A stretch of DNA of 64,000 bases, from assembly GCA_013368325.1 (NCBI GenBank), contig JAACJK010000001.1, positions 3,648,596 through 3,712,595 on the forward strand, given 5' to 3'. Shown in pieces: positions 1 through 64,000 of the stretch. This DNA comes from Ephemerocybe angulata (taxonomy: Eukaryota > Basidiomycota > Agaricomycetes > Agaricales > Psathyrellaceae). The stretch's first letter is position 1, and the number at the start of each line of letters is the position of its first letter. A program made the position numbers and the translations under genes. A model generated the notes under the pieces. The model saw only the letters and a program-made list of their open reading frames with translations. It searched no databases and was not told where the DNA came from.

Positions 1-600
1 TGAGGCCGACAGAACCAGTTACATCGACTTTCAGGGTCCCGTCAATAGTGTGTCGAAGACGTGGTACGCAACGGGCTGCCAAGCTACTGGGTCGGGTAAG
101 AGAGTGGGAAGTAAAGCGGCTAGGAGGTCGAAGAGGAAGGCGTCAAAAAGGGTGGAGAGGACTGGGCACAAGTCGGAGACCGATGAGGAGAGCTCTACTT
201 GAAAATAGAATGCATCGAGTGAATGAGACACCCTTTTCCTTTTAGAATTCCCATGAGCCTTCTTCGATTCTTGTGCAGCAGCCTTCAGCATTCTCGGTGC
301 TGGAGTGGATGGCGCGGAGTCTCGATGCGCTTGTGTCAATGGAACTAGGGGGAGAGCGCCTTCGACTTGCTAGAGGAGGGCGTCCCGCTCACTCGACCCC
401 ATGCTGATAGGATAGGTCTCAGAGCGATTTAACAGGTCGTAGTCTCAACGATTGTATCCCGTACTTCGTCAGTGAGGTAATTTACAAGCCTTTTATTCAG
501 CTCTTCGGAGCTAAGATCCCACAAGATGTACGATTTGAATCCATGGTTGAGCGCCAACGAGAACGTTTCTGAACATGAGGAGTATACAAGGCCAGTGATT
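1..600. other. No supported gene
   Basis: No recognisable protein, RNA gene or repeat is seen here. Open frames exist on both strands (for example minus strand 339 to 31) but they lack an ATG at the start, show no known motif and have no clear splice structure. The right part may hold further decayed exons of the KDZ relic that follows, but I cannot align it. Confidence 0.4.
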
Positions 601-619
601 GCTCAAATCATATTGCTGT

Positions 620-1170
620 GAAACGAAGTGTACGGCTTGCAGTGTCCGGCGTTTGGGCGGGTGAAGCGCCCATGGCAGTCGGCGACATGCAGAAGGGAGA
701 ACGGGGCCGTAACGTTAAGCGCCCATGTCACACTGCATATATGTATTGATACTGATTATCTTACGCGCACATTCAACTACGTGAACATAGATTTCCTATA
801 CTTATGGAGTCTTCAGATCGCTCGCCTTCTCGTCTCGTATGACATCGCATGCCAATGGAGCGTGGATCTATTTACGCGGATCGTCATCTACCCACTGAGA
901 TGTATGTATGCAACGGCAGATCGTTACGGTGCATCCCACTGGCAAAGAGCGATCAGGATACTAGGTGCTCATCTTGGACGAAATCCTCTCCTCAGTCCAA
1001 CAGACGTACGAAATTTGGGAGAGGCTGAGGACGAGGCTCTCGATTCTGCGCACTCAGAAATACGTCGAGTTGCTTCCGGGATGTGGAGACGAATGGACCT
1101 GGGGTCGATATGGCGTATTCATCCGGCGGGGTCGCGGGGGCGCCGAACGCGACGACCAGTGCGATAAAGG
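620..1170 (+). pseudogene. Decayed KDZ transposase fragment
   Basis: Hallmarks of the central part of a KDZ (Kyakuja-Dileera-Zisupton) transposase are present but split between frames. Around 634-710 a frame reads CPAFGRVKRP and, after a one-base shift, MAVGDMQKGERG, matching the family's conserved C-A-R-H ... GD-L-QKGER block. Around 780-880 the frame reads YVNIDF and then LLVSYDIACQW, the family's YDIACQW motif, which contains a catalytic aspartate. The N-terminal cysteine cluster, the DGNF block and the C-terminal half are missing. I see a frameshift and no initiator ATG, so this is a relic rather than a gene. It differs in sequence from the intact transposase at 56-60 kb, so it comes from another KDZ subfamily. 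Identification of the family is fairly sure; the boundaries are approximate. Confidence 0.7.
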
Positions 1171-1556
1171 ATGATCTATATGGAGGTGAGAATTAGGTCT
1201 CATTCCCTGGCATATCATGAACAGTACCTAACAGGGGTCGGACTCGAGCGAAGAGGTGGGAGTCGGAGGAGGTCCAATTAATCCAGGAAGAAATGCGGCG
1301 AGTAAAGGTCATTCAGCTATCAGGCGTATAGAATAGCTTTGAATGTGGAGTGGAACATACCCAGTGGCACAGATTATGAGGCAGGAACGCTTTACAGATT
1401 CACAGAGAAGCAAACACCCTGTCGCCCGATTACTCCTGCTCAGCAATACAAACCCCTCATCACCATTCAACGCAGGTCAAACCAGCGAAAAACCATTCGC
1501 GAATTCGCCCAATGGCCTCCCGCCTTCCTTCCGCACACACCACCTCATTGGGCGGA
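1171..1556. other. No supported gene, left flank of Gypsy-1
   Basis: Short open frames without recognisable motifs. The last five bases before the LTR (1552-1556, GCGGA) form the left copy of the target-site duplication of the following retrotransposon. Confidence 0.5.
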
Positions 1557-2237
1557 TGTATCGTGATACGTTTACCTTTTATCTTTTTCCTTTTCTTTTT
1601 CTCCTTTTCTATTTCTTTCTTTTCACTTTACAAACGCGACGCAACTCGCGTAGCTAAAATGCTTTATATTCTGAAGCCTTCTCGCCCTCAACTGGTGAGA
1701 ACGAGCGCGAGCGTCTTACAGACGCCCGGCGCGCAAAGCGCGCGTGCCATACACGTGCGCGTTGCGCGTGCGCGAAGTCGGGCACAACCCCGACTTCACC
1801 GAGGATTGATCGCACATCACTGCGACCTCGTGTCCGCTCGAGCGCGTCCTCAACGACGCGCGAATATAGTAGAACATCGTAGAACCTTCTCTTTTCTTCT
1901 ATTTCAATCTGTCTCATTCACAACCTTTCTACTTCGTTCCAGTAAATACCTATCTTAGCTATATAAAAGAAGTCTTGTAAAGATTGTGAATTTATCTACT
2001 TTTTGCCCATCAAAACCCTTGCCTCGAGTTTCCTCGGCAGTTTTCGCGCTTGAGCCTTACGCTCGCGCTGCAAAGCTAGATCTTCGCCGAAAATACCATA
2101 TATTTTCGACTCTATCTACACTCAATACTAAGACTATTTCTACACTTCGAATATCCAAGATAAACTGAACTTGGTATACTCAACCGGAGTATACCAGCGA
2201 ATCGCGTTAACCCGACTACTCACGTCGGTACGATTCA
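1557..2237 (+). repeat. Gypsy-1 5' LTR
   Basis: A 681-bp long terminal repeat starting TGTATCGTGATACG and ending GGTACGATTCA, identical to 10935-11615 in all stretches compared. The first 14 bases contain the palindrome GTATC/GATAC. The open frames inside it repeat in both LTRs and are not genes. It should carry the promoter and the 5' RNA end; TATATAAAAG near 1959-1969 is a plausible TATA box. Confidence 0.95.
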
Positions 2238-2317
2238 CTGGTGGACACATTGGGAACTATCTTCGGATATCCAGTGTTATACCTGGTCTACCGAACGTAC
2301 CTTTGCTACTATAGAGC

Positions 2318-5300
2318 ATGGTACGAAGATCAAGACGATTTCAAACAGAACTTACGCCGGAAGGATCCGTTGCACCACCATACTCGGCGGGAGACGGTAC
2401 CGTTCCTCCACCTCCTTACTCAGGCGAAGCGACACAAAATCCTCCGCCACCGACGAGACCCGACTCACAATCCCCAAGAGGATCGGTAATCGTAGAGATA
2501 CCCATACACCGATCCGAAAACTCTAGTGAAAGACCTCCAAGCCGTTCATTCGTCATGCCCGGACAAATGCCGGTGACACTTCCAAGGCCGGATGAACGAC
2601 CACATACTTCCAGTCGCTCTCCATTCTCTCGCGATAACAGCCCAACGCGACCGCCCACACCTTTACAAGGAAATCGGGAATCAGTGCGTCAACCTGTTCC
2701 AGGACGGACGTACCCAGTATTCGCACCCATGACTCCCTTGCCCGCAAGCGCTATGGTCTTTGGGGATTTCGCAGCCCGCGCAGTGGTTGGTAATAACCGA
2801 CCCCAATCTCCTATCAGCTCTACTTCTGGGCCATATCGAACATCACCAGGTCCGAACCCGTTCCGAACTACGAATTACCTAGCAAATTACGCACCTAGGA
2901 ACGAGACGCGAGACGTACCAATCAAGACCGAGTATCTCAGTAACGCCAACCCGATTCCGCAACCGCGACTCGAGCAAGAACCGCGAAATGCCTCACGAAC
3001 ATATCGTGCTCCCACTCCAATAGTCCCTGTCATCTCCAAACCCAAGGCAACGAGATTTAAGGAGCCCCCTCAGGATTCAGTTAAACCACAGGAAGGTACG
3101 CACCATTCTTGGGAAGACCGGCGTGAGGGACCCTCGGGCAGAACTCGCACGCCTTCTGAAGACTCGGATGGTTACATCCATGAAGAGGGATCAGCGCTGG
3201 GGCGAGTCAACATTATCGAAGGACCCTTGATAGACGGAACGTTTGTTAGGGAAGAAAGCATCGACGAGGTTGTACTCGAGATACCCACCTGTCTAAGTAC
3301 GACTACCTTCGCACGAGGAGGCCCTGACGGATTCGCGAACATCGCCGGCCGCTACTACGTCGTCCTTAAAAGAGCAGAAGAATATCTAGGACGAAGCTTA
3401 CCTTCGGGAGCACATCTCTCTTGCGCAGAGGCACGCGAGTTCTTCCAAGGAGAATTCAAGGCTCTTGATGAACTTCTCACCCATGTATGGCGCTACACTA
3501 GTCCGACAGGCGCAAAGGGATACCGATTAGACATCGGACGATGGCGCGAAATGTCGTCCAGGATGTTGAAGGTTCGAGAGCACACGAAGGAGGCGCTAGT
3601 ACAGGCCGGAGAAGGATTAATCGACATACCAAAGTGGGGAAAAACGGGGCGAGTTATTGATTTTTGGAATCTAAATGACTTCGAGATACTATCGGTTGGA
3701 TTTCGGGCCGAAGCAGAGTTGTTCTTCAACAGCGTGACCCGAGCTGTGCTTACGCAGTCCAAGTACGATAACAAGGAGAATAAAGATTCGTCCAAGGACG
3801 GACACTCCCCCAAAGTCCCTATGAACCAACCCGTTAACAAGGGAAAACAGCCTGAACGACCATCTCCCTTGAATAAGGACCCTTCGCAAACAGAAGCTAG
3901 GACACGGTCACCGGAATATGGCCCGTATCCCCCAATCGACGAAGTACAACCTAAGTTCCAGGGGCAGCAAGCGCCCCATAATACGGGCGTGCGAGTGCAC
4001 ACCGTGCGTCACTCTACTAACGAAGGAGGAGCGACGGGAGGATACCATCCCAATCCCATACCCTCTGCCTCGTCTGGACCTCTTCGTATAAATAATCCTT
4101 ACCTTACACCCGCCACTACTCGCATGGGAATGACTGAAGGAGCTTATTTCCGACCTCTAGGTAGCATAACGAAGAGCCTCTACGCTACGAACAAACAGGA
4201 ATCATCGTCGTCTCGTTATCTACAGATGCTCCAGCCGCTTTATCCCAAAGAATCGGAGGACGAGACGAGAGCACGACCACCCCATCCAGCCGAGGGCTGG
4301 CAGACCTGGACTAACGACGGTCCACCTCCACCACCTGACGAACCTTCTAGCAGTTCGTCTAGCAGCGAGTCCGACGACGAAGGAAGAAAAGGGGGCGGAA
4401 GACACGGACGAAAGAGAGGCAGCAGGAAGAATCGAAGGAGCAAGAGATCTAAGGACACGAATGAGGATAGGAGTCGCGATGAGATTAAGTTCGACCATCG
4501 ACTGAAAGTCGACATGATCCCAACCTGGAATGGCGATCCCGACCTCTTAGGAAGATGGATAACTAAAATCAATAGCCTAGCCCTCCAGTCGCCGAAGGTT
4601 TATAAGCAGTTAGGAATGTTGGTACCCACGCGACTCACAGGAAGTGCCGAACGATGGTACTATAGTCTACATGTAACTGTCAGGAAGGATCTAGAGCTCA
4701 ACTGGGAAAAGCTGCGAGATGCTATTACCCAGTACTACATGAATCGAGCTTTCATGGAGAAACAGAAGTCTCGAGCCAACCGTGCCACGTACCGAGACGC
4801 CGCAAACCCTAAAGAAACTCCAAGCGAATACTATATTCGAAAGACCGAGCTACTACAATTAGTCTACGACTACAATGATAGGGAGATAATTCATGAGGTT
4901 ATGAACGGAGCACCTACCTACTGGGTACCAATCCTTACGCCACACATGTTCTTCACCCTTGAAGACTTCCAAGCCGCTATCAAATACCATGAAGACTCGA
5001 TCCTACAACACGACTCACCACGACCCAACTTCGGAGGATTTGGCTACAATAACCGATCCTACTCTCGAAACCCCTTCCAGAACAATCTCCGACCCTCGCA
5101 AGCGCGCGCTAATTTGGTCGGCGCCACCGACGTCATGCCACCGCCGCAGTTCCCCAAGGATGACTCGAACGTCTCGAAGAGAGGAACACCAGAAAGCAAA
5201 GGTGGGAGGCCATGTCGTCATTGCGGCAGCGGGAAGCACTGGGATTACGAGTGCAAATATTCTCGCCGGGGTCAGAAGCAAGCGCGCGTTAACTTCGTGG

Positions 5301-5392
5301 AAATTAGTGAGGAAGATTCGGAAGCGCAACGCGCGTACGACGATTTATTCTACGGGTTGGAAAGTGAGGATGAGGAAGAAAAGGATTTTTAA
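2318..5392 (+). CDS. gag: Gypsy-1 Gag polyprotein
   Basis: Structural protein of the retrotransposon particle, 1024 codons from the ATG at 2318. The N-terminal two thirds is low-complexity, rich in Pro, Ser and Arg. A serine/acidic tract (about residues 674-690) precedes a conventional retrotransposon-gag domain (about 730-900) with the usual WNGD and W-Y motifs. One CCHC zinc knuckle, CRHCGSGKHWDYEC (C-x2-C-x4-H-x4-C), lies near residue 968 and should bind RNA. The tail is acidic. At 1024 residues it is longer than most fungal Gag proteins because of the disordered N-terminus. The stop TAA at 5390 follows five T residues and overlaps the pol frame, which suits programmed -1 frameshifting. 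Family assignment is certain; the role of the long N-terminus is unknown. Confidence 0.93.
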   Translation: MVRRSRRFQTELTPEGSVAPPYSAGDGTVPPPPYSGEATQNPPPPTRPDSQSPRGSVIVEIPIHRSENSSERPPSRSFVMPGQMPVTLPRPDERPHTSSRSPFSRDNSPTRPPTPLQGNRESVRQPVPGRTYPVFAPMTPLPASAMVFGDFAARAVVGNNRPQSPISSTSGPYRTSPGPNPFRTTNYLANYAPRNETRDVPIKTEYLSNANPIPQPRLEQEPRNASRTYRAPTPIVPVISKPKATRFKEPPQDSVKPQEGTHHSWEDRREGPSGRTRTPSEDSDGYIHEEGSALGRVNIIEGPLIDGTFVREESIDEVVLEIPTCLSTTTFARGGPDGFANIAGRYYVVLKRAEEYLGRSLPSGAHLSCAEAREFFQGEFKALDELLTHVWRYTSPTGAKGYRLDIGRWREMSSRMLKVREHTKEALVQAGEGLIDIPKWGKTGRVIDFWNLNDFEILSVGFRAEAELFFNSVTRAVLTQSKYDNKENKDSSKDGHSPKVPMNQPVNKGKQPERPSPLNKDPSQTEARTRSPEYGPYPPIDEVQPKFQGQQAPHNTGVRVHTVRHSTNEGGATGGYHPNPIPSASSGPLRINNPYLTPATTRMGMTEGAYFRPLGSITKSLYATNKQESSSSRYLQMLQPLYPKESEDETRARPPHPAEGWQTWTNDGPPPPPDEPSSSSSSSESDDEGRKGGGRHGRKRGSRKNRRSKRSKDTNEDRSRDEIKFDHRLKVDMIPTWNGDPDLLGRWITKINSLALQSPKVYKQLGMLVPTRLTGSAERWYYSLHVTVRKDLELNWEKLRDAITQYYMNRAFMEKQKSRANRATYRDAANPKETPSEYYIRKTELLQLVYDYNDREIIHEVMNGAPTYWVPILTPHMFFTLEDFQAAIKYHEDSILQHDSPRPNFGGFGYNNRSYSRNPFQNNLRPSQARANLVGATDVMPPPQFPKDDSNVSKRGTPESKGGRPCRHCGSGKHWDYECKYSRRGQKQARVNFVEISEEDSEAQRAYDDLFYGLESEDEEEKDF
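5384..5392 (+). promoter_or_regulatory. Candidate -1 frameshift site at the gag stop
   Basis: The last gag codons read GAT TTT TAA. The pol frame is -1 relative to gag and is open from 5374. Slipping one base back lets the P-site TTT re-pair with TTT and turns the stop into TTA. Pol has no ATG before its protease (the first is near 5931), so translation by slippage or an equivalent recoding is needed. Gypsy-2 has the same arrangement (TTT TGA at its gag end). The mechanism is inferred. Confidence 0.5.
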
Positions 5393-5403
5393 ATAGCCCT
5401 CCA

Positions 5404-8400
5404 GTGAAAATTAAGCTGGATAACTACAGCGATTCTGGAGGGCATGATCCCACAAAAAACTTAAATCCCTACTCACACAAATCCAATGCCCATGAACGAC
5501 ACACCAATCAAATCCGAACTTTCCTCACTATCAACCGCAAAACGCGAAGATCGCTAGCCAACGTCCTGAAAGTATCCACCGCAATCCCTGAAGTCATAAC
5601 CGACCCGCGCACAATCGTACTACAGAAGCATAAAGCAAGACCACCCGGATGTAGCTTTCTTGGATCGAAGGCATCCGAATTGCGTTTCCGACTAAACAAC
5701 ACGAGGAAGAACGAGCGATTAATTCTGGATTCTGGGTCCGACATCACTCTCATATCTACCAAGCTACTCCAGACATTGTATCCTACCCCGAAACTGCGAA
5801 TAGGACAAAAGATCGATCTCATTCAAGTCACCGGGCGAACCACCATCAACGGATACATTACTCTAAATCTCACCTTCGATACCTCGCAGGGTCCCGTCCA
5901 GCTTGAAGTTGAGGCCTACGTAGTGAAAGGAATGAACACAGGTTTCATTCTTGGAAATGATTTTGCAGACCAATATTCCCTCAGCATTGAGCGAAGCCAA
6001 GGCACTACTCAAGTCCGGTTTGGAGATTCAGGAAGGACAGTACCTATCACGAATGCGATCACAGACGACTTCGAGCTACGAGACGAAGAAGGAAGAGCAT
6101 TCCAAGTGCGTGCAAGGGAACCCAGGGACCTGGAAAGGATGAAGCTGCGAGGTCACAGAAAGAAGCAAGTACATAGGCGGAAGGAACGGACTAGGGCGGT
6201 GAATAACGACGTTCGAAGCGCGGAAGACATCACTATTTCCGCAGAAAGTAGTCGCTATGTCCGCGTTCACACGCACTTCCGCACCGAGGATAAGGACTTA
6301 CTCGTCGAAAGAAGGGTGTTCTCCAACAAGAACGAGGAAGACATATATGGGACTACCGATTGTCTGATCACGCGCGACCGCCCTACTCTGTGCATCTCCA
6401 ACTTCTCGAAGTATCCAATCCGCATCAACAAGGGACAATTACTGGGCACAAGTGAAAGACCAATATCGACGCTCGCGCAGGAGAAGGATATGACTACTGA
6501 GGAACTGGAGCAAACGCGCACCTATGCTCAATACATCATATCACGGTCAGCTGAATTGCCAGTATCGGACGACAACCCGGGAGACCCGCCAGTCGAAGGA
6601 GGACCCAAGACGGCGGAAACCCCAGAGGAAGCAATACCAAGCACTGATTGGGAGAAGGAACTCGATATCTCGGAAGGTATCACTCCTGAACAACGAAGCC
6701 GCCTGATCGAAGTACTACGCAAGAACCAGGCAGCGTTCGCACTCGACGGCAAGCTCGGCGATTATGACGAGCATGTCGAGGTACCTCTCGAACCCGGCAC
6801 TAAGCCCATATCTGTTCCTCCCTACAACGCCTCTCCCGCGAATCGAGAAGTGATAGATAAGCAAATGGACTCTTGGCTCGCGCTCCACGTTATCGAACCT
6901 TCGAAGAGTCCGTGGGCTGCACCAGTATTCATCGTGTATCGGAATAAGAAACCACGCATGGTGATTGACTTACGGCGTCTCAATGAGAAAGTCATTGCGG
7001 ACGAATTTCCCTTACCACGACAGGAAGACATACTACAGTCCCTCTCCGGTAGTCATTACTTGTCGACGTTGGACGCCTTGGCAGGATTTACTCAGCTTAG
7101 CGTTAAGGAAGAAGATCGGGAGAAGCTCGCATTTCGAACTCATCGGGGACTCTTCCAGTTTCGTCGCATGCCCTTCGGATTTCGAAACGGTCCAGCAGTC
7201 TTCCAACGAGTCATGCAAACAGTTCTTTCCCCGTTTCTATGGATATTTGCGTTAGTCTACATAGACGACATTGTGATATTTTCCAAATCCTTCGACGAAC
7301 ACCTCTCGCATCTCGATCAAGTGTTGGGCGCTATCGCGGGCGCTAAAATCACCCTCTCGCTCCCAAAATGCCATTTCGCCTATGAATCCCTTCTGCTTCT
7401 CGGACAAAAAGTGTCGCGACTCGGACTATCTACCCACAAGGAGAAGGTTGACGCGATATTGGAACTAGCCGAGCCAAAGAACGTACATGAGCTTCAGGTT
7501 TTCCTCGGCATGATGGTCTATTTTTCGGCTTACATACCTTACTACGCATGGATCGTGTACCCTCTATTCCAGCTCCTGAAGACGAAGAACGAGTGGACGT
7601 GGGGTGACGAGGAGCGGGAAGCATACGAACTCTGTAAACAAACACTCACAGAATCACCAGTCCGGGCTCACGCAATGGCAAGGCGACCATATCGAGTATA
7701 TTCCGACGCGTGTGACTACGGCCTAGCGGCTATTCTCCAACAAGTACAACCGGTCATGATAAGGGACCTACGTGGTACTAAGGTCTACGAAAGACTGGAG
7801 AATGCTCACTCCAAGAACGAGAAGATCCCAGTACTGGTCACCAAGCTATCTGGGGACGAGCGTGACTTCGACGTACCAGAGGATGTGTGGGGATCGACGT
7901 TTGAGGAGACTGTCGTGCATGTAGAGCGAGTCATCGCTTACTGGTCTCGGGTATTGCAATCCGCAGAAAAGAACTACTCACCTACAGAAAGGGAAGCCTT
8001 GGCACTAAAGGAAGGACTGATCAAATTCCAACCTCTGCTTGAGGGCGAGACCATTTACGCAATCACCGACCACGCGGCACTTACATGGAGCAAGACCTTT
8101 CAAAACGTCAATCGCCGATTACTCACGTGGGGACTCGTTTTCGCTGCCTTCCCCAATATGAAGATAGTTCATAGACCTGGGAGGGTCCACTCCAACGTAG
8201 ACCCAATATCTCGCCTCGCGCGCGAACCTCCTCATCAGCAGAACCCTGGCTCGACTAATACGGATTCACTCACGCTTCGCGAACCACGCGCACTGCAATC
8301 TTTCCTCGATAATATCGGCCACGCGTTTGATGAGAAGTTACACCGCGTGGTGGCGAACTATGCTTCCGCGGAGGCATTTACTAGTTCCACCGGAAGCGCC

Positions 8401-10110
8401 CTCGTTGTCAAGATAGACGCCGAAGATGCCGAGATCCCAGGCACCGGATCGACGATCACGTATCACACGTCAAAAACGTATTCAGTACTCATTAGTCTGG
8501 ATAAGGCGAGTATAGTGGCATGGACACAAGACTTCCGGGAGGATACTTTCTTTAGTAAAATCCTCGAGGAACTTGAGAGCGATCGGGTGCAATCCACCGT
8601 CTTGCGCGGGCGCTACAAGCTACGCGATGATGGATCACTTTTCTACATCGATAACCTGGGGAACACTCGGCTGTGCGTCCCCAAGGTCCGGGTCCACGAG
8701 ATCTTGAGTGAAATTCATGATGGCGTATCAGAATCCGCCCACGCTGGATATCACAAGACTTACCAGCGCATCAGCAGTACACATTACTGGCCTAAGATGT
8801 CCCGAGATATCCGTGCATTCGTACAGACCTGCGACGTTTGTCAGAAAATTAAACCTCGGAAACATCCTGCCATGGGGCAGCTCCAGCCCATCCCGATCCC
8901 TACTCAACCATTCGAAGTTATTTCAATGGACTTCATCACGGAACTCCCTCAGACGAAGTCAGGTTTCGATGCTATCTTGGTGATTGTCGACAAACTCACC
9001 AAGTACGCACTTGTCGTGCCTACGCGTACCACCATTGGCGAAATCGAGACCGCGCGGCTATTCTTTCATCACGTCGTTGCGAAGTTTGGAATTCCACTCC
9101 AAGTCATCAGCGACAGGGACATTCGTTGGCGCGGCGCATTCTGGGAAGAGATCTGTCGCTTGATGGGGATGCGCCGAGCGCTTACCACCTCATATCATCC
9201 CCAAGCGGATGGACAGACTGAGATCTTAAATCAGTTCCTTGAGGTAGGAATACGAGCTTACATCGGCGGGTCGACGACTCGGGATACTTGGGACGAGCAC
9301 CTTGATCAGCTCACGATGGCGTACAACGGCGGTCTTCATTCCGCGACACAGACGAGCCCTGCCTTCCTGCTGCGCGGCTTTCAACCGAGGACAGGCAGCA
9401 CCATGACACACGACTTACCGAGCGTACCGAGGCCGGACGAAACGATGGAGGAAGATGTGCGACACGCGGCTGCGCAAGACATGAGGGATGCGTTCCATGT
9501 GCATCGCCTTCAAGCGCAGGATTCCATCATCCTTGCTCAGATGACACAGGAACGAGCCTACAACAAGGGTAGATTAGTGAAAGAATTTGAGGAAGGCGAC
9601 CTCGTACTGATCAACCGGGAAACCTTGCGTCTTAACCGCGCTATCACTGGGCGAGGAGTCAAATTATTGCCCAAGTACGAAGGTCCCTTTGAAGTCATCG
9701 CGAAAGTCAGCGCTATCACATACCGCCTGCGGTTACCTGCATCCTACCCAATACACCCGGTCATTAGCATCGCGCATCTCGAACCGTTCAACGTCTCGCC
9801 AGAGTCATTCGGGGATCGAACGCGCATGCCCAGGCTTCGCGCAGACTTCGGAGAGAACGCGGCTACCCAGGAATGGGAAGTTGAACGAATTCTCGGCGAA
9901 CGATGGGTGAAAGGACCGCGTGGTCGGCGCGAAAGACAATACGAAGTGCGATGGAAGAGTTATGGGCCCGAGTCGGACAGTTGGGAACCAAGGGCTAACC
10001 TGCGTAACGCTCCCATGGCCCTGCTCGAATGGGAATCAGCCGAGAAAACCCCCAACGTCGATGGTAATCGAGGGAGGCGACTGATTCCTCAAAACGAGGC
10101 CTCAACCTAA
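5404..10110 (+). CDS. pol: Gypsy-1 Pol polyprotein with chromodomain
   Basis: Enzyme polyprotein that copies the element RNA into DNA and integrates it. The open frame runs from 5374; 5404 is a GTG and not a likely start, so the protein is probably made as Gag-Pol. Visible domains: aspartic protease with LILDSGSD (about residue 107); reverse transcriptase with VYIDDIVIF (about 617-625); RNase H beginning YSDACDYG (about 765); integrase zinc-binding H-H-C-C region ending CDVCQKIK (about 1112-1150); the DDE core with MDFITELP, ISDRD and QTEILNQF (about 1174-1272); and a C-terminal chromodomain with WEVERILG and WKSYGPESDSWEP (about 1490-1540). The chromodomain should direct integration to marked chromatin. 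All catalytic motifs look intact and there is no internal stop. Confidence 0.95.
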   Translation: MKIKLDNYSDSGGHDPTKNLNPYSHKSNAHERHTNQIRTFLTINRKTRRSLANVLKVSTAIPEVITDPRTIVLQKHKARPPGCSFLGSKASELRFRLNNTRKNERLILDSGSDITLISTKLLQTLYPTPKLRIGQKIDLIQVTGRTTINGYITLNLTFDTSQGPVQLEVEAYVVKGMNTGFILGNDFADQYSLSIERSQGTTQVRFGDSGRTVPITNAITDDFELRDEEGRAFQVRAREPRDLERMKLRGHRKKQVHRRKERTRAVNNDVRSAEDITISAESSRYVRVHTHFRTEDKDLLVERRVFSNKNEEDIYGTTDCLITRDRPTLCISNFSKYPIRINKGQLLGTSERPISTLAQEKDMTTEELEQTRTYAQYIISRSAELPVSDDNPGDPPVEGGPKTAETPEEAIPSTDWEKELDISEGITPEQRSRLIEVLRKNQAAFALDGKLGDYDEHVEVPLEPGTKPISVPPYNASPANREVIDKQMDSWLALHVIEPSKSPWAAPVFIVYRNKKPRMVIDLRRLNEKVIADEFPLPRQEDILQSLSGSHYLSTLDALAGFTQLSVKEEDREKLAFRTHRGLFQFRRMPFGFRNGPAVFQRVMQTVLSPFLWIFALVYIDDIVIFSKSFDEHLSHLDQVLGAIAGAKITLSLPKCHFAYESLLLLGQKVSRLGLSTHKEKVDAILELAEPKNVHELQVFLGMMVYFSAYIPYYAWIVYPLFQLLKTKNEWTWGDEEREAYELCKQTLTESPVRAHAMARRPYRVYSDACDYGLAAILQQVQPVMIRDLRGTKVYERLENAHSKNEKIPVLVTKLSGDERDFDVPEDVWGSTFEETVVHVERVIAYWSRVLQSAEKNYSPTEREALALKEGLIKFQPLLEGETIYAITDHAALTWSKTFQNVNRRLLTWGLVFAAFPNMKIVHRPGRVHSNVDPISRLAREPPHQQNPGSTNTDSLTLREPRALQSFLDNIGHAFDEKLHRVVANYASAEAFTSSTGSALVVKIDAEDAEIPGTGSTITYHTSKTYSVLISLDKASIVAWTQDFREDTFFSKILEELESDRVQSTVLRGRYKLRDDGSLFYIDNLGNTRLCVPKVRVHEILSEIHDGVSESAHAGYHKTYQRISSTHYWPKMSRDIRAFVQTCDVCQKIKPRKHPAMGQLQPIPIPTQPFEVISMDFITELPQTKSGFDAILVIVDKLTKYALVVPTRTTIGEIETARLFFHHVVAKFGIPLQVISDRDIRWRGAFWEEICRLMGMRRALTTSYHPQADGQTEILNQFLEVGIRAYIGGSTTRDTWDEHLDQLTMAYNGGLHSATQTSPAFLLRGFQPRTGSTMTHDLPSVPRPDETMEEDVRHAAAQDMRDAFHVHRLQAQDSIILAQMTQERAYNKGRLVKEFEEGDLVLINRETLRLNRAITGRGVKLLPKYEGPFEVIAKVSAITYRLRLPASYPIHPVISIAHLEPFNVSPESFGDRTRMPRLRADFGENAATQEWEVERILGERWVKGPRGRRERQYEVRWKSYGPESDSWEPRANLRNAPMALLEWESAEKTPNVDGNRGRRLIPQNEAST

Positions 10111-10194
10111 AACGATTCATCAAAATCGGTACGCCCACATCGCTCTCGCAACCTATCCTTCCCTCGCGCTTTCTTCACCCACCATTCTTCTTCT

Positions 10195-10884
10195 ATGCCT
10201 CAATACACCCACACCCGTCACGGTTCGCGCGAGCTTGCGCCAGCAGGAACGCCAGCCCCGGCTCCGTTCACACTTAATCTCGCTCCCATCTCAGTCGACC
10301 ACCACCCTGCCGCCCTCGCCGCCGACCCTGGCTTACAGCCCATCAATGCCATCTCCCCGCTCCTCTACACCCTAAAGCACACCGACTACTACTACATCAA
10401 GGATCAAGAAGGACAACCACTCTACTCGTTGAACCACAACTTGGTCAACGCGCTCCAATGGAGCTGCCAAGGTCTCGTTGCGAGTACCATCGAGGCTGTG
10501 GCTGGACCTACCGGGACTGCGTACATGAACAATCTCCCCGACAACGTCTTCGCTGAGATCGACATGCCCCGACCGGCGCTTCTACACCCGGCCAACCGCT
10601 TCGCCTTCAACCCGCTCCACGGCTACGGCACGTACGACGCCCTTACCGAACTGTTCGCGCGTCATCAACGATGGGGGTTGGAAATGGCGCAGTGGATGTT
10701 GGACGCGCGTGAGGCAGCACGAGCCAAGGGGCCAGGAAGTTGTTCTTGGAATTGGGATCGCGTGCAGATGCCTGCTCCGGCGGTTGGCACGACCTCGCCG
10801 CTCGCGACTCAAGCTGAGATCATCGAGATCTCGTCCGGGTCCGAGGTGTCCAACGACAGCAGCGACGAAGAAGAGTGGGAGTAG
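10195..10884 (+). CDS. Extra third gene of Gypsy-1, unknown function
   Basis: A 229-codon frame with its own ATG lies between the pol stop (10110) and the 3' LTR (10935), inside the element. I do not recognise the family. The N-terminus is rich in Pro and Ala. The middle (about residues 55-175) looks globular, with aromatic residues and a run of Tyr near 64-67. The C-terminus ends IIEISSGSE and then a Ser/acidic stretch to DEEEWE. That tail fits a SUMO-interacting motif (I-I-x-I followed by Ser and acid residues). Most Ty3/Gypsy elements have no gene here, so it could be an accessory or captured gene. It lacks obvious membrane segments, so an envelope role is unlikely. Codon use is GC-rich at third positions, supporting real coding. 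Confidence 0.75.
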   Translation: MPQYTHTRHGSRELAPAGTPAPAPFTLNLAPISVDHHPAALAADPGLQPINAISPLLYTLKHTDYYYIKDQEGQPLYSLNHNLVNALQWSCQGLVASTIEAVAGPTGTAYMNNLPDNVFAEIDMPRPALLHPANRFAFNPLHGYGTYDALTELFARHQRWGLEMAQWMLDAREAARAKGPGSCSWNWDRVQMPAPAVGTTSPLATQAEIIEISSGSEVSNDSSDEEEWE

Positions 10885-10934
10885 GGTGGAATGGTTGGGA
10901 GAGTGCGTTAAGGACTCGAAGGCTGGGGGGGGTG

Positions 10935-11615
10935 TGTATCGTGATACGTTTACCTTTTATCTTTTTCCTTTTCTTTTTCTCCTTTTCTATTTCTTTCTTT
11001 TCACTTTACAAACGCGACGCAACTCGCGTAGCTAAAATGCTTTATATTCTGAAGCCTTCTCGCCCTCAACTGGTGAGAACGAGCGCGAGCGTCTTACAGA
11101 CGCCCGGCGCGCAAAGCGCGCGTGCCATACACGTGCGCGTTGCGCGTGCGCGAAGTCGGGCACAACCCCGACTTCACCGAGGATTGATCGCACATCACTG
11201 CGACCTCGTGTCCGCTCGAGCGCGTCCTCAACGACGCGCGAATATAGTAGAACATCGTAGAACCTTCTCTTTTCTTCTATTTCAATCTGTCTCATTCACA
11301 ACCTTTCTACTTCGTTCCAGTAAATACCTATCTTAGCTATATAAAAGAAGTCTTGTAAAGATTGTGAATTTATCTACTTTTTGCCCATCAAAACCCTTGC
11401 CTCGAGTTTCCTCGGCAGTTTTCGCGCTTGAGCCTTACGCTCGCGCTGCAAAGCTAGATCTTCGCCGAAAATACCATATATTTTCGACTCTATCTACACT
11501 CAATACTAAGACTATTTCTACACTTCGAATATCCAAGATAAACTGAACTTGGTATACTCAACCGGAGTATACCAGCGAATCGCGTTAACCCGACTACTCA
11601 CGTCGGTACGATTCA
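10935..11615 (+). repeat. Gypsy-1 3' LTR
   Basis: Second copy of the 681-bp LTR, followed directly by the right target duplication GCGGA (11616-11620). It appears identical to the 5' LTR. Confidence 0.95.
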
Positions 11616-13174
11616 GCGGACATCGTCCCTACCATCCTAGGCACTGGAGACAGCGCCTAGAGTGTCGAGGGACGAGTATCACCCTGAGAGAAACAGTGTG
11701 TGACAGACTGGATTTATCAGGGAGTTCGAGGATCAGGGCGCCGCAAAACAGTGCAATCAAGCCCATGTGACGGTAGATCCACTTCGTATTAGACAGATTC
11801 TCCAACCCAAAACTTATCGCACGCATAATCCTGGGTAGGGTGAATGAGCGACGACGAGAGCTAAGCGATCGTCAAAGCGCGCAGAGCAGAAAGTACAAAT
11901 AGACGAGCGGAAACGCCCCTTGCAAGGAAGAGCATGAATTCGGACCGCGTGCCAGAAATAAAGAGTAGAGGGAAAAGCCATGCCCTCGAATGTACCATCG
12001 CCTCATATTCCCCACGCCTTGTGGCAACACACACTATCTTCCCAGCCCCCAACACGGGAGAGCGGGAATCGGCGAGGGTGCGGGAGCAGAGGTGGAGGTT
12101 TCACGGGAATCTGGGAATCGAGGAGAAGGAGAGAGTATAGGGAGCAAACAAGAAAGGCAATACACCGTCTCTGTATCCGCACAACGAGTTCCACTCCAGA
12201 GCATTGAACCGAGCATATGCAAAGGATGGACATCGTACGCAGCCATCGGAAAAGAGATGTTGCACAGCCGGCTGGGCCGCAGTCGGCTCCGAAGCGCGAT
12301 TCTATGTGCCATGGATGGCAAGCGGATGCCCCAGGCGCGGTACGTGCCTTCAGAACTGAGTGTGTTGGGAGGTAGGAAGGGGAGCGATTTCACTGCCTGC
12401 CTGCCCGCATTAGCCGTCTGAAATGACTCGCTGCCTATAGAGAGGAGCGATCGATGTACCAGGTCCCGATTGTCGGTATGGGCGAGAATATGGAGCCCAC
12501 CCTCTGCACACGACCACCCGCGGACCCACAGTGATAAGACCCAAGCGTTGCTGAGCATTGCCGTGTTTGTGGGTAGTCACCAGTACATCGTTTGCACATC
12601 GAGGGATGGCGGGTAGGCGCCCTTAGGGTTGCTGCTAAGTGCTTCGAGCGATCGCATATCGCTTGAAGGTGCAAGCTCCAATGACTCTTGTAACAAAGTT
12701 CGCGAGACTAGGAGTGGGGGCAGGGGCTGGATGAAAGCGGAGGTGCGCGACAAGGTGAAGGTTCGGGGTCAAGAGACGAACGGCAACCGTCAGCTACCGT
12801 CACGAGCCGTCACGTCAGGGGGCCTCGGCCGGATATCCAAATCCAGAACGGTGATGCAAACATGCAGATAGGGGCAAGTTGACAGGGCGTCTAACCACCA
12901 TTGGAGAGGTTGGGGAACGTGGTTACGCGCTAATGCCTTGCGTGTACTTATAGAGGTTCTCAGCTCAGGTCGAGCACAATTACTCAGGTTCTTTGATATA
13001 CTGCCACCGAGAACTTCAACTTGGCGCGTTCGATTTAATAAAATCCACAATTTACTCTTTGTTTTGGTGGGTGATCAACGCTGTGCTGGAAACGGGAAAT
13101 AAAGCTAAGGGAGGTTACAGAAATATGCCGGTACGCTCTACAACGCGACTTTATCTCCTGGCATGTAAGAACCA
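11616..13174. repeat. Decayed dispersed-repeat relics, no gene
   Basis: The start (11621-11650) contains ATCGTCCCTACCATCCTAG, seen again at about 30449-30467. Short words such as AAATAGACGAG (about 11895) recur at about 31828. This suggests a degenerate copy of a repeat also present at 15-17, 30.4-32.2 and 38.4-40.2 kb. Open frames are short and motif-free. From about 12650 to 13170 I see nothing assignable. Confidence 0.35.
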
Positions 13175-13894
13175 TTACTTCAAATCAACCCCGTCGAGGA
13201 GGTACTTGAACGGATCAGGCCTCGCAGGATTCGCCTTGTACTCAAACGCCTCCGAAGCAGCCTGGTGAACCTCCGGGTCGAAATTAACGCGCGCGAACTC
13301 AGCCGCCAAGTCCAACCCTGCCGTGACACCGCTCGAACTCCAGATCTTGCCGTCCCTAACGAAGCGCGCGTCCTTCACCCAAGTGACGTTCCTGAACTGC
13401 TGGAACTGGCCCTGCTCGACGGTGAGGCGCAGCGCGACCTTGTTCGTCGCAGCACGTTTGCCGTCCAGGAGGCCTGTTCGCGAGAGGTGGAGGGAGCCGA
13501 CGCAGACGGTGAGGAGGCCTTTGAGCTCGGGGAAGCGGGCTTGGATGAACTTGGTGGCTTCGACAGGGAAGGTGTGGTAGATGTCGGCGCCGGGAATGAG
13601 GAGGTAGTCGAGGGTGGGGGTCTGGTTAAACGTCGTTGTGGGGATCTGGGGCGGCCCGGAGGAGGCGGTGATGGGGCTGAAGTCGTTGAATTCGGAGATG
13701 TAGTGCCAGGTGATGTTGGGGGCCTTCGCGACGATGGCGGGTGGGGCGATGCCGTCTAGGAAGGAGTGGGTGTGGGTGTTGAGGTAGTCGATGGGCCCGA
13801 CGAGGTCCTGGAATTGGTAGGATTTGAGGAGGAGGACGCCGAATTGGATGGCTCTGATGGTGGTGTTGACTGGGTGACTCGGAAGAAGGTGCAT
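13175..13894 (-). CDS. DJ-1/PfpI family protein
   Basis: An intronless minus-strand gene of 239 aa. The fold is the class I glutamine-amidotransferase-like (DJ-1/ThiJ/PfpI) type, with an opening strand FGVLLLKSYQFQDLVGPIDYL, LLIPGA in the middle and the nucleophile-elbow-like LLTVCVGSLHLSRTGLLDG, whose Cys is the probable active-site residue. A later IWSSSGVTAGLDLA segment is typical of the isocyanide-hydratase-like and transcriptional-regulator branches of the family. Usual length is about 220-240 aa, so it is complete. The longer open frame begins with GTG at 13936, so I chose the ATG at 13894. A TATA-like TATATAAG sits about 50 bases upstream. It is a cytosolic protein with no signal peptide; its substrate cannot be read from sequence. 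It is the only ordinary single-exon gene in this region. Confidence 0.9.
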   Translation of the reverse strand: MHLLPSHPVNTTIRAIQFGVLLLKSYQFQDLVGPIDYLNTHTHSFLDGIAPPAIVAKAPNITWHYISEFNDFSPITASSGPPQIPTTTFNQTPTLDYLLIPGADIYHTFPVEATKFIQARFPELKGLLTVCVGSLHLSRTGLLDGKRAATNKVALRLTVEQGQFQQFRNVTWVKDARFVRDGKIWSSSGVTAGLDLAAEFARVNFDPEVHQAASEAFEYKANPARPDPFKYLLDGVDLK

Positions 13895-13941
13895 TGTGAT
13901 TTCTGCTGTTGGACTGGGGAATCCACTGGAATCCACCGTGC

Positions 13942-13949
13942 TTATATAC
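13942..13949 (-). promoter_or_regulatory. TATA box of the DJ-1-like gene
   Basis: On the minus strand the sequence reads GGTATATAAGC about 50 bases before the chosen ATG at 13894. This agrees with an RNA start between the two and supports the ATG choice. Confidence 0.5.
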
Positions 13950-13959
13950 CTCCCCTCCG

Positions 13960-14790
13960 CTCGCTGTTCACGATCGTGCCGAAGTGCACCATCGTCGTTT
14001 GCCTTTGGTGAGTAAGACCCGCAGCCCTCGCATTACTCAGACAGTCTTGGCGACGCTGACGGATACACAGTGGAGACTGCCTAGCACCGTGTACGGGTAC
14101 CTTCGGGAATTTCGAGTGGGAAGTTTTTTGGAGTTGATAGTCTCCGGTGTGCCTCCGAGATGCACTGCGCTCTGATGCTGCGCGTCTTAGCGATCCGCGT
14201 TTAACCATCACGACTCTTATATTGACTGAATGGGGTAGAAAATTCCTACGATAATGAGAAACGGGCGCTAATAGGGCAAGGGTGGTACGATACGAATCAT
14301 ACGATGCAGTTGCACTCTCTGTATGGGGCGACCGTCGCCTGCTCAGTGCTCGATGATTCAGCGTGATCATTCCCGACTTGGATTCTATTCATCCACTTTG
14401 GCTTATATTGGTTACTCATCACTTTCACTTTACTTCGTTCTGCACATTGTCGTCCATGTTCCTCTCGTCCTCGATGCATGTTTCTTCTCATTACCAAGTC
14501 TTACCTGTCGATGGACTCGGAGTACCAATTACGATTCGTCTACCTTTACTGTATTTGATAGACCTCACATTTACCATACTTCCCGGTTCGTTAATGTCTA
14601 TATGTTGTAAGTTCGTCATAAAGTATCGTTGCAGCTGCTCGCTCACGTACGGAGCCAGAACTTCGGATGAAGAACGGCGCACGAACAATAAGGCAATGAC
14701 CGATGATCATCATGCATTCATCCGGATAAGTACAACACCCACCCTGTCCTATCCGGGTTCGACCTCAAGCCCCTAAACAGCGTCCTAATC
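13960..14790. other. No supported gene
   Basis: AT-rich in part (14370-14640), with several overlapping short frames on both strands and no protein or repeat I recognise. Confidence 0.4.
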
Positions 14791-14955
14791 CTATGCCCTA
14801 GGTAAGTCATCGATCCCCGGCATGCGGTTGTCCCGATCGACATGCCCCTCAAGCGCCTTCCACTCGTTCTCCGGCGCCGTCACATCCGTCCTCCGCCCAT
14901 GCGCCTTCTCCGCCTTCTTCCGCCTTGCCGTCGCCAAATGCGGGCCCCAATAATC
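14791..14955 (-). pseudogene. Orphan terminal exon remnant
   Basis: The minus strand has a 55-codon open stretch with strongly GC-biased third positions, reading DYWGPHLATARRKKAEKA near its start and MPGIDDLPRA before a TAG at 14791. Composition and codon use look like a real C-terminal exon, unlike its surroundings. It begins after an in-frame TAA and no other exons are apparent upstream, so it is probably a fragment of a broken gene. The family is not recognised. Confidence 0.35.
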
Positions 14956-14959
14956 TTAC

Positions 14960-17070
14960 CGGGCAGCCTTTGACTGTCCAATTGACTGACCCTCCTCGGT
15001 CTTACGACTGGCTCATACTTGCTACTGCGCTCATCATTGCACAAGCGGTTCATATCCGCACCCCTCCCGAAGGTTTGGAGACACTACTTGAAGGGGGAAG
15101 GTAGGATTCGACGTCGATGCAGATGTAGATTAGGATGAAGGTCGGCGTCGTCGGGTGGTCCGACGGGAGGTGGGGAACTTGGTGGAACACAATCGGCATT
15201 TCATGCTCACATCCGGGACGGAGACGACAGAGGCAGTCGTAGTAGCTCCGTCCCAAGCTCTCGTGTAATTGAATAGCCCCGGAGTGTATACCGATTCTGT
15301 TCATTTCCTACAATAGAAACTCGGGGTGAAAGGAAGAAGGTGGAAGACGCCACCCAAGAGAGAATGGACAAATCGACGAATTACGTCTCATAGTCGGTGG
15401 GGCCATAAGAATGTGTACACCTCCGATCCGCCCCAAGAAATGACCCAAATCATTAGAAAAGGAAGGGGACAAGATACTCCAAGAAAGGGCAGTCGCCATC
15501 CGATTCCACGCCGAGCCAATAGCAGCTCATATCGCTTGTAACCCAGCACCATAGTGCAAGAACCACCCTCATATCCTAAGCGCTGGAGGCAATGCGAGCG
15601 GGGTCATGAGCGCTCAGCGAGTGCGAGCAGGAGACCAGCACCCACGGTAATGCGTGAGCTCCGAGCCCATTCGCTTCACCGCCATCCAAGCACTCACGAC
15701 ATCGCAAGTAGCCATCACCATCCGCGGAGCACTGGCAGGCGGTGAAGAACGAATTGCGAGGTATCGTGGGGCTGGGCCGGTGGATCCACTGGAAAGGGAA
15801 TCGGAGACAGGTCTATCAACCACCCCGAGCGAATGTCAGGCACGCCGCTGGCGTTCGAAGAGGAAGAAGTGCGGCCATTCTCCGAGACACGCGGCGAGCG
15901 TAGAGCACGAACACTGCGTTGGAATCAAATAAGAAGACCCAACCGGTCAGTGCATGGATTCAAAGCGCACCCATTGACAGTGTACCTCAACTCGCTAAGG
16001 TTCGAGCGACTGCAATGAAACATGTTCGCTGGAACCGTTCCCCCGCACACCGAGCAAAGTCCCGCCATCTCCCCGTCGCGAACGAGACCAGAAAATGGTA
16101 CCTTGACGGCAGGGTGGGACACTGGGACCTCCTCTCGTCCTGCGCTGTGATCCACGCCCGCCAACGCACCCCACACGACTCATCAGGTCTACGGGAGTTA
16201 CCGCTAAACACTCTAGACAGCGCCTAGCGGGGACCGACCGTAGGTAAGCGGCCATGCTGAGCCGTGTAGAGGGTGGAATAGCAGTTCGGGGGTGCGAGGA
16301 ACGTGCAAGAGTTGAAACACAGCGACGTAATGACGTACTGCGTACGAGTGGGAAGGCTGTGCGACGACATGGCCACCAAAGGAAGTCGAGAAGCAAAAGA
16401 TCGATGCCTAGTGCCTAAAGAGCGTCAGAGTCGGACAAACCCCTCGGAAGATTCTAGTGGCCCCCATGCCCCGTGGAAGGGTGACAGTGCCCCGAGATTG
16501 TGCCTGAGGGAGGGCCAAGCCCCAGTGCTTGGAGCAACGTAGGCACTCGAGAGAGTATCGAAAGCATCCTGACCGTCGTTCGATGGCCGCTTCGGCGCAC
16601 ACAAACGCACACGCCGCCCATCTGGTGGGACGAATTCTCATCATCGATGCACCCTCATGAATGAAAACGCACCGCTGGGCCCTCTTGGGCGGACTGTCTA
16701 TTCCTGCACACTGCGCCTACCCCCACATTCCAGCACCCCCATCTCCATCCGAATAATCGTCATCGATCGAGGGGAGAGCCGCGTTCCTGAGTCCCATAGC
16801 AACATGGTGCGCACGCTAGTTCATTGAATAGAGGTCGGAGCTGGAGAAAGAGGAGGAAGAACGCTGGACAAGGTCGAGACTGCGCGCTGGCGTTGTGGTT
16901 CGAAAGGAAGGGCAATTCCAAGGCAATTCATCAATGACTGGCGCGGCATCAAACCCTTCGCTCCAAATGGCGCTGTGATCCCACGCGCGATTGGGCGCTC
17001 TGCCGATCCTGGAAGACGCAGTTATTTCAGGATTATCATCTTGACAGTGGAAGGTGTCCCATTCAATAGC
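14960..17070. repeat. Decayed dispersed-repeat relics, no gene
   Basis: About 15647-15830 contains GTAATGCGTGAGCTCCGAG, a frame reading QVAITIRGALAGGEE and GGTGGATCCACTGG. Similar blocks occur near 30707-30800, 31020-31110, 38480-38530 and 39130-39240, where the translated core varies (EVANTVRS, DVTIQSLE, QVTVTIRST) and GGTGGATCCA recurs. The word CAGCGCCTAG (16219) matches 11653. This looks like a multi-copy sequence, possibly once coding, now full of stops. About 16800-17000 (GTGGTTCG..) resembles 32120 and 47156. Confidence 0.4.
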
Positions 17071-17079
17071 TTGAGGCCC

Positions 17080-17840
17080 GATACTTATCTCATCCTCCAC
17101 TCATACACGGCTCATATTCAACTCATACTCAACTTAAACGCAACTCATACTCCCCTTATACTCAGCTCATACTCAACTTAAACTCAACTCATACTCAAAC
17201 AGAGCGGTCTCAGGCTCATCTCACGACTCAAAACTTACATCCCGACTGGCGAGGCATGAATATCAATCAATCTATGGGCATCTGCGTTGGACGCAGGCAT
17301 AGTTCATGGATAACCGTTTCTGAGTGCTAAGCGCACCTCACGGCTCAAGCTGCTTTTAGGACTCACACTCATCTCACAGATAAAGGCTCAAGCTTCAAGG
17401 TCATCTCACAACTCAAGTACAGCTCAAGATACAAACTCAAGCAAACTCACTCAAAACTCACATCCGGAAACCTCTGGGCATCTGCGTTAAACGCAGGTAC
17501 AGGTCAAGCCAATGCAGCAAATAAAGGCTCACATCCAGAGTGGCGAACTCGCCAACCTCTGGGCATCTGCGTCAGACGCAGGTACAGACCAAGCCAACAC
17601 AGCAACTACAAACTGACATCCGGAGTGACGAACTTGTCAACCTCTGGGCATCTGAATCTGCGTCCGACGCAGGTACAGGCCAGCAAGCCCAGCAAGGAGT
17701 CAAAGCTCACATCCGGAGAGGCGAACTCGCCAACCTCTGGGCATCTGCGGCAGACGCAGGTATACGCCAAGAAGATCCATATCCTGGAACGGCACGTCAG
17801 CGTAGGGACGATGAGTTAAACACTTAGCATCGAAATTTAT
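17080..17840 (+). repeat. Tandem repeats with two conserved hairpins
   Basis: 17080-17200 is built of imperfect CTCATACTCAA-like words. From 17230 to 17790 a unit of about 70-95 bases recurs. It contains CATCCGGAGTGGCGAACTCG, then CCAACCTCTGGGCATCTGCG, then GACGCAGGTACAGGCCAAG. Each unit can form CTGCGT-nnn-ACGCAG at 17282, 17482, 17567, 17658 and 17745 (the last with one mismatch), and three units also form GGCGA-AC-TCGCC (17542, 17627, 17720). Loops vary while stems hold. Related single units occur at 27200-27260 and 28255-28300. No gene is present. Confidence 0.75.
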
Positions 17841-18592
17841 TGCAGGAGACGGGCACCTGTATAAAGTACTCATCAGCGTCGATCCCAGAAATAGAGAGCC
17901 ACATACCAGGTAAGCCAGAGTCAACAGAAAGAGAGAAGAAGATATCCTAAAGAGGGGAGGGGAGGTACACTACGGCGCCCGCCCACAGTCCAGTGGCACA
18001 AATGGCCTACCCATCAATAAATGAAGAAAAGGGCGCGAAGGGGAACTAGAGAAAGACCTGGGCTTATATATCCCAGTATTTCAAGGTCCGCTGTGGCACC
18101 GCATGGTGAGATCGCGCACGAGGCCCTGGGCGCTCGAGTGGCTCTTGGGTTCTGAGTCAGATTTTTTAGGGGGTTGTCCCCTTTATGACGATGGTATCAG
18201 GTACAGATGCATATCGATATTGATTAATATCGCGATCGGTTGTCGTACGTGTAGGGGCGACAGCGGTGGGCGCGGGAGCAACCCAAATTGGGACATCTCG
18301 TGGGACTTCAAACTTGCGCTGCGGTTTTGTGGACTGGGGCTGGTGCAATGTTGTTGTAGATTCAAAGAGACTCAGAGGCTCGGTCATTCAAGATCCTGAA
18401 ACTTGAAATTCTCACTATTCGACCCAGTGTGCGCGCGGCGTTCTGAAGATTGTCCCATCGTCGAGACTCGCCTCCTTCGGGAGAAGGCAGTCTTCGCCGT
18501 TCAGTGGGGCCCCGGCAGAGCCCCCTTCTTTTGCTTTGTCTGTCGGCTGAGTCATTTAATCGTCTAGAGAGAACTTCCGGGTTGTTATCGTA

Positions 18593-18819
18593 CACGTGTG
18601 TCCGCTGTCCGCTGTGAGAGTGCGGGCATCGCGATTAGCAACCGACGAGCCAGGTTTCTTTGACCAGCGCGTTGCTTAGGCTGGTTCTTTGAATACTTTC
18701 CGGAGTTATGTTACTATCTCATGTCACACACGTGTTTGAAATAGCAATTGGCGGAATTCAGTAACCCAAATCTGGATATGGTCGGCACAAAGGGCGGCGA
18801 AGTCATTGGTGGTATAAAA
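18593..18819 (+). promoter_or_regulatory. Promoter block of RQSARL gene A
   Basis: E-box CACGTG occurs at 18593-18598 and 18729-18734. The sequence CAAATCTGGATATGG (about 18766) and the TATA box TATAAAA (18813-18819) follow, 93 bases before the ATG. The same order (CACGTG, CCAAAT or CCGAAT followed by GGACATGG, GGTATAAAA) is found before the paralogues at 29085 and 34215. The region 17841-18590 is otherwise non-coding and similar to 28320-28790. Confidence 0.6.
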
Positions 18820-18911
18820 CGAAGTGTCGCTTTGCAGCTGCGCCTTTCTTTCCCCCTCATTCGCGCAGACACCTTTTGTGAACCCACTTCCCCTTTGCCA
18901 TTTCTTGTGCC

Positions 18912-19816
18912 ATGTCCCCACCGCCCTCACCTTCGAATTCCCCGCCTCCCTCACCTTTGGAGAAGGCTGTAAGTCCATTGATTGCCCTCTGCTCTGTGAT
19001 CTCATCTGACTCTGCGTACAGAGCCTTTCCGGGCGAATTTGCCGGGTGGCAAAGTGGTCGAAGCTCGTCAAGACCACTAAGGGGGCCATCCCAATGACCG
19101 ACCCTGTGTTTGACGGCCAGGCAATCCGTTTGAGGCGCAAGGCAGCACTTGCGCAGGTCACACCAGAGATTGGCGGCGACTCATCCTCGGTCGAGAGCGG
19201 GCCCGCCCCAACCAAAGAGGTCCTTGTACTCTTCGCTCCTCCTGGGTACTTTGCTTCCAGAGGCACCGAGGTCGCAGAGGCTACGCAGCCAGCCAAGTTC
19301 ACTGAAGGAACCAAGGCCAACAAGAAGACCGTTCGTTTTTCAGACGAGCTAATCACTCCTGCATCCACGAATCCATCGGTATGTCCATATCGCTCGCTTT
19401 TTGTATAGACTTTTACTGACATACATTTGCAGAAGAAGGATCGCGTTATCAAACCGCTCCCCAAGCGCCCTCAGCGCCAAAGCGCACGCCTCATCGCAGC
19501 GACCGCAGTCGGATCGACTTCGACTCCCCCCGCAAAGGAGAGTGCTCACACCGACGACTCCATCAAAAGTCGCGAACAGCGCCTCAAGAACGCGAAGCAC
19601 TGCCAGCTCCTTAAGTCAGGCTTGCGCCGCAAGGTCTACTGCACCCTCTGTGCATCCGAGGTCGAGTTGAAGGCGCAGAAGGAGTATTGCTTTGCGAAGT
19701 GGGTCGAGCACTGTGACTCTGCAACTCACATCGAGAAGCTCCGAGAGACCTCGGCTAAGGCGTCTGGCATTACCGTCAACGCGTCGAAAGGAAAGGGGAA
19801 GGGAAAGGCGACTTGA
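18912..19816 (+). CDS. RQSARL-family protein A, possible zinc finger
   Basis: Predicted 265-aa protein from three exons: 18912-18968, 19022-19378 and 19433-19816, all phase 0, with 53- and 54-base introns bounded by GTAAGT..CAG and GTATGT..CAG. I do not recognise a named family. Exon 1 is Pro/Ser-rich. Exon 2 carries LRRK and KEVLVLFAPP, then KFTEGTKANKK. Exon 3 carries KPLPKRPQRQSARL, a basic stretch, then YCTLCASEVELK, followed by FAKWVEHCDSATHIEKL. The last two give Cys-x2-Cys and His-x6-His spacing like a C2H2-type finger. The tail is Gly/Lys-rich (GKGKGKAT). A nuclear nucleic-acid-binding role is inferred. Paralogues lie at 29085-29945 and 34215-35000 and a fragment at 23390-23480. Start chosen because the ATG is 93 bases after a TATA box and opens a clean splice model. 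Confidence 0.8.
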
Positions 19817-20051
19817 GCGACCTTGGTCCTTGAGACTTGCGAGCGCCTGGTATATAGTTCCACCTCTTAGCCGACTTCCTTTCATCATTTCTTTGTCCTT
19901 GATTCTCCATTTTCACCATGTATTCACGCCTGGCTCTGCAAATTACCAACACACACACACACTGGGCTCCAGATCTTTTCTAACACCCGAACGAGGTCGA
20001 GGTATTACTACAAAACACCTGTATGATTGATAGTGGCATTATCGCATCGAC
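19817..20051. other. 3' flank of RQSARL gene A
   Basis: Non-coding; contains a short (AC)n run at about 19950-19962. Nothing else seen. Confidence 0.4.
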
Positions 20052-20500
20052 CTGAGACATGAGAAGTCAAGGCTTCCGATTGGGCGAGTTGAATTCATTT
20101 CAATAAGATACTACGTGTATACTAGGTAGCACTTTGATTCGAACTTGGATCTGAGAGCAGGACCCTAGTGCAGTACCCGGCGCCTCTGAGGACGCTAACC
20201 AATATGGCAACCTAACGGCATAATGGCCAGTATTAGTGGGGCCTTGGTGAAACGGTGATGATACATATATTTTTGTCATATTGCATTATTTGGAATCAGT
20301 GAAAAGCCCTTTTCTCCCTGGAATTGTACCTCGGCATAGTTTGTGAAGTGCTTTTTGCAATGTTCGCAAGTTTTGTCATATTGAAGTCCCATTGGCTTGG
20401 GACTTGAGCCCAACTTGAGCCTTTCCCGGCAGCCCGGCGATCTAGTTGCACTGATAACTCTTTCAATGAGGTCCCGGGTACTGAGACCATCCAGCATCTC
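20052..20500. repeat. Segmental duplication, copy 1
   Basis: Sequence from GAGAAGTCAAGGCTTCCGA (about 20060) through the 3' half of the first small-protein pseudogene closely matches 22036-22490, including GGCGCCTCTGAGGACGCTAA (20179 and 22169). It records duplication of the small-secreted-protein locus together with its downstream flank. Confidence 0.75.
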
Positions 20501-20540
20501 CCCTGCTCCAGGAAGTATTCGATGTCACATTCCTCAAAAA
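20276..20540 (-). pseudogene. Small secreted protein family, copy A (broken)
   Basis: Minus-strand relative of the intact genes at 22273-22673 and 23927-24293. Pieces of the conserved core are readable but fall in two frames: DIEYFLEQG, then MLDGLSTRDLIE, then KELSVQLDRR, then YDKTCEHCKKHF and GEKGFSLIPNNAI. An extra A (GAAAGAG against GAAGAG in copy C) and an inserted stretch after the RLDRR motif shift the frame. The signal-peptide exon is not found upstream (20541-20700 is unrelated). It is therefore a pseudogene. It shares its downstream flank with copy C. Confidence 0.75.
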
Positions 20541-20820
20541 AGAGGAAGACTGAGAGCGCGAGTTGGATGACTTCGCCGAGAGGATGTAGATCCAAGCAGG
20601 CCCCTCTTCCGTAACCGCAGTAAGTAGTTGGCCCATGCTTCCCAGTTTCAATTAATGGAAGCATCAATTCGAGTGTATTGACTCCACAATCGACGCACGG
20701 TGTTTTCGGAAGGAAAGGACGGGAAATTCGACAAAGGAGCGAGCAATACAGGGTGGGACCGTCGTGTGCACAACAGTAGTGGAGAACAGCGGGTAGATGG
20801 ATTAAATAGATAGGACGATG

Positions 20821-21255
20821 TCACGAGATACTGGCAGGCTGATATTCGTCCTTAGTGGCTGGCCTTCTGGTGAATCTTCCACTAGCGTTGCAAAAGAGAA
20901 GATCAAAGTCAATATGTGTGGATGACTGCAATGTGGAACCCACCTTTTCCGCGTCGGTGAACACCCTGTCGCAGATCTTGCACACCTGTGGGAGAAATTG
21001 GCCTCTGCGTTCAACGCGATCACTGAGTTCACTAATGAGTTCGCGGGTCGCGAGGCTGGAAAGGAGATCCCTGCGTTCCATTATCTCATCAACGTCGCGA
21101 GCACCAAACTGTGTATAGTGACCGAGACACATGTCATATTAGCCCATTACTTCTCACCGCGACGACGGTAAGCATATACGTGCCTCGTGTTGAGCGTTGG
21201 CAAATAGGCACAAAGAGGTAAAAGCAGCAAGTAGGGTGAAAACTTGGAGGCGCAT
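20821..21255 (-). CDS. Small secreted protein family, copy B (doubtful)
   Basis: Minus strand. An ATG at 21255 opens a signal peptide, MRLQVFTLLAAFTSLCLF-ANAQ, about 80 bases after a TATA-like CCTATAAAAG (near 21337). A second block (about 21092 downwards) carries the family core: ARDVDEIMERRDLLSSL, TRELISELSDRVERRG and CKICDRVF. An intron of about 70-130 bases must join them, but the only good acceptor (before TTTGGTGCTCGC at about 21107) does not match the phase of any donor I can find. A further GTGGGT..CTAG intron may interrupt the tail. The gene may be spliced in a way I cannot resolve, or recently inactivated. Function unknown, presumably secreted like its siblings. Confidence 0.55.
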
Positions 21256-21339
21256 GGTGCGTCAGTCTAGTGGGAGGTGTATTGGATGTGAGTGTTTTTG
21301 TCGGATGGTAGGTCTCGCGCATGTTTTCCGCACTTTTAT

Positions 21340-22035
21340 AGGCATTTAGAGGCCGCTGATTGGAGCGCTGTGGTGCGTGTAACTGTCACACAGCCAGCTG
21401 GGAGGTGAGCACACTGATCGATCCTGTGGGAAACGGTGCATACATAAGGGTATATCTGGCGGCTTTCGAAATTGCATCAATACCACAGAATCGGCCTTCA
21501 AGGGTGTTTCCCTGCCAAATTTAATTACACCCGTATGCCCTGGAGGGGAGGCGGAGTTACTGAAGCTGGGCAACTGATATACGACCCTGAGCGTCTCGTC
21601 GGCCGCCTACTCAGACCTCTTTCCCCCTGATATGCTAAAGTTGTTGACTTCCTTTATAATTACTCTTTGGGCCGGTGGCCATTACTGGTCCCTTCTTCAG
21701 AATATAAACAAGGCAATGGGCCAGGCATGGCACGTACAGTCTCCACAGTGTGACCTTGACAGTAAGTATTAAATAAGCCTTTCAAGCCGAAAGTTGCCGA
21801 TCGCACTGACACAAACCTCGGCCCTTCGGGAAGGCTGAGGGAGGGTACTTTAGTCCAATTGAATAGCATCAATCGCACCCGAACTCACTTGAGGACCAAG
21901 TCCATGTGTATCATACCGGCGTGTTCTCATGACGCCCAGCATCGGGTATCTCGGTGTATGGGCTAGCGGCCTCTCGTTGTGTTTCTTGCCTGCGACGCCC
22001 AGCATCGAGTATCTCGGTGTACGGGCTAGCAGGGA
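21340..22035. other. Intergenic, with a short direct repeat
   Basis: No gene supported. At 21930-22030 the phrase ACGCCCAGCATCGGGTATCT and its continuation to GGGCTAGC occur twice, about 64 bases apart (near 21930 and 21994). Confidence 0.4.
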
Positions 22036-22490
22036 ATACGAGAAGTCAAGGCTTCCGAGTATTTGGGCGAAGCTGAATTCATTTCAATAAGATACTACGT
22101 GTATACTTGGTAGCACTTTGATTGAACAAAAATGGAAATTGGGTATGAGTGCAGGATCCTAGTGCAACACCCGGCGCCTCTGAGGACGCTAACCAATATG
22201 GCGACCTTGCGGCATAATGGCGAGTATTATTGGCGGGGCCTTCGTACAACGGTGAAGACACATATATGGTGGTCAAACTGCATTATTTGGAATCAGTGAA
22301 AAGTCCTTTTCTCCCTGGAATATATTACGGATTGTATAGCTTACATCGTCAGGGCTGAATTTCTTTTTGCAACGATCGCAAGTTTTGTCAAGTGGAAGTC
22401 CCCGGCGATCTAGTCGCACTGATAACTCTTCAATGAGCTCCCGGGTACTGAGACCATCCAGCATCTCCCGCTGCTCCAGGAAGTATTCAA
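22036..22490. repeat. Segmental duplication, copy 2
   Basis: Matches 20052-20500 over both downstream flank and coding part; see that entry. Confidence 0.75.
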
Positions 22491-22673
22491 TGTCGCGTGC
22501 CTCGAGCTCCTGTCGGTTCAAAATTCGGGGCAGCCGAGACCAGATTAGCATCATTCCCCTAGTCTCCTCTAGTGCATCATATAGAAATGACATACGTCAT
22601 AGCGGTTGGCATTAGAGAATGAGGTTAATACCGCTACAGTAAGAGCAGTGAGGGTAAAGAGGGAGAGACGCAT
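22273..22673 (-). CDS. Small secreted protein family, copy C (intact)
   Basis: Predicted 104-aa protein from two minus-strand exons, 22596-22673 and 22273-22509, joined by an 86-base phase-0 intron (GTATGT..GACAG). Exon 1 is almost exactly a signal peptide, MRLSLFTLTALTVAVLTS-FSNA, so the product should enter the secretory pathway. The mature part begins near ELEARDIEYFLEQ and continues LSTRELIEELSVRLDRRG, both predicted helical, then CDRCKKKF, a Cys-x2-Cys pair, and ends GEKDFSLIPNNAV. A GGTATAAGAA element lies about 70 bases before the ATG. The family is not recognised; it looks like a small secreted, effector-like or extracellular protein. The identical intron position in copy D supports the model strongly. 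Confidence 0.82.
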
Positions 22674-22679
22674 TCTAGT

Positions 22680-23385
22680 GATGTCTGGGCTTAGGGAGAT
22701 GTGTGGATACGGATTCCACTTGTTTGCACCCGAACCATTCTTATACCACAACTTGCATTACATTACGAATCATATACAGTCGCATTCGGCCGCCACGGGG
22801 TCGGATGCGAGTGTGCTGATTTCCGAATCCGTGCAAAACCATCCCATATGTCTAGGTGCTACAAAACACCACTCCCACGCTTACCAAATTGGCTAGAGTC
22901 CGTTGTCGCAGCGCAATGAACGGGGTTCGGACTCCGAAATGTAGCGGGCATCACGGTCGTCAGATTCGATACAGCGCTGAGGGGCGACACAGGTCCCAAC
23001 ATCAAATAACTTTACCCCGGATAGTTTATACACCCTATGGCAATCAAGGAGGAAATTTATTGGGCTCAGCACTTCATTTCCATGCAGTTACATACTTCAA
23101 TTACTTGCCGACGGAGAGCGCATTTCGCCCAGCGCCGACTTTGCTGATGGTCAGTGCTTTCAAAAATCCCAGGCCCTACGGCGTTTTCGATTAGTGTTGG
23201 AGTTGTTCAGTTAGCAGAATCTGAAGATAACTTCAACTCACCGAGATATGAATTTGGATGCAAAGCCATTGGAATTGAGAGCGATGTAGACCTCTCGACC
23301 GGTTACGGATAACATTATAACGGGGGAAAAAGAGGTTTCCGAGTCCAAACTCAGATGAGGCCTCACGACCGAGTCCGCTGTCCCC
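22680..23385. other. Promoter side of copy C and unassigned spacer
   Basis: 22735-22750 holds the TATA-like element of copy C (minus strand). The rest, to 23385, has no gene or repeat I recognise. Confidence 0.4.
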
Positions 23386-23389
23386 GCGC

Positions 23390-23480
23390 AGGGCCTCAAG
23401 AACCTGGAGCACTTTCAACTCCACAAAACCTCGTGTTGTAAGGCACAGTGCACCCTCTGTGCATCCGAGGTCGACTTATA
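23390..23480 (+). pseudogene. RQSARL-family fragment (zinc-finger part)
   Basis: 23395-23478 aligns base by base with 19584-19675 of gene A and translates to LKNLEHFQLH..., then CTLCASEVDL before a stop. The block GCACCCTCTGTGCATCCGAG is shared exactly. The downstream finger histidines, the N-terminal exons and the promoter are absent. A decayed duplicate fragment, lying between two secreted-protein genes. Confidence 0.75.
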
Positions 23481-23926
23481 GCTAGGTGCCTCTTTAGCCA
23501 TATCCGTTCCAGGGAAAATCCCAGAGAACGGGAGCCACTCTTAGACTTACGTGTGCTGTGTTGCTGGGGGTGGGTAGATCTCGCAAGGGAATCGGTAGTC
23601 GGCCGCTCACCAATCTCACCGTCAAAGAAGATGTCCATTATCGCTATCGTGCAAAAGTCTCCGCACCTCAAGCACGTCAACGCGTCCAAGATACCTTACA
23701 CACAACACACGACCATCCCTCGTTTTTCCCCCTTCATTCTGCTCATCAAATTATCTCATTCGTCCCCGGTGTATTATGTCTAGCTCGAGGAGCGATTGAG
23801 GGCGGAGGTCCGAGCCCCCTTGCACCCAGACGCAACGTCGTCCCTTCATCACCCGTGTCGGCCATTAACCATAATTTTGATACCGGAACATCCTTTTATA
23901 TGGGCGTCGTACTGTATGCTCTGGAA
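23481..23926. other. No supported gene
   Basis: Possibly further decayed sequence from the RQSARL fragment (CGTCAACGCGTCCAAG at about 23677 resembles gene A near 19777), but stops interrupt every frame. Confidence 0.35.
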
Positions 23927-24293
23927 TCAGTGAAAAGCCCCCGCCTGGAACATGTCAAGAATTGTATAGCGTACGTCGTCATATGTGAAGATGCGACTGC
24001 ATTTTTCGCAGTGCTTCTCAAATTTAAGTCCACGGCGTTCCAGTCGCCCTGATAATTCTTCAACCAGCTCCCGGGTACTGAAAGCATCCAGTATCTCCCG
24101 CTGCCCCAGAAAGTATTCTATGTCGCGTGCCTCGAGATCCTGTTCATTCAGACGGGGCGTTTGATATGAGGTTAATACCATTCCTCCACGAGCATCGTAT
24201 ATAGAAACCCCATACGTTGTTGGAGTGGGCATCGGCCATTGAGGCTAAGAGCCCTACCATGAGGGCAGTAAGGGTAAAGAGCAAGAAACGCAT
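23927..24293 (-). CDS. Small secreted protein family, copy D
   Basis: Predicted 96-aa minus-strand protein from exons 24216-24293 and 23927-24139 with a 76-base phase-0 intron (GTATGG..GAACAG) at the same place as in copy C. Exon 1 encodes the signal peptide MRFLLFTLTALMVGLLAS-MADA. The mature part reads DLEARDIEYFLGQREIL, then TRELVEELSGRLERRG and CEKCSRIF with the conserved Cys-x2-Cys. Compared with copy C, a net 4-base deletion near the 3' end shifts the frame, so the tail ends AGAFH instead of the SLIPNN tail, although the DNA for that tail is still visible downstream. It may still be functional. GGTATAAGAAC lies about 70 bases upstream. Function unknown. Confidence 0.78.
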
Positions 24294-27180
24294 TCTGGTG
24301 ATGTACCGGTTTGGGTATATGGAACCACTGGGATATCGTTACCTTTGCTCCCGCCTGAGCCGTTCTTATACCAAAAATTATGTGTTTACAAGAAATACGT
24401 AATTGGTCAACTGGCTCGGCCATAATACCGTATGTTGCTTTGCGAGCCGCATGGATACGTGAGTGTGATAGGCGGGTCCCCGCCATACCCTAATTGCTGT
24501 TGCGTACATAGTGTTAGCAAATCAGTACGTGTGAGTACAACGGCAACAGGGGTTGAAGTCTTCTCTGACAGTTCCGAGGGGACGCGATGAGGAGAGGCAT
24601 CCCGTGCGGCGAGATGTATGTTTAATTAAGTTTCGCTAAAGGAGGAGAGCACTCTGACACTATGTATCGCACAAATAACGTGGGGAGTAGACCTCGCAGG
24701 GAAGGTACTCGATTGTCTTCCACCAATCGCTCGTTCGGAAGCGTGTGCGTTACCGCTTTTGTGCAAAGTCTCCATGTCTTGAGCGCACTTCCACGCACAA
24801 ACAACATTTGGACAACACACGCTGAAACAGCACCGGCTCCCGACAGAAAGAACACGGAAATGCCACACACATGTCTTGTAGAAGTCTGAAGGGGTGAGCA
24901 CGAGCTGATATTCATATTTAGACACTCCGGGACGGCGACAAACCGAGGTCCTACCTAAATACCGCGAAGCTTCTCGATCGCGGAAGGGAGAACCTCGTCT
25001 TACCGAGCCGAGATCACCGTGGTTACAGGTTTCGTGGAATGGGGCTTAGCTCGGCTTCCGCTACTCAGGAGCACAAGAAAGAGGTAAAGGGGGACTGGCG
25101 AAGCATCTGCGAACATCTCCCATTCAGATGTGGGGAACGAAAGTCAAGGATGGCGGAGCGGAGAGTCGAAGAGCGACGGTTCGACGCGAGAAGAGGAGAA
25201 TAAGAAACTCCTGATTAGTGCTGCGGTACAACTGATAACCTATTTCTCGGCTATCTAGATCACAGATGCTGCGCGAGCGAGTGTGGATGCAGTCAGCGGA
25301 CAGTGAACGGCTCTTTGCCAAAGGAATGAGCGTTCGGCGATGCGGGTACCCAGTTCGCAAGAAAACCTAGCCAATGGTGGTGTAGTTCGACAGGTGTATA
25401 ACTGGAGTCGTTGCTGTCGACCTGATTCGAAACAGAGCCAGACCGAGTGACCCAACTTCCAAGATGCACGACGGAACAACCAATCGAGGAGAAGCGCGTT
25501 GTCGGGCGAGCCAGAGCCAGCCAACTTGTGTCTGTCAAACAATCGTCTATTCGCCCTCCACCGCTGCGCGACTCAAGATGTAAACCACACTCAATCCAGC
25601 GAAAGCATAATCAAACGCTACCTTGGGGGACAATGTACCTAACCCGACATGCCTGTCACTCCAGTTTGCACCGTTGACTGCTGCTTGATTCACATAACGT
25701 CCAGGTTAACCCAAGCATCACTCGAAAGAGTTCCTCGTAAAATGGCGAACAACTGGAGACGGAATCTGAGCGTTGAGTTACGTGAAGGATCGAATAGGTC
25801 ATCAGGAACCGAGGTTGCGTTCCTCAACACCCGGCTACTTACATTCGGACGAGACATACGCAGTCCAGCCCCGGTCTCGTCGCCCACATCCCCATAGTCT
25901 CCGCATGTTCGTGCTACCGCGCTCGGCGTGCCCAAGCATATCTCATCGCCCGCATAGTCCCAGCTGCCTGAGGGAGCGACTGACGGCGGAAGGGTTCTAC
26001 AGCGGCACATCGGTGAGCGGGAAAGGATATAGGGTCGGCCGGGAAGTCGGCGGTGGAAGGGTGGAATAGGTCGAGCGATTCGACAAGGACTCGGAGCAGA
26101 AGTTGGGGCAGATGGTGGTCCACCACTGGCGAACGAGGAAGGGGGAACAGAGGTGTAGACCTATATGAGGGGTACCTTGCTTGGGCCATCAGCAGCGCCA
26201 TACGCACCATCCGCAGTTGTACCTCGTGGATCTAGATCGTACCTGGCCCGTAAGCGCCGACATGGCGAGACGCACGGTCGACGTGGAGCGCACCAGGTTC
26301 GGGAGGATCATGAGCATTCACTCATGCACACTTGAGCACGTACCGAATGCCTCTCTAACGTCCTCCAACCATACGACGACGAGGGTGAGGTCTTTCTTTC
26401 ACGTACCAGACAGCAGTGTTGCCCTGATCCATGCTTGCCCGCGCCATCTCCAAGACCTGCCGCTGGGCCTTCCTTCCAGCCATCGACGTCCGTGGTGGTG
26501 TGTTGGGTGCAACACCCTGCGCACCGGGTGACAGTTCGTCCAGGAGGTCAGATACTATTTGCAGGCACTGCTTATTCGTCTCCAAAGCGGAGGGCCGAGC
26601 GCTGAGGAGGAAGTGGATGACGATGGTGGAAGTCGGGAGAGCGACCTGCTCCCGACCTGAGGCGACGACCCGCTTCATCACCGGTGTCCGGCTGTCCTCC
26701 GGCTCCGATCCCTGTGATGCGATCCCACCGGGATAGGGGCTTCCGTGTTTGCCTTCAACAACGCCCTTCAAGTTGTGGCTCTTTTGCACTCAGGCTTAGA
26801 TTCTCACATATCATTTGCGTCGTAAGGTGGTCCGGTACCAGTCGAATTACGACGTCACTCACGGATCTTACCAAGCCCCAGAAACGAACCTCGCCGCGAC
26901 GGTCGCGCTTGCCAGACCATACCTCGTTCGTAGAGCAATAGCTTACAGTAGTCAGTCTCACAATTGGTGCGCGTCAGGAGTACTGACGCCATTATGCTTA
27001 GCTCAAGTTCAGCTCACAACTCACTCAGTATACGCCTCCAAAGGCCTCAGGCTCGTGTGCGCACTCGGCGAAAACTTCGCGCACAGCTCAAGGCTCACTT
27101 ATTTCAGGTTCAACTTAAGCTCATCTATCATCTCAAACTCATCTCGCAGCTCACGCTCATCCCAAGGCTCAAGCTCAAAG
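24294..27180. other. Long stretch without a supported gene
   Basis: I read both strands and found only short frames without recognised motifs. Parts (25880-26150, 26940-27180) resemble words in the other repeat zones, for example runs of CTCAAGCTCA-like sequence at 27000-27180 like those at 17080-17480. Some frames of 80-140 codons (such as minus strand 26789 to 26355) are open but have no sign of being genes. Confidence 0.35.
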
Positions 27181-28790
27181 TAATACAACTGTGAGTCGGA
27201 CCTCACATCCGGAGTGGCGAGTAGCCAACCTCTGGGCATCTCCGTCAGACGCAGGTACAGGCCAAGAATATACATGCACTAGCACTAGACGTCAGCGTAA
27301 ATGGACTTTAAAATGAAACTGAGAGAGCCATCATCAGTGGAAAACGCCTTGTAAGAGAATCATCAGTGTCGATAGCCACATACTATGTAGTCCAAAGTCA
27401 GGTCGAAGAAGGAGAGAAGGAGAGATAGCAAAGGGGAGATAGAGGGTATACTAAAGCGTCGACCCACAAAAAGAGTGGCTTAAATAGCCGGCCCATGAAC
27501 GAAAGAAAGAAAGGGCCAAAGCTCACTCCCACCGAGACCATCCCCTTAGAAGCGGCGAACCCCTAACCCTCCTCACGTCTCCCCTCCCTAACCGTCACCA
27601 CGTGGCTTCCCTTTTCCTGCAGAAATGCTGCCGATTTGGTGAATCAAAAGTGGGCGTTCGGTTGGCGATCTTTAATTCATGGAACATACCTCAAAAATCT
27701 CTCGGAAGGAGGGGAAGAGGATGGGTAGAGGATGGATGTGGGTCAGGACAAGAGCGATAAGGTCAGTCGTCGGCCGCGTATCCGAACCTTACTGAGCTCG
27801 GCTCCAAATGGTGATACGATCTCGTTTGGCTGAACGCCAACGTCGACTCCGAGCGCCATCGAGCTGCTACCGCCTGAGCACCCACGATACCATTTTGTGG
27901 GTATCGGAATAATCAGGCCCTCTAGATATATGAGTTTATGATATCAGTAGATCCCCTGCTAGCACCGTCAGTTAACTCAAGTCGAGTGGCGTCAGCGGGC
28001 TTTTGGTTGATGATGGCGAGCTCACTTGCATTTTTCGATCACACTGATTTAGGTTCAACCGCACCGTAGAATAATTGAACTTTGCGCTCACAACCGCCTG
28101 TGCAATTGAAAAGGAGTGGGTTAGCACTTACGCTTAGGATCTCATAATACCTCAGACGAACTCGCATCTCAAAGTCGGGCGGGCTCAAAGTCAAGATGAT
28201 CTTAGGTAACATATATCCTTCGGAGTCCGGGACTGACCGACTGATATCAAGCACTCACATCCCAAATGGTGTTACCAACCTCGGGGCATCTGCGTCAGAA
28301 TATGGACTGAAATGTTTCCTAGAGTCAAGTATCACCGTGAGTGAGTACTGAAGTAATACTCGCATCGATCCCCGAAACTAAAATGTAACTTCTGGAACGA
28401 GCATTATTAGCTACGGCTCTACAAGCAAGGGCAGACATACCAGATGAGGATCAGGTAGAGAAGAGTGGTCATAGAACAAAGGGAGAGAGAGCGGGAAAGA
28501 GTACATAGATTAGATGAGCTACGCTACTCTAATGCACCATCCAACTTCACAGCAATGGCAACAGTGGCCGGTCCAACATGAAACGGAAGAAAGGGCGCGA
28601 GGGCAAATTGAAGAGGAACCTTCGGTTTATATGTCCCCTAATTTGAATTTCGCTGTGGCACAGGGGTATGACGACTTTAGACACGAGGCGCGGATTCACA
28701 TGGCGCACAGAATCCCGAGTCATATCTCACTGCTGCTCCTGCTGGAGAGGGTGCGTCATGCGCGGCTGCGAGAGAGATTTTAATCGCTTA
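27180..28790 (+). repeat. Two more copies of the hairpin repeat/upstream block
   Basis: 27200-27260 has one hairpin-repeat unit, with CTCCGTCAGACGCAG at 27240. It is followed by about 250 bases similar to 17800-18050 (GACGTCAGCG, then TCATCAGTGTCGAT, then AGCCACATAC). 28255-28700 repeats the same order with a broken hairpin (CTGCGTCAGAATATGG) and then GGGCGCGAGGGC and CGCTGTGGCAC, similar to 18035-18095. These blocks precede RQSARL gene B just as the 17.2-18.1 kb block precedes gene A. 27540-28250 has nothing assignable. Confidence 0.5.
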
Positions 28791-28926
28791 GGGAACATGT
28801 TTAGGGGCGGGAGTGCGGGCTGGGACCGAAACGTGTAGCTTCAGTCCCGAGCCATTTTCCTTTGTTCATCGCATCAAACTTGTGATATTTCAGAATTGGG
28901 GGGTCATTTCGCAACCGCTTATCGCA

Positions 28927-29039
28927 CACGTGTAGGGGTATACAGCAACGGACGAAATGGACCCACCCAAATTCGGACATGGTACCGTGAGACTTGAACA
29001 TTGGGTGGGAGGACTGAGGATCACAGGACGGGTATAAAA
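28927..29039 (+). promoter_or_regulatory. Promoter block of RQSARL gene B
   Basis: CACGTG at 28927-28932, CCCAAATTCGGACATGG (about 28967), TATAAAA at 29033-29039; ATG 46 bases downstream of the TATA box. The same arrangement lies before genes A and C. Confidence 0.6.
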
Positions 29040-29084
29040 GCAAATCCTTCGTCCAAACCGATAGCCTCTTTCTTTCACTCCCAG

Positions 29085-29945
29085 ATGTCGACGTCCCGTA
29101 CGCCCTTTACCCTAGCGTATCAACAATCCGCTCTCGAGATGTCCCCGTATGTTCCCTTCCAGCACTTCGGAGTAAGCCTTCCTATCCTCCACCGCAGTTC
29201 AAGTTCTGATACTGGTGCTAGTACCTTCCTTGGAACTTCTACCTAATGAAAAAGGCATTTGAGATCTTCGCACATTCTACGCACGAGTCTGGGCCCGAGG
29301 ACACCTCTACGCCTGCCGAGGATGGTGAAGCACCGGCCTTGGCTTCCACTCCCGTTATTACGCCTGTCGAGGCTATCGAAACACCCGCGACACCGACGCC
29401 TTCCGTGCCTATTACCCTCCCCCATCACCAACCCTCTCTCGAGATGTCCCCGTATACCCCCTTCCAATGCCGCAACGTAAGTATTCCTATTCTCCGCCGC
29501 AGTTCAAATTCTAATAATGGTTCTAGTACCTACCCAGGAACTTCTACCTGATGAAAAAGGGACTAGAGGTCTTCGGCCATCCGACGTCCAACTCAGCGCC
29601 TCCGGAACCCTCTACGCCTGTCGAGGCTACTGAAGCGCTGGCTTCGAGTTCCACTTTCGTTACACCTGGCAAGAGGACAGTTAAGTTTACCAAACGAACG
29701 GGTGTAGAGCCCGCTCTTAGCTCAAACAACCTGATCGAATCCTTACTTGGAGCCCCAAAGGTGCGTCTCTCTCTCTTCACAGGCTTTTTCTTTCATTCAT
29801 ACTCACTGACCAGTATGATATACTCCCTGTTTTACAGAAAAAGACTCGCACCGACAACCCAGCTCCCGGGAGGGGTCAACGCCAGAGTGCTCGCCTCGCC
29901 GCCCGCGCTGAAGCCGAACTCGCGCGCACTCACGTCAGGAGTTAG
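29085..29945 (+). CDS. RQSARL-family protein B with internal duplication
   Basis: Predicted 227-aa protein from exons 29085-29171, 29222-29476, 29527-29760 and 29838-29945, all phase 0, with introns of 50, 50 and 77 bases. A 312-base stretch is duplicated in tandem: LEMSPYVPFQ, an intron, YLPWNFYLMKKAFEIF (from about 29130) recurs as LEMSPYTPFQ, an intron, YLPRNFYLMKKGLEVF (from about 29442). Both copies keep the intron. The C-terminus matches the family: KRTVKF before the last intron, then KKTRTDN and GQRQSARLAARAEAE. The zinc-finger part of gene A is missing and the protein ends soon after the basic motif. Low-complexity Thr/Pro/Glu segments link the parts. A nuclear role is guessed from the basic motif only. 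Confidence 0.75.
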
Positions 29946-30430
29946 ATTTCAAAGCGCGATATTTTGATTAGACCAGCGACACTCCCGCAGGATAGTGAGG
30001 ACGGTATCTTGACATTACGCTTTTTACAAACCGTTTCATATACCTTTCTACTATTCATTTCGACCTCACTCCAGTATACTCTGTAGTTGTACCAAAATGC
30101 ATGTAACATACTCGCTCTTCAGTTTCCTTCCAGTCTAACTTTATATACGGGCTACTAAAGGATACATGTATGAGGTTGCACGTCCGCTTTTCGAGGTATG
30201 CATCACGGTCCTTCCAGAAAAGGAAGAGAAGCAGGCAAAGTCGAGGAAACTAATTGCAACGTTACGGAAACAACATTCGAAGAAAGCCAGCGTCAGATCG
30301 AAGCGCGGCAAGGATAACACAGCTATGGAGAGCAATCCAACCGCCCCATCACCCTTTAACCGGTGCGTCGAACCACTGCGGAACGAAACTGTTCGCAATT
30401 TCACCTATGACCTAATACCCGGCCGCTTTC
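29946..30430. other. 3' flank, no supported gene
   Basis: A plus-strand open frame at 30166-30477 (basic, Lys-rich start) has no known motif and runs into the repeat that starts near 30445, so I do not call it a gene. Confidence 0.35.
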
Positions 30431-30439
30431 ACGCTAGTT

Positions 30440-32230
30440 TTGCCGATGGAAATCGTCCCTACCATCCTAGATGCTGAGAGAGCATCTAGAACGGTGAGAG
30501 TCAATTACCCCGCCAAACGAAAGCGTGGGTGTAAGAGTGGCGGTACCAGAAACATCGAGGATCGTGGTAGCACGCAAGGAGGATAACACATAGGGCGTCA
30601 GTCGCATATCACTCTGCGATTGGAATTAAGAGAATCGAACTTCGAAGAGGACCGAACGTGACCCTAACCCATCGAGAAAGATGATGCAGTTATCGGGGTA
30701 TCCCAGTAATGCATGAGCTCCGAGACCGTCTACCGTACCTCCACCCATTCACTGGACGAATCAGAAGTCGCTATTACCGTTCGAAGCACTTCGAGATAGT
30801 GTTCGCCAAGGATGAACGAGTTCCAGATGTCCAAAGTCGCGGGTGGCGGGTTCATCTGACGAATCCTGGAGACACACCCAATGAGTAGGATTAAGGGAGA
30901 AAGCGATACGGCTGTATGCCCACACATTACAGCGCGTGAAGAGTAATCAACTGGACTGGTGTCCCTGAATGCACGACCTCAGACCGCGTCCATGTCACTT
31001 CCACCCACAATCGGTGCGCACGGAAGACGTTACTATCCAAAGCCTGGAAGCCGGAGCTCGGATGGTGACGAGAGAGCCGCGAGTCGGAACTACGCCGGCG
31101 GTGGATCCAGCGAACGAGTTGAGAGCATACGTATACCAAAATCTCAAAGTGGATGTGAGGCAATGAACGAGGAAGCGAACGAGCAGACATACAGGCTGGG
31201 TTGAACAACAGATGCGGCAACGCCAACTCGGGGCGTATCCGTCGTACCTCGCCTTGCAAAGTTTCAAGCAAGAGTACGATATACTCTCATCGATGGATCC
31301 GCCTCTGCTGCAAATCGGGCAAAGCCGCATACCGCCTGACCCGCAAAACGAGACCAAGGCGATAGACTGCGATCTTCATGAAACAGACCGCGGGCCTCCT
31401 CCCACCCTGCGGCCTAGCCCACTACCCGGCACAGAACACGGCCCACTACAGGGGAGAGACACCTGATGGTTTGTACTGAGAGGTGCGCATACTCCACACA
31501 GGGTTCAGCCTTCAGCCGAATCAAGGAAAGAGACGATCGAAGCGATATTGAGAGAAGCGATGATCAATCGTGTAGGTGCAGGAAGAGGGTCAGGCCTGGC
31601 ACGTTGAACGCCGAAGGCGGTGCGAGAAACGAAAGATGAAGGATCGATAGATCGATACTCACAGATCGTCAGTCCTCGATCCATTCGGGAGGCTGGAGAG
31701 GTTCATGGCGAGCATAGGGCCCCGTGCTATGAGAAGTATCGAACGTGTTGATGACCGCTAAGCACGATGTTGGGCGACATGCTCTGAAGGTCGCTCTTCA
31801 GCAAACGCCGCGCTTCTAAAGCAGGCAAATAGACGAGTGACGCACCATGGACTCGTCACAACGGACGACGATAAGGACGTGGTCGCACTATCCAATGCTA
31901 CCCTCCACACCGCTCATCCTCGTCGGAAGACCTGACTGTTCATCTCGCTCGCCATCGTCATCGATTGCGCGGATGGGACGTAGTTGTTGGGCTGGCGTGC
32001 CCCGTGTTGCTCAGGCTTGATGTGCATTGTTTCATGCATGAATTCATCGGCTATTAAAATCGTGAAAGGAGGAGGAGGCCAGGTATGGGGAGAGGACCGT
32101 GCACACCGATGTAGTGGTTCGAAGGGAGGAAGGATCTCTGTCCCTGCGGCATCACAGCTCGTCGGCCACCCTCGGAACACGGCGGTCGCAGCGGTGATGA
32201 GATCAGGTCAAGCCGGCTGAGCGATATCCA
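30440..32230. repeat. Decayed dispersed repeat, longest copy
   Basis: Begins ATCGTCCCTACCATCCTAG (30449), as at 11623. It includes GTAATGCATGAGCTCCGAG (30707, compare 15647), frames reading EVAITVRSTS (about 30765) and DVTIQSLEAGA (about 31030), GGCGGTGGATCCA (31096) and, at the end, CACGGCGGTCGCAGCGGTGA (about 32178). That last word also ends the interrupted copy around Gypsy-2 (about 47213). About 1.8 kb long, with many stops. I cannot assign it to a transposon class. Confidence 0.45.
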
Positions 32231-32339
32231 TGCTAGATTGAGGATTTTCAGTGCCAGTGTCGGGACCCAGAGACAATTATCCAACTAATTCTGGGTCCAA
32301 AGTGTACTGTATTCAGCGAGGCATGGCTCCCCTACCTCA

Positions 32340-33350
32340 CGAGAGGACCGCCTCAGATTAGTTCAAGCGCAGATTTGCCGCCACAGTCGCCGAGCATTCG
32401 GCGGGCGCAGATTGAAGCGCAGTTTGTTCAACGATTAGGTCCCAGGGGATGAGGGGACAGCCAGTAGAATCAGAGGAGAATCAGCGCATTCAGTCGTAGC
32501 AGCAAGTCGCCAGAGATAGTCAGCCAAACCTAGGGAAGTTGCATGCCAGGGCGGAGAACGTCCAAGGCTCGGGAAAGGCGAAGACCCGGCTTTGACAGTG
32601 ACAAGAATAGCTCCAATGATGGCAGGAAAACATAAAGCCCAATGGAAAAGATGTGTGACACGTCCAATGGGGGCTTGCTGGAGCTCTATATAGTTCTAGG
32701 AGCGCGCTTTACCAAGGTGTGGTTGCTGCGCTTCCAGTTGGGCCTGCCCAGATTAGCTCAAGCCTGACATAATCCACTGGAGAATTGGCACGACAAGTCC
32801 CACTTCCGACATATCGACCTTTCCACGGAGTACGACGAACAGACGACGTACAACGAGATCGAACGTGAGTAGGCACGCGACCGAGTCGCAGTCGGCCAGA
32901 CGTGAACTGGGCGGAAGGCTGAAGGAGGTCGTAGCAGAGGTCTCGTGTCGTGTGAAGGGTGGTTTAGTTTCCAGAATTGGGGAATGGAAGGTGAAAATGT
33001 CGCCAGAGTATGTCGTCAGAGAGGCGGTCAGCGATGGGTGAATGACCTCACGCGAAAAATCTCCCAGATTTACTGAAGCGTCACATTCTAGATTCACTGA
33101 CAGACAGTCGAGGAGCATTCGGAGAGCTCGGTTTAAAACGCAGTTCTTTTAACAGTTCGGTCCCAGGCATTGAGGGGATATGTCGGCAGGGCCATTGGTA
33201 GCAGAACGCCGCCAGAGATATTCAGCCATGATCAAGACAGGTGAGTGCCAGTGCGGAGAACTTCCAGGAGTAGAAGGTAAATTGACAAGTCCAGCCAGTC
33301 CGGGGACGCAGTTAGAGTAGCTTCAGCGACAAGGAAACATAAAATGGGAG
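32340..33350. repeat. Pair of direct repeats of about 250 bp
   Basis: 32388-32640 (GAGCATTCGG..GGTCCCAG..TCGCCAGAGATA..GCGGAGAACGTCCA..GGAAAACATAAA) matches 33111-33345 in the same order at moderate similarity. Between the copies (32750-33110) the minus strand has an open frame of 121 codons without recognised motif. The ends do not show TG..CA or a target duplication, so I do not call them LTRs. Confidence 0.45.
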
Positions 33351-33879
33351 AGAAAAGACGAGGAGAAACAGTCCCATACCCAGACAGCCACCCACCGGTG
33401 ATCCTCCCATCCTATCTCCAGATGAGAGGGCCGGACGAGCGTCACTCCAAAGCACAGCTGCCCACTGGTGCTGTCGGCGCAAGCACATGATTTTTTATGA
33501 ATTTGACCCTTCGTTGGGTTCTTTATCTTTGTGGCTCTTCTATAGGGGTATGAGCTCTTCATCTTTTAGAGGGGGCGTGGGCAGCGGGGTGGGATCAATG
33601 GAGAGATAGATGGTGCTGGGAGAATTTGAAAGGGAGAGGAATAGGGGGGCCGAGGAAAAAGTAGAAGATGAAAGGGGGCAAACGCCAATCGATGGCCGAC
33701 CACTAGCTTATATACACACCCACCAGTTCAAAGTCCGCTTGGCAGAGTAGTGTAATGATGTGAACTCAACGCCGGAGAGCCGCCTGGTTCATGGGATCCC
33801 GAGTCAGATTTCTTTTGCTGGTTGTGCTGGCGAGGCGCGTCATTGAGTGGCTAGATAAAAAATTTCGTTGTTTAACGAA
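33350..33879. other. No supported gene
   Basis: Purine-rich stretch at 33570-33680. The part from about 33700 (TTATATACACACCC, then GGGATCCCGAGTCAGATT) resembles upstream blocks at 18050-18160 and 28630-28730 and probably belongs to the gene C promoter region. Confidence 0.4.
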
Positions 33880-34133
33880 CACGTGGTGACACGCCGGTTT
33901 TGCGGGTTGCTGGCTTCATAATCCAAGTCCCCAGGTTCACCGAGCCATTTGCTTTGTCCAACGCGTCACCCGCGCTTTGATGAAGATCGGTTGTCGTTTT
34001 GCGACCGCTTACCGTACACGTGTGCTTTGTGTGACAATGGGCGAACGAGCACATCCGAATCCGGACATGGTTCTGTGGGAGTTTAAACATCGGGCGGTAC
34101 AAAGGCCAATGGGTCATATTAGGTGGTATAAAA
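33880..34133 (+). promoter_or_regulatory. Promoter block of RQSARL gene C
   Basis: CACGTG at 33880-33885 and 34017-34022, CCGAATCCGGACATGG (about 34055), TATAAAA at 34127-34133; ATG about 80 bases downstream. Same order as before genes A and B. Confidence 0.6.
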
Positions 34134-34214
34134 CGGAGTTCATCTTAAAGACTGAGTCTTTCATTCTTCCCTCACCCACCTTGAGCTCCCCCGTGTGCAT
34201 TTTCCTCGCCTGAA

Positions 34215-35000
34215 ATGTCGAAGTCCCCTCCCACTGTTGATAAGCTTGGAGTACGTTCACATTCCCACCGCAGTTGAGAATCAAATTCTGATCGCTCTTT
34301 AAGCCCTTCCCCTTTCACTTGGCGCGCAAATCACACCTCTTGACCTCCGGTTCTCGCGTGTCCCATTCTCCCTTCCGTGTCCCGGCTCCTCAGCCTCCTA
34401 CCCTCGATCTACCAAAGCATCCCCTCCTTAATGGAAAGCCCATCCATATGAGGCGCAAGGATTACCTCAAGGAATCCCTGCTAGTCGAGCCCGACTCAGA
34501 GGGCGACGTCGCTCCAGAACTCGAGTCGAGCAGCTATGCGTCCACGAGCAAGGAAGTTCTCGTGCTCTTCGCACCTCCTCCTCGCACCTCCCAAGTTCAT
34601 CCGGCTCCTGTGACCGCGGCGGAGGAAAACGCGGTCAAGTTCACTGAAGGAACCGAGGCAAACAAGGCTGCTCCCATCCCGGATGGACCCATCGTCGACC
34701 CTTCGTCCACCTCCTCCGAGGCACGTAATTTCATTCACAATTAGGTCTCTGCGTGGATATTGATATTATCTCTTTATACAGAACAAGGCTCGAGTCATCC
34801 TGCCTCTCCCCAAGCGTGGCCTACGCCAGAGCGCCCGCCTCACTGCGCGCCTCCAGGTGGCGCAAATCGCGCCCAAAGCGGACTGCATCGCATCCGCACC
34901 TCCCGCTCCGAAGGGTAAAGCCCAGAGCGACGAGGACTCCGAAAACGACAAGAACTCCACCCGTTCAAAGTCATCTTGGAGGATAGTCAAATTTGCTTAA
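34215..35000 (+). CDS. RQSARL-family protein C (short form)
   Basis: Predicted 193-aa protein from exons 34215-34250, 34394-34720 and 34782-35000, phase 0. Exon 2 aligns with exon 2 of gene A: MRRKDYL, KEVLVLFAPPPR and VKFTEGTEANK. Exon 3 begins NKARVILPLPKRGLRQSARL and then diverges to an acidic/Ser segment and a stop, so the Cys/His finger of gene A is lacking. The first intron (143 bases) is longer than usual for the family. At the second intron the expected donor reads GAG|GCACGT instead of GT, so either a rare GC-AG intron is used or splicing is impaired. Start chosen from the position of the TATA box and agreement with gene A. Family membership is clear, activity less so. Confidence 0.65.
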
Positions 35001-35530
35001 TGCTCCTAAACAGACCCTGAAGCCTGTTCATTGCGTAGTCCACGCTTCCGAGTCTCCATCCATTTCAACTCTGCATTACTATCGCTTTCTTTTGTTATCG
35101 CCCCACTCTTGTATAGTATCTTCATATTACTGCATGCCACACATATATTTGGAATTATCTCTAGATTCTTCAGACTCCTGCCCAAGAGACTCGGCCTAAT
35201 TTAAACCCATGCTCGTACATGCTCGTACTGAAGGATCTTTACACTCAAGACCTCTGTATCCCATACTGTAATACTAGCCGAGCTTGATGAGCTGTAGGTC
35301 CATCGCGAGGTAGTAAGCGATCAAGTATACAGCCCAAGATAAGGGCTTAGAACCCGGAGGCTTGATGATGATGGGTTTGAGAAAACCGCAGTAAGGGACC
35401 TCTTTTAATCTCAAGGGTGAAGCGAGTAGATTTGGTCAAATGATGTGAATCTGTGGTTTACTCCTCCGCCTACAACGTGGTTACGCTACGTCGGATACAA
35501 ATCGAATGGAACATCAAGCTACTGCAGGTC
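35001..35530. other. 3' flanks of two convergent genes
   Basis: Spacer between gene C (plus) and the F-box gene (minus). No gene or repeat seen. Confidence 0.4.
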
Positions 35531-37871
35531 CTACCATCTCTGCATCATATTTACACCCCTCGGCCGTGGCTCATCCTTTTGAATCTGCGTAAACCAATCC
35601 ATCTTTTGCTGCGTAGTAAATTGCCTGACCGTCGTCCACCGCACATCAATATTTCCCCCTATCGCGCGAATCCTGGACACCATTCTCTGGACAGTATCGG
35701 GACTCTGAACACTCTCACACCTGCCTAAGACACTTTTTCCATACAACGCGTCGCTACTGTTGGTGTAGTCAACCATACTGGAGGCCGGGCCAGCTAGAAA
35801 TTCGATCCTTCGTTTCGATTTCTCCTCCCCTGTGGCTCCCTTCATCCACATCTCCGCCCACCGCAGAACGTGTAGAGCAACATCGTGAGCCGCGTCATAA
35901 ATACCCTCCACTTTCGATATCTTCTTCTCGATCCCAAAGCAGACCACTGAGATCTTCTGGAGATTCGGCGCCGAGAACTCTTCAAGCCATGGGCCATCTA
36001 TCTTTCCAGATTGAATAGCCAGACTCTCCACCGTGGGCGCGACAAAGTAAAGAAGCTCGCGCAAGTTGAATTTGTCGTCCACGTCCGTTGATGAGAAATC
36101 AAGGCGAAGTTCGCGGAGCTGGCACAGCGATCGCCTGAGGAGATGGATGATGGGATTTGCTCTATTGACTTTGCGGGTGATGACCTCGAGCGATTGGAGG
36201 AAAGGTGTGCTAATGTGGTCAAGGAAGAGCAGAACCTCGGTGCGAGCCGCGTCAATCTGAACGGACAACTTCTTCAGGAGGGAAAGTACAATCGGCTCGA
36301 CTGTGAGGGTAGGCTCTACCTCAGGATCATGACGGCGCAACGTGATCGTGAGGCTCTCGAGTGAGATGCAGCGAGCAATGATGCCCAGTAGGATAACGCT
36401 CGGTTCCTCGGTTGCAAGCGTGAGGTGGGTGAGCTGGGGGTATGGGAAAGTCCAGAGCCAGAGCTTGTGTTCACTGTGGAGGTCGAGCTCAAGGTGGCGG
36501 AGGGCCGGAGCTCGCTCCGATGGGAGGGCGCATCGCTCATGATCATAGATGAGAAAGTCTTCGTCCCTCGTGCAGATTCGGAGTGTATGCAGCTTTGGCC
36601 ATACTTTGAACTTCTTCCTGAGTCTGGCATGTTCAATCGCGTTCGCTTCTTCGATTAGGCGCTGCGTTCGAGTCCTGACTCCGTTAAGGTTGTCGGCGCC
36701 GGAGGGTGGAAGTGTCGAGAGGTCAAAATGATCGGACTGGTCGCCATCGCAGGCCAGTGATATCTTCTCGGCGTCGGTAAGCCCCTTCATTTCATCTTTA
36801 TCCATGGATCGTTCGTAAAGGTACACCCCGGGATCGAGCAGGTCCTTCACGAAATGGACGTCCTCAGTGCTGATCGATAGGCTGGCAGCCATCGGCTTAT
36901 CCATGACAGCCTGGAGAAAGTCGAGCATACCCGGCCGGGGCAGGTACGCTCGCCCGGGCTCCAAGAAATAAGGATCAGGGTCGTACGTTGGGTCCACCAG
37001 CACAAGGTTGATGGGCGACTCCTGACTTCTTTCGACTGATAGAGCCGCTCTTGGCATCTCGCCGACGATATCCACGACTCGGAGATCACTCACTTCGCCT
37101 TCAGGTGGGTCTTCATAGTTCTTGGGATCACGACCACCTCCCTCCCTCCAGCATTTGGGAGGGGAGGGTATACGTCTCCCGTCAATGTGGATGTCCCTCC
37201 ACAGGTTGATTTCATCCGCGATGAGGTCCGCCCACTGCTTACAAACGCTGCGAAGAGTCGCGCGCGCCGAACAGTTGATGATGAACTGCTTGTACCCCGC
37301 GAAGTGCCATGGTGTGCCAAAATTGCCTGGGATAACGTTGGAAGGGCCGTGTATGATGACCTCGTAGAAGATGCGCATGAGGGTATCGGGATCGAGGATG
37401 GTCTGGACAGTGCGAACTACCTGTTAGTAAACGATAGTGCGCGTACATGCACTTCGACTCACCTTCTTCTCAACATCCTCAGCTGTAGCTGGAGCAAGTG
37501 GGTCGCTGGTAGATGCTTCCACGGTTTCCTCGCCTTCGTGATGTCCGATGGATGCCGCCTCGACCACGACGGGTGGCTCGATGCTCGGGAATTGGGCAGA
37601 TTCCTCGCTTACAGGGGTCGGCACGGGAGCGACTTTGCCCTCTTGTTGCACGATAGACGGTGTCGCGGTCGCCACAGGTGGTGCGATGGCTGAGCTTTGC
37701 GCGGTTTGTTGCTGGGTATCCTCCTGGTATCAATGCGTTCAGTATCGCGGCAGTGACTCAATCAATCGCAGACGTCGTACGCACTGTATGGGTTGAAGCC
37801 GCGCCTGCCTCCTGCTTAAGCTTCTTCCTGGGCGCAGACTTCTTCTGCAACGATCCCTTCCTCTTTGGCAT
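35531..37871 (-). CDS. F-box/LRR-like protein
   Basis: Predicted 745-aa protein in three minus-strand exons: 37785-37871, 37463-37723 and 35531-37420, with introns of 61 and 42 bases. The 42-base intron ends TTTACTAACAG, a textbook branch site next to the acceptor. The N-terminus is a basic nuclear-signal-like MPKRKGSLQKKSAPRKKLK, followed by a Pro/Glu-rich linker. An F-box-like motif follows (ILDPDTLMRIFYEVI, then LRSVCKQWADLI, about residues 120-180), which should bind Skp1 and make the protein a substrate receptor of an SCF ubiquitin ligase. The rest has irregular leucine-rich segments (LRHLELDLH, LESLTITLRR, LRELRLDF). Such proteins are hugely expanded in agaricomycetes. Start is the first ATG of a good splice model. 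A 5'-truncated paralogue lies at 47681-48133. The substrate is unknown. Confidence 0.85.
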
Positions 37872-38189
37872 AGTGAAGCGTGGATACAGTTCAAAGAGCA
37901 GTGGCGATGGTTGTGGTTAGAGATGAAGATGTGTGTTTGTTTGGGCTTTTAATTCAACATCGCTTATTGTTGCTCAAGGTGCAGCCAAACATTGAAACAA
38001 TTATCATTATCATTGAAACAATAGTGGCATATGATCACAATTGAGTGACGTTACCAAGAGAACTCTTTACAATACACCACTGGTCCAAACGCACTTACGA
38101 GGATCGAGAACCGACCTTCAATTCTTCGTTTGGATCTTCCCCGCCACCTTCCGCCTTCAAGTTCTCGGCATAGCCCTTTCATCACTTTC
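37872..38189. other. Upstream of the F-box gene
   Basis: Promoter side of the minus-strand F-box gene; AT-rich ATCATTATCATTG-like words at 38000-38030. No TATA box that I would defend. Confidence 0.35.
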
Positions 38190-38726
38190 TTAGTTACAGT
38201 ATAGTTTCCATTCGAGGGTTAAATCACGAACATGGTACATTATCTCGAGGGACATGGCTTTCATCGGTGGCCCCAATTTTATTGACCTGTACCCCCGACT
38301 CTTGAGATCGACGACATAGAGTATATAATATTTATCGTTTTCCAGGATTTCACAATACGCATCCTGAGATCGATCCGTACTCTGAGTACCCTGCGGGACA
38401 CGAATGTGAAATCCAGAACGCCGAACCGCGATCATCCTCATCCGAATCACTGTTGATCCTCTTTCAACCCCCACGCAGGACGTTCTGGAAGTCGCTAACA
38501 CCGTCCGAAGCGTTGAAACCAACGCTCGAGTAGTGAAGAACGGTTCCCAGTGAGCCGAAGAGGTGGGTTGAAATGGGTTCAACGGACGCGTCGAGGAGAC
38601 TTCGTTCGACCCGAAATTGTTGAAGTGCACGTCATCGCTATACAGGGGGCTCGGTCCTCGTCCTCGACCCGAGCTCGTATGCAGAGGGGGATGCGAGTCA
38701 ATCTGACCACCCTTCGATTCATGCAT
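38190..38726 (-). other. Unrecognised 178-codon frame
   Basis: An open frame from an ATG (38726) overlaps the start of the decayed repeat (38440 onward). The second half reads YYILYVVDLKSRGYRS and SLEIMYHVRDLTLEWK, which looks more protein-like than the first. No known domain, no intron signals. It could be a real small gene or chance. Confidence 0.2.
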
Positions 38727-40167
38727 GCGCTAATCCGAGTCACCAGGATGGTATGTCGCAAGGGAAGCCATAAGTCAGTCGAGTAAAGCGTGCCTCGCCC
38801 GAAGGTTCATCCTCATCCAATTACCGCCAATCCATTCGCCCACCACCCGAAGTTCCAAAGGGAGAACTCATATTCACCATCCTGAGCGCTACAGACAGCG
38901 CAAGCATGGTAATGAACGAGTCCAGGCGGAACGGACGTGGCGGGTACAAGGACGGGGAAAAGGACGAGTGATATCCAAGGCCCTCGTTTAACGACGCTGA
39001 GGGACATTCGGTAACTGCTCTTAAGAAAGAGAAGGGGAACAAATGTTCTACCAGGGACGATGAGCTGTCGTCATTCGGGAACGGGGGGTGCATGGCCTCA
39101 CAGACTCATTCAGCCCCACCCTACAATCTGATTCCCAACAGGTCACCGTTACTATCCGAAGCACCTGAGGCGGCGCTCCGGTCGTGAAGGACGAGCTGAA
39201 GGGGATCAGTAGGAGGGCGGTGGATCCACAGAGCGAGTCGAGGAGACACAGCCGCCGAAACCTCAAATCGGATGGGAGGGATGCACCCAGACTCGTACAA
39301 CGTGCGGATAATGAGAGTAGGAGAGAGGCGAAAGGTCGTTCGCCCAGCCGAACCACGCCTCGAGGATCGGAAAAGAACGCTGAGCAGACGAACGAGTCGA
39401 CATGGAGTTCGGGGTCAGGAGATCCAGCGGTGCATGGCACCCTTCGTACCTCAGCCCCCTAGTTTAGCTGGGCATCGAGATAAGCTCCATGCTCTCCCGA
39501 TCACAGAAGAAGACCGAACAGCTGAAGAAATGTCCCTGAGTCGCACCACAAATCCTCCTTTTCCCCTGCGCCGTGATTCGCCCTGGTTGCACACCATCGT
39601 CCTACCACTAAGCATGATGCATCGAAATTGCCTGGCGGGAAGAGACCGAATGGTAAACCAAAGGCATGCAGCAGTGCGGATCTTGGCCAGAGGGGTTGAC
39701 AGTGGGCGGGCACTAAAAGATCGAAGCGATGACGGGCCGTCTAGGAGCAGGAAGGGGGATGCTTCGAGAGCTCGAAGGAGCTCGAGAAAAGAGACACGAC
39801 GGATCGATGGATCGATGGTCACAGGCACACCAGCAACCAGGTGACCTCACGAGGTCTCCAGATCGCAGCTGCATGTGCGGTGGAGGGGGAGCAGAGCTCA
39901 ACTGTGCGCCTCGCGATGTAAGTTGGACACCGGCGGGTCTGAGACGAGAAACGAACGACCCCGCGCTCTTGTGAGTATCGAGAAGTCCTGCTGTTCGTCT
40001 AACAGTATGTTACTCGATCTGCTTCGATAGCCGGTACTGTGCTCCTCGGAAGGAGACGAAACGGAGATTTACGCACCATGTTGATGTGACGGTGGCCGGG
40101 GACAAGGCGATCGCACGCGGCAAAGGCGACTCTCATCGACACTTCCCCCCAGGTGCTGGCGCACCGC
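38440..40167. repeat. Decayed dispersed repeat, left part of an interrupted copy
   Basis: Contains a frame reading EVANTVRSVETNARVV (about 38488) and another reading QVTVTIRST (about 39137) followed by GCGGTGGATCCAC (39218), as in the copies at 15 and 30-31 kb. The copy is interrupted by Gypsy-2; its right part resumes at 46949. No gene supported. Confidence 0.45.
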
Positions 40168-40172
40168 TAAGC

Positions 40173-40722
40173 TGTGGCGAAGACGCCGGCTGATGTCGGA
40201 CGAGCGACGAGCGGAGAGCAGAGAGCAGAGGAGCAGCGGTCGGACGAGCGACGAGCAGCGATGCAGATACAAGAGCTGTATAGTCAAAGGTAAATAGGAT
40301 ACAGGGAATAGGAGCAAAGCGACTATGTACCTGTATAGTCAAAGAGATCAAGTGGGGAATAATGAACGAGTAGCTACGAGTATATATGTGTCCAGATGAT
40401 CTCGAACGAAAATAGAACAATAGAATGATCCAAAGAACAATAGAGTCCATATGAGTCGATATGACTAAAAGGCAGCACGCGGGCAGTGCGCCTGAGAACA
40501 AAGGTGTGAACAAGGTGTGAACGTGCTGTGCACGAGAATAAGAAGCACGAACGTGCTGTGCATGAAGTGAGGGGAAAGCTCAGAAGAGCGAAGGCAGTGT
40601 GAAGGTGTGCAAGGGTGTGCAAAGGTGTGCAAGAGTGTGCAGGAATGCGCACGAATGAATAGTAAAGGAAGAAATGAAAGGAAAAGAAGAGAAAATAGGT
40701 AGGCTAACCGGTGTTCACGACA
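40173..40722 (-). repeat. Gypsy-2 3' LTR
   Basis: 550-bp LTR, same as 46394-46943. On the plus strand it contains a run of GGTGTGCAA-like words (about 40600-40640). Confidence 0.94.
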
Positions 40723-40756
40723 TTACCCCCCTCCTAGAACTCATCGTCCTCGATGA

Positions 40757-43700
40757 CTATGGTCGGGGTGCCATGGGGTGTCGAAGGTGGAACTCCGCGA
40801 CGGCTTCAGCTGCGTTCCCAAGGTTGGTAAGGGGTTCCCAAGAGTTCTCGCTGTCGTTGTAGCCCTTCCAGCTGATGAGGTATTCGACCCAGCGCTTTCG
40901 TCCACGCTTGACCTCCCTACTGTCCAGCACGTCCTGAACTTCAAACTCTGTCCCGTCCTCGAGTTCAACAGGCTCTGGTGGGGGAGGTAGGATGCTGTTG
41001 GTGTCGTTCCCTTTCCAGGGACTAAGCTTGTCGACGTGGAAGACAGGATGGAGGCGGGATAGAGACTGAGGGAGTGCGAGACGGTAGTCAAGGTCGCCGA
41101 CCTTCTCAATAACCTTGTAGGGGCCGAGCTGGAAGTCCCCAAGCTTTCGAGTGGGCACCTTGATGTTGATGTTCTTGGCGCTGAGCCAGACGTAGTCGTC
41201 CACGGCGAAGGTGTGTGCTGTCCGTTTCCCAGCTTCAAAGGTCGTCTTCTGGCGGGCTTTCTCCATTCGTAAGGCCGCTTCAATGTCTTTCCGGGTGTCT
41301 AGAAGGTCCTGGATACGTTCGTCGACACCGCGGACTCCGGTGGTAGCGCCGATGGGAATGTTGAAGTGGGGGGAGTAGCCGTAGATAACCTCGAAGGGGG
41401 AGCGGTTATGAGCAGAGTGGATGCGGGAGTTGATAACGAACTCAGCCATAGGGAGGTGCTGGTCCCAATCGTCCTGTCGTCGACTGACGTAGAAGCGAAG
41501 GTGCTTCTCGACTTCCTGGTTTGCACGCTCAGTCTGGCCATTGGCCTGAGGGTGGTAGGCCGTTGTGAGGTTGGATCCAATCCCGAGGCGTTGGAGGAGA
41601 GTGCGCATGACGTTAGAGGCGAACTGGGGCCCTCGGTCGCTGATGAAACGAAGGGGCAAACCGTGGAGGCGGAAGATCTCTCGGTAGTAGATGTCGACAA
41701 CACCTTCAGTCGAGATGGTGGAGGAGCAGGGGAGTGCGTGGATCTGCTTGGTGAAGAAGTCGGTGAAGACGATGACTGCATCGAAGCCATGGGCGGGTGG
41801 TAGCTGTGTGATGAGGTCAACTCCAACAGCCTCCCAAGGGCCTTCCGGGACGTCCATGGGCTGGGTGAGGGCACGAGGGTGCTGGGCATGCTTGCGTCGA
41901 GCACAGAGATTGCAGCCTTCGACGTACTTCTTCACAAAAGCGCGCATCGTGGGCCACCAGTACAACCGCTCGACTCGTTCGAGGGTTGCATGGTTCCCGG
42001 GATGGCCTGAGGTGGGGTCATCGTGGCACTGCTTCACCACCTCTCGCCGGAGTTCATCATCTGCTGGGACGTATACCTTGCCTCTGAACCGTACTAACCC
42101 GTTCTCCTCTGTCCACTCTGTCAACCCGTTGACGAGTTTCTGGGGTCCAAACTTGCGCAGCTTCTCTAGCCCTCCCAAGACCACAGATTCGCGTGCACTC
42201 GCACGACGAATTCGGTCTTCTAGGGGGTTGGTGAACTGGGAAGCAGCTGCGAGTTTGGCGAAGTGTTCAGGGCGGAGGACAGTGCGCTGGGTGTTGTCGT
42301 CAGAGTCCGAGACGTGATGGTGGGGCATGCACGAGAGGGGGTCAGCTTGGGTGTTAGTGGCACCCGGGCGGTGTTCGAGACGGAAGTCGAAGCGGGAGAG
42401 GTACAGAGCCCATCTCGCCTGTCGTCGTGCCAGATCTTGGGCAGTGCGCCAGTACTTCAGGTTAGCATGATCGGTTACGATCCCGAAGGTGTCAGGGAGA
42501 CCTTCCAGGAACGGGCGCCAATCTTTGAGGGCTTCGATGATGGCTAGCATCTCTCGGTCGTAGATCTCGTAGTTTCGCTGAGCTGGGTCCATAGACGCTG
42601 ATCGGAAGGCGACGGGATGCCAGGCGCCATCAGCGGCTTGCTGGAGAAGGGCACCTCCGGTGGCGAAGCCAGAGGCATCGACTTCGATGCGAGTAGGGCG
42701 GTCAGGATCCCAGAGAGCGAGGACGGGGGCCGAGATAAAGGCGTCACGGAGGGTTTCGAAGGCTTGTTGGCGCTCGTCAGTCCATTCGAACAGGGTGTTC
42801 TTCTTGGTGAGGTCATGGAGGGGGCGGGCGACTTTGGAGAAGTCCTTGATGAAGCGGCGGTAGAAGTTGGCAAAGCCCAGGAATCCTCGGACTTCGCGGA
42901 CGTTGCGCGGTACGGGCCAGCCACGGACGGCTTGGACCTTGGCAGGATCCATGCTCACCTCCCCCTCTCGGATAACCATGCCCAGATACTCGATCTCCTC
43001 CTTCTCGAACTCACACTTCTCAGGACGTAGGTAGAGGTCGTGCTGTCGTAGGCGACGGAGGACTTCGTGGGTGATGCGGCGGTGTTCTTCCAGGTCCATG
43101 GTGAAGATGAGGATGTCGTCGAGGTAGACCGCCACTTTGCCAGAGGCGACCAGATCTGAGAAGATCGAGTTCATGAGGCCCTGGAATGTGGCAGGTGAGT
43201 TGGTTAGACCGAAAAACATGACTTTGGGTTCGAAGAGGCCTCGGCTAGTAGCGAATGCAGCTTTCCATTCATCTCCCTCCTTTATGCGGACGTTGTTGTA
43301 ACCCCAGCAGACGTCAAACTTGGTGAAGTATTTGGCACCTCGAAGACGGCTGATGATGTCGGCAACAAGAGGGAGCGGGTAGCGATTCTTGATGGTGTAC
43401 TCGTTGAGACGGCGGTAGTCCTGGATGAAGCGGAGAGTTCCGTCCTTCTTCTTGATGAAGAAAACAGGGGAGGAGATGGGCGACTTGGAGGGCTGGATGT
43501 ATCCTTTGGCGAGGTTCTCCTGGAGGAACGTGTCAAGCACGGCTTGTTCATCTAGGGACATGGGGTAGATCTTGGTGCGGATGTTGGCTGGGGCACCAGG
43601 CGTGAGCTCGATGGCGTGATCCCAGTCCTTGTGGCTTGGCAGGCGAGTAGACTCTTGTTCAGAAAAGACGGCGGCATGTTCTCGGTAGTGGGCGGGGATG

Positions 43701-44677
43701 ATCTCATCGAGGGTTCTCTCCGGTTTACCTTTCTTCGCGTCCTCAGCGATCTTCTGGGAGTAGGTGAAGCCAGCCGAACACCACAGTTCCTCATCCGTGC
43801 GCTCGATGATGCCAGCTCGAAGCCAGCGGCGTCGAGTTGTTCGGTTAGCACGGATTCGGCAGAAGGGGGTTTCGGGCTTCTCTTCCACAGGAGGGGGCGG
43901 CGACGGTGGGGTAGGTTCAGGAGTTGGAGAGCTGGGGAGCGTGGGCCAGGAGGCGTAGATCTCCTCCAGAATCGCTCCGTCAGAGGGTTCCCCTAAGTCC
44001 AAACACGGATGTCTTTCCTCCGGCACCTCCTCTACCGAGGCGCGGGGATGACGGCGTGAAGGTAGGAGCTCTGGAACGGATGTGATGGGGTCTGGGGGTG
44101 CGCTCGAGGCATAGATCTCTTCCAGGACAGATCCGTTGGACGGTTCCCCCAGAGCGTAGCTCGGGTTCGGGTCCTCAGGAACGTCCTCGATGGTGGCTCG
44201 GGGGTTGATGCGCACAATACTCTTTGTCCAGTCGATCTCTGGGTTAACCTGGCGAAGCCAGGGGAGCCCCAGGATGATGTTCTCGCCTCCTAGGTCGGTG
44301 ACAAGAAAGTCTGTCCAGCAGTTGTGGGGTCCGACTGTGAGGTGAAGACGCGCGAAGTGGGTAATGTCCCCGGCAGTGTTTGGGGAGCCATCAATGTTGC
44401 GAAGGAGGATGGGGTGACGGAGTGGGAAGATTGTGATGTGATGCTTTTGGACAAAAGGGTGGTCAAGAAAGAGGGCGGTGGCCCCACAATCTATCATGGC
44501 TGCTGAGCTAGTGCTCCTGTTGCGACCTCTCAACGTTGTTCGTACTCGGAAATGGTCTGAAGTAGGATCAATTTCACGAATAGAACTAATAGTACACGAT
44601 GAGATGGAGTCATAGGAGGAGGTGGAACACATAGCGATGGGTACGCGTGCGGCAGCACGGACGGGCACCCGCTTCAA
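40757..44677 (-). CDS. pol: Gypsy-2 Pol polyprotein with chromodomain
   Basis: About 1306 codons. The frame is -1 relative to gag and its first codon at 44677 is TTG, so synthesis as Gag-Pol is likely; an ATG at residue 16 is an alternative. Domains in order: protease with AMIDCGATALF (about 60-70, DCG in place of the usual DSG/DTG); reverse transcriptase with FDVCWGYNNVRI and VYLDDILIF (about 520); RNase H with IEVDASGFATGGAL; integrase zinc region HPGNHATLERV..CNLCARRKH; DDE core VGVDLITQLP, ISDRGPQF and QTERANQE; C-terminal chromodomain FEVQDVLDSR and YLISWKGYNDSENSWEP. No internal stop. The Cys after the protease Asp is unusual but occurs in some Gypsy lineages. Confidence 0.95.
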   Translation of the reverse strand: MKRVPVRAAARVPIAMCSTSSYDSISSCTISSIREIDPTSDHFRVRTTLRGRNRSTSSAAMIDCGATALFLDHPFVQKHHITIFPLRHPILLRNIDGSPNTAGDITHFARLHLTVGPHNCWTDFLVTDLGGENIILGLPWLRQVNPEIDWTKSIVRINPRATIEDVPEDPNPSYALGEPSNGSVLEEIYASSAPPDPITSVPELLPSRRHPRASVEEVPEERHPCLDLGEPSDGAILEEIYASWPTLPSSPTPEPTPPSPPPPVEEKPETPFCRIRANRTTRRRWLRAGIIERTDEELWCSAGFTYSQKIAEDAKKGKPERTLDEIIPAHYREHAAVFSEQESTRLPSHKDWDHAIELTPGAPANIRTKIYPMSLDEQAVLDTFLQENLAKGYIQPSKSPISSPVFFIKKKDGTLRFIQDYRRLNEYTIKNRYPLPLVADIISRLRGAKYFTKFDVCWGYNNVRIKEGDEWKAAFATSRGLFEPKVMFFGLTNSPATFQGLMNSIFSDLVASGKVAVYLDDILIFTMDLEEHRRITHEVLRRLRQHDLYLRPEKCEFEKEEIEYLGMVIREGEVSMDPAKVQAVRGWPVPRNVREVRGFLGFANFYRRFIKDFSKVARPLHDLTKKNTLFEWTDERQQAFETLRDAFISAPVLALWDPDRPTRIEVDASGFATGGALLQQAADGAWHPVAFRSASMDPAQRNYEIYDREMLAIIEALKDWRPFLEGLPDTFGIVTDHANLKYWRTAQDLARRQARWALYLSRFDFRLEHRPGATNTQADPLSCMPHHHVSDSDDNTQRTVLRPEHFAKLAAASQFTNPLEDRIRRASARESVVLGGLEKLRKFGPQKLVNGLTEWTEENGLVRFRGKVYVPADDELRREVVKQCHDDPTSGHPGNHATLERVERLYWWPTMRAFVKKYVEGCNLCARRKHAQHPRALTQPMDVPEGPWEAVGVDLITQLPPAHGFDAVIVFTDFFTKQIHALPCSSTISTEGVVDIYYREIFRLHGLPLRFISDRGPQFASNVMRTLLQRLGIGSNLTTAYHPQANGQTERANQEVEKHLRFYVSRRQDDWDQHLPMAEFVINSRIHSAHNRSPFEVIYGYSPHFNIPIGATTGVRGVDERIQDLLDTRKDIEAALRMEKARQKTTFEAGKRTAHTFAVDDYVWLSAKNINIKVPTRKLGDFQLGPYKVIEKVGDLDYRLALPQSLSRLHPVFHVDKLSPWKGNDTNSILPPPPEPVELEDGTEFEVQDVLDSREVKRGRKRWVEYLISWKGYNDSENSWEPLTNLGNAAEAVAEFHLRHPMAPRP

Positions 44678-44682
44678 AAACC
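44674..44682 (-). promoter_or_regulatory. Candidate -1 frameshift site at the gag stop
   Basis: On the element strand gag ends GGT TTT TGA. A one-base backward slip re-pairs TTT with TTT and turns TGA into TTG, entering pol. It is the same layout as in Gypsy-1 (GAT TTT TAA). Confidence 0.5.
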
Positions 44683-45945
44683 CGGCTTGTCGTTGGCGAG
44701 GAGCCCAAAGAGACGGTTCTGCTCGGCGAGGGCAGCCTCTAGGCGTGTGAACCTAGGGTCCTCGGGTGTCGTCGAAGGGGCAGGGGACGAGACGTTGGGG
44801 GCAGAGGTCTCGCCTGGGAAGAGGGTGAAGGGGGTGTCGCTGGTCGTGGCAGCTGCCTTCTGGGAGCGTCGGGCTCCTCGGCCTTTCTCGTTGCCGAGGT
44901 ACTTGTCCTGGCAGACAGCCTCGATGTGCCCGATGCGGGCGCAGTATCCACACTTGGTGGCCTCGTGTCCTCCTGCCGACTTCAGGTGGGCCTTGGAGCC
45001 GCACCCGTAGCAGCGACCTCGCATGAGCTTGGTGAAGTCTTCGCGGGTGCGAGCCGTCGAGCTCCGACTAGCGTCGACATCCATGGCGTAGGGGTCGCGA
45101 GCGGCAGTGGGAGGGGAGTAGGCAGTGGAACCCTTGGTACGAGGGCCTTCCGCCATGCTGTCGCGCATGTGGAAGTCGACCTTGACGGCGAGCTGGACAA
45201 GCTCCTCGAAGCTAGCGGGTGCTTTGGCGAAGGAGGCCATGGTCAACCAGGCACGGGCATCCTTGGAGAGGCCCTGCTTGAAGCGATGGCCGAGGTCCGA
45301 CTCGGAGTAGTCCGTGCGTCCGGAGACCTCCTGGAAGCGCGCTGCGTACTGCGCAACCGTCTTGTTGCCCTGGGTGATGGACTCGAGTTCCCTCTGGGCT
45401 TCGGCGTTGTCGTCCGAGGCCATGAAGCGGGCCTTGAAGGCCTTGACGAACTCGTCCCACGATCCGCTGAAGGGGAAAGGGGTGATGGGGACAGCGGTCT
45501 GGTTGGCTGCGGTAGCGGCTGCAGCGGCGGCTTGGGTGGTGGCATGGGCCTCGATGTCTTGGAGGTAGCGGACGGCCCATATCGCGGCTTCCCCCTGCAG
45601 GAGCGAGAGGGCGTGGATGATCCACTGCTCGGGAGCGATCTCATGGAAGCCGGTGGTAGTGTTGAGCTTGTTGAGGGGAGCTTCCTTCGATCGGGCCCAC
45701 ATGGTGTAGTACTGGAGGAATCGCCGGGCGTCGGCGGAACCTCCCTTGAAAGGCTCCGGGCGAGCCATACTGGAGCCGGTGGACACGTTGACAGCCCCAA
45801 CCTGGGTGGTGTTGGTGGCTGGAGCAGGTGCAGGTGCAGATCGGGCTTGGTTTTGAGCTGCGGCCAGCGCGGTCAACTGGTCGTTGGTCTTTGTCTGGGC
45901 TTCTATGAGCCTCTCGAAGAGGGCTTCGATGCGATCGTCTGACAT
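44674..45945 (-). CDS. gag: Gypsy-2 Gag polyprotein
   Basis: Capsid/nucleocapsid protein of 423 aa from the ATG at 45945. A short N-terminal helix is followed by an Ala-rich linker and the retrotransposon-gag domain (about residues 58-250; PEPFKGGSADARRFL, W-ALSLLQGEAAIWA, FRQ-like turn QEVSGRTDYSESDL). The C-terminal part has CYGCGSKAHLKSAGGHE and CGYCARIGHIEAVC; the second is a perfect CCHC knuckle (C-x2-C-x4-H-x4-C). The long open frame on the opposite strand (44926-45942) is its antisense shadow. Length is typical of fungal chromovirus Gag. Confidence 0.93.
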   Translation of the reverse strand: MSDDRIEALFERLIEAQTKTNDQLTALAAAQNQARSAPAPAPATNTTQVGAVNVSTGSSMARPEPFKGGSADARRFLQYYTMWARSKEAPLNKLNTTTGFHEIAPEQWIIHALSLLQGEAAIWAVRYLQDIEAHATTQAAAAAATAANQTAVPITPFPFSGSWDEFVKAFKARFMASDDNAEAQRELESITQGNKTVAQYAARFQEVSGRTDYSESDLGHRFKQGLSKDARAWLTMASFAKAPASFEELVQLAVKVDFHMRDSMAEGPRTKGSTAYSPPTAARDPYAMDVDASRSSTARTREDFTKLMRGRCYGCGSKAHLKSAGGHEATKCGYCARIGHIEAVCQDKYLGNEKGRGARRSQKAAATTSDTPFTLFPGETSAPNVSSPAPSTTPEDPRFTRLEAALAEQNRLFGLLANDKPGF

Positions 45946-46393
45946 GGCAGGAGGTGGACTTGGGTAGTCAGGGAGCTTTGGGGAGTACGGCGGCGGTGGT
46001 GACGATGGGGGTGGGATGCGGCTAGGCGGGCTGGTAGGGTGCAGGTACTGTGGGACTAGTGGTAGGACTAGTTCTCCACGAAGGCCAGAGAGGTAGAAGC
46101 CTGGGATAGAATCCTGGGTTTCCTTAGCGTGGGGGCAGGGTTGTTCTGTGCAGTCGGTGTAGACAGTTAAGCCGTTCCGGTCGATGTACCAGTAGACTGA
46201 GGACCAGACTGGATCAGTGGTGGATCGGAGGTAGGCGGAGTCGATCTGTAGGCCGTGAAGGTACGGTGCACAGCTGTCCGGTTGAGAGCCGTCAGAGGTT
46301 GCAGGTGAGGGGGAGCAGGTGGGCGCGATGGTGCCGGCTAGCAGGGGCTGCGAGGACGATGAACGTCGGCGCAGTTGGGAGGACTTGATCTAA
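45946..46393 (-). other. Gypsy-2 untranslated leader
   Basis: About 450 bases between the 5' LTR and the gag ATG. No coding sense seen; it should hold the RNA packaging signal and the primer-binding site. Confidence 0.6.
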
Positions 46394-46943
46394 TGTGGCG
46401 AAGACGCCGGCTGATGTCGGACGAGCGACGAGCGGAGAGCAGAGAGCAGAGGAGCAGCGGTCGGACGAGCGACGAGCAGCGATGCAGATACAAGAGCTGT
46501 ATAGTCAAAGGTAAATAGGATACAGGGAATAGGAGCAAAGCGACTATGTACCTGTATAGTCAAAGAGATCAAGTGGGGAATAATGAACGAGTAGCTACGA
46601 GTATATATGTGTCCAGATGATCTCGAACGAAAATAGAACAATAGAATGATCCAAAGAACAATAGAGTCCATATGAGTCGATATGACTAAAAGGCAGCACG
46701 CGGGCAGTGCGCCTGAGAACAAAGGTGTGAACAAGGTGTGAACGTGCTGTGCACGAGAATAAGAAGCACGAACGTGCTGTGCATGAAGTGAGGGGAAAGC
46801 TCAGAAGAGCGAAGGCAGTGTGAAGGTGTGCAAGGGTGTGCAAAGGTGTGCAAGAGTGTGCAGGAATGCGCACGAATGAATAGTAAAGGAAGAAATGAAA
46901 GGAAAAGAAGAGAAAATAGGTAGGCTAACCGGTGTTCACGACA
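46394..46943 (-). repeat. Gypsy-2 5' LTR
   Basis: 550-bp LTR followed (plus strand) by the target duplication TAAGC at 46944-46948. Appears identical to 40173-40722. Confidence 0.94.
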
Positions 46944-46948
46944 TAAGC

Positions 46949-47680
46949 CTCCTCGGCAGACCTGATAATCCCCTTCCTCGCACCCACAAATCTCGCCATC
47001 GATTAGGCAGATAAGAGCGCGGGCGTTCGGTGGGGGCAGGCCGCATTTGTAAAACCCTACGCCCATTGGTACATGTTCTGTCCCATCGAATAGATCTCGA
47101 GCCAAAGACGAGGGGGGGAGGGCTGGGGTGGAATGGAGGCTGGACGTTGACGTGGTGGTTCGGGACAAGTTGGACGACAAGAGCTCAGACCAAGCTCGGA
47201 GCCTCTCGGAGCACGGCGTTGCATCGGTGATGAGATCAGGCGTGGGATAGGGGCTCCCTGCTCGATTTTCGTCCCGCCGTCTACTGTTGCTCCCTTGTAT
47301 TGTTAGGGAAATAAATAATGTTAATGTACCACTACCGGATTGAGAAGATTTAGATCTCGCCTCGCCGGGACTTAGATTAGAACTGAATGCATCGCCGCCA
47401 ACAATGCCGGTCTAGGCAGAAATGACTCAAGCCAAACGACACCTTAAACTAACGATTACAAGATAACTCTCTGACTTTGGGTGGGCGAGATAGGTAAGTG
47501 TGCAAAGTCCTTCGTTGATGAGCTAGTTCAAAATAGTCAATTAGGAAAATGACAATCGATTCGAAGTATGAAGCACCGCGTTCTATCCTGTCGGTTGTAC
47601 TATATAATGAAATGAGTAACAAGATTGAGATATTTAGTGGTATGAGTATGTGTTAGACTACTCTCAGTGGTATACCTCAG
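46949..47680. repeat. Right part of the interrupted repeat, then spacer
   Basis: 46949-47250 continues the repeat broken by Gypsy-2: GCACGGCGTTGCATCGGTGA (about 47211) corresponds to the end of the 30.4-32.2 kb copy. 47260-47680 is AT-rich spacer with no gene. Confidence 0.45.
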
Positions 47681-48133
47681 TTATACCCGATCTTTAACCT
47701 GCCTGAGCGCCATCCACCAAACGTGAACCTTCCCTCCCATCGCGCGAATCGTGGACACCATTTCCCCGATGTCAGTGGGACACACAACTCGCTTGCACCT
47801 CTCGTACTGACTCCTCCCATAGAAAGGGTCCGTACCACCACCGAACCCATCGGATGCGGGACCAGCAACAAATTGCATGAGACGGTTGGACTTCTCGTCT
47901 TCCGTGGCTCCCTTCATCCATTTCTCCGCCCACTGCAGAAAGTAGAGGGCAATATTGTAGGTCGGACCATCCACTTCGACAAGTTTGCCCATGAAGGGCT
48001 CCCGTTTTCTTCCAAAGCAGAGCATTTCAATTTTCTGGAGATGCGGCGCCGAGAACTTTTCGAGCCAAGAGATGTCCATTAATCCAGATTGAATGGCGAG
48101 GTTCTCCACCCACCTACTGACACAGGCCATCAC
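47681..48133 (-). pseudogene. 5'-truncated F-box/LRR-like paralogue
   Basis: A 150-codon minus-strand frame matches the C-terminal fifth of the F-box gene at 35531-37871: VENLAIQSGLMD against VESLAIQSGKID, WLEKFSAPHLQKI against WLEEFSAPNLQKI, WAEKWMKGATEDEKS against WAEMWMKGATGEEKS, and MVSTIRAMGGKVHVWW against MVSRIRAIGGNIDVRW. The frame itself is open to its stop at 47681, but the match ends near 48120 and everything upstream (F-box, LRR) is missing. The left end of the KDZ element starts within the next 50 bases, so the transposon probably cut this gene; the other part would be beyond 64000. Confidence 0.8.
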
Positions 48134-48159
48134 ATCACCTAAGGCTCATCCGGGTTCAC

Positions 48160-48330
48160 TAAAGCCCCATCAAGATGGGTGATCTGGGCCTAACTGGGCC
48201 CAGTTCTGTGTCAAATCTTGATGGCCCAGTTGGGCTACCGGACACCGCCACCAGGCGTAGGCCCCGGTCCCGTGGTCAAAGCCCGTCGGACTCAAATCCG
48301 ACGGCGGTCGGACGTCGGTACGATCCTCGA
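48160..48330. repeat. Left subterminal region of the KDZ element
   Basis: Contains the palindrome CCATCAAGATGG (48166), CTAACTGGGCCCAGTT (48190) and ATCTTGATGGCCCAGTTGGG (48217-48236), then the first CCGNCGG motifs (about 48270-48320). Similar GGCCCA..TGGG words in inverted orientation close the window. Confidence 0.5.
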
Positions 48331-48377
48331 AACGGACTGTGTGATTGTGAAAATACGTAGAAAATAGCTACAGTCCG

Positions 48378-49247
48378 TTACTCCTCCTGTGTATCACTAA
48401 TGTCCAGCTCCGCATGGTGTGCATAAACAATGTGATTCAGCTTCTCCAGGGCACTCAAGCTCAAGATCCTGGTCCGGACGAGCTTCTCATGGGCAATCAG
48501 GAGCTCGTTGAGCACGGTATTCATGATCCCGATGTGCTCATCGACGAACCCCAACACAACGATAACGGCCTCGGCATCGCGCAAGTCCCATGGGCTTGGG
48601 TTCTTGGCTTGGACGTTGGCAGAAGAGCTCCCCACCGACGCCCCCCCTGACGCTGCCGCCCCCGCCTTAGAGGACCCTGCCTCCCCCGCCTTAGAGGACT
48701 CCGCCCCGAGCGATCTCCCCGCCGACCCTGCCGAGGTCCCCGCCTTAGTGGGCTCTGCCTCAAGCGCCGTCTCCAAACCCACTGCCGTTGGAACCCCACT
48801 TGCATCCTCAACCCTTTTCTTCTCCTTCCCTTTGCCCTTCTCCGATCTTGTGTGCTTATCCTTCCGCGGCTTGGGATCCGGCGGGGCGGGGTCGAGTTTG
48901 GTCGGAGCGGGAGCGGGCAGATCGGGGGCGGGAGGAGCGGAAGCGGAGGGGTTCAATGTGTTGATCACGGCCCAGAAATCGGTGATCCCCATGGTAACTA
49001 GATCCAGATGAGAGGTGCGGAGCATCGAAAGGCTGCTGGACGTACCTGGCTGGGAGCCGTCGGGATCATCGATGTCCATGTTTACATCGTCAACCGGCTC
49101 GGTATCTTGAACTTCTACATTGTCGACCGGCTCGGTACCTTGATCGAATGCTTGGATTCAGCAATGCATTAGAGAAGGTAACGAATACTCACCTCTCTTT
49201 TTCTTCACCTTCAACTTCCTTGGCCTTACTTTCCTCGAGCTTGACAT
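48378..49247 (-). CDS. KDZ cargo gene 1, hypothetical 271-aa protein
   Basis: Two minus-strand exons, 49193-49247 and 48378-49138, with a 54-base intron (GTGAGT..TCAAG). A 48-base GTACGT..CTAG segment near 48995-49042 could be a further intron without changing the frame. Exon 1 is very basic (SSSRKVRPRKLKVKKKRG), a likely nuclear signal. The middle is Ala/Ser/Pro-rich with imperfect repeats of a SSKAG-type unit (48650-48770). The C-terminus (WDLRDAEAVIVVLGFVDEH, then NTVLNELLIAHEKLVRTR) looks helical. No family recognised. It is transcribed divergently from cargo gene 2 across 177 bases, suggesting joint expression. The role is unknown; presence inside the element suggests a transposition or chromatin helper. 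Confidence 0.7.
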
Positions 49248-49424
49248 GGCGGTTGGTGGTAAAGGGCAAGCAAGCATCCGAGCTGAGCCCGAAATTGGGA
49301 ATGGACCCGCACGTGATGCGAAAGTTCAACCCGGCGGGATCAAACCCCGTGATGCGAAAGTTCAATCCGGCGGGATCAAATCTCCGGCGGCAATTGCTTT
49401 TCTTTCACAACTACAATCTCCTCC
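49248..49424. promoter_or_regulatory. Shared divergent promoter of cargo genes 1 and 2
   Basis: A 177-base spacer between two outward-facing ATGs. It holds a tandem 34-base repeat (GATGCGAAAGTTCAACCCGG and continuation, at about 49315 and 49349) that includes CCGGCGGG, a variant of the element-wide motif. Confidence 0.45.
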
Positions 49425-52182
49425 ATGTCGACCTCGAAGAAGCAGCCATCCGCCCAGGTGAATATGTCTCCAGACCCTCGCGTAAGCGTTCGAGAGGCAG
49501 CCACCGCCCTCAACAGCGCCCTCATCGAAGCCTCCACCACCTGGAAGGCCCCTTCGGAACCGGGACAGGCTCATCCGTACCTGGTGGAAAAACTCCTCTT
49601 CCTCCGGGCGCTTACAGTGAGCATTCTGCCTTTTTTCGTTCTTGTCATTAACTAACATTCTAATATTCTACAGGATAAGTTACTAAAGGAACTTGGGCAG
49701 CTCACGCGCGGCAGTGGGGACTCCTACCAGTCCATGGGCATCACTGGCAGAGTCATGGCCTGGATGCAAGAGCTTGCCAAGCCAGCGACGACGCTCAAGG
49801 ATCCGGGGGCCGCGCTCGACCTCGGTATGTTCAAACGACAACCGTACCCACCATCGTCCGTCAAACTCGCCAGTCCGACCGAAACGGCACCGGGTCCAAA
49901 CAGCGGGAGGAGTCTCAAGGGTAAGGAGAAAGAGGTGTTACCGGCTGAAGGGAGCAGCGAAGGTGAGGATGGGGGAGATAGTGAAGATGAGGAAGGGGGA
50001 GAGAGTGAAGATGAGGATGGATCGGAGTCTGACTCCCAAGCAGAGGATGAGTTTCGACCTGCGAAGGACGATGACCCAGAGGAGGAGTCCGAGGAAGATA
50101 GCGAGGAAGAAGATGGTACGTCTCTGAGTGCCTTCCAGGGAAATTGCTACTGATTCAATCCTAGAAGGTGACGATAACATGGTCGTTGACGCCGGCGCTT
50201 CGACAAAGCGAAAAAGGTCTCTCGTTGTCCCGGCCCCCGTACCAAAGCGGTTGAAGCTCGAGGCTCAACCAACTCCCGCCGTTTCTTTCCCCAACCCCAC
50301 CAGTACCATCCCTGGCTGGATACCTCCGAACGAAGTAAACCGTGAATACTCTGAGCTGGAGGGGGTGGGGTACGTATTCGCGGAGAAGTGCCGAAAATGC
50401 CTTGAGCGTCAGTACGACTACTGCTACGTGAACCTGGGCGACAGGCCCCTGGAACCCCATCCCAACCCCGGGAGCGCTTGCGCGACTTGCAAGAGGCAGA
50501 AGGGGAAGTGCGAGAAGACGTTGACGCCGAGGCCACGTGGACCTTCAGTCGCTATTACGGTTGGGGGAAGCAGAGGGCAACAGGGAGAAGATGATCAGAA
50601 GCCGGCGAAGAAGGCGAGGAAGAGCCAAGCTGGCCCAGTACGTGAACCCAGCTGGGATGACCTTCATTCACCTGGTGGTACACTAACACTTTACACCCCT
50701 TGTGGCAAATTCAAGTTATCGGATGAGGCCATGGCTGCTGCAGGCGCCATATCCCACCAGTCAACGTCCGCCGGGAAGGAAAAGGAGGGGGGAAAGTCCG
50801 ACGGGAAGGAAAAGGAGCGGAGAAGGTCCGCCGGGAAGGAAAAGGAGGGGGAAAAGGCCGACGGGAAGGAAAAGGATCGGAAAGGGTCCGACGGGAAGGA
50901 AAAGGAGCGGAGAAGGTCCGGCGGGAAGGAGAAGGAGGGGAGCAAGTCCGACGGGAAGGAGAAGGGAGGTAGCAAGTCCGACGGGAAGGAGAAGGAGGGG
51001 AGGAAGTCCGACGGGAAGGAGAAGGGAGGTAGCAAGTCCGACGGGAAGGAGAAGGATGGGAGGAAGTCCGACGGGAGGGAAAAGGAGGCAGGGACATCCG
51101 ACAGGAAGGACAAGAAGTCCGGCGGGAAGGACTCTCCTCGGAAAGGGCCCGTCGGGACAGTCTCCGTCGGGACATATTCGGTTGACCCGTCCGCGGCAAC
51201 AGCGTCCATGCGAGCCCCGAGAACCCCAAAGCCAACCAGAAAGGTGGACCCACTACACAGTGGGGACGTATCTGGTGGAAGCGGGTTGGAGGATCGGGTG
51301 AAGGGACTTTCGGAGCACAGGCAGAGGATGGATGGGGAGTTGGCAGATGTGAAGGGAATGTTCGAGGCTGTGAAGTTGGCAGCGGCGGGAATCATGCCTT
51401 TGACGGACCGGGTCACCGCCCTTGAGGCGGGTATGGAGGAACGGCAGGGAGAGGAGGGCTCGGCTGGTCAGGAACTCAAGAAGAAGGTCCGGGATTTGGA
51501 GGTCCGGATTGACAACTACAGTACCATAGCCGGCAGTGACACTCAGAGGCTGGGTGATAGGGTCAAGGCACTGGAAGACCTCACTGTGGAAGGCAGTACG
51601 GATGAAGGGAGCGACGACGACCAGGAGGGCGGCGTGAAGGAGGAGGTCAAAGCTCTGGCGAAGTCGGTGGAAGAGCTGTCGTCAAGGGTTGGTGCGATCG
51701 AGAAGATTGGGGGTCGGGTCGAAGCGTTGGAGACCAAGGTCAAGGAAATTCCAACTAGGGCAGCTGCGAGGGTGAAGGAGCTGGAGGACAAGATCGCTCG
51801 CCAAGAAGCACAACTCCAGGAGGCTCAGGCAACTTGGGCGAGGCAGGTGGAGATCTTCAAGGGGGAGATGGTTGGCCGTATCCGGGCGGTGGATCTGGAC
51901 GCTGACGCAAGGTATAAGGCTCTCAGTGAGACTTTGGCGCAACAGAGTACCACCCAGGCCGCCATTATGGAAAAGATGGCCATACCAAACCTGGTACCCG
52001 CCACCTGGACTCCTACAGCTTCAGTCAGGGAAAGCGGGGCAGAAGGGACCGGGAACCCAGAGGAGCTCAGGTTGACGCGGGATGAGGCGGAGGAGTCCGG
52101 CGGGAACACGGAGATGGACTTTGGAGGCGGACCGGCGGTATCGACTCCGACTACGCCATCCGACGGAAGGAGTCCGGAGTAG
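49425..52182 (+). CDS. KDZ cargo gene 2, six-cysteine cluster and coiled coil
   Basis: Exons 49425-49616, 49674-50115 and 50165-52182 give about 883 aa. Order of parts: a globular N-terminus; an acidic stretch (about residues 150-210); basic KRKR and PKRLK nuclear-signal-like motifs; a cysteine cluster CRKC-x7-C-x18-CATC-x6-C (about residues 287-327), which resembles a fungal zinc cluster with non-canonical spacing; 10-residue GKEKEGGKSD-type repeats (about 415-535); then long coiled-coil segments (VTALEAGMEERQ, VRDLEVRIDNY, VGAIEKIGGRVEALETKV). DNA binding is inferred. The frame continues in phase beyond the TAG at 52180 for about 108 codons to 52506 with coding-like Lys/Pro-rich sequence, so the stop may be a recent nonsense change (CAG to TAG). 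It faces cargo gene 3 tail to tail. Confidence 0.75.
50760..51135 (+). repeat. 30-bp coding minisatellite built on CCGACGG
   Basis: About eleven units of the type TCCGACGGGAAGGAAAAGGA plus ten bases, each encoding GKEK plus six residues. Every unit carries TCCG(A/C)CGGG, the element-wide motif, so the motif has been amplified in frame. Confidence 0.8.
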
Positions 52183-52683
52183 TTCGGAGTTGTTCCAACC
52201 GCCGGGGCGGTAGAGGAGGCTCCTGCGAGTGGAACTTCGAGTTCTGCCAGACGGATGGAGTTGCCCGCACTGGAGGTCACGAATCCAGATCGGTCGACTC
52301 ACGTCCAAGATCCCAGCAGCCCACTTACCCCTGCGCCCGAGGACCCGGTACGAGAAACGGAGCAAAGTCCCCAGGGCAAGGCAGCTGAAAAGAAGAAGCG
52401 AGGTGGAAAGAAGAAGCAAGGCTCCGCGGTTCCTAGCCGAGTTCCGCCAGGAAGAGCATCAAAGGCTGGCGGCCCTGGTCCCAACACAGCGGTCAATCCT
52501 TCGTGAAGTTCTGCCCCCTCCCTGCATTCACCATTCTGTACCCCTCTCCAAGTCTGTTTTTGATCTGTGCATACTCATACCCGATATACGTCTCTTCGCA
52601 AATATATACCTTGTTATGTTATATGCAGGGATCGAGACCATACAGAAAATTTAAAGTCATAAAGGTATGTACGTTGGGGCACT

Positions 52684-55600
52684 TTATTCAGGGATGTATC
52701 TTTTAACAGGGACTCGTTGACGTTTCTGAGACGTAGTTCCCCATTTCTGCAGATCGTCGTTGAGTTCTTTCCTTCGGCTGGGAGTGGTCAAGGGCATATC
52801 CTCCACGGTAAGATTCTTCTTCTTAGACTTCTCCTTGCCCTTTTCCTTCGAAGTAGACAAAGGTACATCCTCTTCGGGCACACCCTTCTTCTTAGACTTC
52901 CCCTTGCCCTTTTTCTTCGTTTTGGGCTTTACGGGGAGCCTATCAGCTACGTCTGACTCAGGTCCAGAGGCTGAGGTGGTAGCTTCCGGCATATGTTTAG
53001 CGTCCGCTGGAGTGACTTGGACGTGTACTGCCAGTGGTAGAATCTCTGCCGGAGGAGTCGGGTGTGCGTGGGATTCAGTTGTCACGTTATCCAGGACCTG
53101 CTTTGGGGTGACCTGGGCAGGGTTCATGGCAAATTGAAGTGCCATATTCCTGACATCCTCGGGAAGTGAGTTCCACTTTAAGAGAGTGTCTGCAGTTGCT
53201 ACCGGTTGGCTAGATGGAGTGATTGGGCTTGGAGGCAATGCACTGAAGGGGAGGAAGGTAGTACCGTCTCCGTTTCCCGCCGGAATGGTTGACCCCGACG
53301 GGAGGAGTCCGACGGTCGGGTGGGAAGACTCCGACGGACCCTCAAAGACCGACGGGTCTGTTCTGTCCGACTCATTTGTTGACACCGCCGGCTTTCGTTC
53401 CTGCGGGAGGAGTGACCCCGCCGGGACGAGTCGAACGGTCGGATGGGACGACTCCGACGGATCTTGAAAGACCGGCGGGTCTGTTAGGTCCGCCGGACTT
53501 GCTGTTACCGCCGGGTTCAGTCCGTCCGACAGGGTATGACTTTCCTGAGGGAGGAGTGCCGAAGGATTGGGGACTTTCTTCCTTGGCTTCGGCCTGCTGC
53601 TCACACCCTCTTCTCCTAACAAATCTTCTGTTGGCACGCCAAGTTTTTCAGCATCTTCCACAAGGACTGCACTCCTAGTGGAAATCCTCTCTGCTCTCCT
53701 GTTTCCTGCAGGAGCCTTGACCTTTGTTGCTACCTGTGCCTTCCCCTCCTTCTTTCCTGCCGGAGCCCCGGTCTTGGTTGCTACCTGTGCCTTCTCCTCC
53801 TTCTTGCCTGCAGGGGCCCCGACCTTGGTTGCTACCTGTGCCTTCTCCTCCTTCTTGCCTGCAGGGGCCCCGACCTTGGTTGCTACCTGCGCCTTCCCCT
53901 CCTTCTTTCCTGCAGGAGCCTCAACCTTGGTTGCCACCTGTCCCTTTCCCATCTTCTTTTTTCCATTTTTCACCCTTGACTTCCTTTCCTTTCCATCCTG
54001 CTTCACACTGCTATCTTCATTTAGTTCACGGTCAGGCTCCTCCTCCTCCTGCAGCTTCCTTGGTTCCCGGACAACAGGACTGCCTTTAGAATTGGGGTAA
54101 TGGTGAAACTCGAAGACCATAGCTTCACCGTCAACCTGCCTCCGATACCAGTAATAGAGGAGCTTCTCTTGCTGTCCAACATTGATTTTGGTAGGATCCA
54201 CAAAGTAAGGGGAAAGATCGTCTGGAAGATATTCCTCATTGACATAGTCTCTGATTGATGACTGCAGAATTCGCCATGGGGGGTGAGAGGCATCGGGATC
54301 ACGTCCTGATGCCAAAGCTTTGAGGGGAGGTAAGATTAATGCATTCCTAAGGAGAGCAATGAACACACCCAAATGAAGTGTAACAAAAGTACGAATGAGG
54401 TGTGGATAATATTCCCATCGAGGGAGACCCTTTGGTAAGACGGATGGGTTTGGAAGGATGGGTTCCATGTAGCTATTGAGGGGGAGACTTAGGAGAGGCT
54501 TTCCACGTCCCCTTAGTTTTGGGGTAGGGAGGCCAGCTAAGTTATCTTCAAATTCCCCTTGAATGAAGGTGGACCAATTCCGAAATATGCCTGAATCCCT
54601 GATGGCACTCCTGTACTCCCGAACAAAACGTCTTTTCCCCAACTCCGCCCCACAGTCTACAAAGGCTGAGCAGGCACTAGGAAGTGAGAAATGTGCCAAA
54701 GTACATTTCGGAATGGAGGGGACTTACACGAATATGGTTCCTTCCCCGGGCCTTCAAATCCCACCAATACAGCCATCCGGACTCCCATGGACTTGTACAT
54801 GTTATGAATGAACTGACGGACAACTGGGAGAGCTCGGTCAAATGCAAGCCTAGGACATTCTCTATAAATCCATGCTCTTCAAAGGATAGTTTAATTGACG
54901 TACTGCCTTTGAACTTCTGGGGGGGTCCTTCCTTGTTCCAATTGGCGGCCGTATCCTGCATCTCCTTAACCTCCTCCTCGGTTAAGAGAGAAAGTTCGTA
55001 GCTCAATGCTTTCTGGAACATGTGAAATGGTGTAACCCGAACGACTGGCATGGCAGCTTTTCCCTTCTTTGTATTCCTTCTCCTTCCCTTCACATCCTTG
55101 CCTTTACTTCCATTCCGCCTCCCATCCTTCGGATTCTTCCCGTCGGGCTTTCTTCCTTTCCTGTCCAAGTCCGAGGAGTCCGACTCCGACTCCGACTCCG
55201 AGTGTGCCTCCGAGTCCGACTCTGACTCCGAGTCCGAGTCCGAGTCCGAGTCCGAGTCCGAGTCCGCCAAGTCAAGGGAGCCATCATCAATGTCCTCTAT
55301 GCTAATCTGGCACTTTGTATGGGCCTCAAATAGCATCTTCTGTCTGACTTTCACCCTCTCCGGATACATCTTGTAGAATACCTGCCTCACTGACCACTTC
55401 TTCTCCCAGAGTTCTGCACCCAACCTTTTCCGGCAACGAATACGAAACCACAGGACCACATTCTGTGGAGAACGGTCACTGACTTTTATGTTTATAGAGG
55501 AATCTCCCAACTCACGTTGATTAAACCAGTTCTATCCCCAGTCCCAATTTTTCCCCCCTCCCTCTCCACTTTTTCTCGGATGCCATCCAAGAAGTGAAGG

Positions 55601-55842
55601 GCAACATTGATTGCAAACTCCCGCCGCTGGTGCTTGGGCAGCTCCTTGTAGTCGTCCTTCCTATCATCTATGTATTCTAGCTGAAGGGTGGTGAATTTCG
55701 AGTCAAGGGCCTCAGCAGGTCCCTTCGGCTGGTCCTCGGAATCCGATAGCCCGTCATCTTCCTTTTCTTCTCCTTTAATCTGGCCACCGGCGAGGTCTGG
55801 AGTATTAGAGTTTCTTTCCTTGACTTTGGCAGGGAGAGACAT
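52684..55842 (-). CDS. KDZ cargo gene 3, large repeat-rich hypothetical
   Basis: About 1,000 aa on the minus strand. Exon 1 is 55516-55842 (ATG at 55842), exon 2 about 54728-55462, exon 3 to the TAA at 52684; intron 1 is GTGAGT..CACAG. The second intron lies around 54650-54730 and its exact borders are uncertain because the best donor and acceptor disagree in phase. N-terminal region: HQRREFAINVALHFLDGIRE, then WFRIRCRKRLGAELWEKK. A Ser/Asp/Glu tract (55175-55265) is encoded by a GAGTCC hexamer run. Central globular part: WSTFIQGEFEDNLAGL and LLYYWYRRQVDGEAMVFEF. Then five 17-residue APAGKKEGKAQVATKVG repeats, a Pro/Ser-rich linker full of CCGNCGG-derived codons, and a Lys-rich tail. No named domain recognised. 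It is divergent from the transposase gene over 187 bases. Confidence 0.65.
53275..53535. repeat. CCGNCGG array inside cargo gene 3
   Basis: About eleven CCGACGG, CCGCCGG or CCGGCGG motifs in 250 bases, and an imperfect direct repeat that encodes DPSESSHPTV twice (about 53320 and 53450). The frame stays open through the array. Confidence 0.75.
53700..53960 (-). repeat. 51-bp coding tandem repeat
   Basis: Five units of 51 bases (plus-strand core GTTGCTACCTGTGCCTTC) coding for GAPAGKKEGKAQVATKV-type segments of cargo gene 3. Confidence 0.85.
55175..55265 (-). repeat. GAGTCC hexamer microsatellite, coding
   Basis: About fifteen (CCGAGT/CCGACT)n units give alternating Ser-Asp and Ser-Glu in cargo gene 3. 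Confidence 0.9.
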
Positions 55843-56029
55843 TGCGTCAAGTAAGTGAAGAGGAACAAACAAGATAATGACCCCAATATCAGACCAATAT
55901 CAGAAAGGGTCCCAGCCGGATCTTTGGAGCATATGATAAATCTGGGGCGTTGTCTATTTCAGGCTGATCAATCGATAACCACCACTGTTCCCGCAAGAAG
56001 CCTCTCCTGTCTTCCTCCACCTAACCACC
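55843..56029. promoter_or_regulatory. Shared divergent promoter of cargo gene 3 and transposase
   Basis: A 187-base spacer between the ATGs at 55842 (minus) and 56030 (plus; context CCACCATGG). No clear TATA box. Divergent arrangement suggests co-expression. Confidence 0.4.
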
Positions 56030-59000
56030 ATGGTCAAGCATAAGATCGGTAAACGCAAGGTCACCGAACTCGATATCTCTGTCAAGACCACAAAACGGGG
56101 AAGACAAGTTTCCTCCGTTGCGGTTCCTGCCGAGAAATCCCTCTACCGACCATTGAAACGGAGGAAGATCATCCCGGTTATCCCTGCAGACAACAAAGCA
56201 CAGCGGGGGTCCAGCAGCTCTTCCTTACCAGAGCCCCTCTACTATGAATCCATCTTTGAAACCATTGATGGGAAGACGTCCCAGGGAAAGGTCAGCCATA
56301 TTGAGGCTTAAGAAGCAGGAAATGATCTGATTATCTTCCTTCCAGACAACCCATGACTATCTCAAGGCATGGCTTGATCAAGGGAAGTGTGGGGCATATC
56401 TGGACAGGCTTCTCATCACCGAAGCAATGCCCAAACCCACATGTGTGCAGTGCTTGAAAGGAGTAGCAACTTGGAGATGCCTGGATTGCGGTAGCCAGCC
56501 TCAGTACTGCGGAGTGTGCTGCCGGATTTCCCATCGGCGGACGCCATTTCACCGGGTTGAATACTGGAACGGAAGGTACTTCCAGCCTGCCTGGCTCTGG
56601 CAGGCGGGGACCATGATATGCCTTGGGCACCAAGGGCACATGTGTCCCGAGTACCAGAAAAAGATGTCTGATCTGGAGAAACGTTCACTGAAGGTAAATG
56701 GCTGCCTCGACTCCCCTCCCCTGGAGGAGGATGATACCACATTTGGGGCAAAACCAGCAATCACTCAGCTCGGATCAGGGCGCTTTGTTCTCTTCGTGCA
56801 CCTCAATGGTTTCCATTACCTACCCGTCTACCCCTGCCTCTGCGGTGAAAAGGTCCGGCTACCTGAAGATGAACAATTTTTGGAAGCTGGCTATTTCCCT
56901 TCTACTTGGACAACAATTGAGACAGTGTTCACTCTGGAACTGCTCAAGGATTACCATTTAACCAAGACCGAAACAAAGATGTCAACGGAAAACTACTGTG
57001 ATATTCTGAAGCGCAAGACCAATTTCGCCTTTCCTTCCAAAATTGTAAGTTCTTCTTTACATCCTTGTATTCTAAGCTGACAATAGTTGGGTTGTAGGAC
57101 AGAGCTCGAGAGCTTTCACGGGTCTGGCAAATGTACAACTATATGATTCTTCTCAAGAGGCATGGATTTGGTCATGAAGGGAGGGGAAGGAAACCTGAAA
57201 AGGGGGAGCTGGCTTTATACTGTGCAATATGCCCCCAGCCCGGAATAAACCTACCTTCAAATTGGGAAAGCCTAACAGAGCTGTGAGTTTGCCAATCTTC
57301 ACCCATACTTTGATGATTAAGGGAGTCATAGATGGCTTTATAAACGATATATAGTGATAGACGGCAACTTCAAGCTTCATCATCTCATAATCCGTGGTCA
57401 GGATCGGGGCATCTCCTTGATAGCTGGGGCTGCTTATATGATCGAGAAGGCCTACCAAGACAAAGTCCTCAAAAACGCCCCAGAAAGCAAGCAGGTAAGT
57501 TTCTGGCATGATAGCTAAACCAGTGCTAATAGGATCTCTGTTTTATAATGCTACTCATGAACTAATGAACTATTCCCTGTGTCATCGGAATCGGCGACAC
57601 CGTCGGATCGACACCGTCGGATTGACACCGTCGGATTGACACCGTCGGACGGGACGGACGTAACTATGTCTATCCGTCAGATCGTTACCGTCGGACGGTA
57701 TGGTCGGAACTACCTCCATCCGCCGGACCTTATCCTCGGACCTTACGCTCCGCCGGTTTCTCTCTACCGTCGGAATCCCTCTGTCGGGAAAACTCAGGCT
57801 GCGACGTGCTCTGAATACAAGGCTGTCCAGGATAAGGATAAGATGAAGAAGGGCTATGATGCATCTGGGTTATTTGGGAGTGCCTGTGCCCGTCATGGCT
57901 GCTTTTGCGGTGGAGCTCTCGTGGACATGCAGAAAGGAGAAAGGTGAGTGCCGCCACCTTACAGAGGACTGTGCTTGAACTCACTATATTTCCAGACAGG
58001 CAAATGCAGACCTGTCAGTAAACGAAGCCTTCGACACCACCAATGCAGCTGGGACACCTGGTGCTTTGCTGGCCTACGATATCAACTGCCAGTTTTGTAT
58101 ACATTTCCGGGAGAGGATTGATAAAGCCCATCACCTTACCATCCCAGCGGACCTGGATATCACGTACCTCATTGGACTCTTCCATATTCATGGCCATGGC
58201 GAGATATGCCTGCCTCGCTTTGCCAGTACCTTTCTCCCAGGTGCTGGGATGGCCAGTGGGGAGATCATTGAATCCCTCTGGTCTATACTCAACCAAGCAG
58301 CAAGGATAACCAAAACGATGACTCCCGCTCACCGACGGGAAATGATCGATGCATGCGTAACAGACATTAATTGGAAGAAGCTGGTATCAGTTGGTCTGTG
58401 CTTTTCCATCCTGTCCTCGGCATATGCTTATTAGAATTACTTTCAGATACCTACATCACCACCCAACTGCTTAAAGCTAGGACTGAGAAGGAGAAGGCAG
58501 ATGATGACTTTGCTCTACTCAATGACACAGTGAGCCCCGCCCAGAAGGAGCTCTGGCAGGAAGAAATGGAGACCGCAAACGACGAGAGGAAGGGGTCTGA
58601 CGTTTCATCCATGGATTCATATCTTCCGAAACTTGAAAAAGGTAGCTATCCGTTCTTCGAACTGAGAATGGTAGGCTCACTAGGGTTAACTTCTTCTTTT
58701 AGTTAAGAACACAAGAGCAATTCGATCTAGCCTCATGGCTGAAGAGCAGAAGACAAGGAAAAATGTGGGGCTAGCAAACTGGGTTGCAACAGGCATGGAA
58801 ATTCAGGAAGCACAGTCTGTCTTTCTCTCTTGCATCTCAGGACAGTTGTACTAATATCGGAAATAAGATCAGCATTACGTTCAACTGCAATGGCAATTAG
58901 AAATGCAACGGAAGGGTCCGTAACAGACCTGGATGTACAGAAGAAACGGGAGGTCCTCATCAAGCAAATAGACAACTGGTATAAAATCGCGGATACTCTT

Positions 59001-59920
59001 TTCCCCGGTTTGGACCCGACAGCCGAGACATCCAAGATGACGGATAAACGGGACCCCTGTGTTTGCGAGAACGAGTGCCAATGCCCACCACATATTCCAG
59101 ATCCAGACGTCGACTTTGAACTGGCCGAAAATATAGTCCTTTCCCTTCCCTCTGACTTCCACGATTTACCCGAGGAGCTTTCAGCAGCTGCAATCACAGA
59201 AGGGGAATTGCGGGTAGCCCAGGCAAACGAGGCACTCGATACCCTTCGGAGTCTCATCACGAAAAAATCAACATACTACCGGGCCAACAGGGAACTGGCC
59301 AATGGAACGAGAGACCGTACAAGATCGTACGACAGTATCAATGCCTTGGAAAAGCTCATGGTTGCAGCCAAGAGAACATACGCAAAGGCTAGGTCCTCCT
59401 TGGAGCGGCTCGGGCTCCTTCCTGAACACCCTCAATTCAAAACCCTTCAAAAATCAGACACGAAGGCGGTAACAGCAATTTACAGCCCAAATGCTAGGGG
59501 CCAGAGGAATGAAGGCCTTTCTTGGATTTGGACAAGCCTAGGTATTGACCCTACAGAGGAAGGGTATTTAGCAGAAGGTGAGCTTTGTCAAGAAAAAACC
59601 GTCCTCTCCGCTAATTGGCTGTAGTCTACCGGGTCAATTGGATCAGGGCCAAGTCCAGGGCAGACCGTTGGATGGAGGAGGTAATCATCCTGGAGCATGA
59701 GATGGAATGGTTTGTTCGTTTCTGCTTATACCGGCAGAGGAAATGTCTGGATTGGGCACAATCAAACGAGGAGGGTGTGTCCGCCGGACATATGGCATAC
59801 GCATTCCGACAGGCGGACATGTGGGCCCGCCGGGCCTCCGCGGGAAAGAAGCAGTTCATGGAAAAATGCGGGGTTAGGGTTACCATCGAAGATCCGATTA
59901 TCAATGATCCTACAACTTGA
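56030..59920 (+). CDS. KDZ transposase with CxC2-like cysteine cluster
   Basis: About 1,060 aa. Exons: 56030-56290, 56346-57044, 57098-57282, 57332-57494, 57798-57943, 57996-about 58393, 58447-58641, 58703 on to 59577, 59625-59920. The N-terminus (THDYLKAWL, then CVQCLKGVATWRCLDCG, CGVCCRISHRRTPFH) is the cysteine cluster typical of KDZ transposases, followed by LGHQGHMCP and CAICPQPGINLP. The catalytic part carries YIVIDGNFKLHHL, ACARHGCF..LVDMQKGER, LLAYDINCQF, GLFHIHGHGEICLPRF and GEIIESLWSILNQAA, which include the expected acidic residues. The end (VYRVNWIRAKSRADRW, EMEWFVRF) is also family-typical. Odd points: the fourth intron is 303 bases, swollen by CCGTCGG motifs, and near 58827-58852 the frame only joins across a 26-base GT..AG gap, too short for a normal intron, so an indel may have broken this copy. 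Confidence 0.92.
57575..57795 (+). repeat. CCGTCGG array inside a transposase intron
   Basis: Begins with four tandem 14-15-base units GACACCGTCGGAT (57596-57650) and continues with dispersed CCGTCGG and CCGCCGG to 57780. It makes this intron about five times longer than its neighbours, yet the donor GTAAGT and the acceptor CTCAG are kept. Confidence 0.85.
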
Positions 59921-59978
59921 ACTTGAACCACCATCATCCCCTACTTGTACACTCTTTCCATCCATTTTTATAGCACAA

Positions 59979-61067
59979 ATGCTTGAAGACCTTGCCATCC
60001 TCGCTAAATTAAACGCCCTTACTCCGAACGGCATGCAATCGGTGTTGTCGTACTCCGCAAGCCGCCTTCGGGCTGCGCTGTGCATCCAGGCCGTTGTCCC
60101 GATGCCTGAGGAGTACATGGGTACATACCACGACCACCTGAAGGAAGAGCTGGTATGTATTTCTCAATTCAGAGTTCTATTCTGACCTGTCTGTTAGTTT
60201 GCCTATTCCTTTTTGCTCGGTTCAGTCATGCTGCTCCATCCCAACCCGAAAGACCTCACAATTTCGAAAATCGCTACGACGGCGAGTCTGCTATACATCC
60301 GCGGCACCCTTGTGGATAGAGAAGAGCTCAGGCGTATTGCCAATACCTACGGTAGCGCTGGTGATCACATCCTTGTGCATTACGAGGGCGAATGGTGGGA
60401 GAAAATGGACGAGCCCGTGCAGGCAATCCATCCGAGGGACGTGTTTGGCTGGTGGGAAGTACAGAAACACAGGATCGCCCCGGTCTTCCCCCGGGTCCGG
60501 AACGTCATCAACCTCGCCGAGATGAAGATCGAACAGCTAGACCAGGCCCGTGACCTCGCCGTCTCATCCGTCGAGCTTATGGATTCCCAGCTCGCGACCA
60601 GCGCCGAACGGATTGCCACACTCACCCGCCGGCTCAACAATGCGAAAAGACTCCGCGGGGAACTCAAAGGCCTTCTCGCCGACAAGGAGGACATGACGAT
60701 CCATCTCGAAAAACTTCACATTCGGAGCATGACGGAGGAACTGCCGGCCAATTTAACGGGCGATTTAACGGAGGACCTGATTCGACCCCTGGAACCTGAA
60801 GTGGTCCGCGGCGAACAGACAGCACGAAACAAGCATGACAGGAAGCAGAAACGAAAGGGTAGCGTCAATGAAGCAGACAGCGTGAAAAAGCCGAAGACCG
60901 TTTCATTCCACGACGACCTTGCCACCAAGATCAATGCCGCCGCAGACGCACAAGCCGCGGAGGAAGAAGAAGACGAGCAGGCGGCCGTAGAAGCGGGCAG
61001 CGGAGAGGAGGACTCCAGCGAAGGTGATGATGATGGTGGAGAAGATGACAGCGATGACGACCAGTAG
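59979..61067 (+). CDS. KDZ cargo gene 5, acidic-tailed hypothetical
   Basis: Two exons, 59979-60152 and 60198-61067, joined by a 45-base intron (GTATGT..TTAG) give 347 aa. It starts 58 bases after the transposase stop on the same strand, as a tandem neighbour. The N-terminal half looks globular (LSYSASRLRAALCIQAVV, LLGSVMLLHPNPKDL, WEVQKHRIAPVFPRVRNVI). The next part is helical, probably coiled coil (MKIEQLDQARDLAVSSVEL, RIATLTRRLNNAKRLRGEL). A basic patch NKHDRKQKRKGS may be a nuclear signal. The last 60 residues are mostly Glu, Asp and Ala. No named family recognised. Acidic tails of this sort suit histone or chromatin contact, but that is a guess. Confidence 0.75.
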
Positions 61068-61159
61068 TTAACCATGAGTCCCTGTCCTCTATCTCCATGC
61101 GAGAATTTGTATTTTATCTTCACTATGCCTGTATTGATGTATTGCTCTCCTGTCTCCGT

Positions 61160-61510
61160 CAAGTCCGTCGGACTCACACACCGTCGGGTGAAGCACTGTC
61201 TCCTGCCGCGAGTATATTTCATCCCGCCAACCGTCCCCATTCTACCCGCCGGGAGCTTGGACCACAAATTGTGAATGCGACCCGACGGACTTAGACCGCA
61301 GGGGCTCTATCCGTCGGGACCCTTCCGCCGCCGGGTTACACCCCGGTTTGTCTGCCACCCGCCGGCTTGTGGTTCAATGCGACCCGACGGGTTAGCCCGC
61401 AGGAGTTATGTCCGCCGGGTCCTACCCCGCTTTAGCCGCCACGCCGTCGGAGTGTGGCCCAATATCGGATGAGTGTAAACCCGTCGGACTGTTTGTGCTG
61501 GAGGACTCCG
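61160..61510. repeat. CCGNCGG-rich spacer with tandem unit
   Basis: Between cargo genes 5 and 6. More than a dozen CCGTCGG, CCGACGG and CCGCCGG motifs. An imperfect unit of about 110 bases is repeated (AATGCGACCCGACGG at 61272 and 61378, each followed by a CCGCAGG word and CC(G/C)CCGGGT). Confidence 0.8.
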
Positions 61511-61606
61511 ACAATTTGAAGCTGGCGTTGGCAGGTATTGATCAGTGGATTAGTCATTGATCCACGGATCTTCATTCCCGCACAGCATTCTTCCTTCTTG
61601 ACCACC

Positions 61607-62301
61607 ATGGAGACATCCACAATTTCTCCCCCCTCTATTGATATCTGCACTACAGCAGAATGGATGTCCTTGCTGGGCTACGTGCATGGCCGAATGCACA
61701 AACTCCTTGATTTCTTCCAACTCGAATGCGATACTCCCTACCATCAAGAGAATTGGCGGACTTGGGTTAGTGTTTTTAGCAATGAACTTGTAGGTTTAAG
61801 TTCCTGTGATCCGCTGCTCCCACAACCTGACGGGCCATCCAGAATATTGGTCTCACCCTGCAAGGATTGATGACAGCCAGCGATCTTGGAAGGAGGCCCG
61901 GTACCTTCTACCAGTCCATCATCAAGGAGGTCGTCATCCACACTGATGACTGCAAAGGCGTCTGGTTTGCCCTAACCGGTGGACTGATTACCAGTCCCGT
62001 GTACCCCGAGGACGAACTTCTCAGATCGGACAGTAACCGCTGGTGGGAAGATAAACCATATGCTACTATTTCTGACGTCGCTCGGCTTTGGAGGGAAGGG
62101 GGAGGGGCTTTGAGGGATGGTGGAAATCGGCCCAGGGATGAGAAATCACGGGGTATAGATGAAGCTGACTTGCAAGGTGTCTTGAAGGGATTGATTGAAG
62201 GTTTAGATGCCTCGATCGCCAATGTTGAGGAGAGTAGCCGTGACGTAGAGGAAGCCTATAAAGCAGCATATCAAGTTCGAAAAGCTTGGAATAGGTTGTA
62301 G
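61607..62301 (+). CDS. KDZ cargo gene 6, hypothetical 205-aa protein
   Basis: Exons 61607-61765 and 61843-62301 with a 77-base intron (GTTAGT..ATCCAG), phase 0. The ATG has a good context (ACCACCATGG); the upstream extension of the open frame has no ATG. Sequence: AEWMSLLGYVHGRMHKLLDF, then GLTLQGLMTASDLGRR, VVIHTDDCKGVWFALTGGL, ATISDVARLWREGGGALRDG and a C-terminal helix GVLKGLIEGLDASIANVEESS. Short, soluble and with no named domain. It ends 30 bases from the end of the TET/JBP gene on the other strand, so the two genes are convergent. Function unknown. Confidence 0.75.
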
Positions 62302-62331
62302 TATATCAGTATAACAGCCGATCGATGTAAT

Positions 62332-63744
62332 CTATGCCGCCGGGTGAATGGATGCCAGGAGATCGGCAAGGAATGGGGGTGAAATCTCTGCATACTCAGT
62401 TAGAGCTCCCCAACCCACAGAAGGCTTAATAAAACTAGCAATACATATCCTATCCCCCTCTGTTCTTGGCGCACCATGCTCCAGGAGGTAGCCAGGGATA
62501 ATAAAGCTTGTCCCTGGATTGTAGCTAAACCTTCCACCTAGAAGTGGGACCTCCAATACGCCGTTTCCATATGTCCCAAAAACTGAGAGTATATCTTGGA
62601 GAAACTTGCCACCACGGTTATCACGATGGAAGGGGGTCTCTCTGTTGCAGATGAAAGCAAATCCAGTGAAAGGTGAAGTCCAGTACTTGAAGGCTTCTTG
62701 TGTCAATCCGGTATTTGACGTTTCAGCCCTACCTGATGACAGTTCTATGAGAACTTGCAGTTGCATCTCATACAGCTTTGGATTCACAAGGGAAAGGAGG
62801 GCGCCAATAAGAGCATTTGTTCCCGATAGCATGTCAATCAGCTCCATGCCGCCAGCCCGTTTCTTTGAGTTCAGGGATGCGGATGGGCCGGGAACTGAAA
62901 TCGGAGGCTAGGTGTTGAATCAATAAACTTTCCGCAAGTTAGAGGCCTCTATCGCTTACCCCATGACCTTGCTCATACCAAGCGGCAGCCAGGTTTACGA
63001 GGCCGGGAGGGATTTGGCCATGATCCGGATTTGCAAAAGTTCCTGTTTCGTCCGCCAGTGCCCGACGGATGTTGCAAGTCCGCCGGATCTTGAGAGTCCG
63101 CCGGACCTTGAGAGTCCGCCGGACGTTTATAATCCGACGAATATCCAGAATCCGACGGACACATCCGAATCACGGATTTCGGTAATTTGCCAACGGTCTT
63201 GGCTGCGTCAAAAACGGCAGGACTGCCACTTTATGAGGATTGCAGTGGCATAAAATATGATTCAATGGACTCACGCATCTCCGAGATGTGAAAATGGCAA
63301 GTACCACGCAATGGCCTTACCGGCAGAGTCAACGAAGACCATTGGGGCATCCTTGAAATTTCTAACAGATTCCGGAGCCTGAAACGTCCTCCGCAGGTAG
63401 TCTTCTCGAGTCCCTTCTTGCAGGGGGATAGAGAGACCTTCAGCAACATCCTCAAGGGAATAGGAGAGATGGACTAAAAAAATGCAATCAGAAAGAAGAA
63501 CAAGGCTGTGCTAAAAACCTGGTTGACCGACCGGGGTGCTGAGTGCAATAGAACTCCCACAATTGTCCCTATTTCCCTTGGACATCCAAGGGAACTCTTG
63601 AGGGCGTTACAGCAGGAGATGGACACGAGCCTTTTGAGCCCAATATAACTTCGCCAGTCCAGCGTATTCTTGCAACGTCCTGAGACCTGGGGTAGATCTT
63701 GGGACATTGCAGCTGCTGTAGTTAAGAAGAAAGGCTCCATGCAT
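62332..63744 (-). CDS. TET/JBP-like 2OG-Fe(II) dioxygenase, possibly interrupted
   Basis: Minus strand. Recognised exons: 62332-62907, 62960-63042, 63275-63473 and 63519 up to at least 63744. The last exon carries the catalytic half: ICNRETPFHRDNRGGK gives the His-x-Asp iron ligands. GVLEVPLLGGRFSYNPGTSF, LLEHGAPRTEGDR give the second His and the Arg that binds 2-oxoglutarate. Upstream exons read GLVNLAAAWYEQGHG and VFVDSAGKAIAWYLPFSHL, typical of fungal TET/JBP proteins, which oxidise 5-methylcytosine in DNA and are known KDZ companions. Problems: an in-frame TAA at 63607-63609 splits exon 63519-63744, the true 5' end is not found, and the exon pair across the 232-base intron (63043-63274, with a CCGNCGG array) does not join in phase with the obvious donor. 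Probably a recently damaged copy. I name the family with good confidence, not the exact substrate. Confidence 0.75.
63055..63175. repeat. CCGNCGG array inside the TET/JBP intron
   Basis: Tandem CTTGAGAGTCCGCCGGA-type units (63090-63125), then CCGACGAAT and CCGACGGACA variants. As in the transposase, the array sits inside an intron. Confidence 0.8.
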
Positions 63745-64000
63745 GTTTGGGGGTCACAATATACATCCGTGGGGCTTGGGGCAACATGAGGCCAAATGAT
63801 GGTCCGACACATGGTCCGCCGGAAGTGGCAAATCCCCAAAATTAGGAACGACGGAATGGCCCGCCTGACCCGCCGGCTCATTTTGGCTTTTCTGCCTTTC
63901 CATCTCCCGGCGGGTTTATTCCGCAATGTGTTTCCCAGCTGGGCTATTGATCTTGGGCCAATTCACCCCAGTTGGGCCATCCCACATTGGTCCTTCCTTA
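63745..64000. repeat. Right edge: subterminal KDZ sequence
   Basis: May contain more 5' coding sequence of the dioxygenase (a minus-strand frame is open to 63926) but I cannot join it. CCGCCGG motifs at 63800-63915. CCCAGCTGGG (63931) and CCCCAGTTGGGCCATCCCAC (63967-63986) mirror words at 48195-48240, so the right terminus should be close to, or just past, 64000. Confidence 0.45.

What the first reader, a model, noticed from the sequence alone, without database searches (positions are those of the whole stretch)
48160..64000. Giant KDZ element carrying a TET/JBP dioxygenase and five other cargo genes
Seen: a KDZ transposase (DGNF, YDIN, ESLW motifs), a TET/JBP-like dioxygenase (H-x-D ... H ... 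R) and five further spliced genes in about 15.8 kb, with element-like sequence at both ends. Known: fungal TET/JBP genes are expanded in agaricomycetes and associated with KDZ transposons. Inferred: all seven genes move as one unit and the cargo proteins (cysteine-cluster/coiled-coil, acidic-tailed, basic) are helpers that act on DNA or chromatin together with the dioxygenase. This could be a transposon that edits its own epigenetic marks.
Basis: partly seen in the sequence, partly recalled or inferred. Interest (0 to 1): 0.9.

Follow-up and report, generated by a model that had tools for sequence, protein, structure and literature searches.

The report
Seven-gene fungal transposon carrying address words
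A 16-kb fungal transposon carries seven genes, one for a predicted TET-type enzyme that would oxidise methylated DNA, and holds 69 copies of a short DNA word that a related element replaces with a word of its own; this word likely serves as an address by which the element's own proteins find it and keep it from being silenced.

Summary
It runs from 48111 to 128 bp past the contig end (16,018 bp), starts CACC and ends GGTG, has a 43-bp perfect inverted repeat 37 bp inside each end, and probably a 7-bp target duplication in a host gene that reads open once the flanks are joined. All seven genes recur in order in two more copies; parts of the set lie beside 23 of the 26 closest KDZ transposases of this genome. 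TET+ Kyakuja elements are already published (Kojima 2025), so that part is a new member.

What I did not find described is a DNA word. CCGNCGG occurs 69 times in the element and 6 times in the other 48 kb, at ends, in introns, gaps and coding repeats. A cousin (C207) carries direct CGGNCGG in matching places; another clade carries CGGCCG; a fourth family TGTCGGR. Everted, direct and inverted CGG pairs are the known site types of fungal Zn2Cys6 proteins, and the element encodes a six-cysteine, coiled-coil protein. I propose that it reads the word and brings TET and transposase to the element, as VANC serves VANDAL in Arabidopsis. Binding and demethylation are untested; several families show no clear word.

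The parts
48104..48110 (.). target-site duplication CTCCACC (left copy)
   Evidence: same 7 bp directly outside the right end on C232; joined flanks read as one open frame
48111..64000 (.). TET-bearing Kyakuja (KDZ) transposon; the last 128 bp lie beyond the contig end
   Evidence: ends and length from the copies on C22, C117, C232
48148..48190 (+). left arm of a 43-bp perfect inverted repeat; right arm beyond the window, both 37 bp inside the ends
48378..49247 (-). G1: small protein, function unknown
   Evidence: open frame; relatives in C22, C117, C207 and weakly five more places
49425..52182 (+). G2: acidic protein with six-cysteine cluster, basic repeat and coiled coil; candidate reader of the word
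   Evidence: open frames, C207 relative keeps the cysteines; exon borders judged by eye
50389..50511 (+). six-cysteine cluster C-x2-C-x7-C-x18-C-x2-C-x6-C of G2
   Evidence: Pfam Zn_clus 9.4 bits, cut-off 21
52684..55842 (-). G3: cargo protein, divergent from the transposase gene
   Evidence: 19 hits in the genome, 12 of them (one per KDZ gene) 2.3-4.7 kb upstream of a KDZ gene
56030..59920 (+). CxC2-KDZ transposase gene; intron 57494-57805 holds 8 CCGNCGG
   Evidence: PF18803, PF18758; sites
59979..61067 (+). G5: acidic-tailed cargo protein
   Evidence: 18 hits in the genome, 14 KDZ genes have it 2.1-3.0 kb downstream
61165..61487 (.). cluster of 11 CCGNCGG between G5 and G6
61607..62301 (+). 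G6: small cargo protein
   Evidence: in the four copies and C207, one weak hit elsewhere
62332..63707 (-). TET/JBP dioxygenase gene; an intron holds 5 CCGNCGG (63062-63158)
   Evidence: PF12851; CcTET 8jkk/7vpn E about 3e-29 with HRD, Gly331 and Asp337 equivalents kept
50768..51170 (.). cluster of 14 CCGNCGG in the coding repeat of G2
53277..53514 (.). cluster of 11 CCGNCGG in the coding repeat of G3
63816..63913 (.). three CCGNCGG at the right end, upstream of the TET gene

Best explanation
This is a complete 16-kb TET-bearing Kyakuja (KDZ) DNA transposon studded with its own family-specific CGG word, and the word likely acts as an address that the element's six-cysteine coiled-coil protein (G2) would read to bring the TET enzyme and transposase onto the element's own DNA. 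Shown here: the ends, the likely target duplication, the seven genes and their recurrence, the 69 CCGNCGG sites, and another word in the matching places of a related element. Inferred: G2 is a CGG-reading zinc-cluster DNA binder; bound along the element it concentrates TET, which oxidises 5-methylcytosine there; the element stays transcribable and its ends usable; joint change of reader and word would keep families from activating each other or host genes. TET activity is inferred from homology to CcTET.
For: CCGNCGG 69 inside, 6 in 48.2 kb outside, spacer exactly 1; first of 864 gapped trinucleotide pairs, 52 distinct contexts against 6.3 expected, best control score 17 against 64. In coding repeats of G2 and G3, different codon phases, more than in any of 500 synonymous shuffles each. 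C207: direct CGGNCGG 57 times in corresponding clusters. CGGCCG in the clade L006/L008/L009/L010; TGTCGGR in C66; words largely private to families. Six-cysteine cluster in the G2 slot of the window, C207 and L025, half cluster in C66. [quoted passage not shown] CpG o/e 0.75 against 0.89-1.20 elsewhere in the window, with 16% of CpGs in the word. Same design as VANDAL/VANC.
Against: No binding, methylation or expression data. G2 is below the Pfam Zn_clus cut-off and its structure prediction failed. L025 has the cysteine cluster but no CGG word in 17 kb; of 22 KDZ loci of about 3.4 kb tested, 13 do not exceed their simulated maximum with a CpG word, and one of three controls exceeds its own. 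Low CpG o/e is shared by C207 and L012 but not by most KDZ loci. Published oxidised-cytosine maps, as cited by Kojima, also show retrotransposons marked, which suggests untargeted action. G2 was found by sequence in 4 of 26 places only.
Confidence: 0.45

Rival explanations
1. The word is a transposase or accessory-protein site used to recognise and pair the ends, like subterminal TnpA sites of En/Spm (recalled); the CxC2 cluster or G2 binds it, and TET acts independently and without target.
For: Sites do cluster near both ends, and the CxC2 cluster is part of the transposase.
Against: Most of the 69 sites are far inside, in a transposase intron and in coding repeats of G2 and G3, where end recognition does not need them.
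Confidence: 0.2
2. The word is an ordinary activator site: G2 switches on the element's genes as a transcription factor, with no recruitment of TET.
For: Sites lie between G1 and G2, between G5 and G6 and upstream of TET; fungal zinc-cluster proteins are mostly activators (PMC5559640 passages, and recalled).
Against: Half of the sites are in coding stretches and others in introns; density is about as high there as in gaps, which a promoter switch would not need.
Confidence: 0.2
3. The arrays are neutral minisatellite growth: seed words spread by slippage and conversion inside the element without function.
For: Many sites sit in tandem units of 14, 18 or 30 bp, and an array differs in size between near-identical copies.
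Against: 51-52 sites remain after look-alike contexts are removed; repeats of different unit length and codon phase share one exact 7-bp word; one-base variants are raised at most 2.5-fold against 35-fold for the exact word.
Confidence: 0.13

Closest known systems
TET+ Kyakuja DNA transposons of Agaricomycotina (Kojima 2025, PMC12730594; parts 1-5 of 7 and a term search read)
   Same: KDZ transposase, AG-type TET with HxD, Gly331 and Asp337 equivalents, CA..TG termini, 7-bp target duplications.
   Different: Paper states no TIRs for Kyakuja; here a 43-bp perfect inverted repeat lies 37 bp inside each end. In the parts read I saw no dispersed word and no further Kyakuja cargo genes; it suggests that AG-type TETs act without target.
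VANDAL transposons with VANC anti-silencing proteins, Arabidopsis (PMC5735166, PMC10398659; passages read)
   Same: Short word at high density nearly private to one family, tandem arrays in introns and gaps, other words in related families, arrays that grow and shrink.
   Different: VANDAL is a Mutator-type element without an encoded 5mC oxidase; its words are AT-rich (YAGTATTAY) and mainly noncoding, here they hold two CpGs and also sit in coding repeats. Binding is proven there, not here.
Fungal Zn2Cys6 proteins such as Gal4, Leu3, Put3, Pho7 (PMC5559640 passages)
   Same: CGG pairs as everted, direct or inverted sites; cysteine cluster with a later coiled coil.
   Different: G2 spacing C-x2-C-x7-C-x18-C-x2-C-x6-C, below the Pfam cut-off; coiled coil far from the cluster; gene carried by a transposon.
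KDZ1-KDZ3 of Cryptococcus neoformans (PMC12810828 passages)
   Same: KDZ transposase with a CxC-type cysteine domain, elements of 9-11 kb.
   Different: Long TIRs (139-241 bp), CxC1 instead of CxC2; 4-8 bp duplications; no TET mentioned for them in the passages seen.

Membership tests
TET+ Kyakuja (KDZ) transposon | KDZ transposase domain with CxC cluster | tested here: met
   PF18758 E 2.5e-25, PF18803 E 8.2e-18
TET+ Kyakuja (KDZ) transposon | AG-type TET/JBP with HxD, Gly331 and Asp337 equivalents | tested here: met
   alignment to CcTET chains; residue roles from PMC12730594
TET+ Kyakuja (KDZ) transposon | 7-bp target-site duplication | tested here: met
   CTCCACC (window left, C232 right) and GCATGGG (C207); C22 has 8-9 bp (CTTCTGACC), C117 none
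TET+ Kyakuja (KDZ) transposon | 5'-CA..TG-3' termini | tested here: met
   CACC...GGTG
TET+ Kyakuja (KDZ) transposon | no terminal inverted repeats | tested here: inconclusive
   outer 37 bp pair only at CACC and scattered bases, next 43 bp pair perfectly
TET+ Kyakuja (KDZ) transposon | transposase branches with Kyakuja rather than Zisupton or Dileera | not tested
   tree holds only this genome's copies
VANC-like sequence-specific anti-silencing | short word at high density nearly private to the element family, in arrays | tested here: met
   triples 171 genome-wide against 9 reversed, at least 111 in copies of this element
VANC-like sequence-specific anti-silencing | related families carry different words | tested here: met
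   C207 strongly, L008-L010 clade and C66 moderately, others weakly or not
VANC-like sequence-specific anti-silencing | an encoded protein binds the word and lowers methylation | not testable with these tools
   needs protein and methylation data
Fungal Zn2Cys6 cluster (Pfam Zn_clus) | match above the Pfam cut-off | tested here: not met
   window 9.4 bits against 21; no Zn_clus hit for C207, L025, C66 pieces
Fungal Zn2Cys6 cluster (Pfam Zn_clus) | six cysteines in two CX2CX6C-like halves | tested here: inconclusive
   six cysteines in window, C207 and L025 with varying spacing; half seen in C66

The most novel reading that the evidence does not exclude
TET-bearing Kyakuja transposons run a self-addressed de-silencing system: a family writes its own CGG code (everted, direct, inverted or single half-sites) through its introns, promoters and even codons, and encodes a fast-evolving zinc-cluster reader that loads its onboard methylcytosine oxidase onto that code alone. 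Address, reader and eraser would travel in one transposon, a fungal counterpart of VANDAL/VANC.
Probability: 0.4. Interest if true: 0.92.

Novelty: new variant of a known kind. Interest (0 to 1): 0.77.

Why it matters
Fungal genomes can hold dozens of transposon-borne TET genes (46 in C. cinerea as cited by Kojima; 25 over the Pfam cut-off here), and it is open whether these enzymes act on their own element or on everything. A family-specific CpG-bearing word with a candidate reader makes that directly testable with one protein and a few DNA probes. If true, plants and fungi arrived independently at the same solution, and the CGG grammar would offer natural readers for aiming cytosine oxidation.

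Tried and rejected
Small-element hypothesis (56-60 kb only): rejected; the ends with a shared duplication enclose all seven genes.

Public homologues: G2 and G3 gave nothing at E 0.01 among 7993 and 7977 scored candidates; no control query was run, so the collection may lack such fungi. Structure prediction of the cysteine region failed (pLDDT 37.6, two sequences), so no fold search was made. Two papers (Iyer 2014, Chavez 2014; DOIs recalled) are not held, so I could not check whether they mention such words. Paper searches for KDZ, TET elements, their motifs or readers.

A dispersed word in every family: not supported. One search tested 22 KDZ loci of about 3.4 kb, four longer stretches and three controls against 20 simulations each. 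Above the simulated maximum with a CpG word: window (and its locus L002), C207, C66, L009, L010, L012, L013, L026, and L023 barely. Tie: L008. Above or level only with a word lacking CpG: L011, L016, L019, L029. Below: L004, L006, L007, L014, L018, L022, L025, L027, L028, L030, and C117 9-17 kb. One of three controls passed, with a word lacking CpG.

Counts beside KDZ genes use the 26 best of 88 KDZ places. TET was assigned to 18 (C207's, 1.3 kb away, fell under the distance limit); G5 14, G3 14, G1 9, G2 5, G6 5. At C117:1015678 the G1, G2 and G3 belong to the element in which that copy is nested, and C117:1024568 lost its G3 to the limit, so I read G1 8, G2 4, G3 14. Three places (C197, C58, C117:32711) had none. 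Of 30 TET hits 12 were unassigned: five below the Pfam cut-off, one the C207 copy, six others.
Full report
What is there. The window is the end of contig C125 of a 58.7-Mb assembly in 232 contigs. From 48111 to the contig end lies a DNA transposon. Pfam finds CxC2 and KDZ transposase in the gene at 56.0-59.9 kb and Tet_JBP in the gene at 62.3-63.7 kb. The TET domain matches solved CcTET chains at E about 3e-29; its HRDNRGGKFLQD keeps the His, Asp and the Gly331 and Asp337 equivalents (residue roles from PMC12730594). Five further split genes (G1, G2, G3, G5, G6) fill the rest; exon borders were judged by eye from open frames.

Ends. Near-identical partial or split copies lie on C117, C22 and C232. 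The three share one right end...GAATGGGGTG, and then diverge. The left ends of C22, C117 and the window start CACCTACTGACACAGG. The outer 37 bp of the two ends pair little beyond CACC; the next 43 bp are a perfect inverted repeat at the same offset on both sides. The cousin C207 keeps end-specific outer sequences, CACCCCATTCAGCAAGATG on the right and CACCCACTGACACAGG on the left. Window left flank and C232 right flank share CTCCACC directly at the ends, so these contigs are probably the two halves of one insertion, although their overlap is 99.4%, not 100%, identical. Joining the flanks gives one open frame (..ELLYLVAPTVENLAIQSGLMDISW..), and an 82% identical paralogue at C232:259439-259732 spans the junction. 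C207 has GCATGGG; C22 has CTTCTGAC plus an ambiguous C; C117 has no duplication. CA..TG ends and 7-bp duplications fit TET+ Kyakuja as described by Kojima.

One unit. G1, G2, G3, KDZ, G5, G6 and TET occur in this order on C125, C22 and C117; by coordinates C22 is interrupted after G2 and C117 within G3, the latter by a stretch that holds another KDZ and TET gene. C232 holds the right half up to its contig end. C207 holds G1, G2, G3, KDZ, G6 and TET, with stops in its KDZ and G3 matches and no G5 match. Among the 26 best KDZ places a convergent TET was assigned to 18, in 17 of them 3.8-4.6 kb downstream; G5 to 14, 2.1-3.0 kb downstream; divergent G3 to 14, in 12 of them 2.3-4.7 kb upstream (corrections in Tried and rejected). 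In all 23 of 26 have at least one cargo gene. The cassette is thus old and general in this genome.

The word. CCGNCGG occurs 69 times in the element and 6 times in the other 48 kb; no site lies between 40 kb and the element, and the first inside is 173 bp from the left end. Spacers 0 and 2-13 of the everted pair give 2-10 sites each in the element, spacer 1 gives 69. In a scan of 864 gapped trinucleotide pairs it ranks first, also after look-alike contexts are removed (52 of 69 remain, 6.3 expected, score 64; best score in seven control stretches 17). Sites lie at both ends, in a transposase intron, a TET intron, between G1 and G2, between G5 and G6, and in coding repeats. Against ten open stretches, 34 are inside and 35 outside; two of the 35 (59781, 59827) lie in the last transposase exon, which was not in that list. 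In G2 16 of 17 sites share one codon phase, in G3 10 of 11 share another; in both, codon choice makes the word more often than any of 500 synonymous shuffles (17 against mean 3.2, max 8; 11 against mean 1.6, max 8). These are tandem repeats, so sites are not independent, but two different repeats hold one DNA word. In C22 the intron array has about 20 units of 14 bp against 4 in the window.

The word changes. C207, whose transposase exon is 79% identical in protein, has direct CGGNCGG as its first word (57, 40 distinct, 8.7 expected) besides 11 everted sites, in clusters at the left end, G2, G3, the KDZ intron and the right end, as in the window. The clade L006/L008/L009/L010 (support 98/99) has CGGCCG 7-9 times per 3.4 kb, 0.8-1.4 expected; L008, L009 and L010 are only 70-73% identical in DNA. 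C66 has TGTCGGR 31 times, none beyond 16 kb of the 20 kb read, at about seven times the outside rate. A table of words against families is largely diagonal, though words were chosen from the same data. L012 (GCCCGAT), L013 (CTCNCGA) and L026 (TGCGGAG) rest on 3.4 kb each. L025, with 17 kb, shows no CGG word. Genome-wide, everted triples number 171 against 9 for the reversed pattern; at least 111 lie in copies of this element (102 in sequence held, and 9 listed in the left part of C22); the listing is capped, so the rest is unplaced. Direct triples number 49 against 55 reversed, so they are not enriched genome-wide; by my count of the listing 12 lie in C207 and 10 more within about 9 kb of another KDZ or TET hit.

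G2 has C-x2-C-x7-C-x18-C-x2-C-x6-C and a later predicted coiled coil (sub-threshold coiled-coil hits); C207 keeps the six cysteines at 43% identity over the aligned piece, while its transposase exon is 79% identical. A similar cluster sits in the G2 slot of the L025 element; the same pattern search found none in 73.7 kb of background, two low-complexity matches within the window element and none in C66, where ACFNCLRSHKRC was found by eye. Pfam Zn_clus is below cut-off, so I do not file G2 in that family. [quoted passage not shown] That match between the kinds of word and one protein class is my main reason for naming G2 as reader; it is inference.

Methylation footprint. The element's CpG o/e is 0.75 (0.70 with the word masked) against 0.89-1.20 in the eight other 6-kb blocks; C207 is 0.76, but most other KDZ loci are 0.85-1.02. 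This fits past methylation of this family with loss of CpG outside the word. Among one-base variants of the word, CCGNCAG, a deamination product, is raised most, 2.5-fold; the other such product 1.3-fold.

Mechanism. I commit to self-addressing: G2 binds the word along the element and brings TET, so that oxidation is concentrated there. Shown: anatomy, recurrence, word, change of word. Inferred: binding, recruitment, oxidation, benefit. The nearest proven model is VANC (passages of PMC5735166 and PMC10398659). Rivals are an end-recognition site, a plain activator site, and neutral spread of repeats.

Noticed in passing
G000:C47:76492-80316 and C117:3248880-3252744 (L051 = C47:76485-77084): Two elements of about 3.8 kb with both ends of this family (right 96%, left 92%). 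The 600 bp read have CCGCGG in a repeat and one CCGNCGG, so these short derivatives may carry yet another CGG pair.
   Followed up: partly
G000:C117:1005000-1022250 (L033, L034): A distant KDZ-TET element (L025) nested in the C117 copy, with its own six-cysteine gene (near C117:1006951) but no CGG word; its most enriched 6-mers (GACTAA, AGGTGG, ACCTAC) come from repeats.
   Followed up: partly
window 47657-48103: The element sits in a host gene whose relatives (70-82% identical in DNA) lie on C125, C232 and C55, an expanded family.
   Followed up: no
window 44001-46943: 94.8% repeat shared with C232; the open frame at 44674-46389 looks like a retroelement Gag with CCHC-type cysteines (by eye).
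   Followed up: no
window 60198-62301: G5 and G6 both hold a WWE/WWED..P stretch followed by a tryptophan-bearing segment; they may be old paralogues (by eye).
   Followed up: no
G000:C117:1036000-1036999 (L036): Seven CCGNCGG within about 1 kb outside the elements described here.
   Followed up: no
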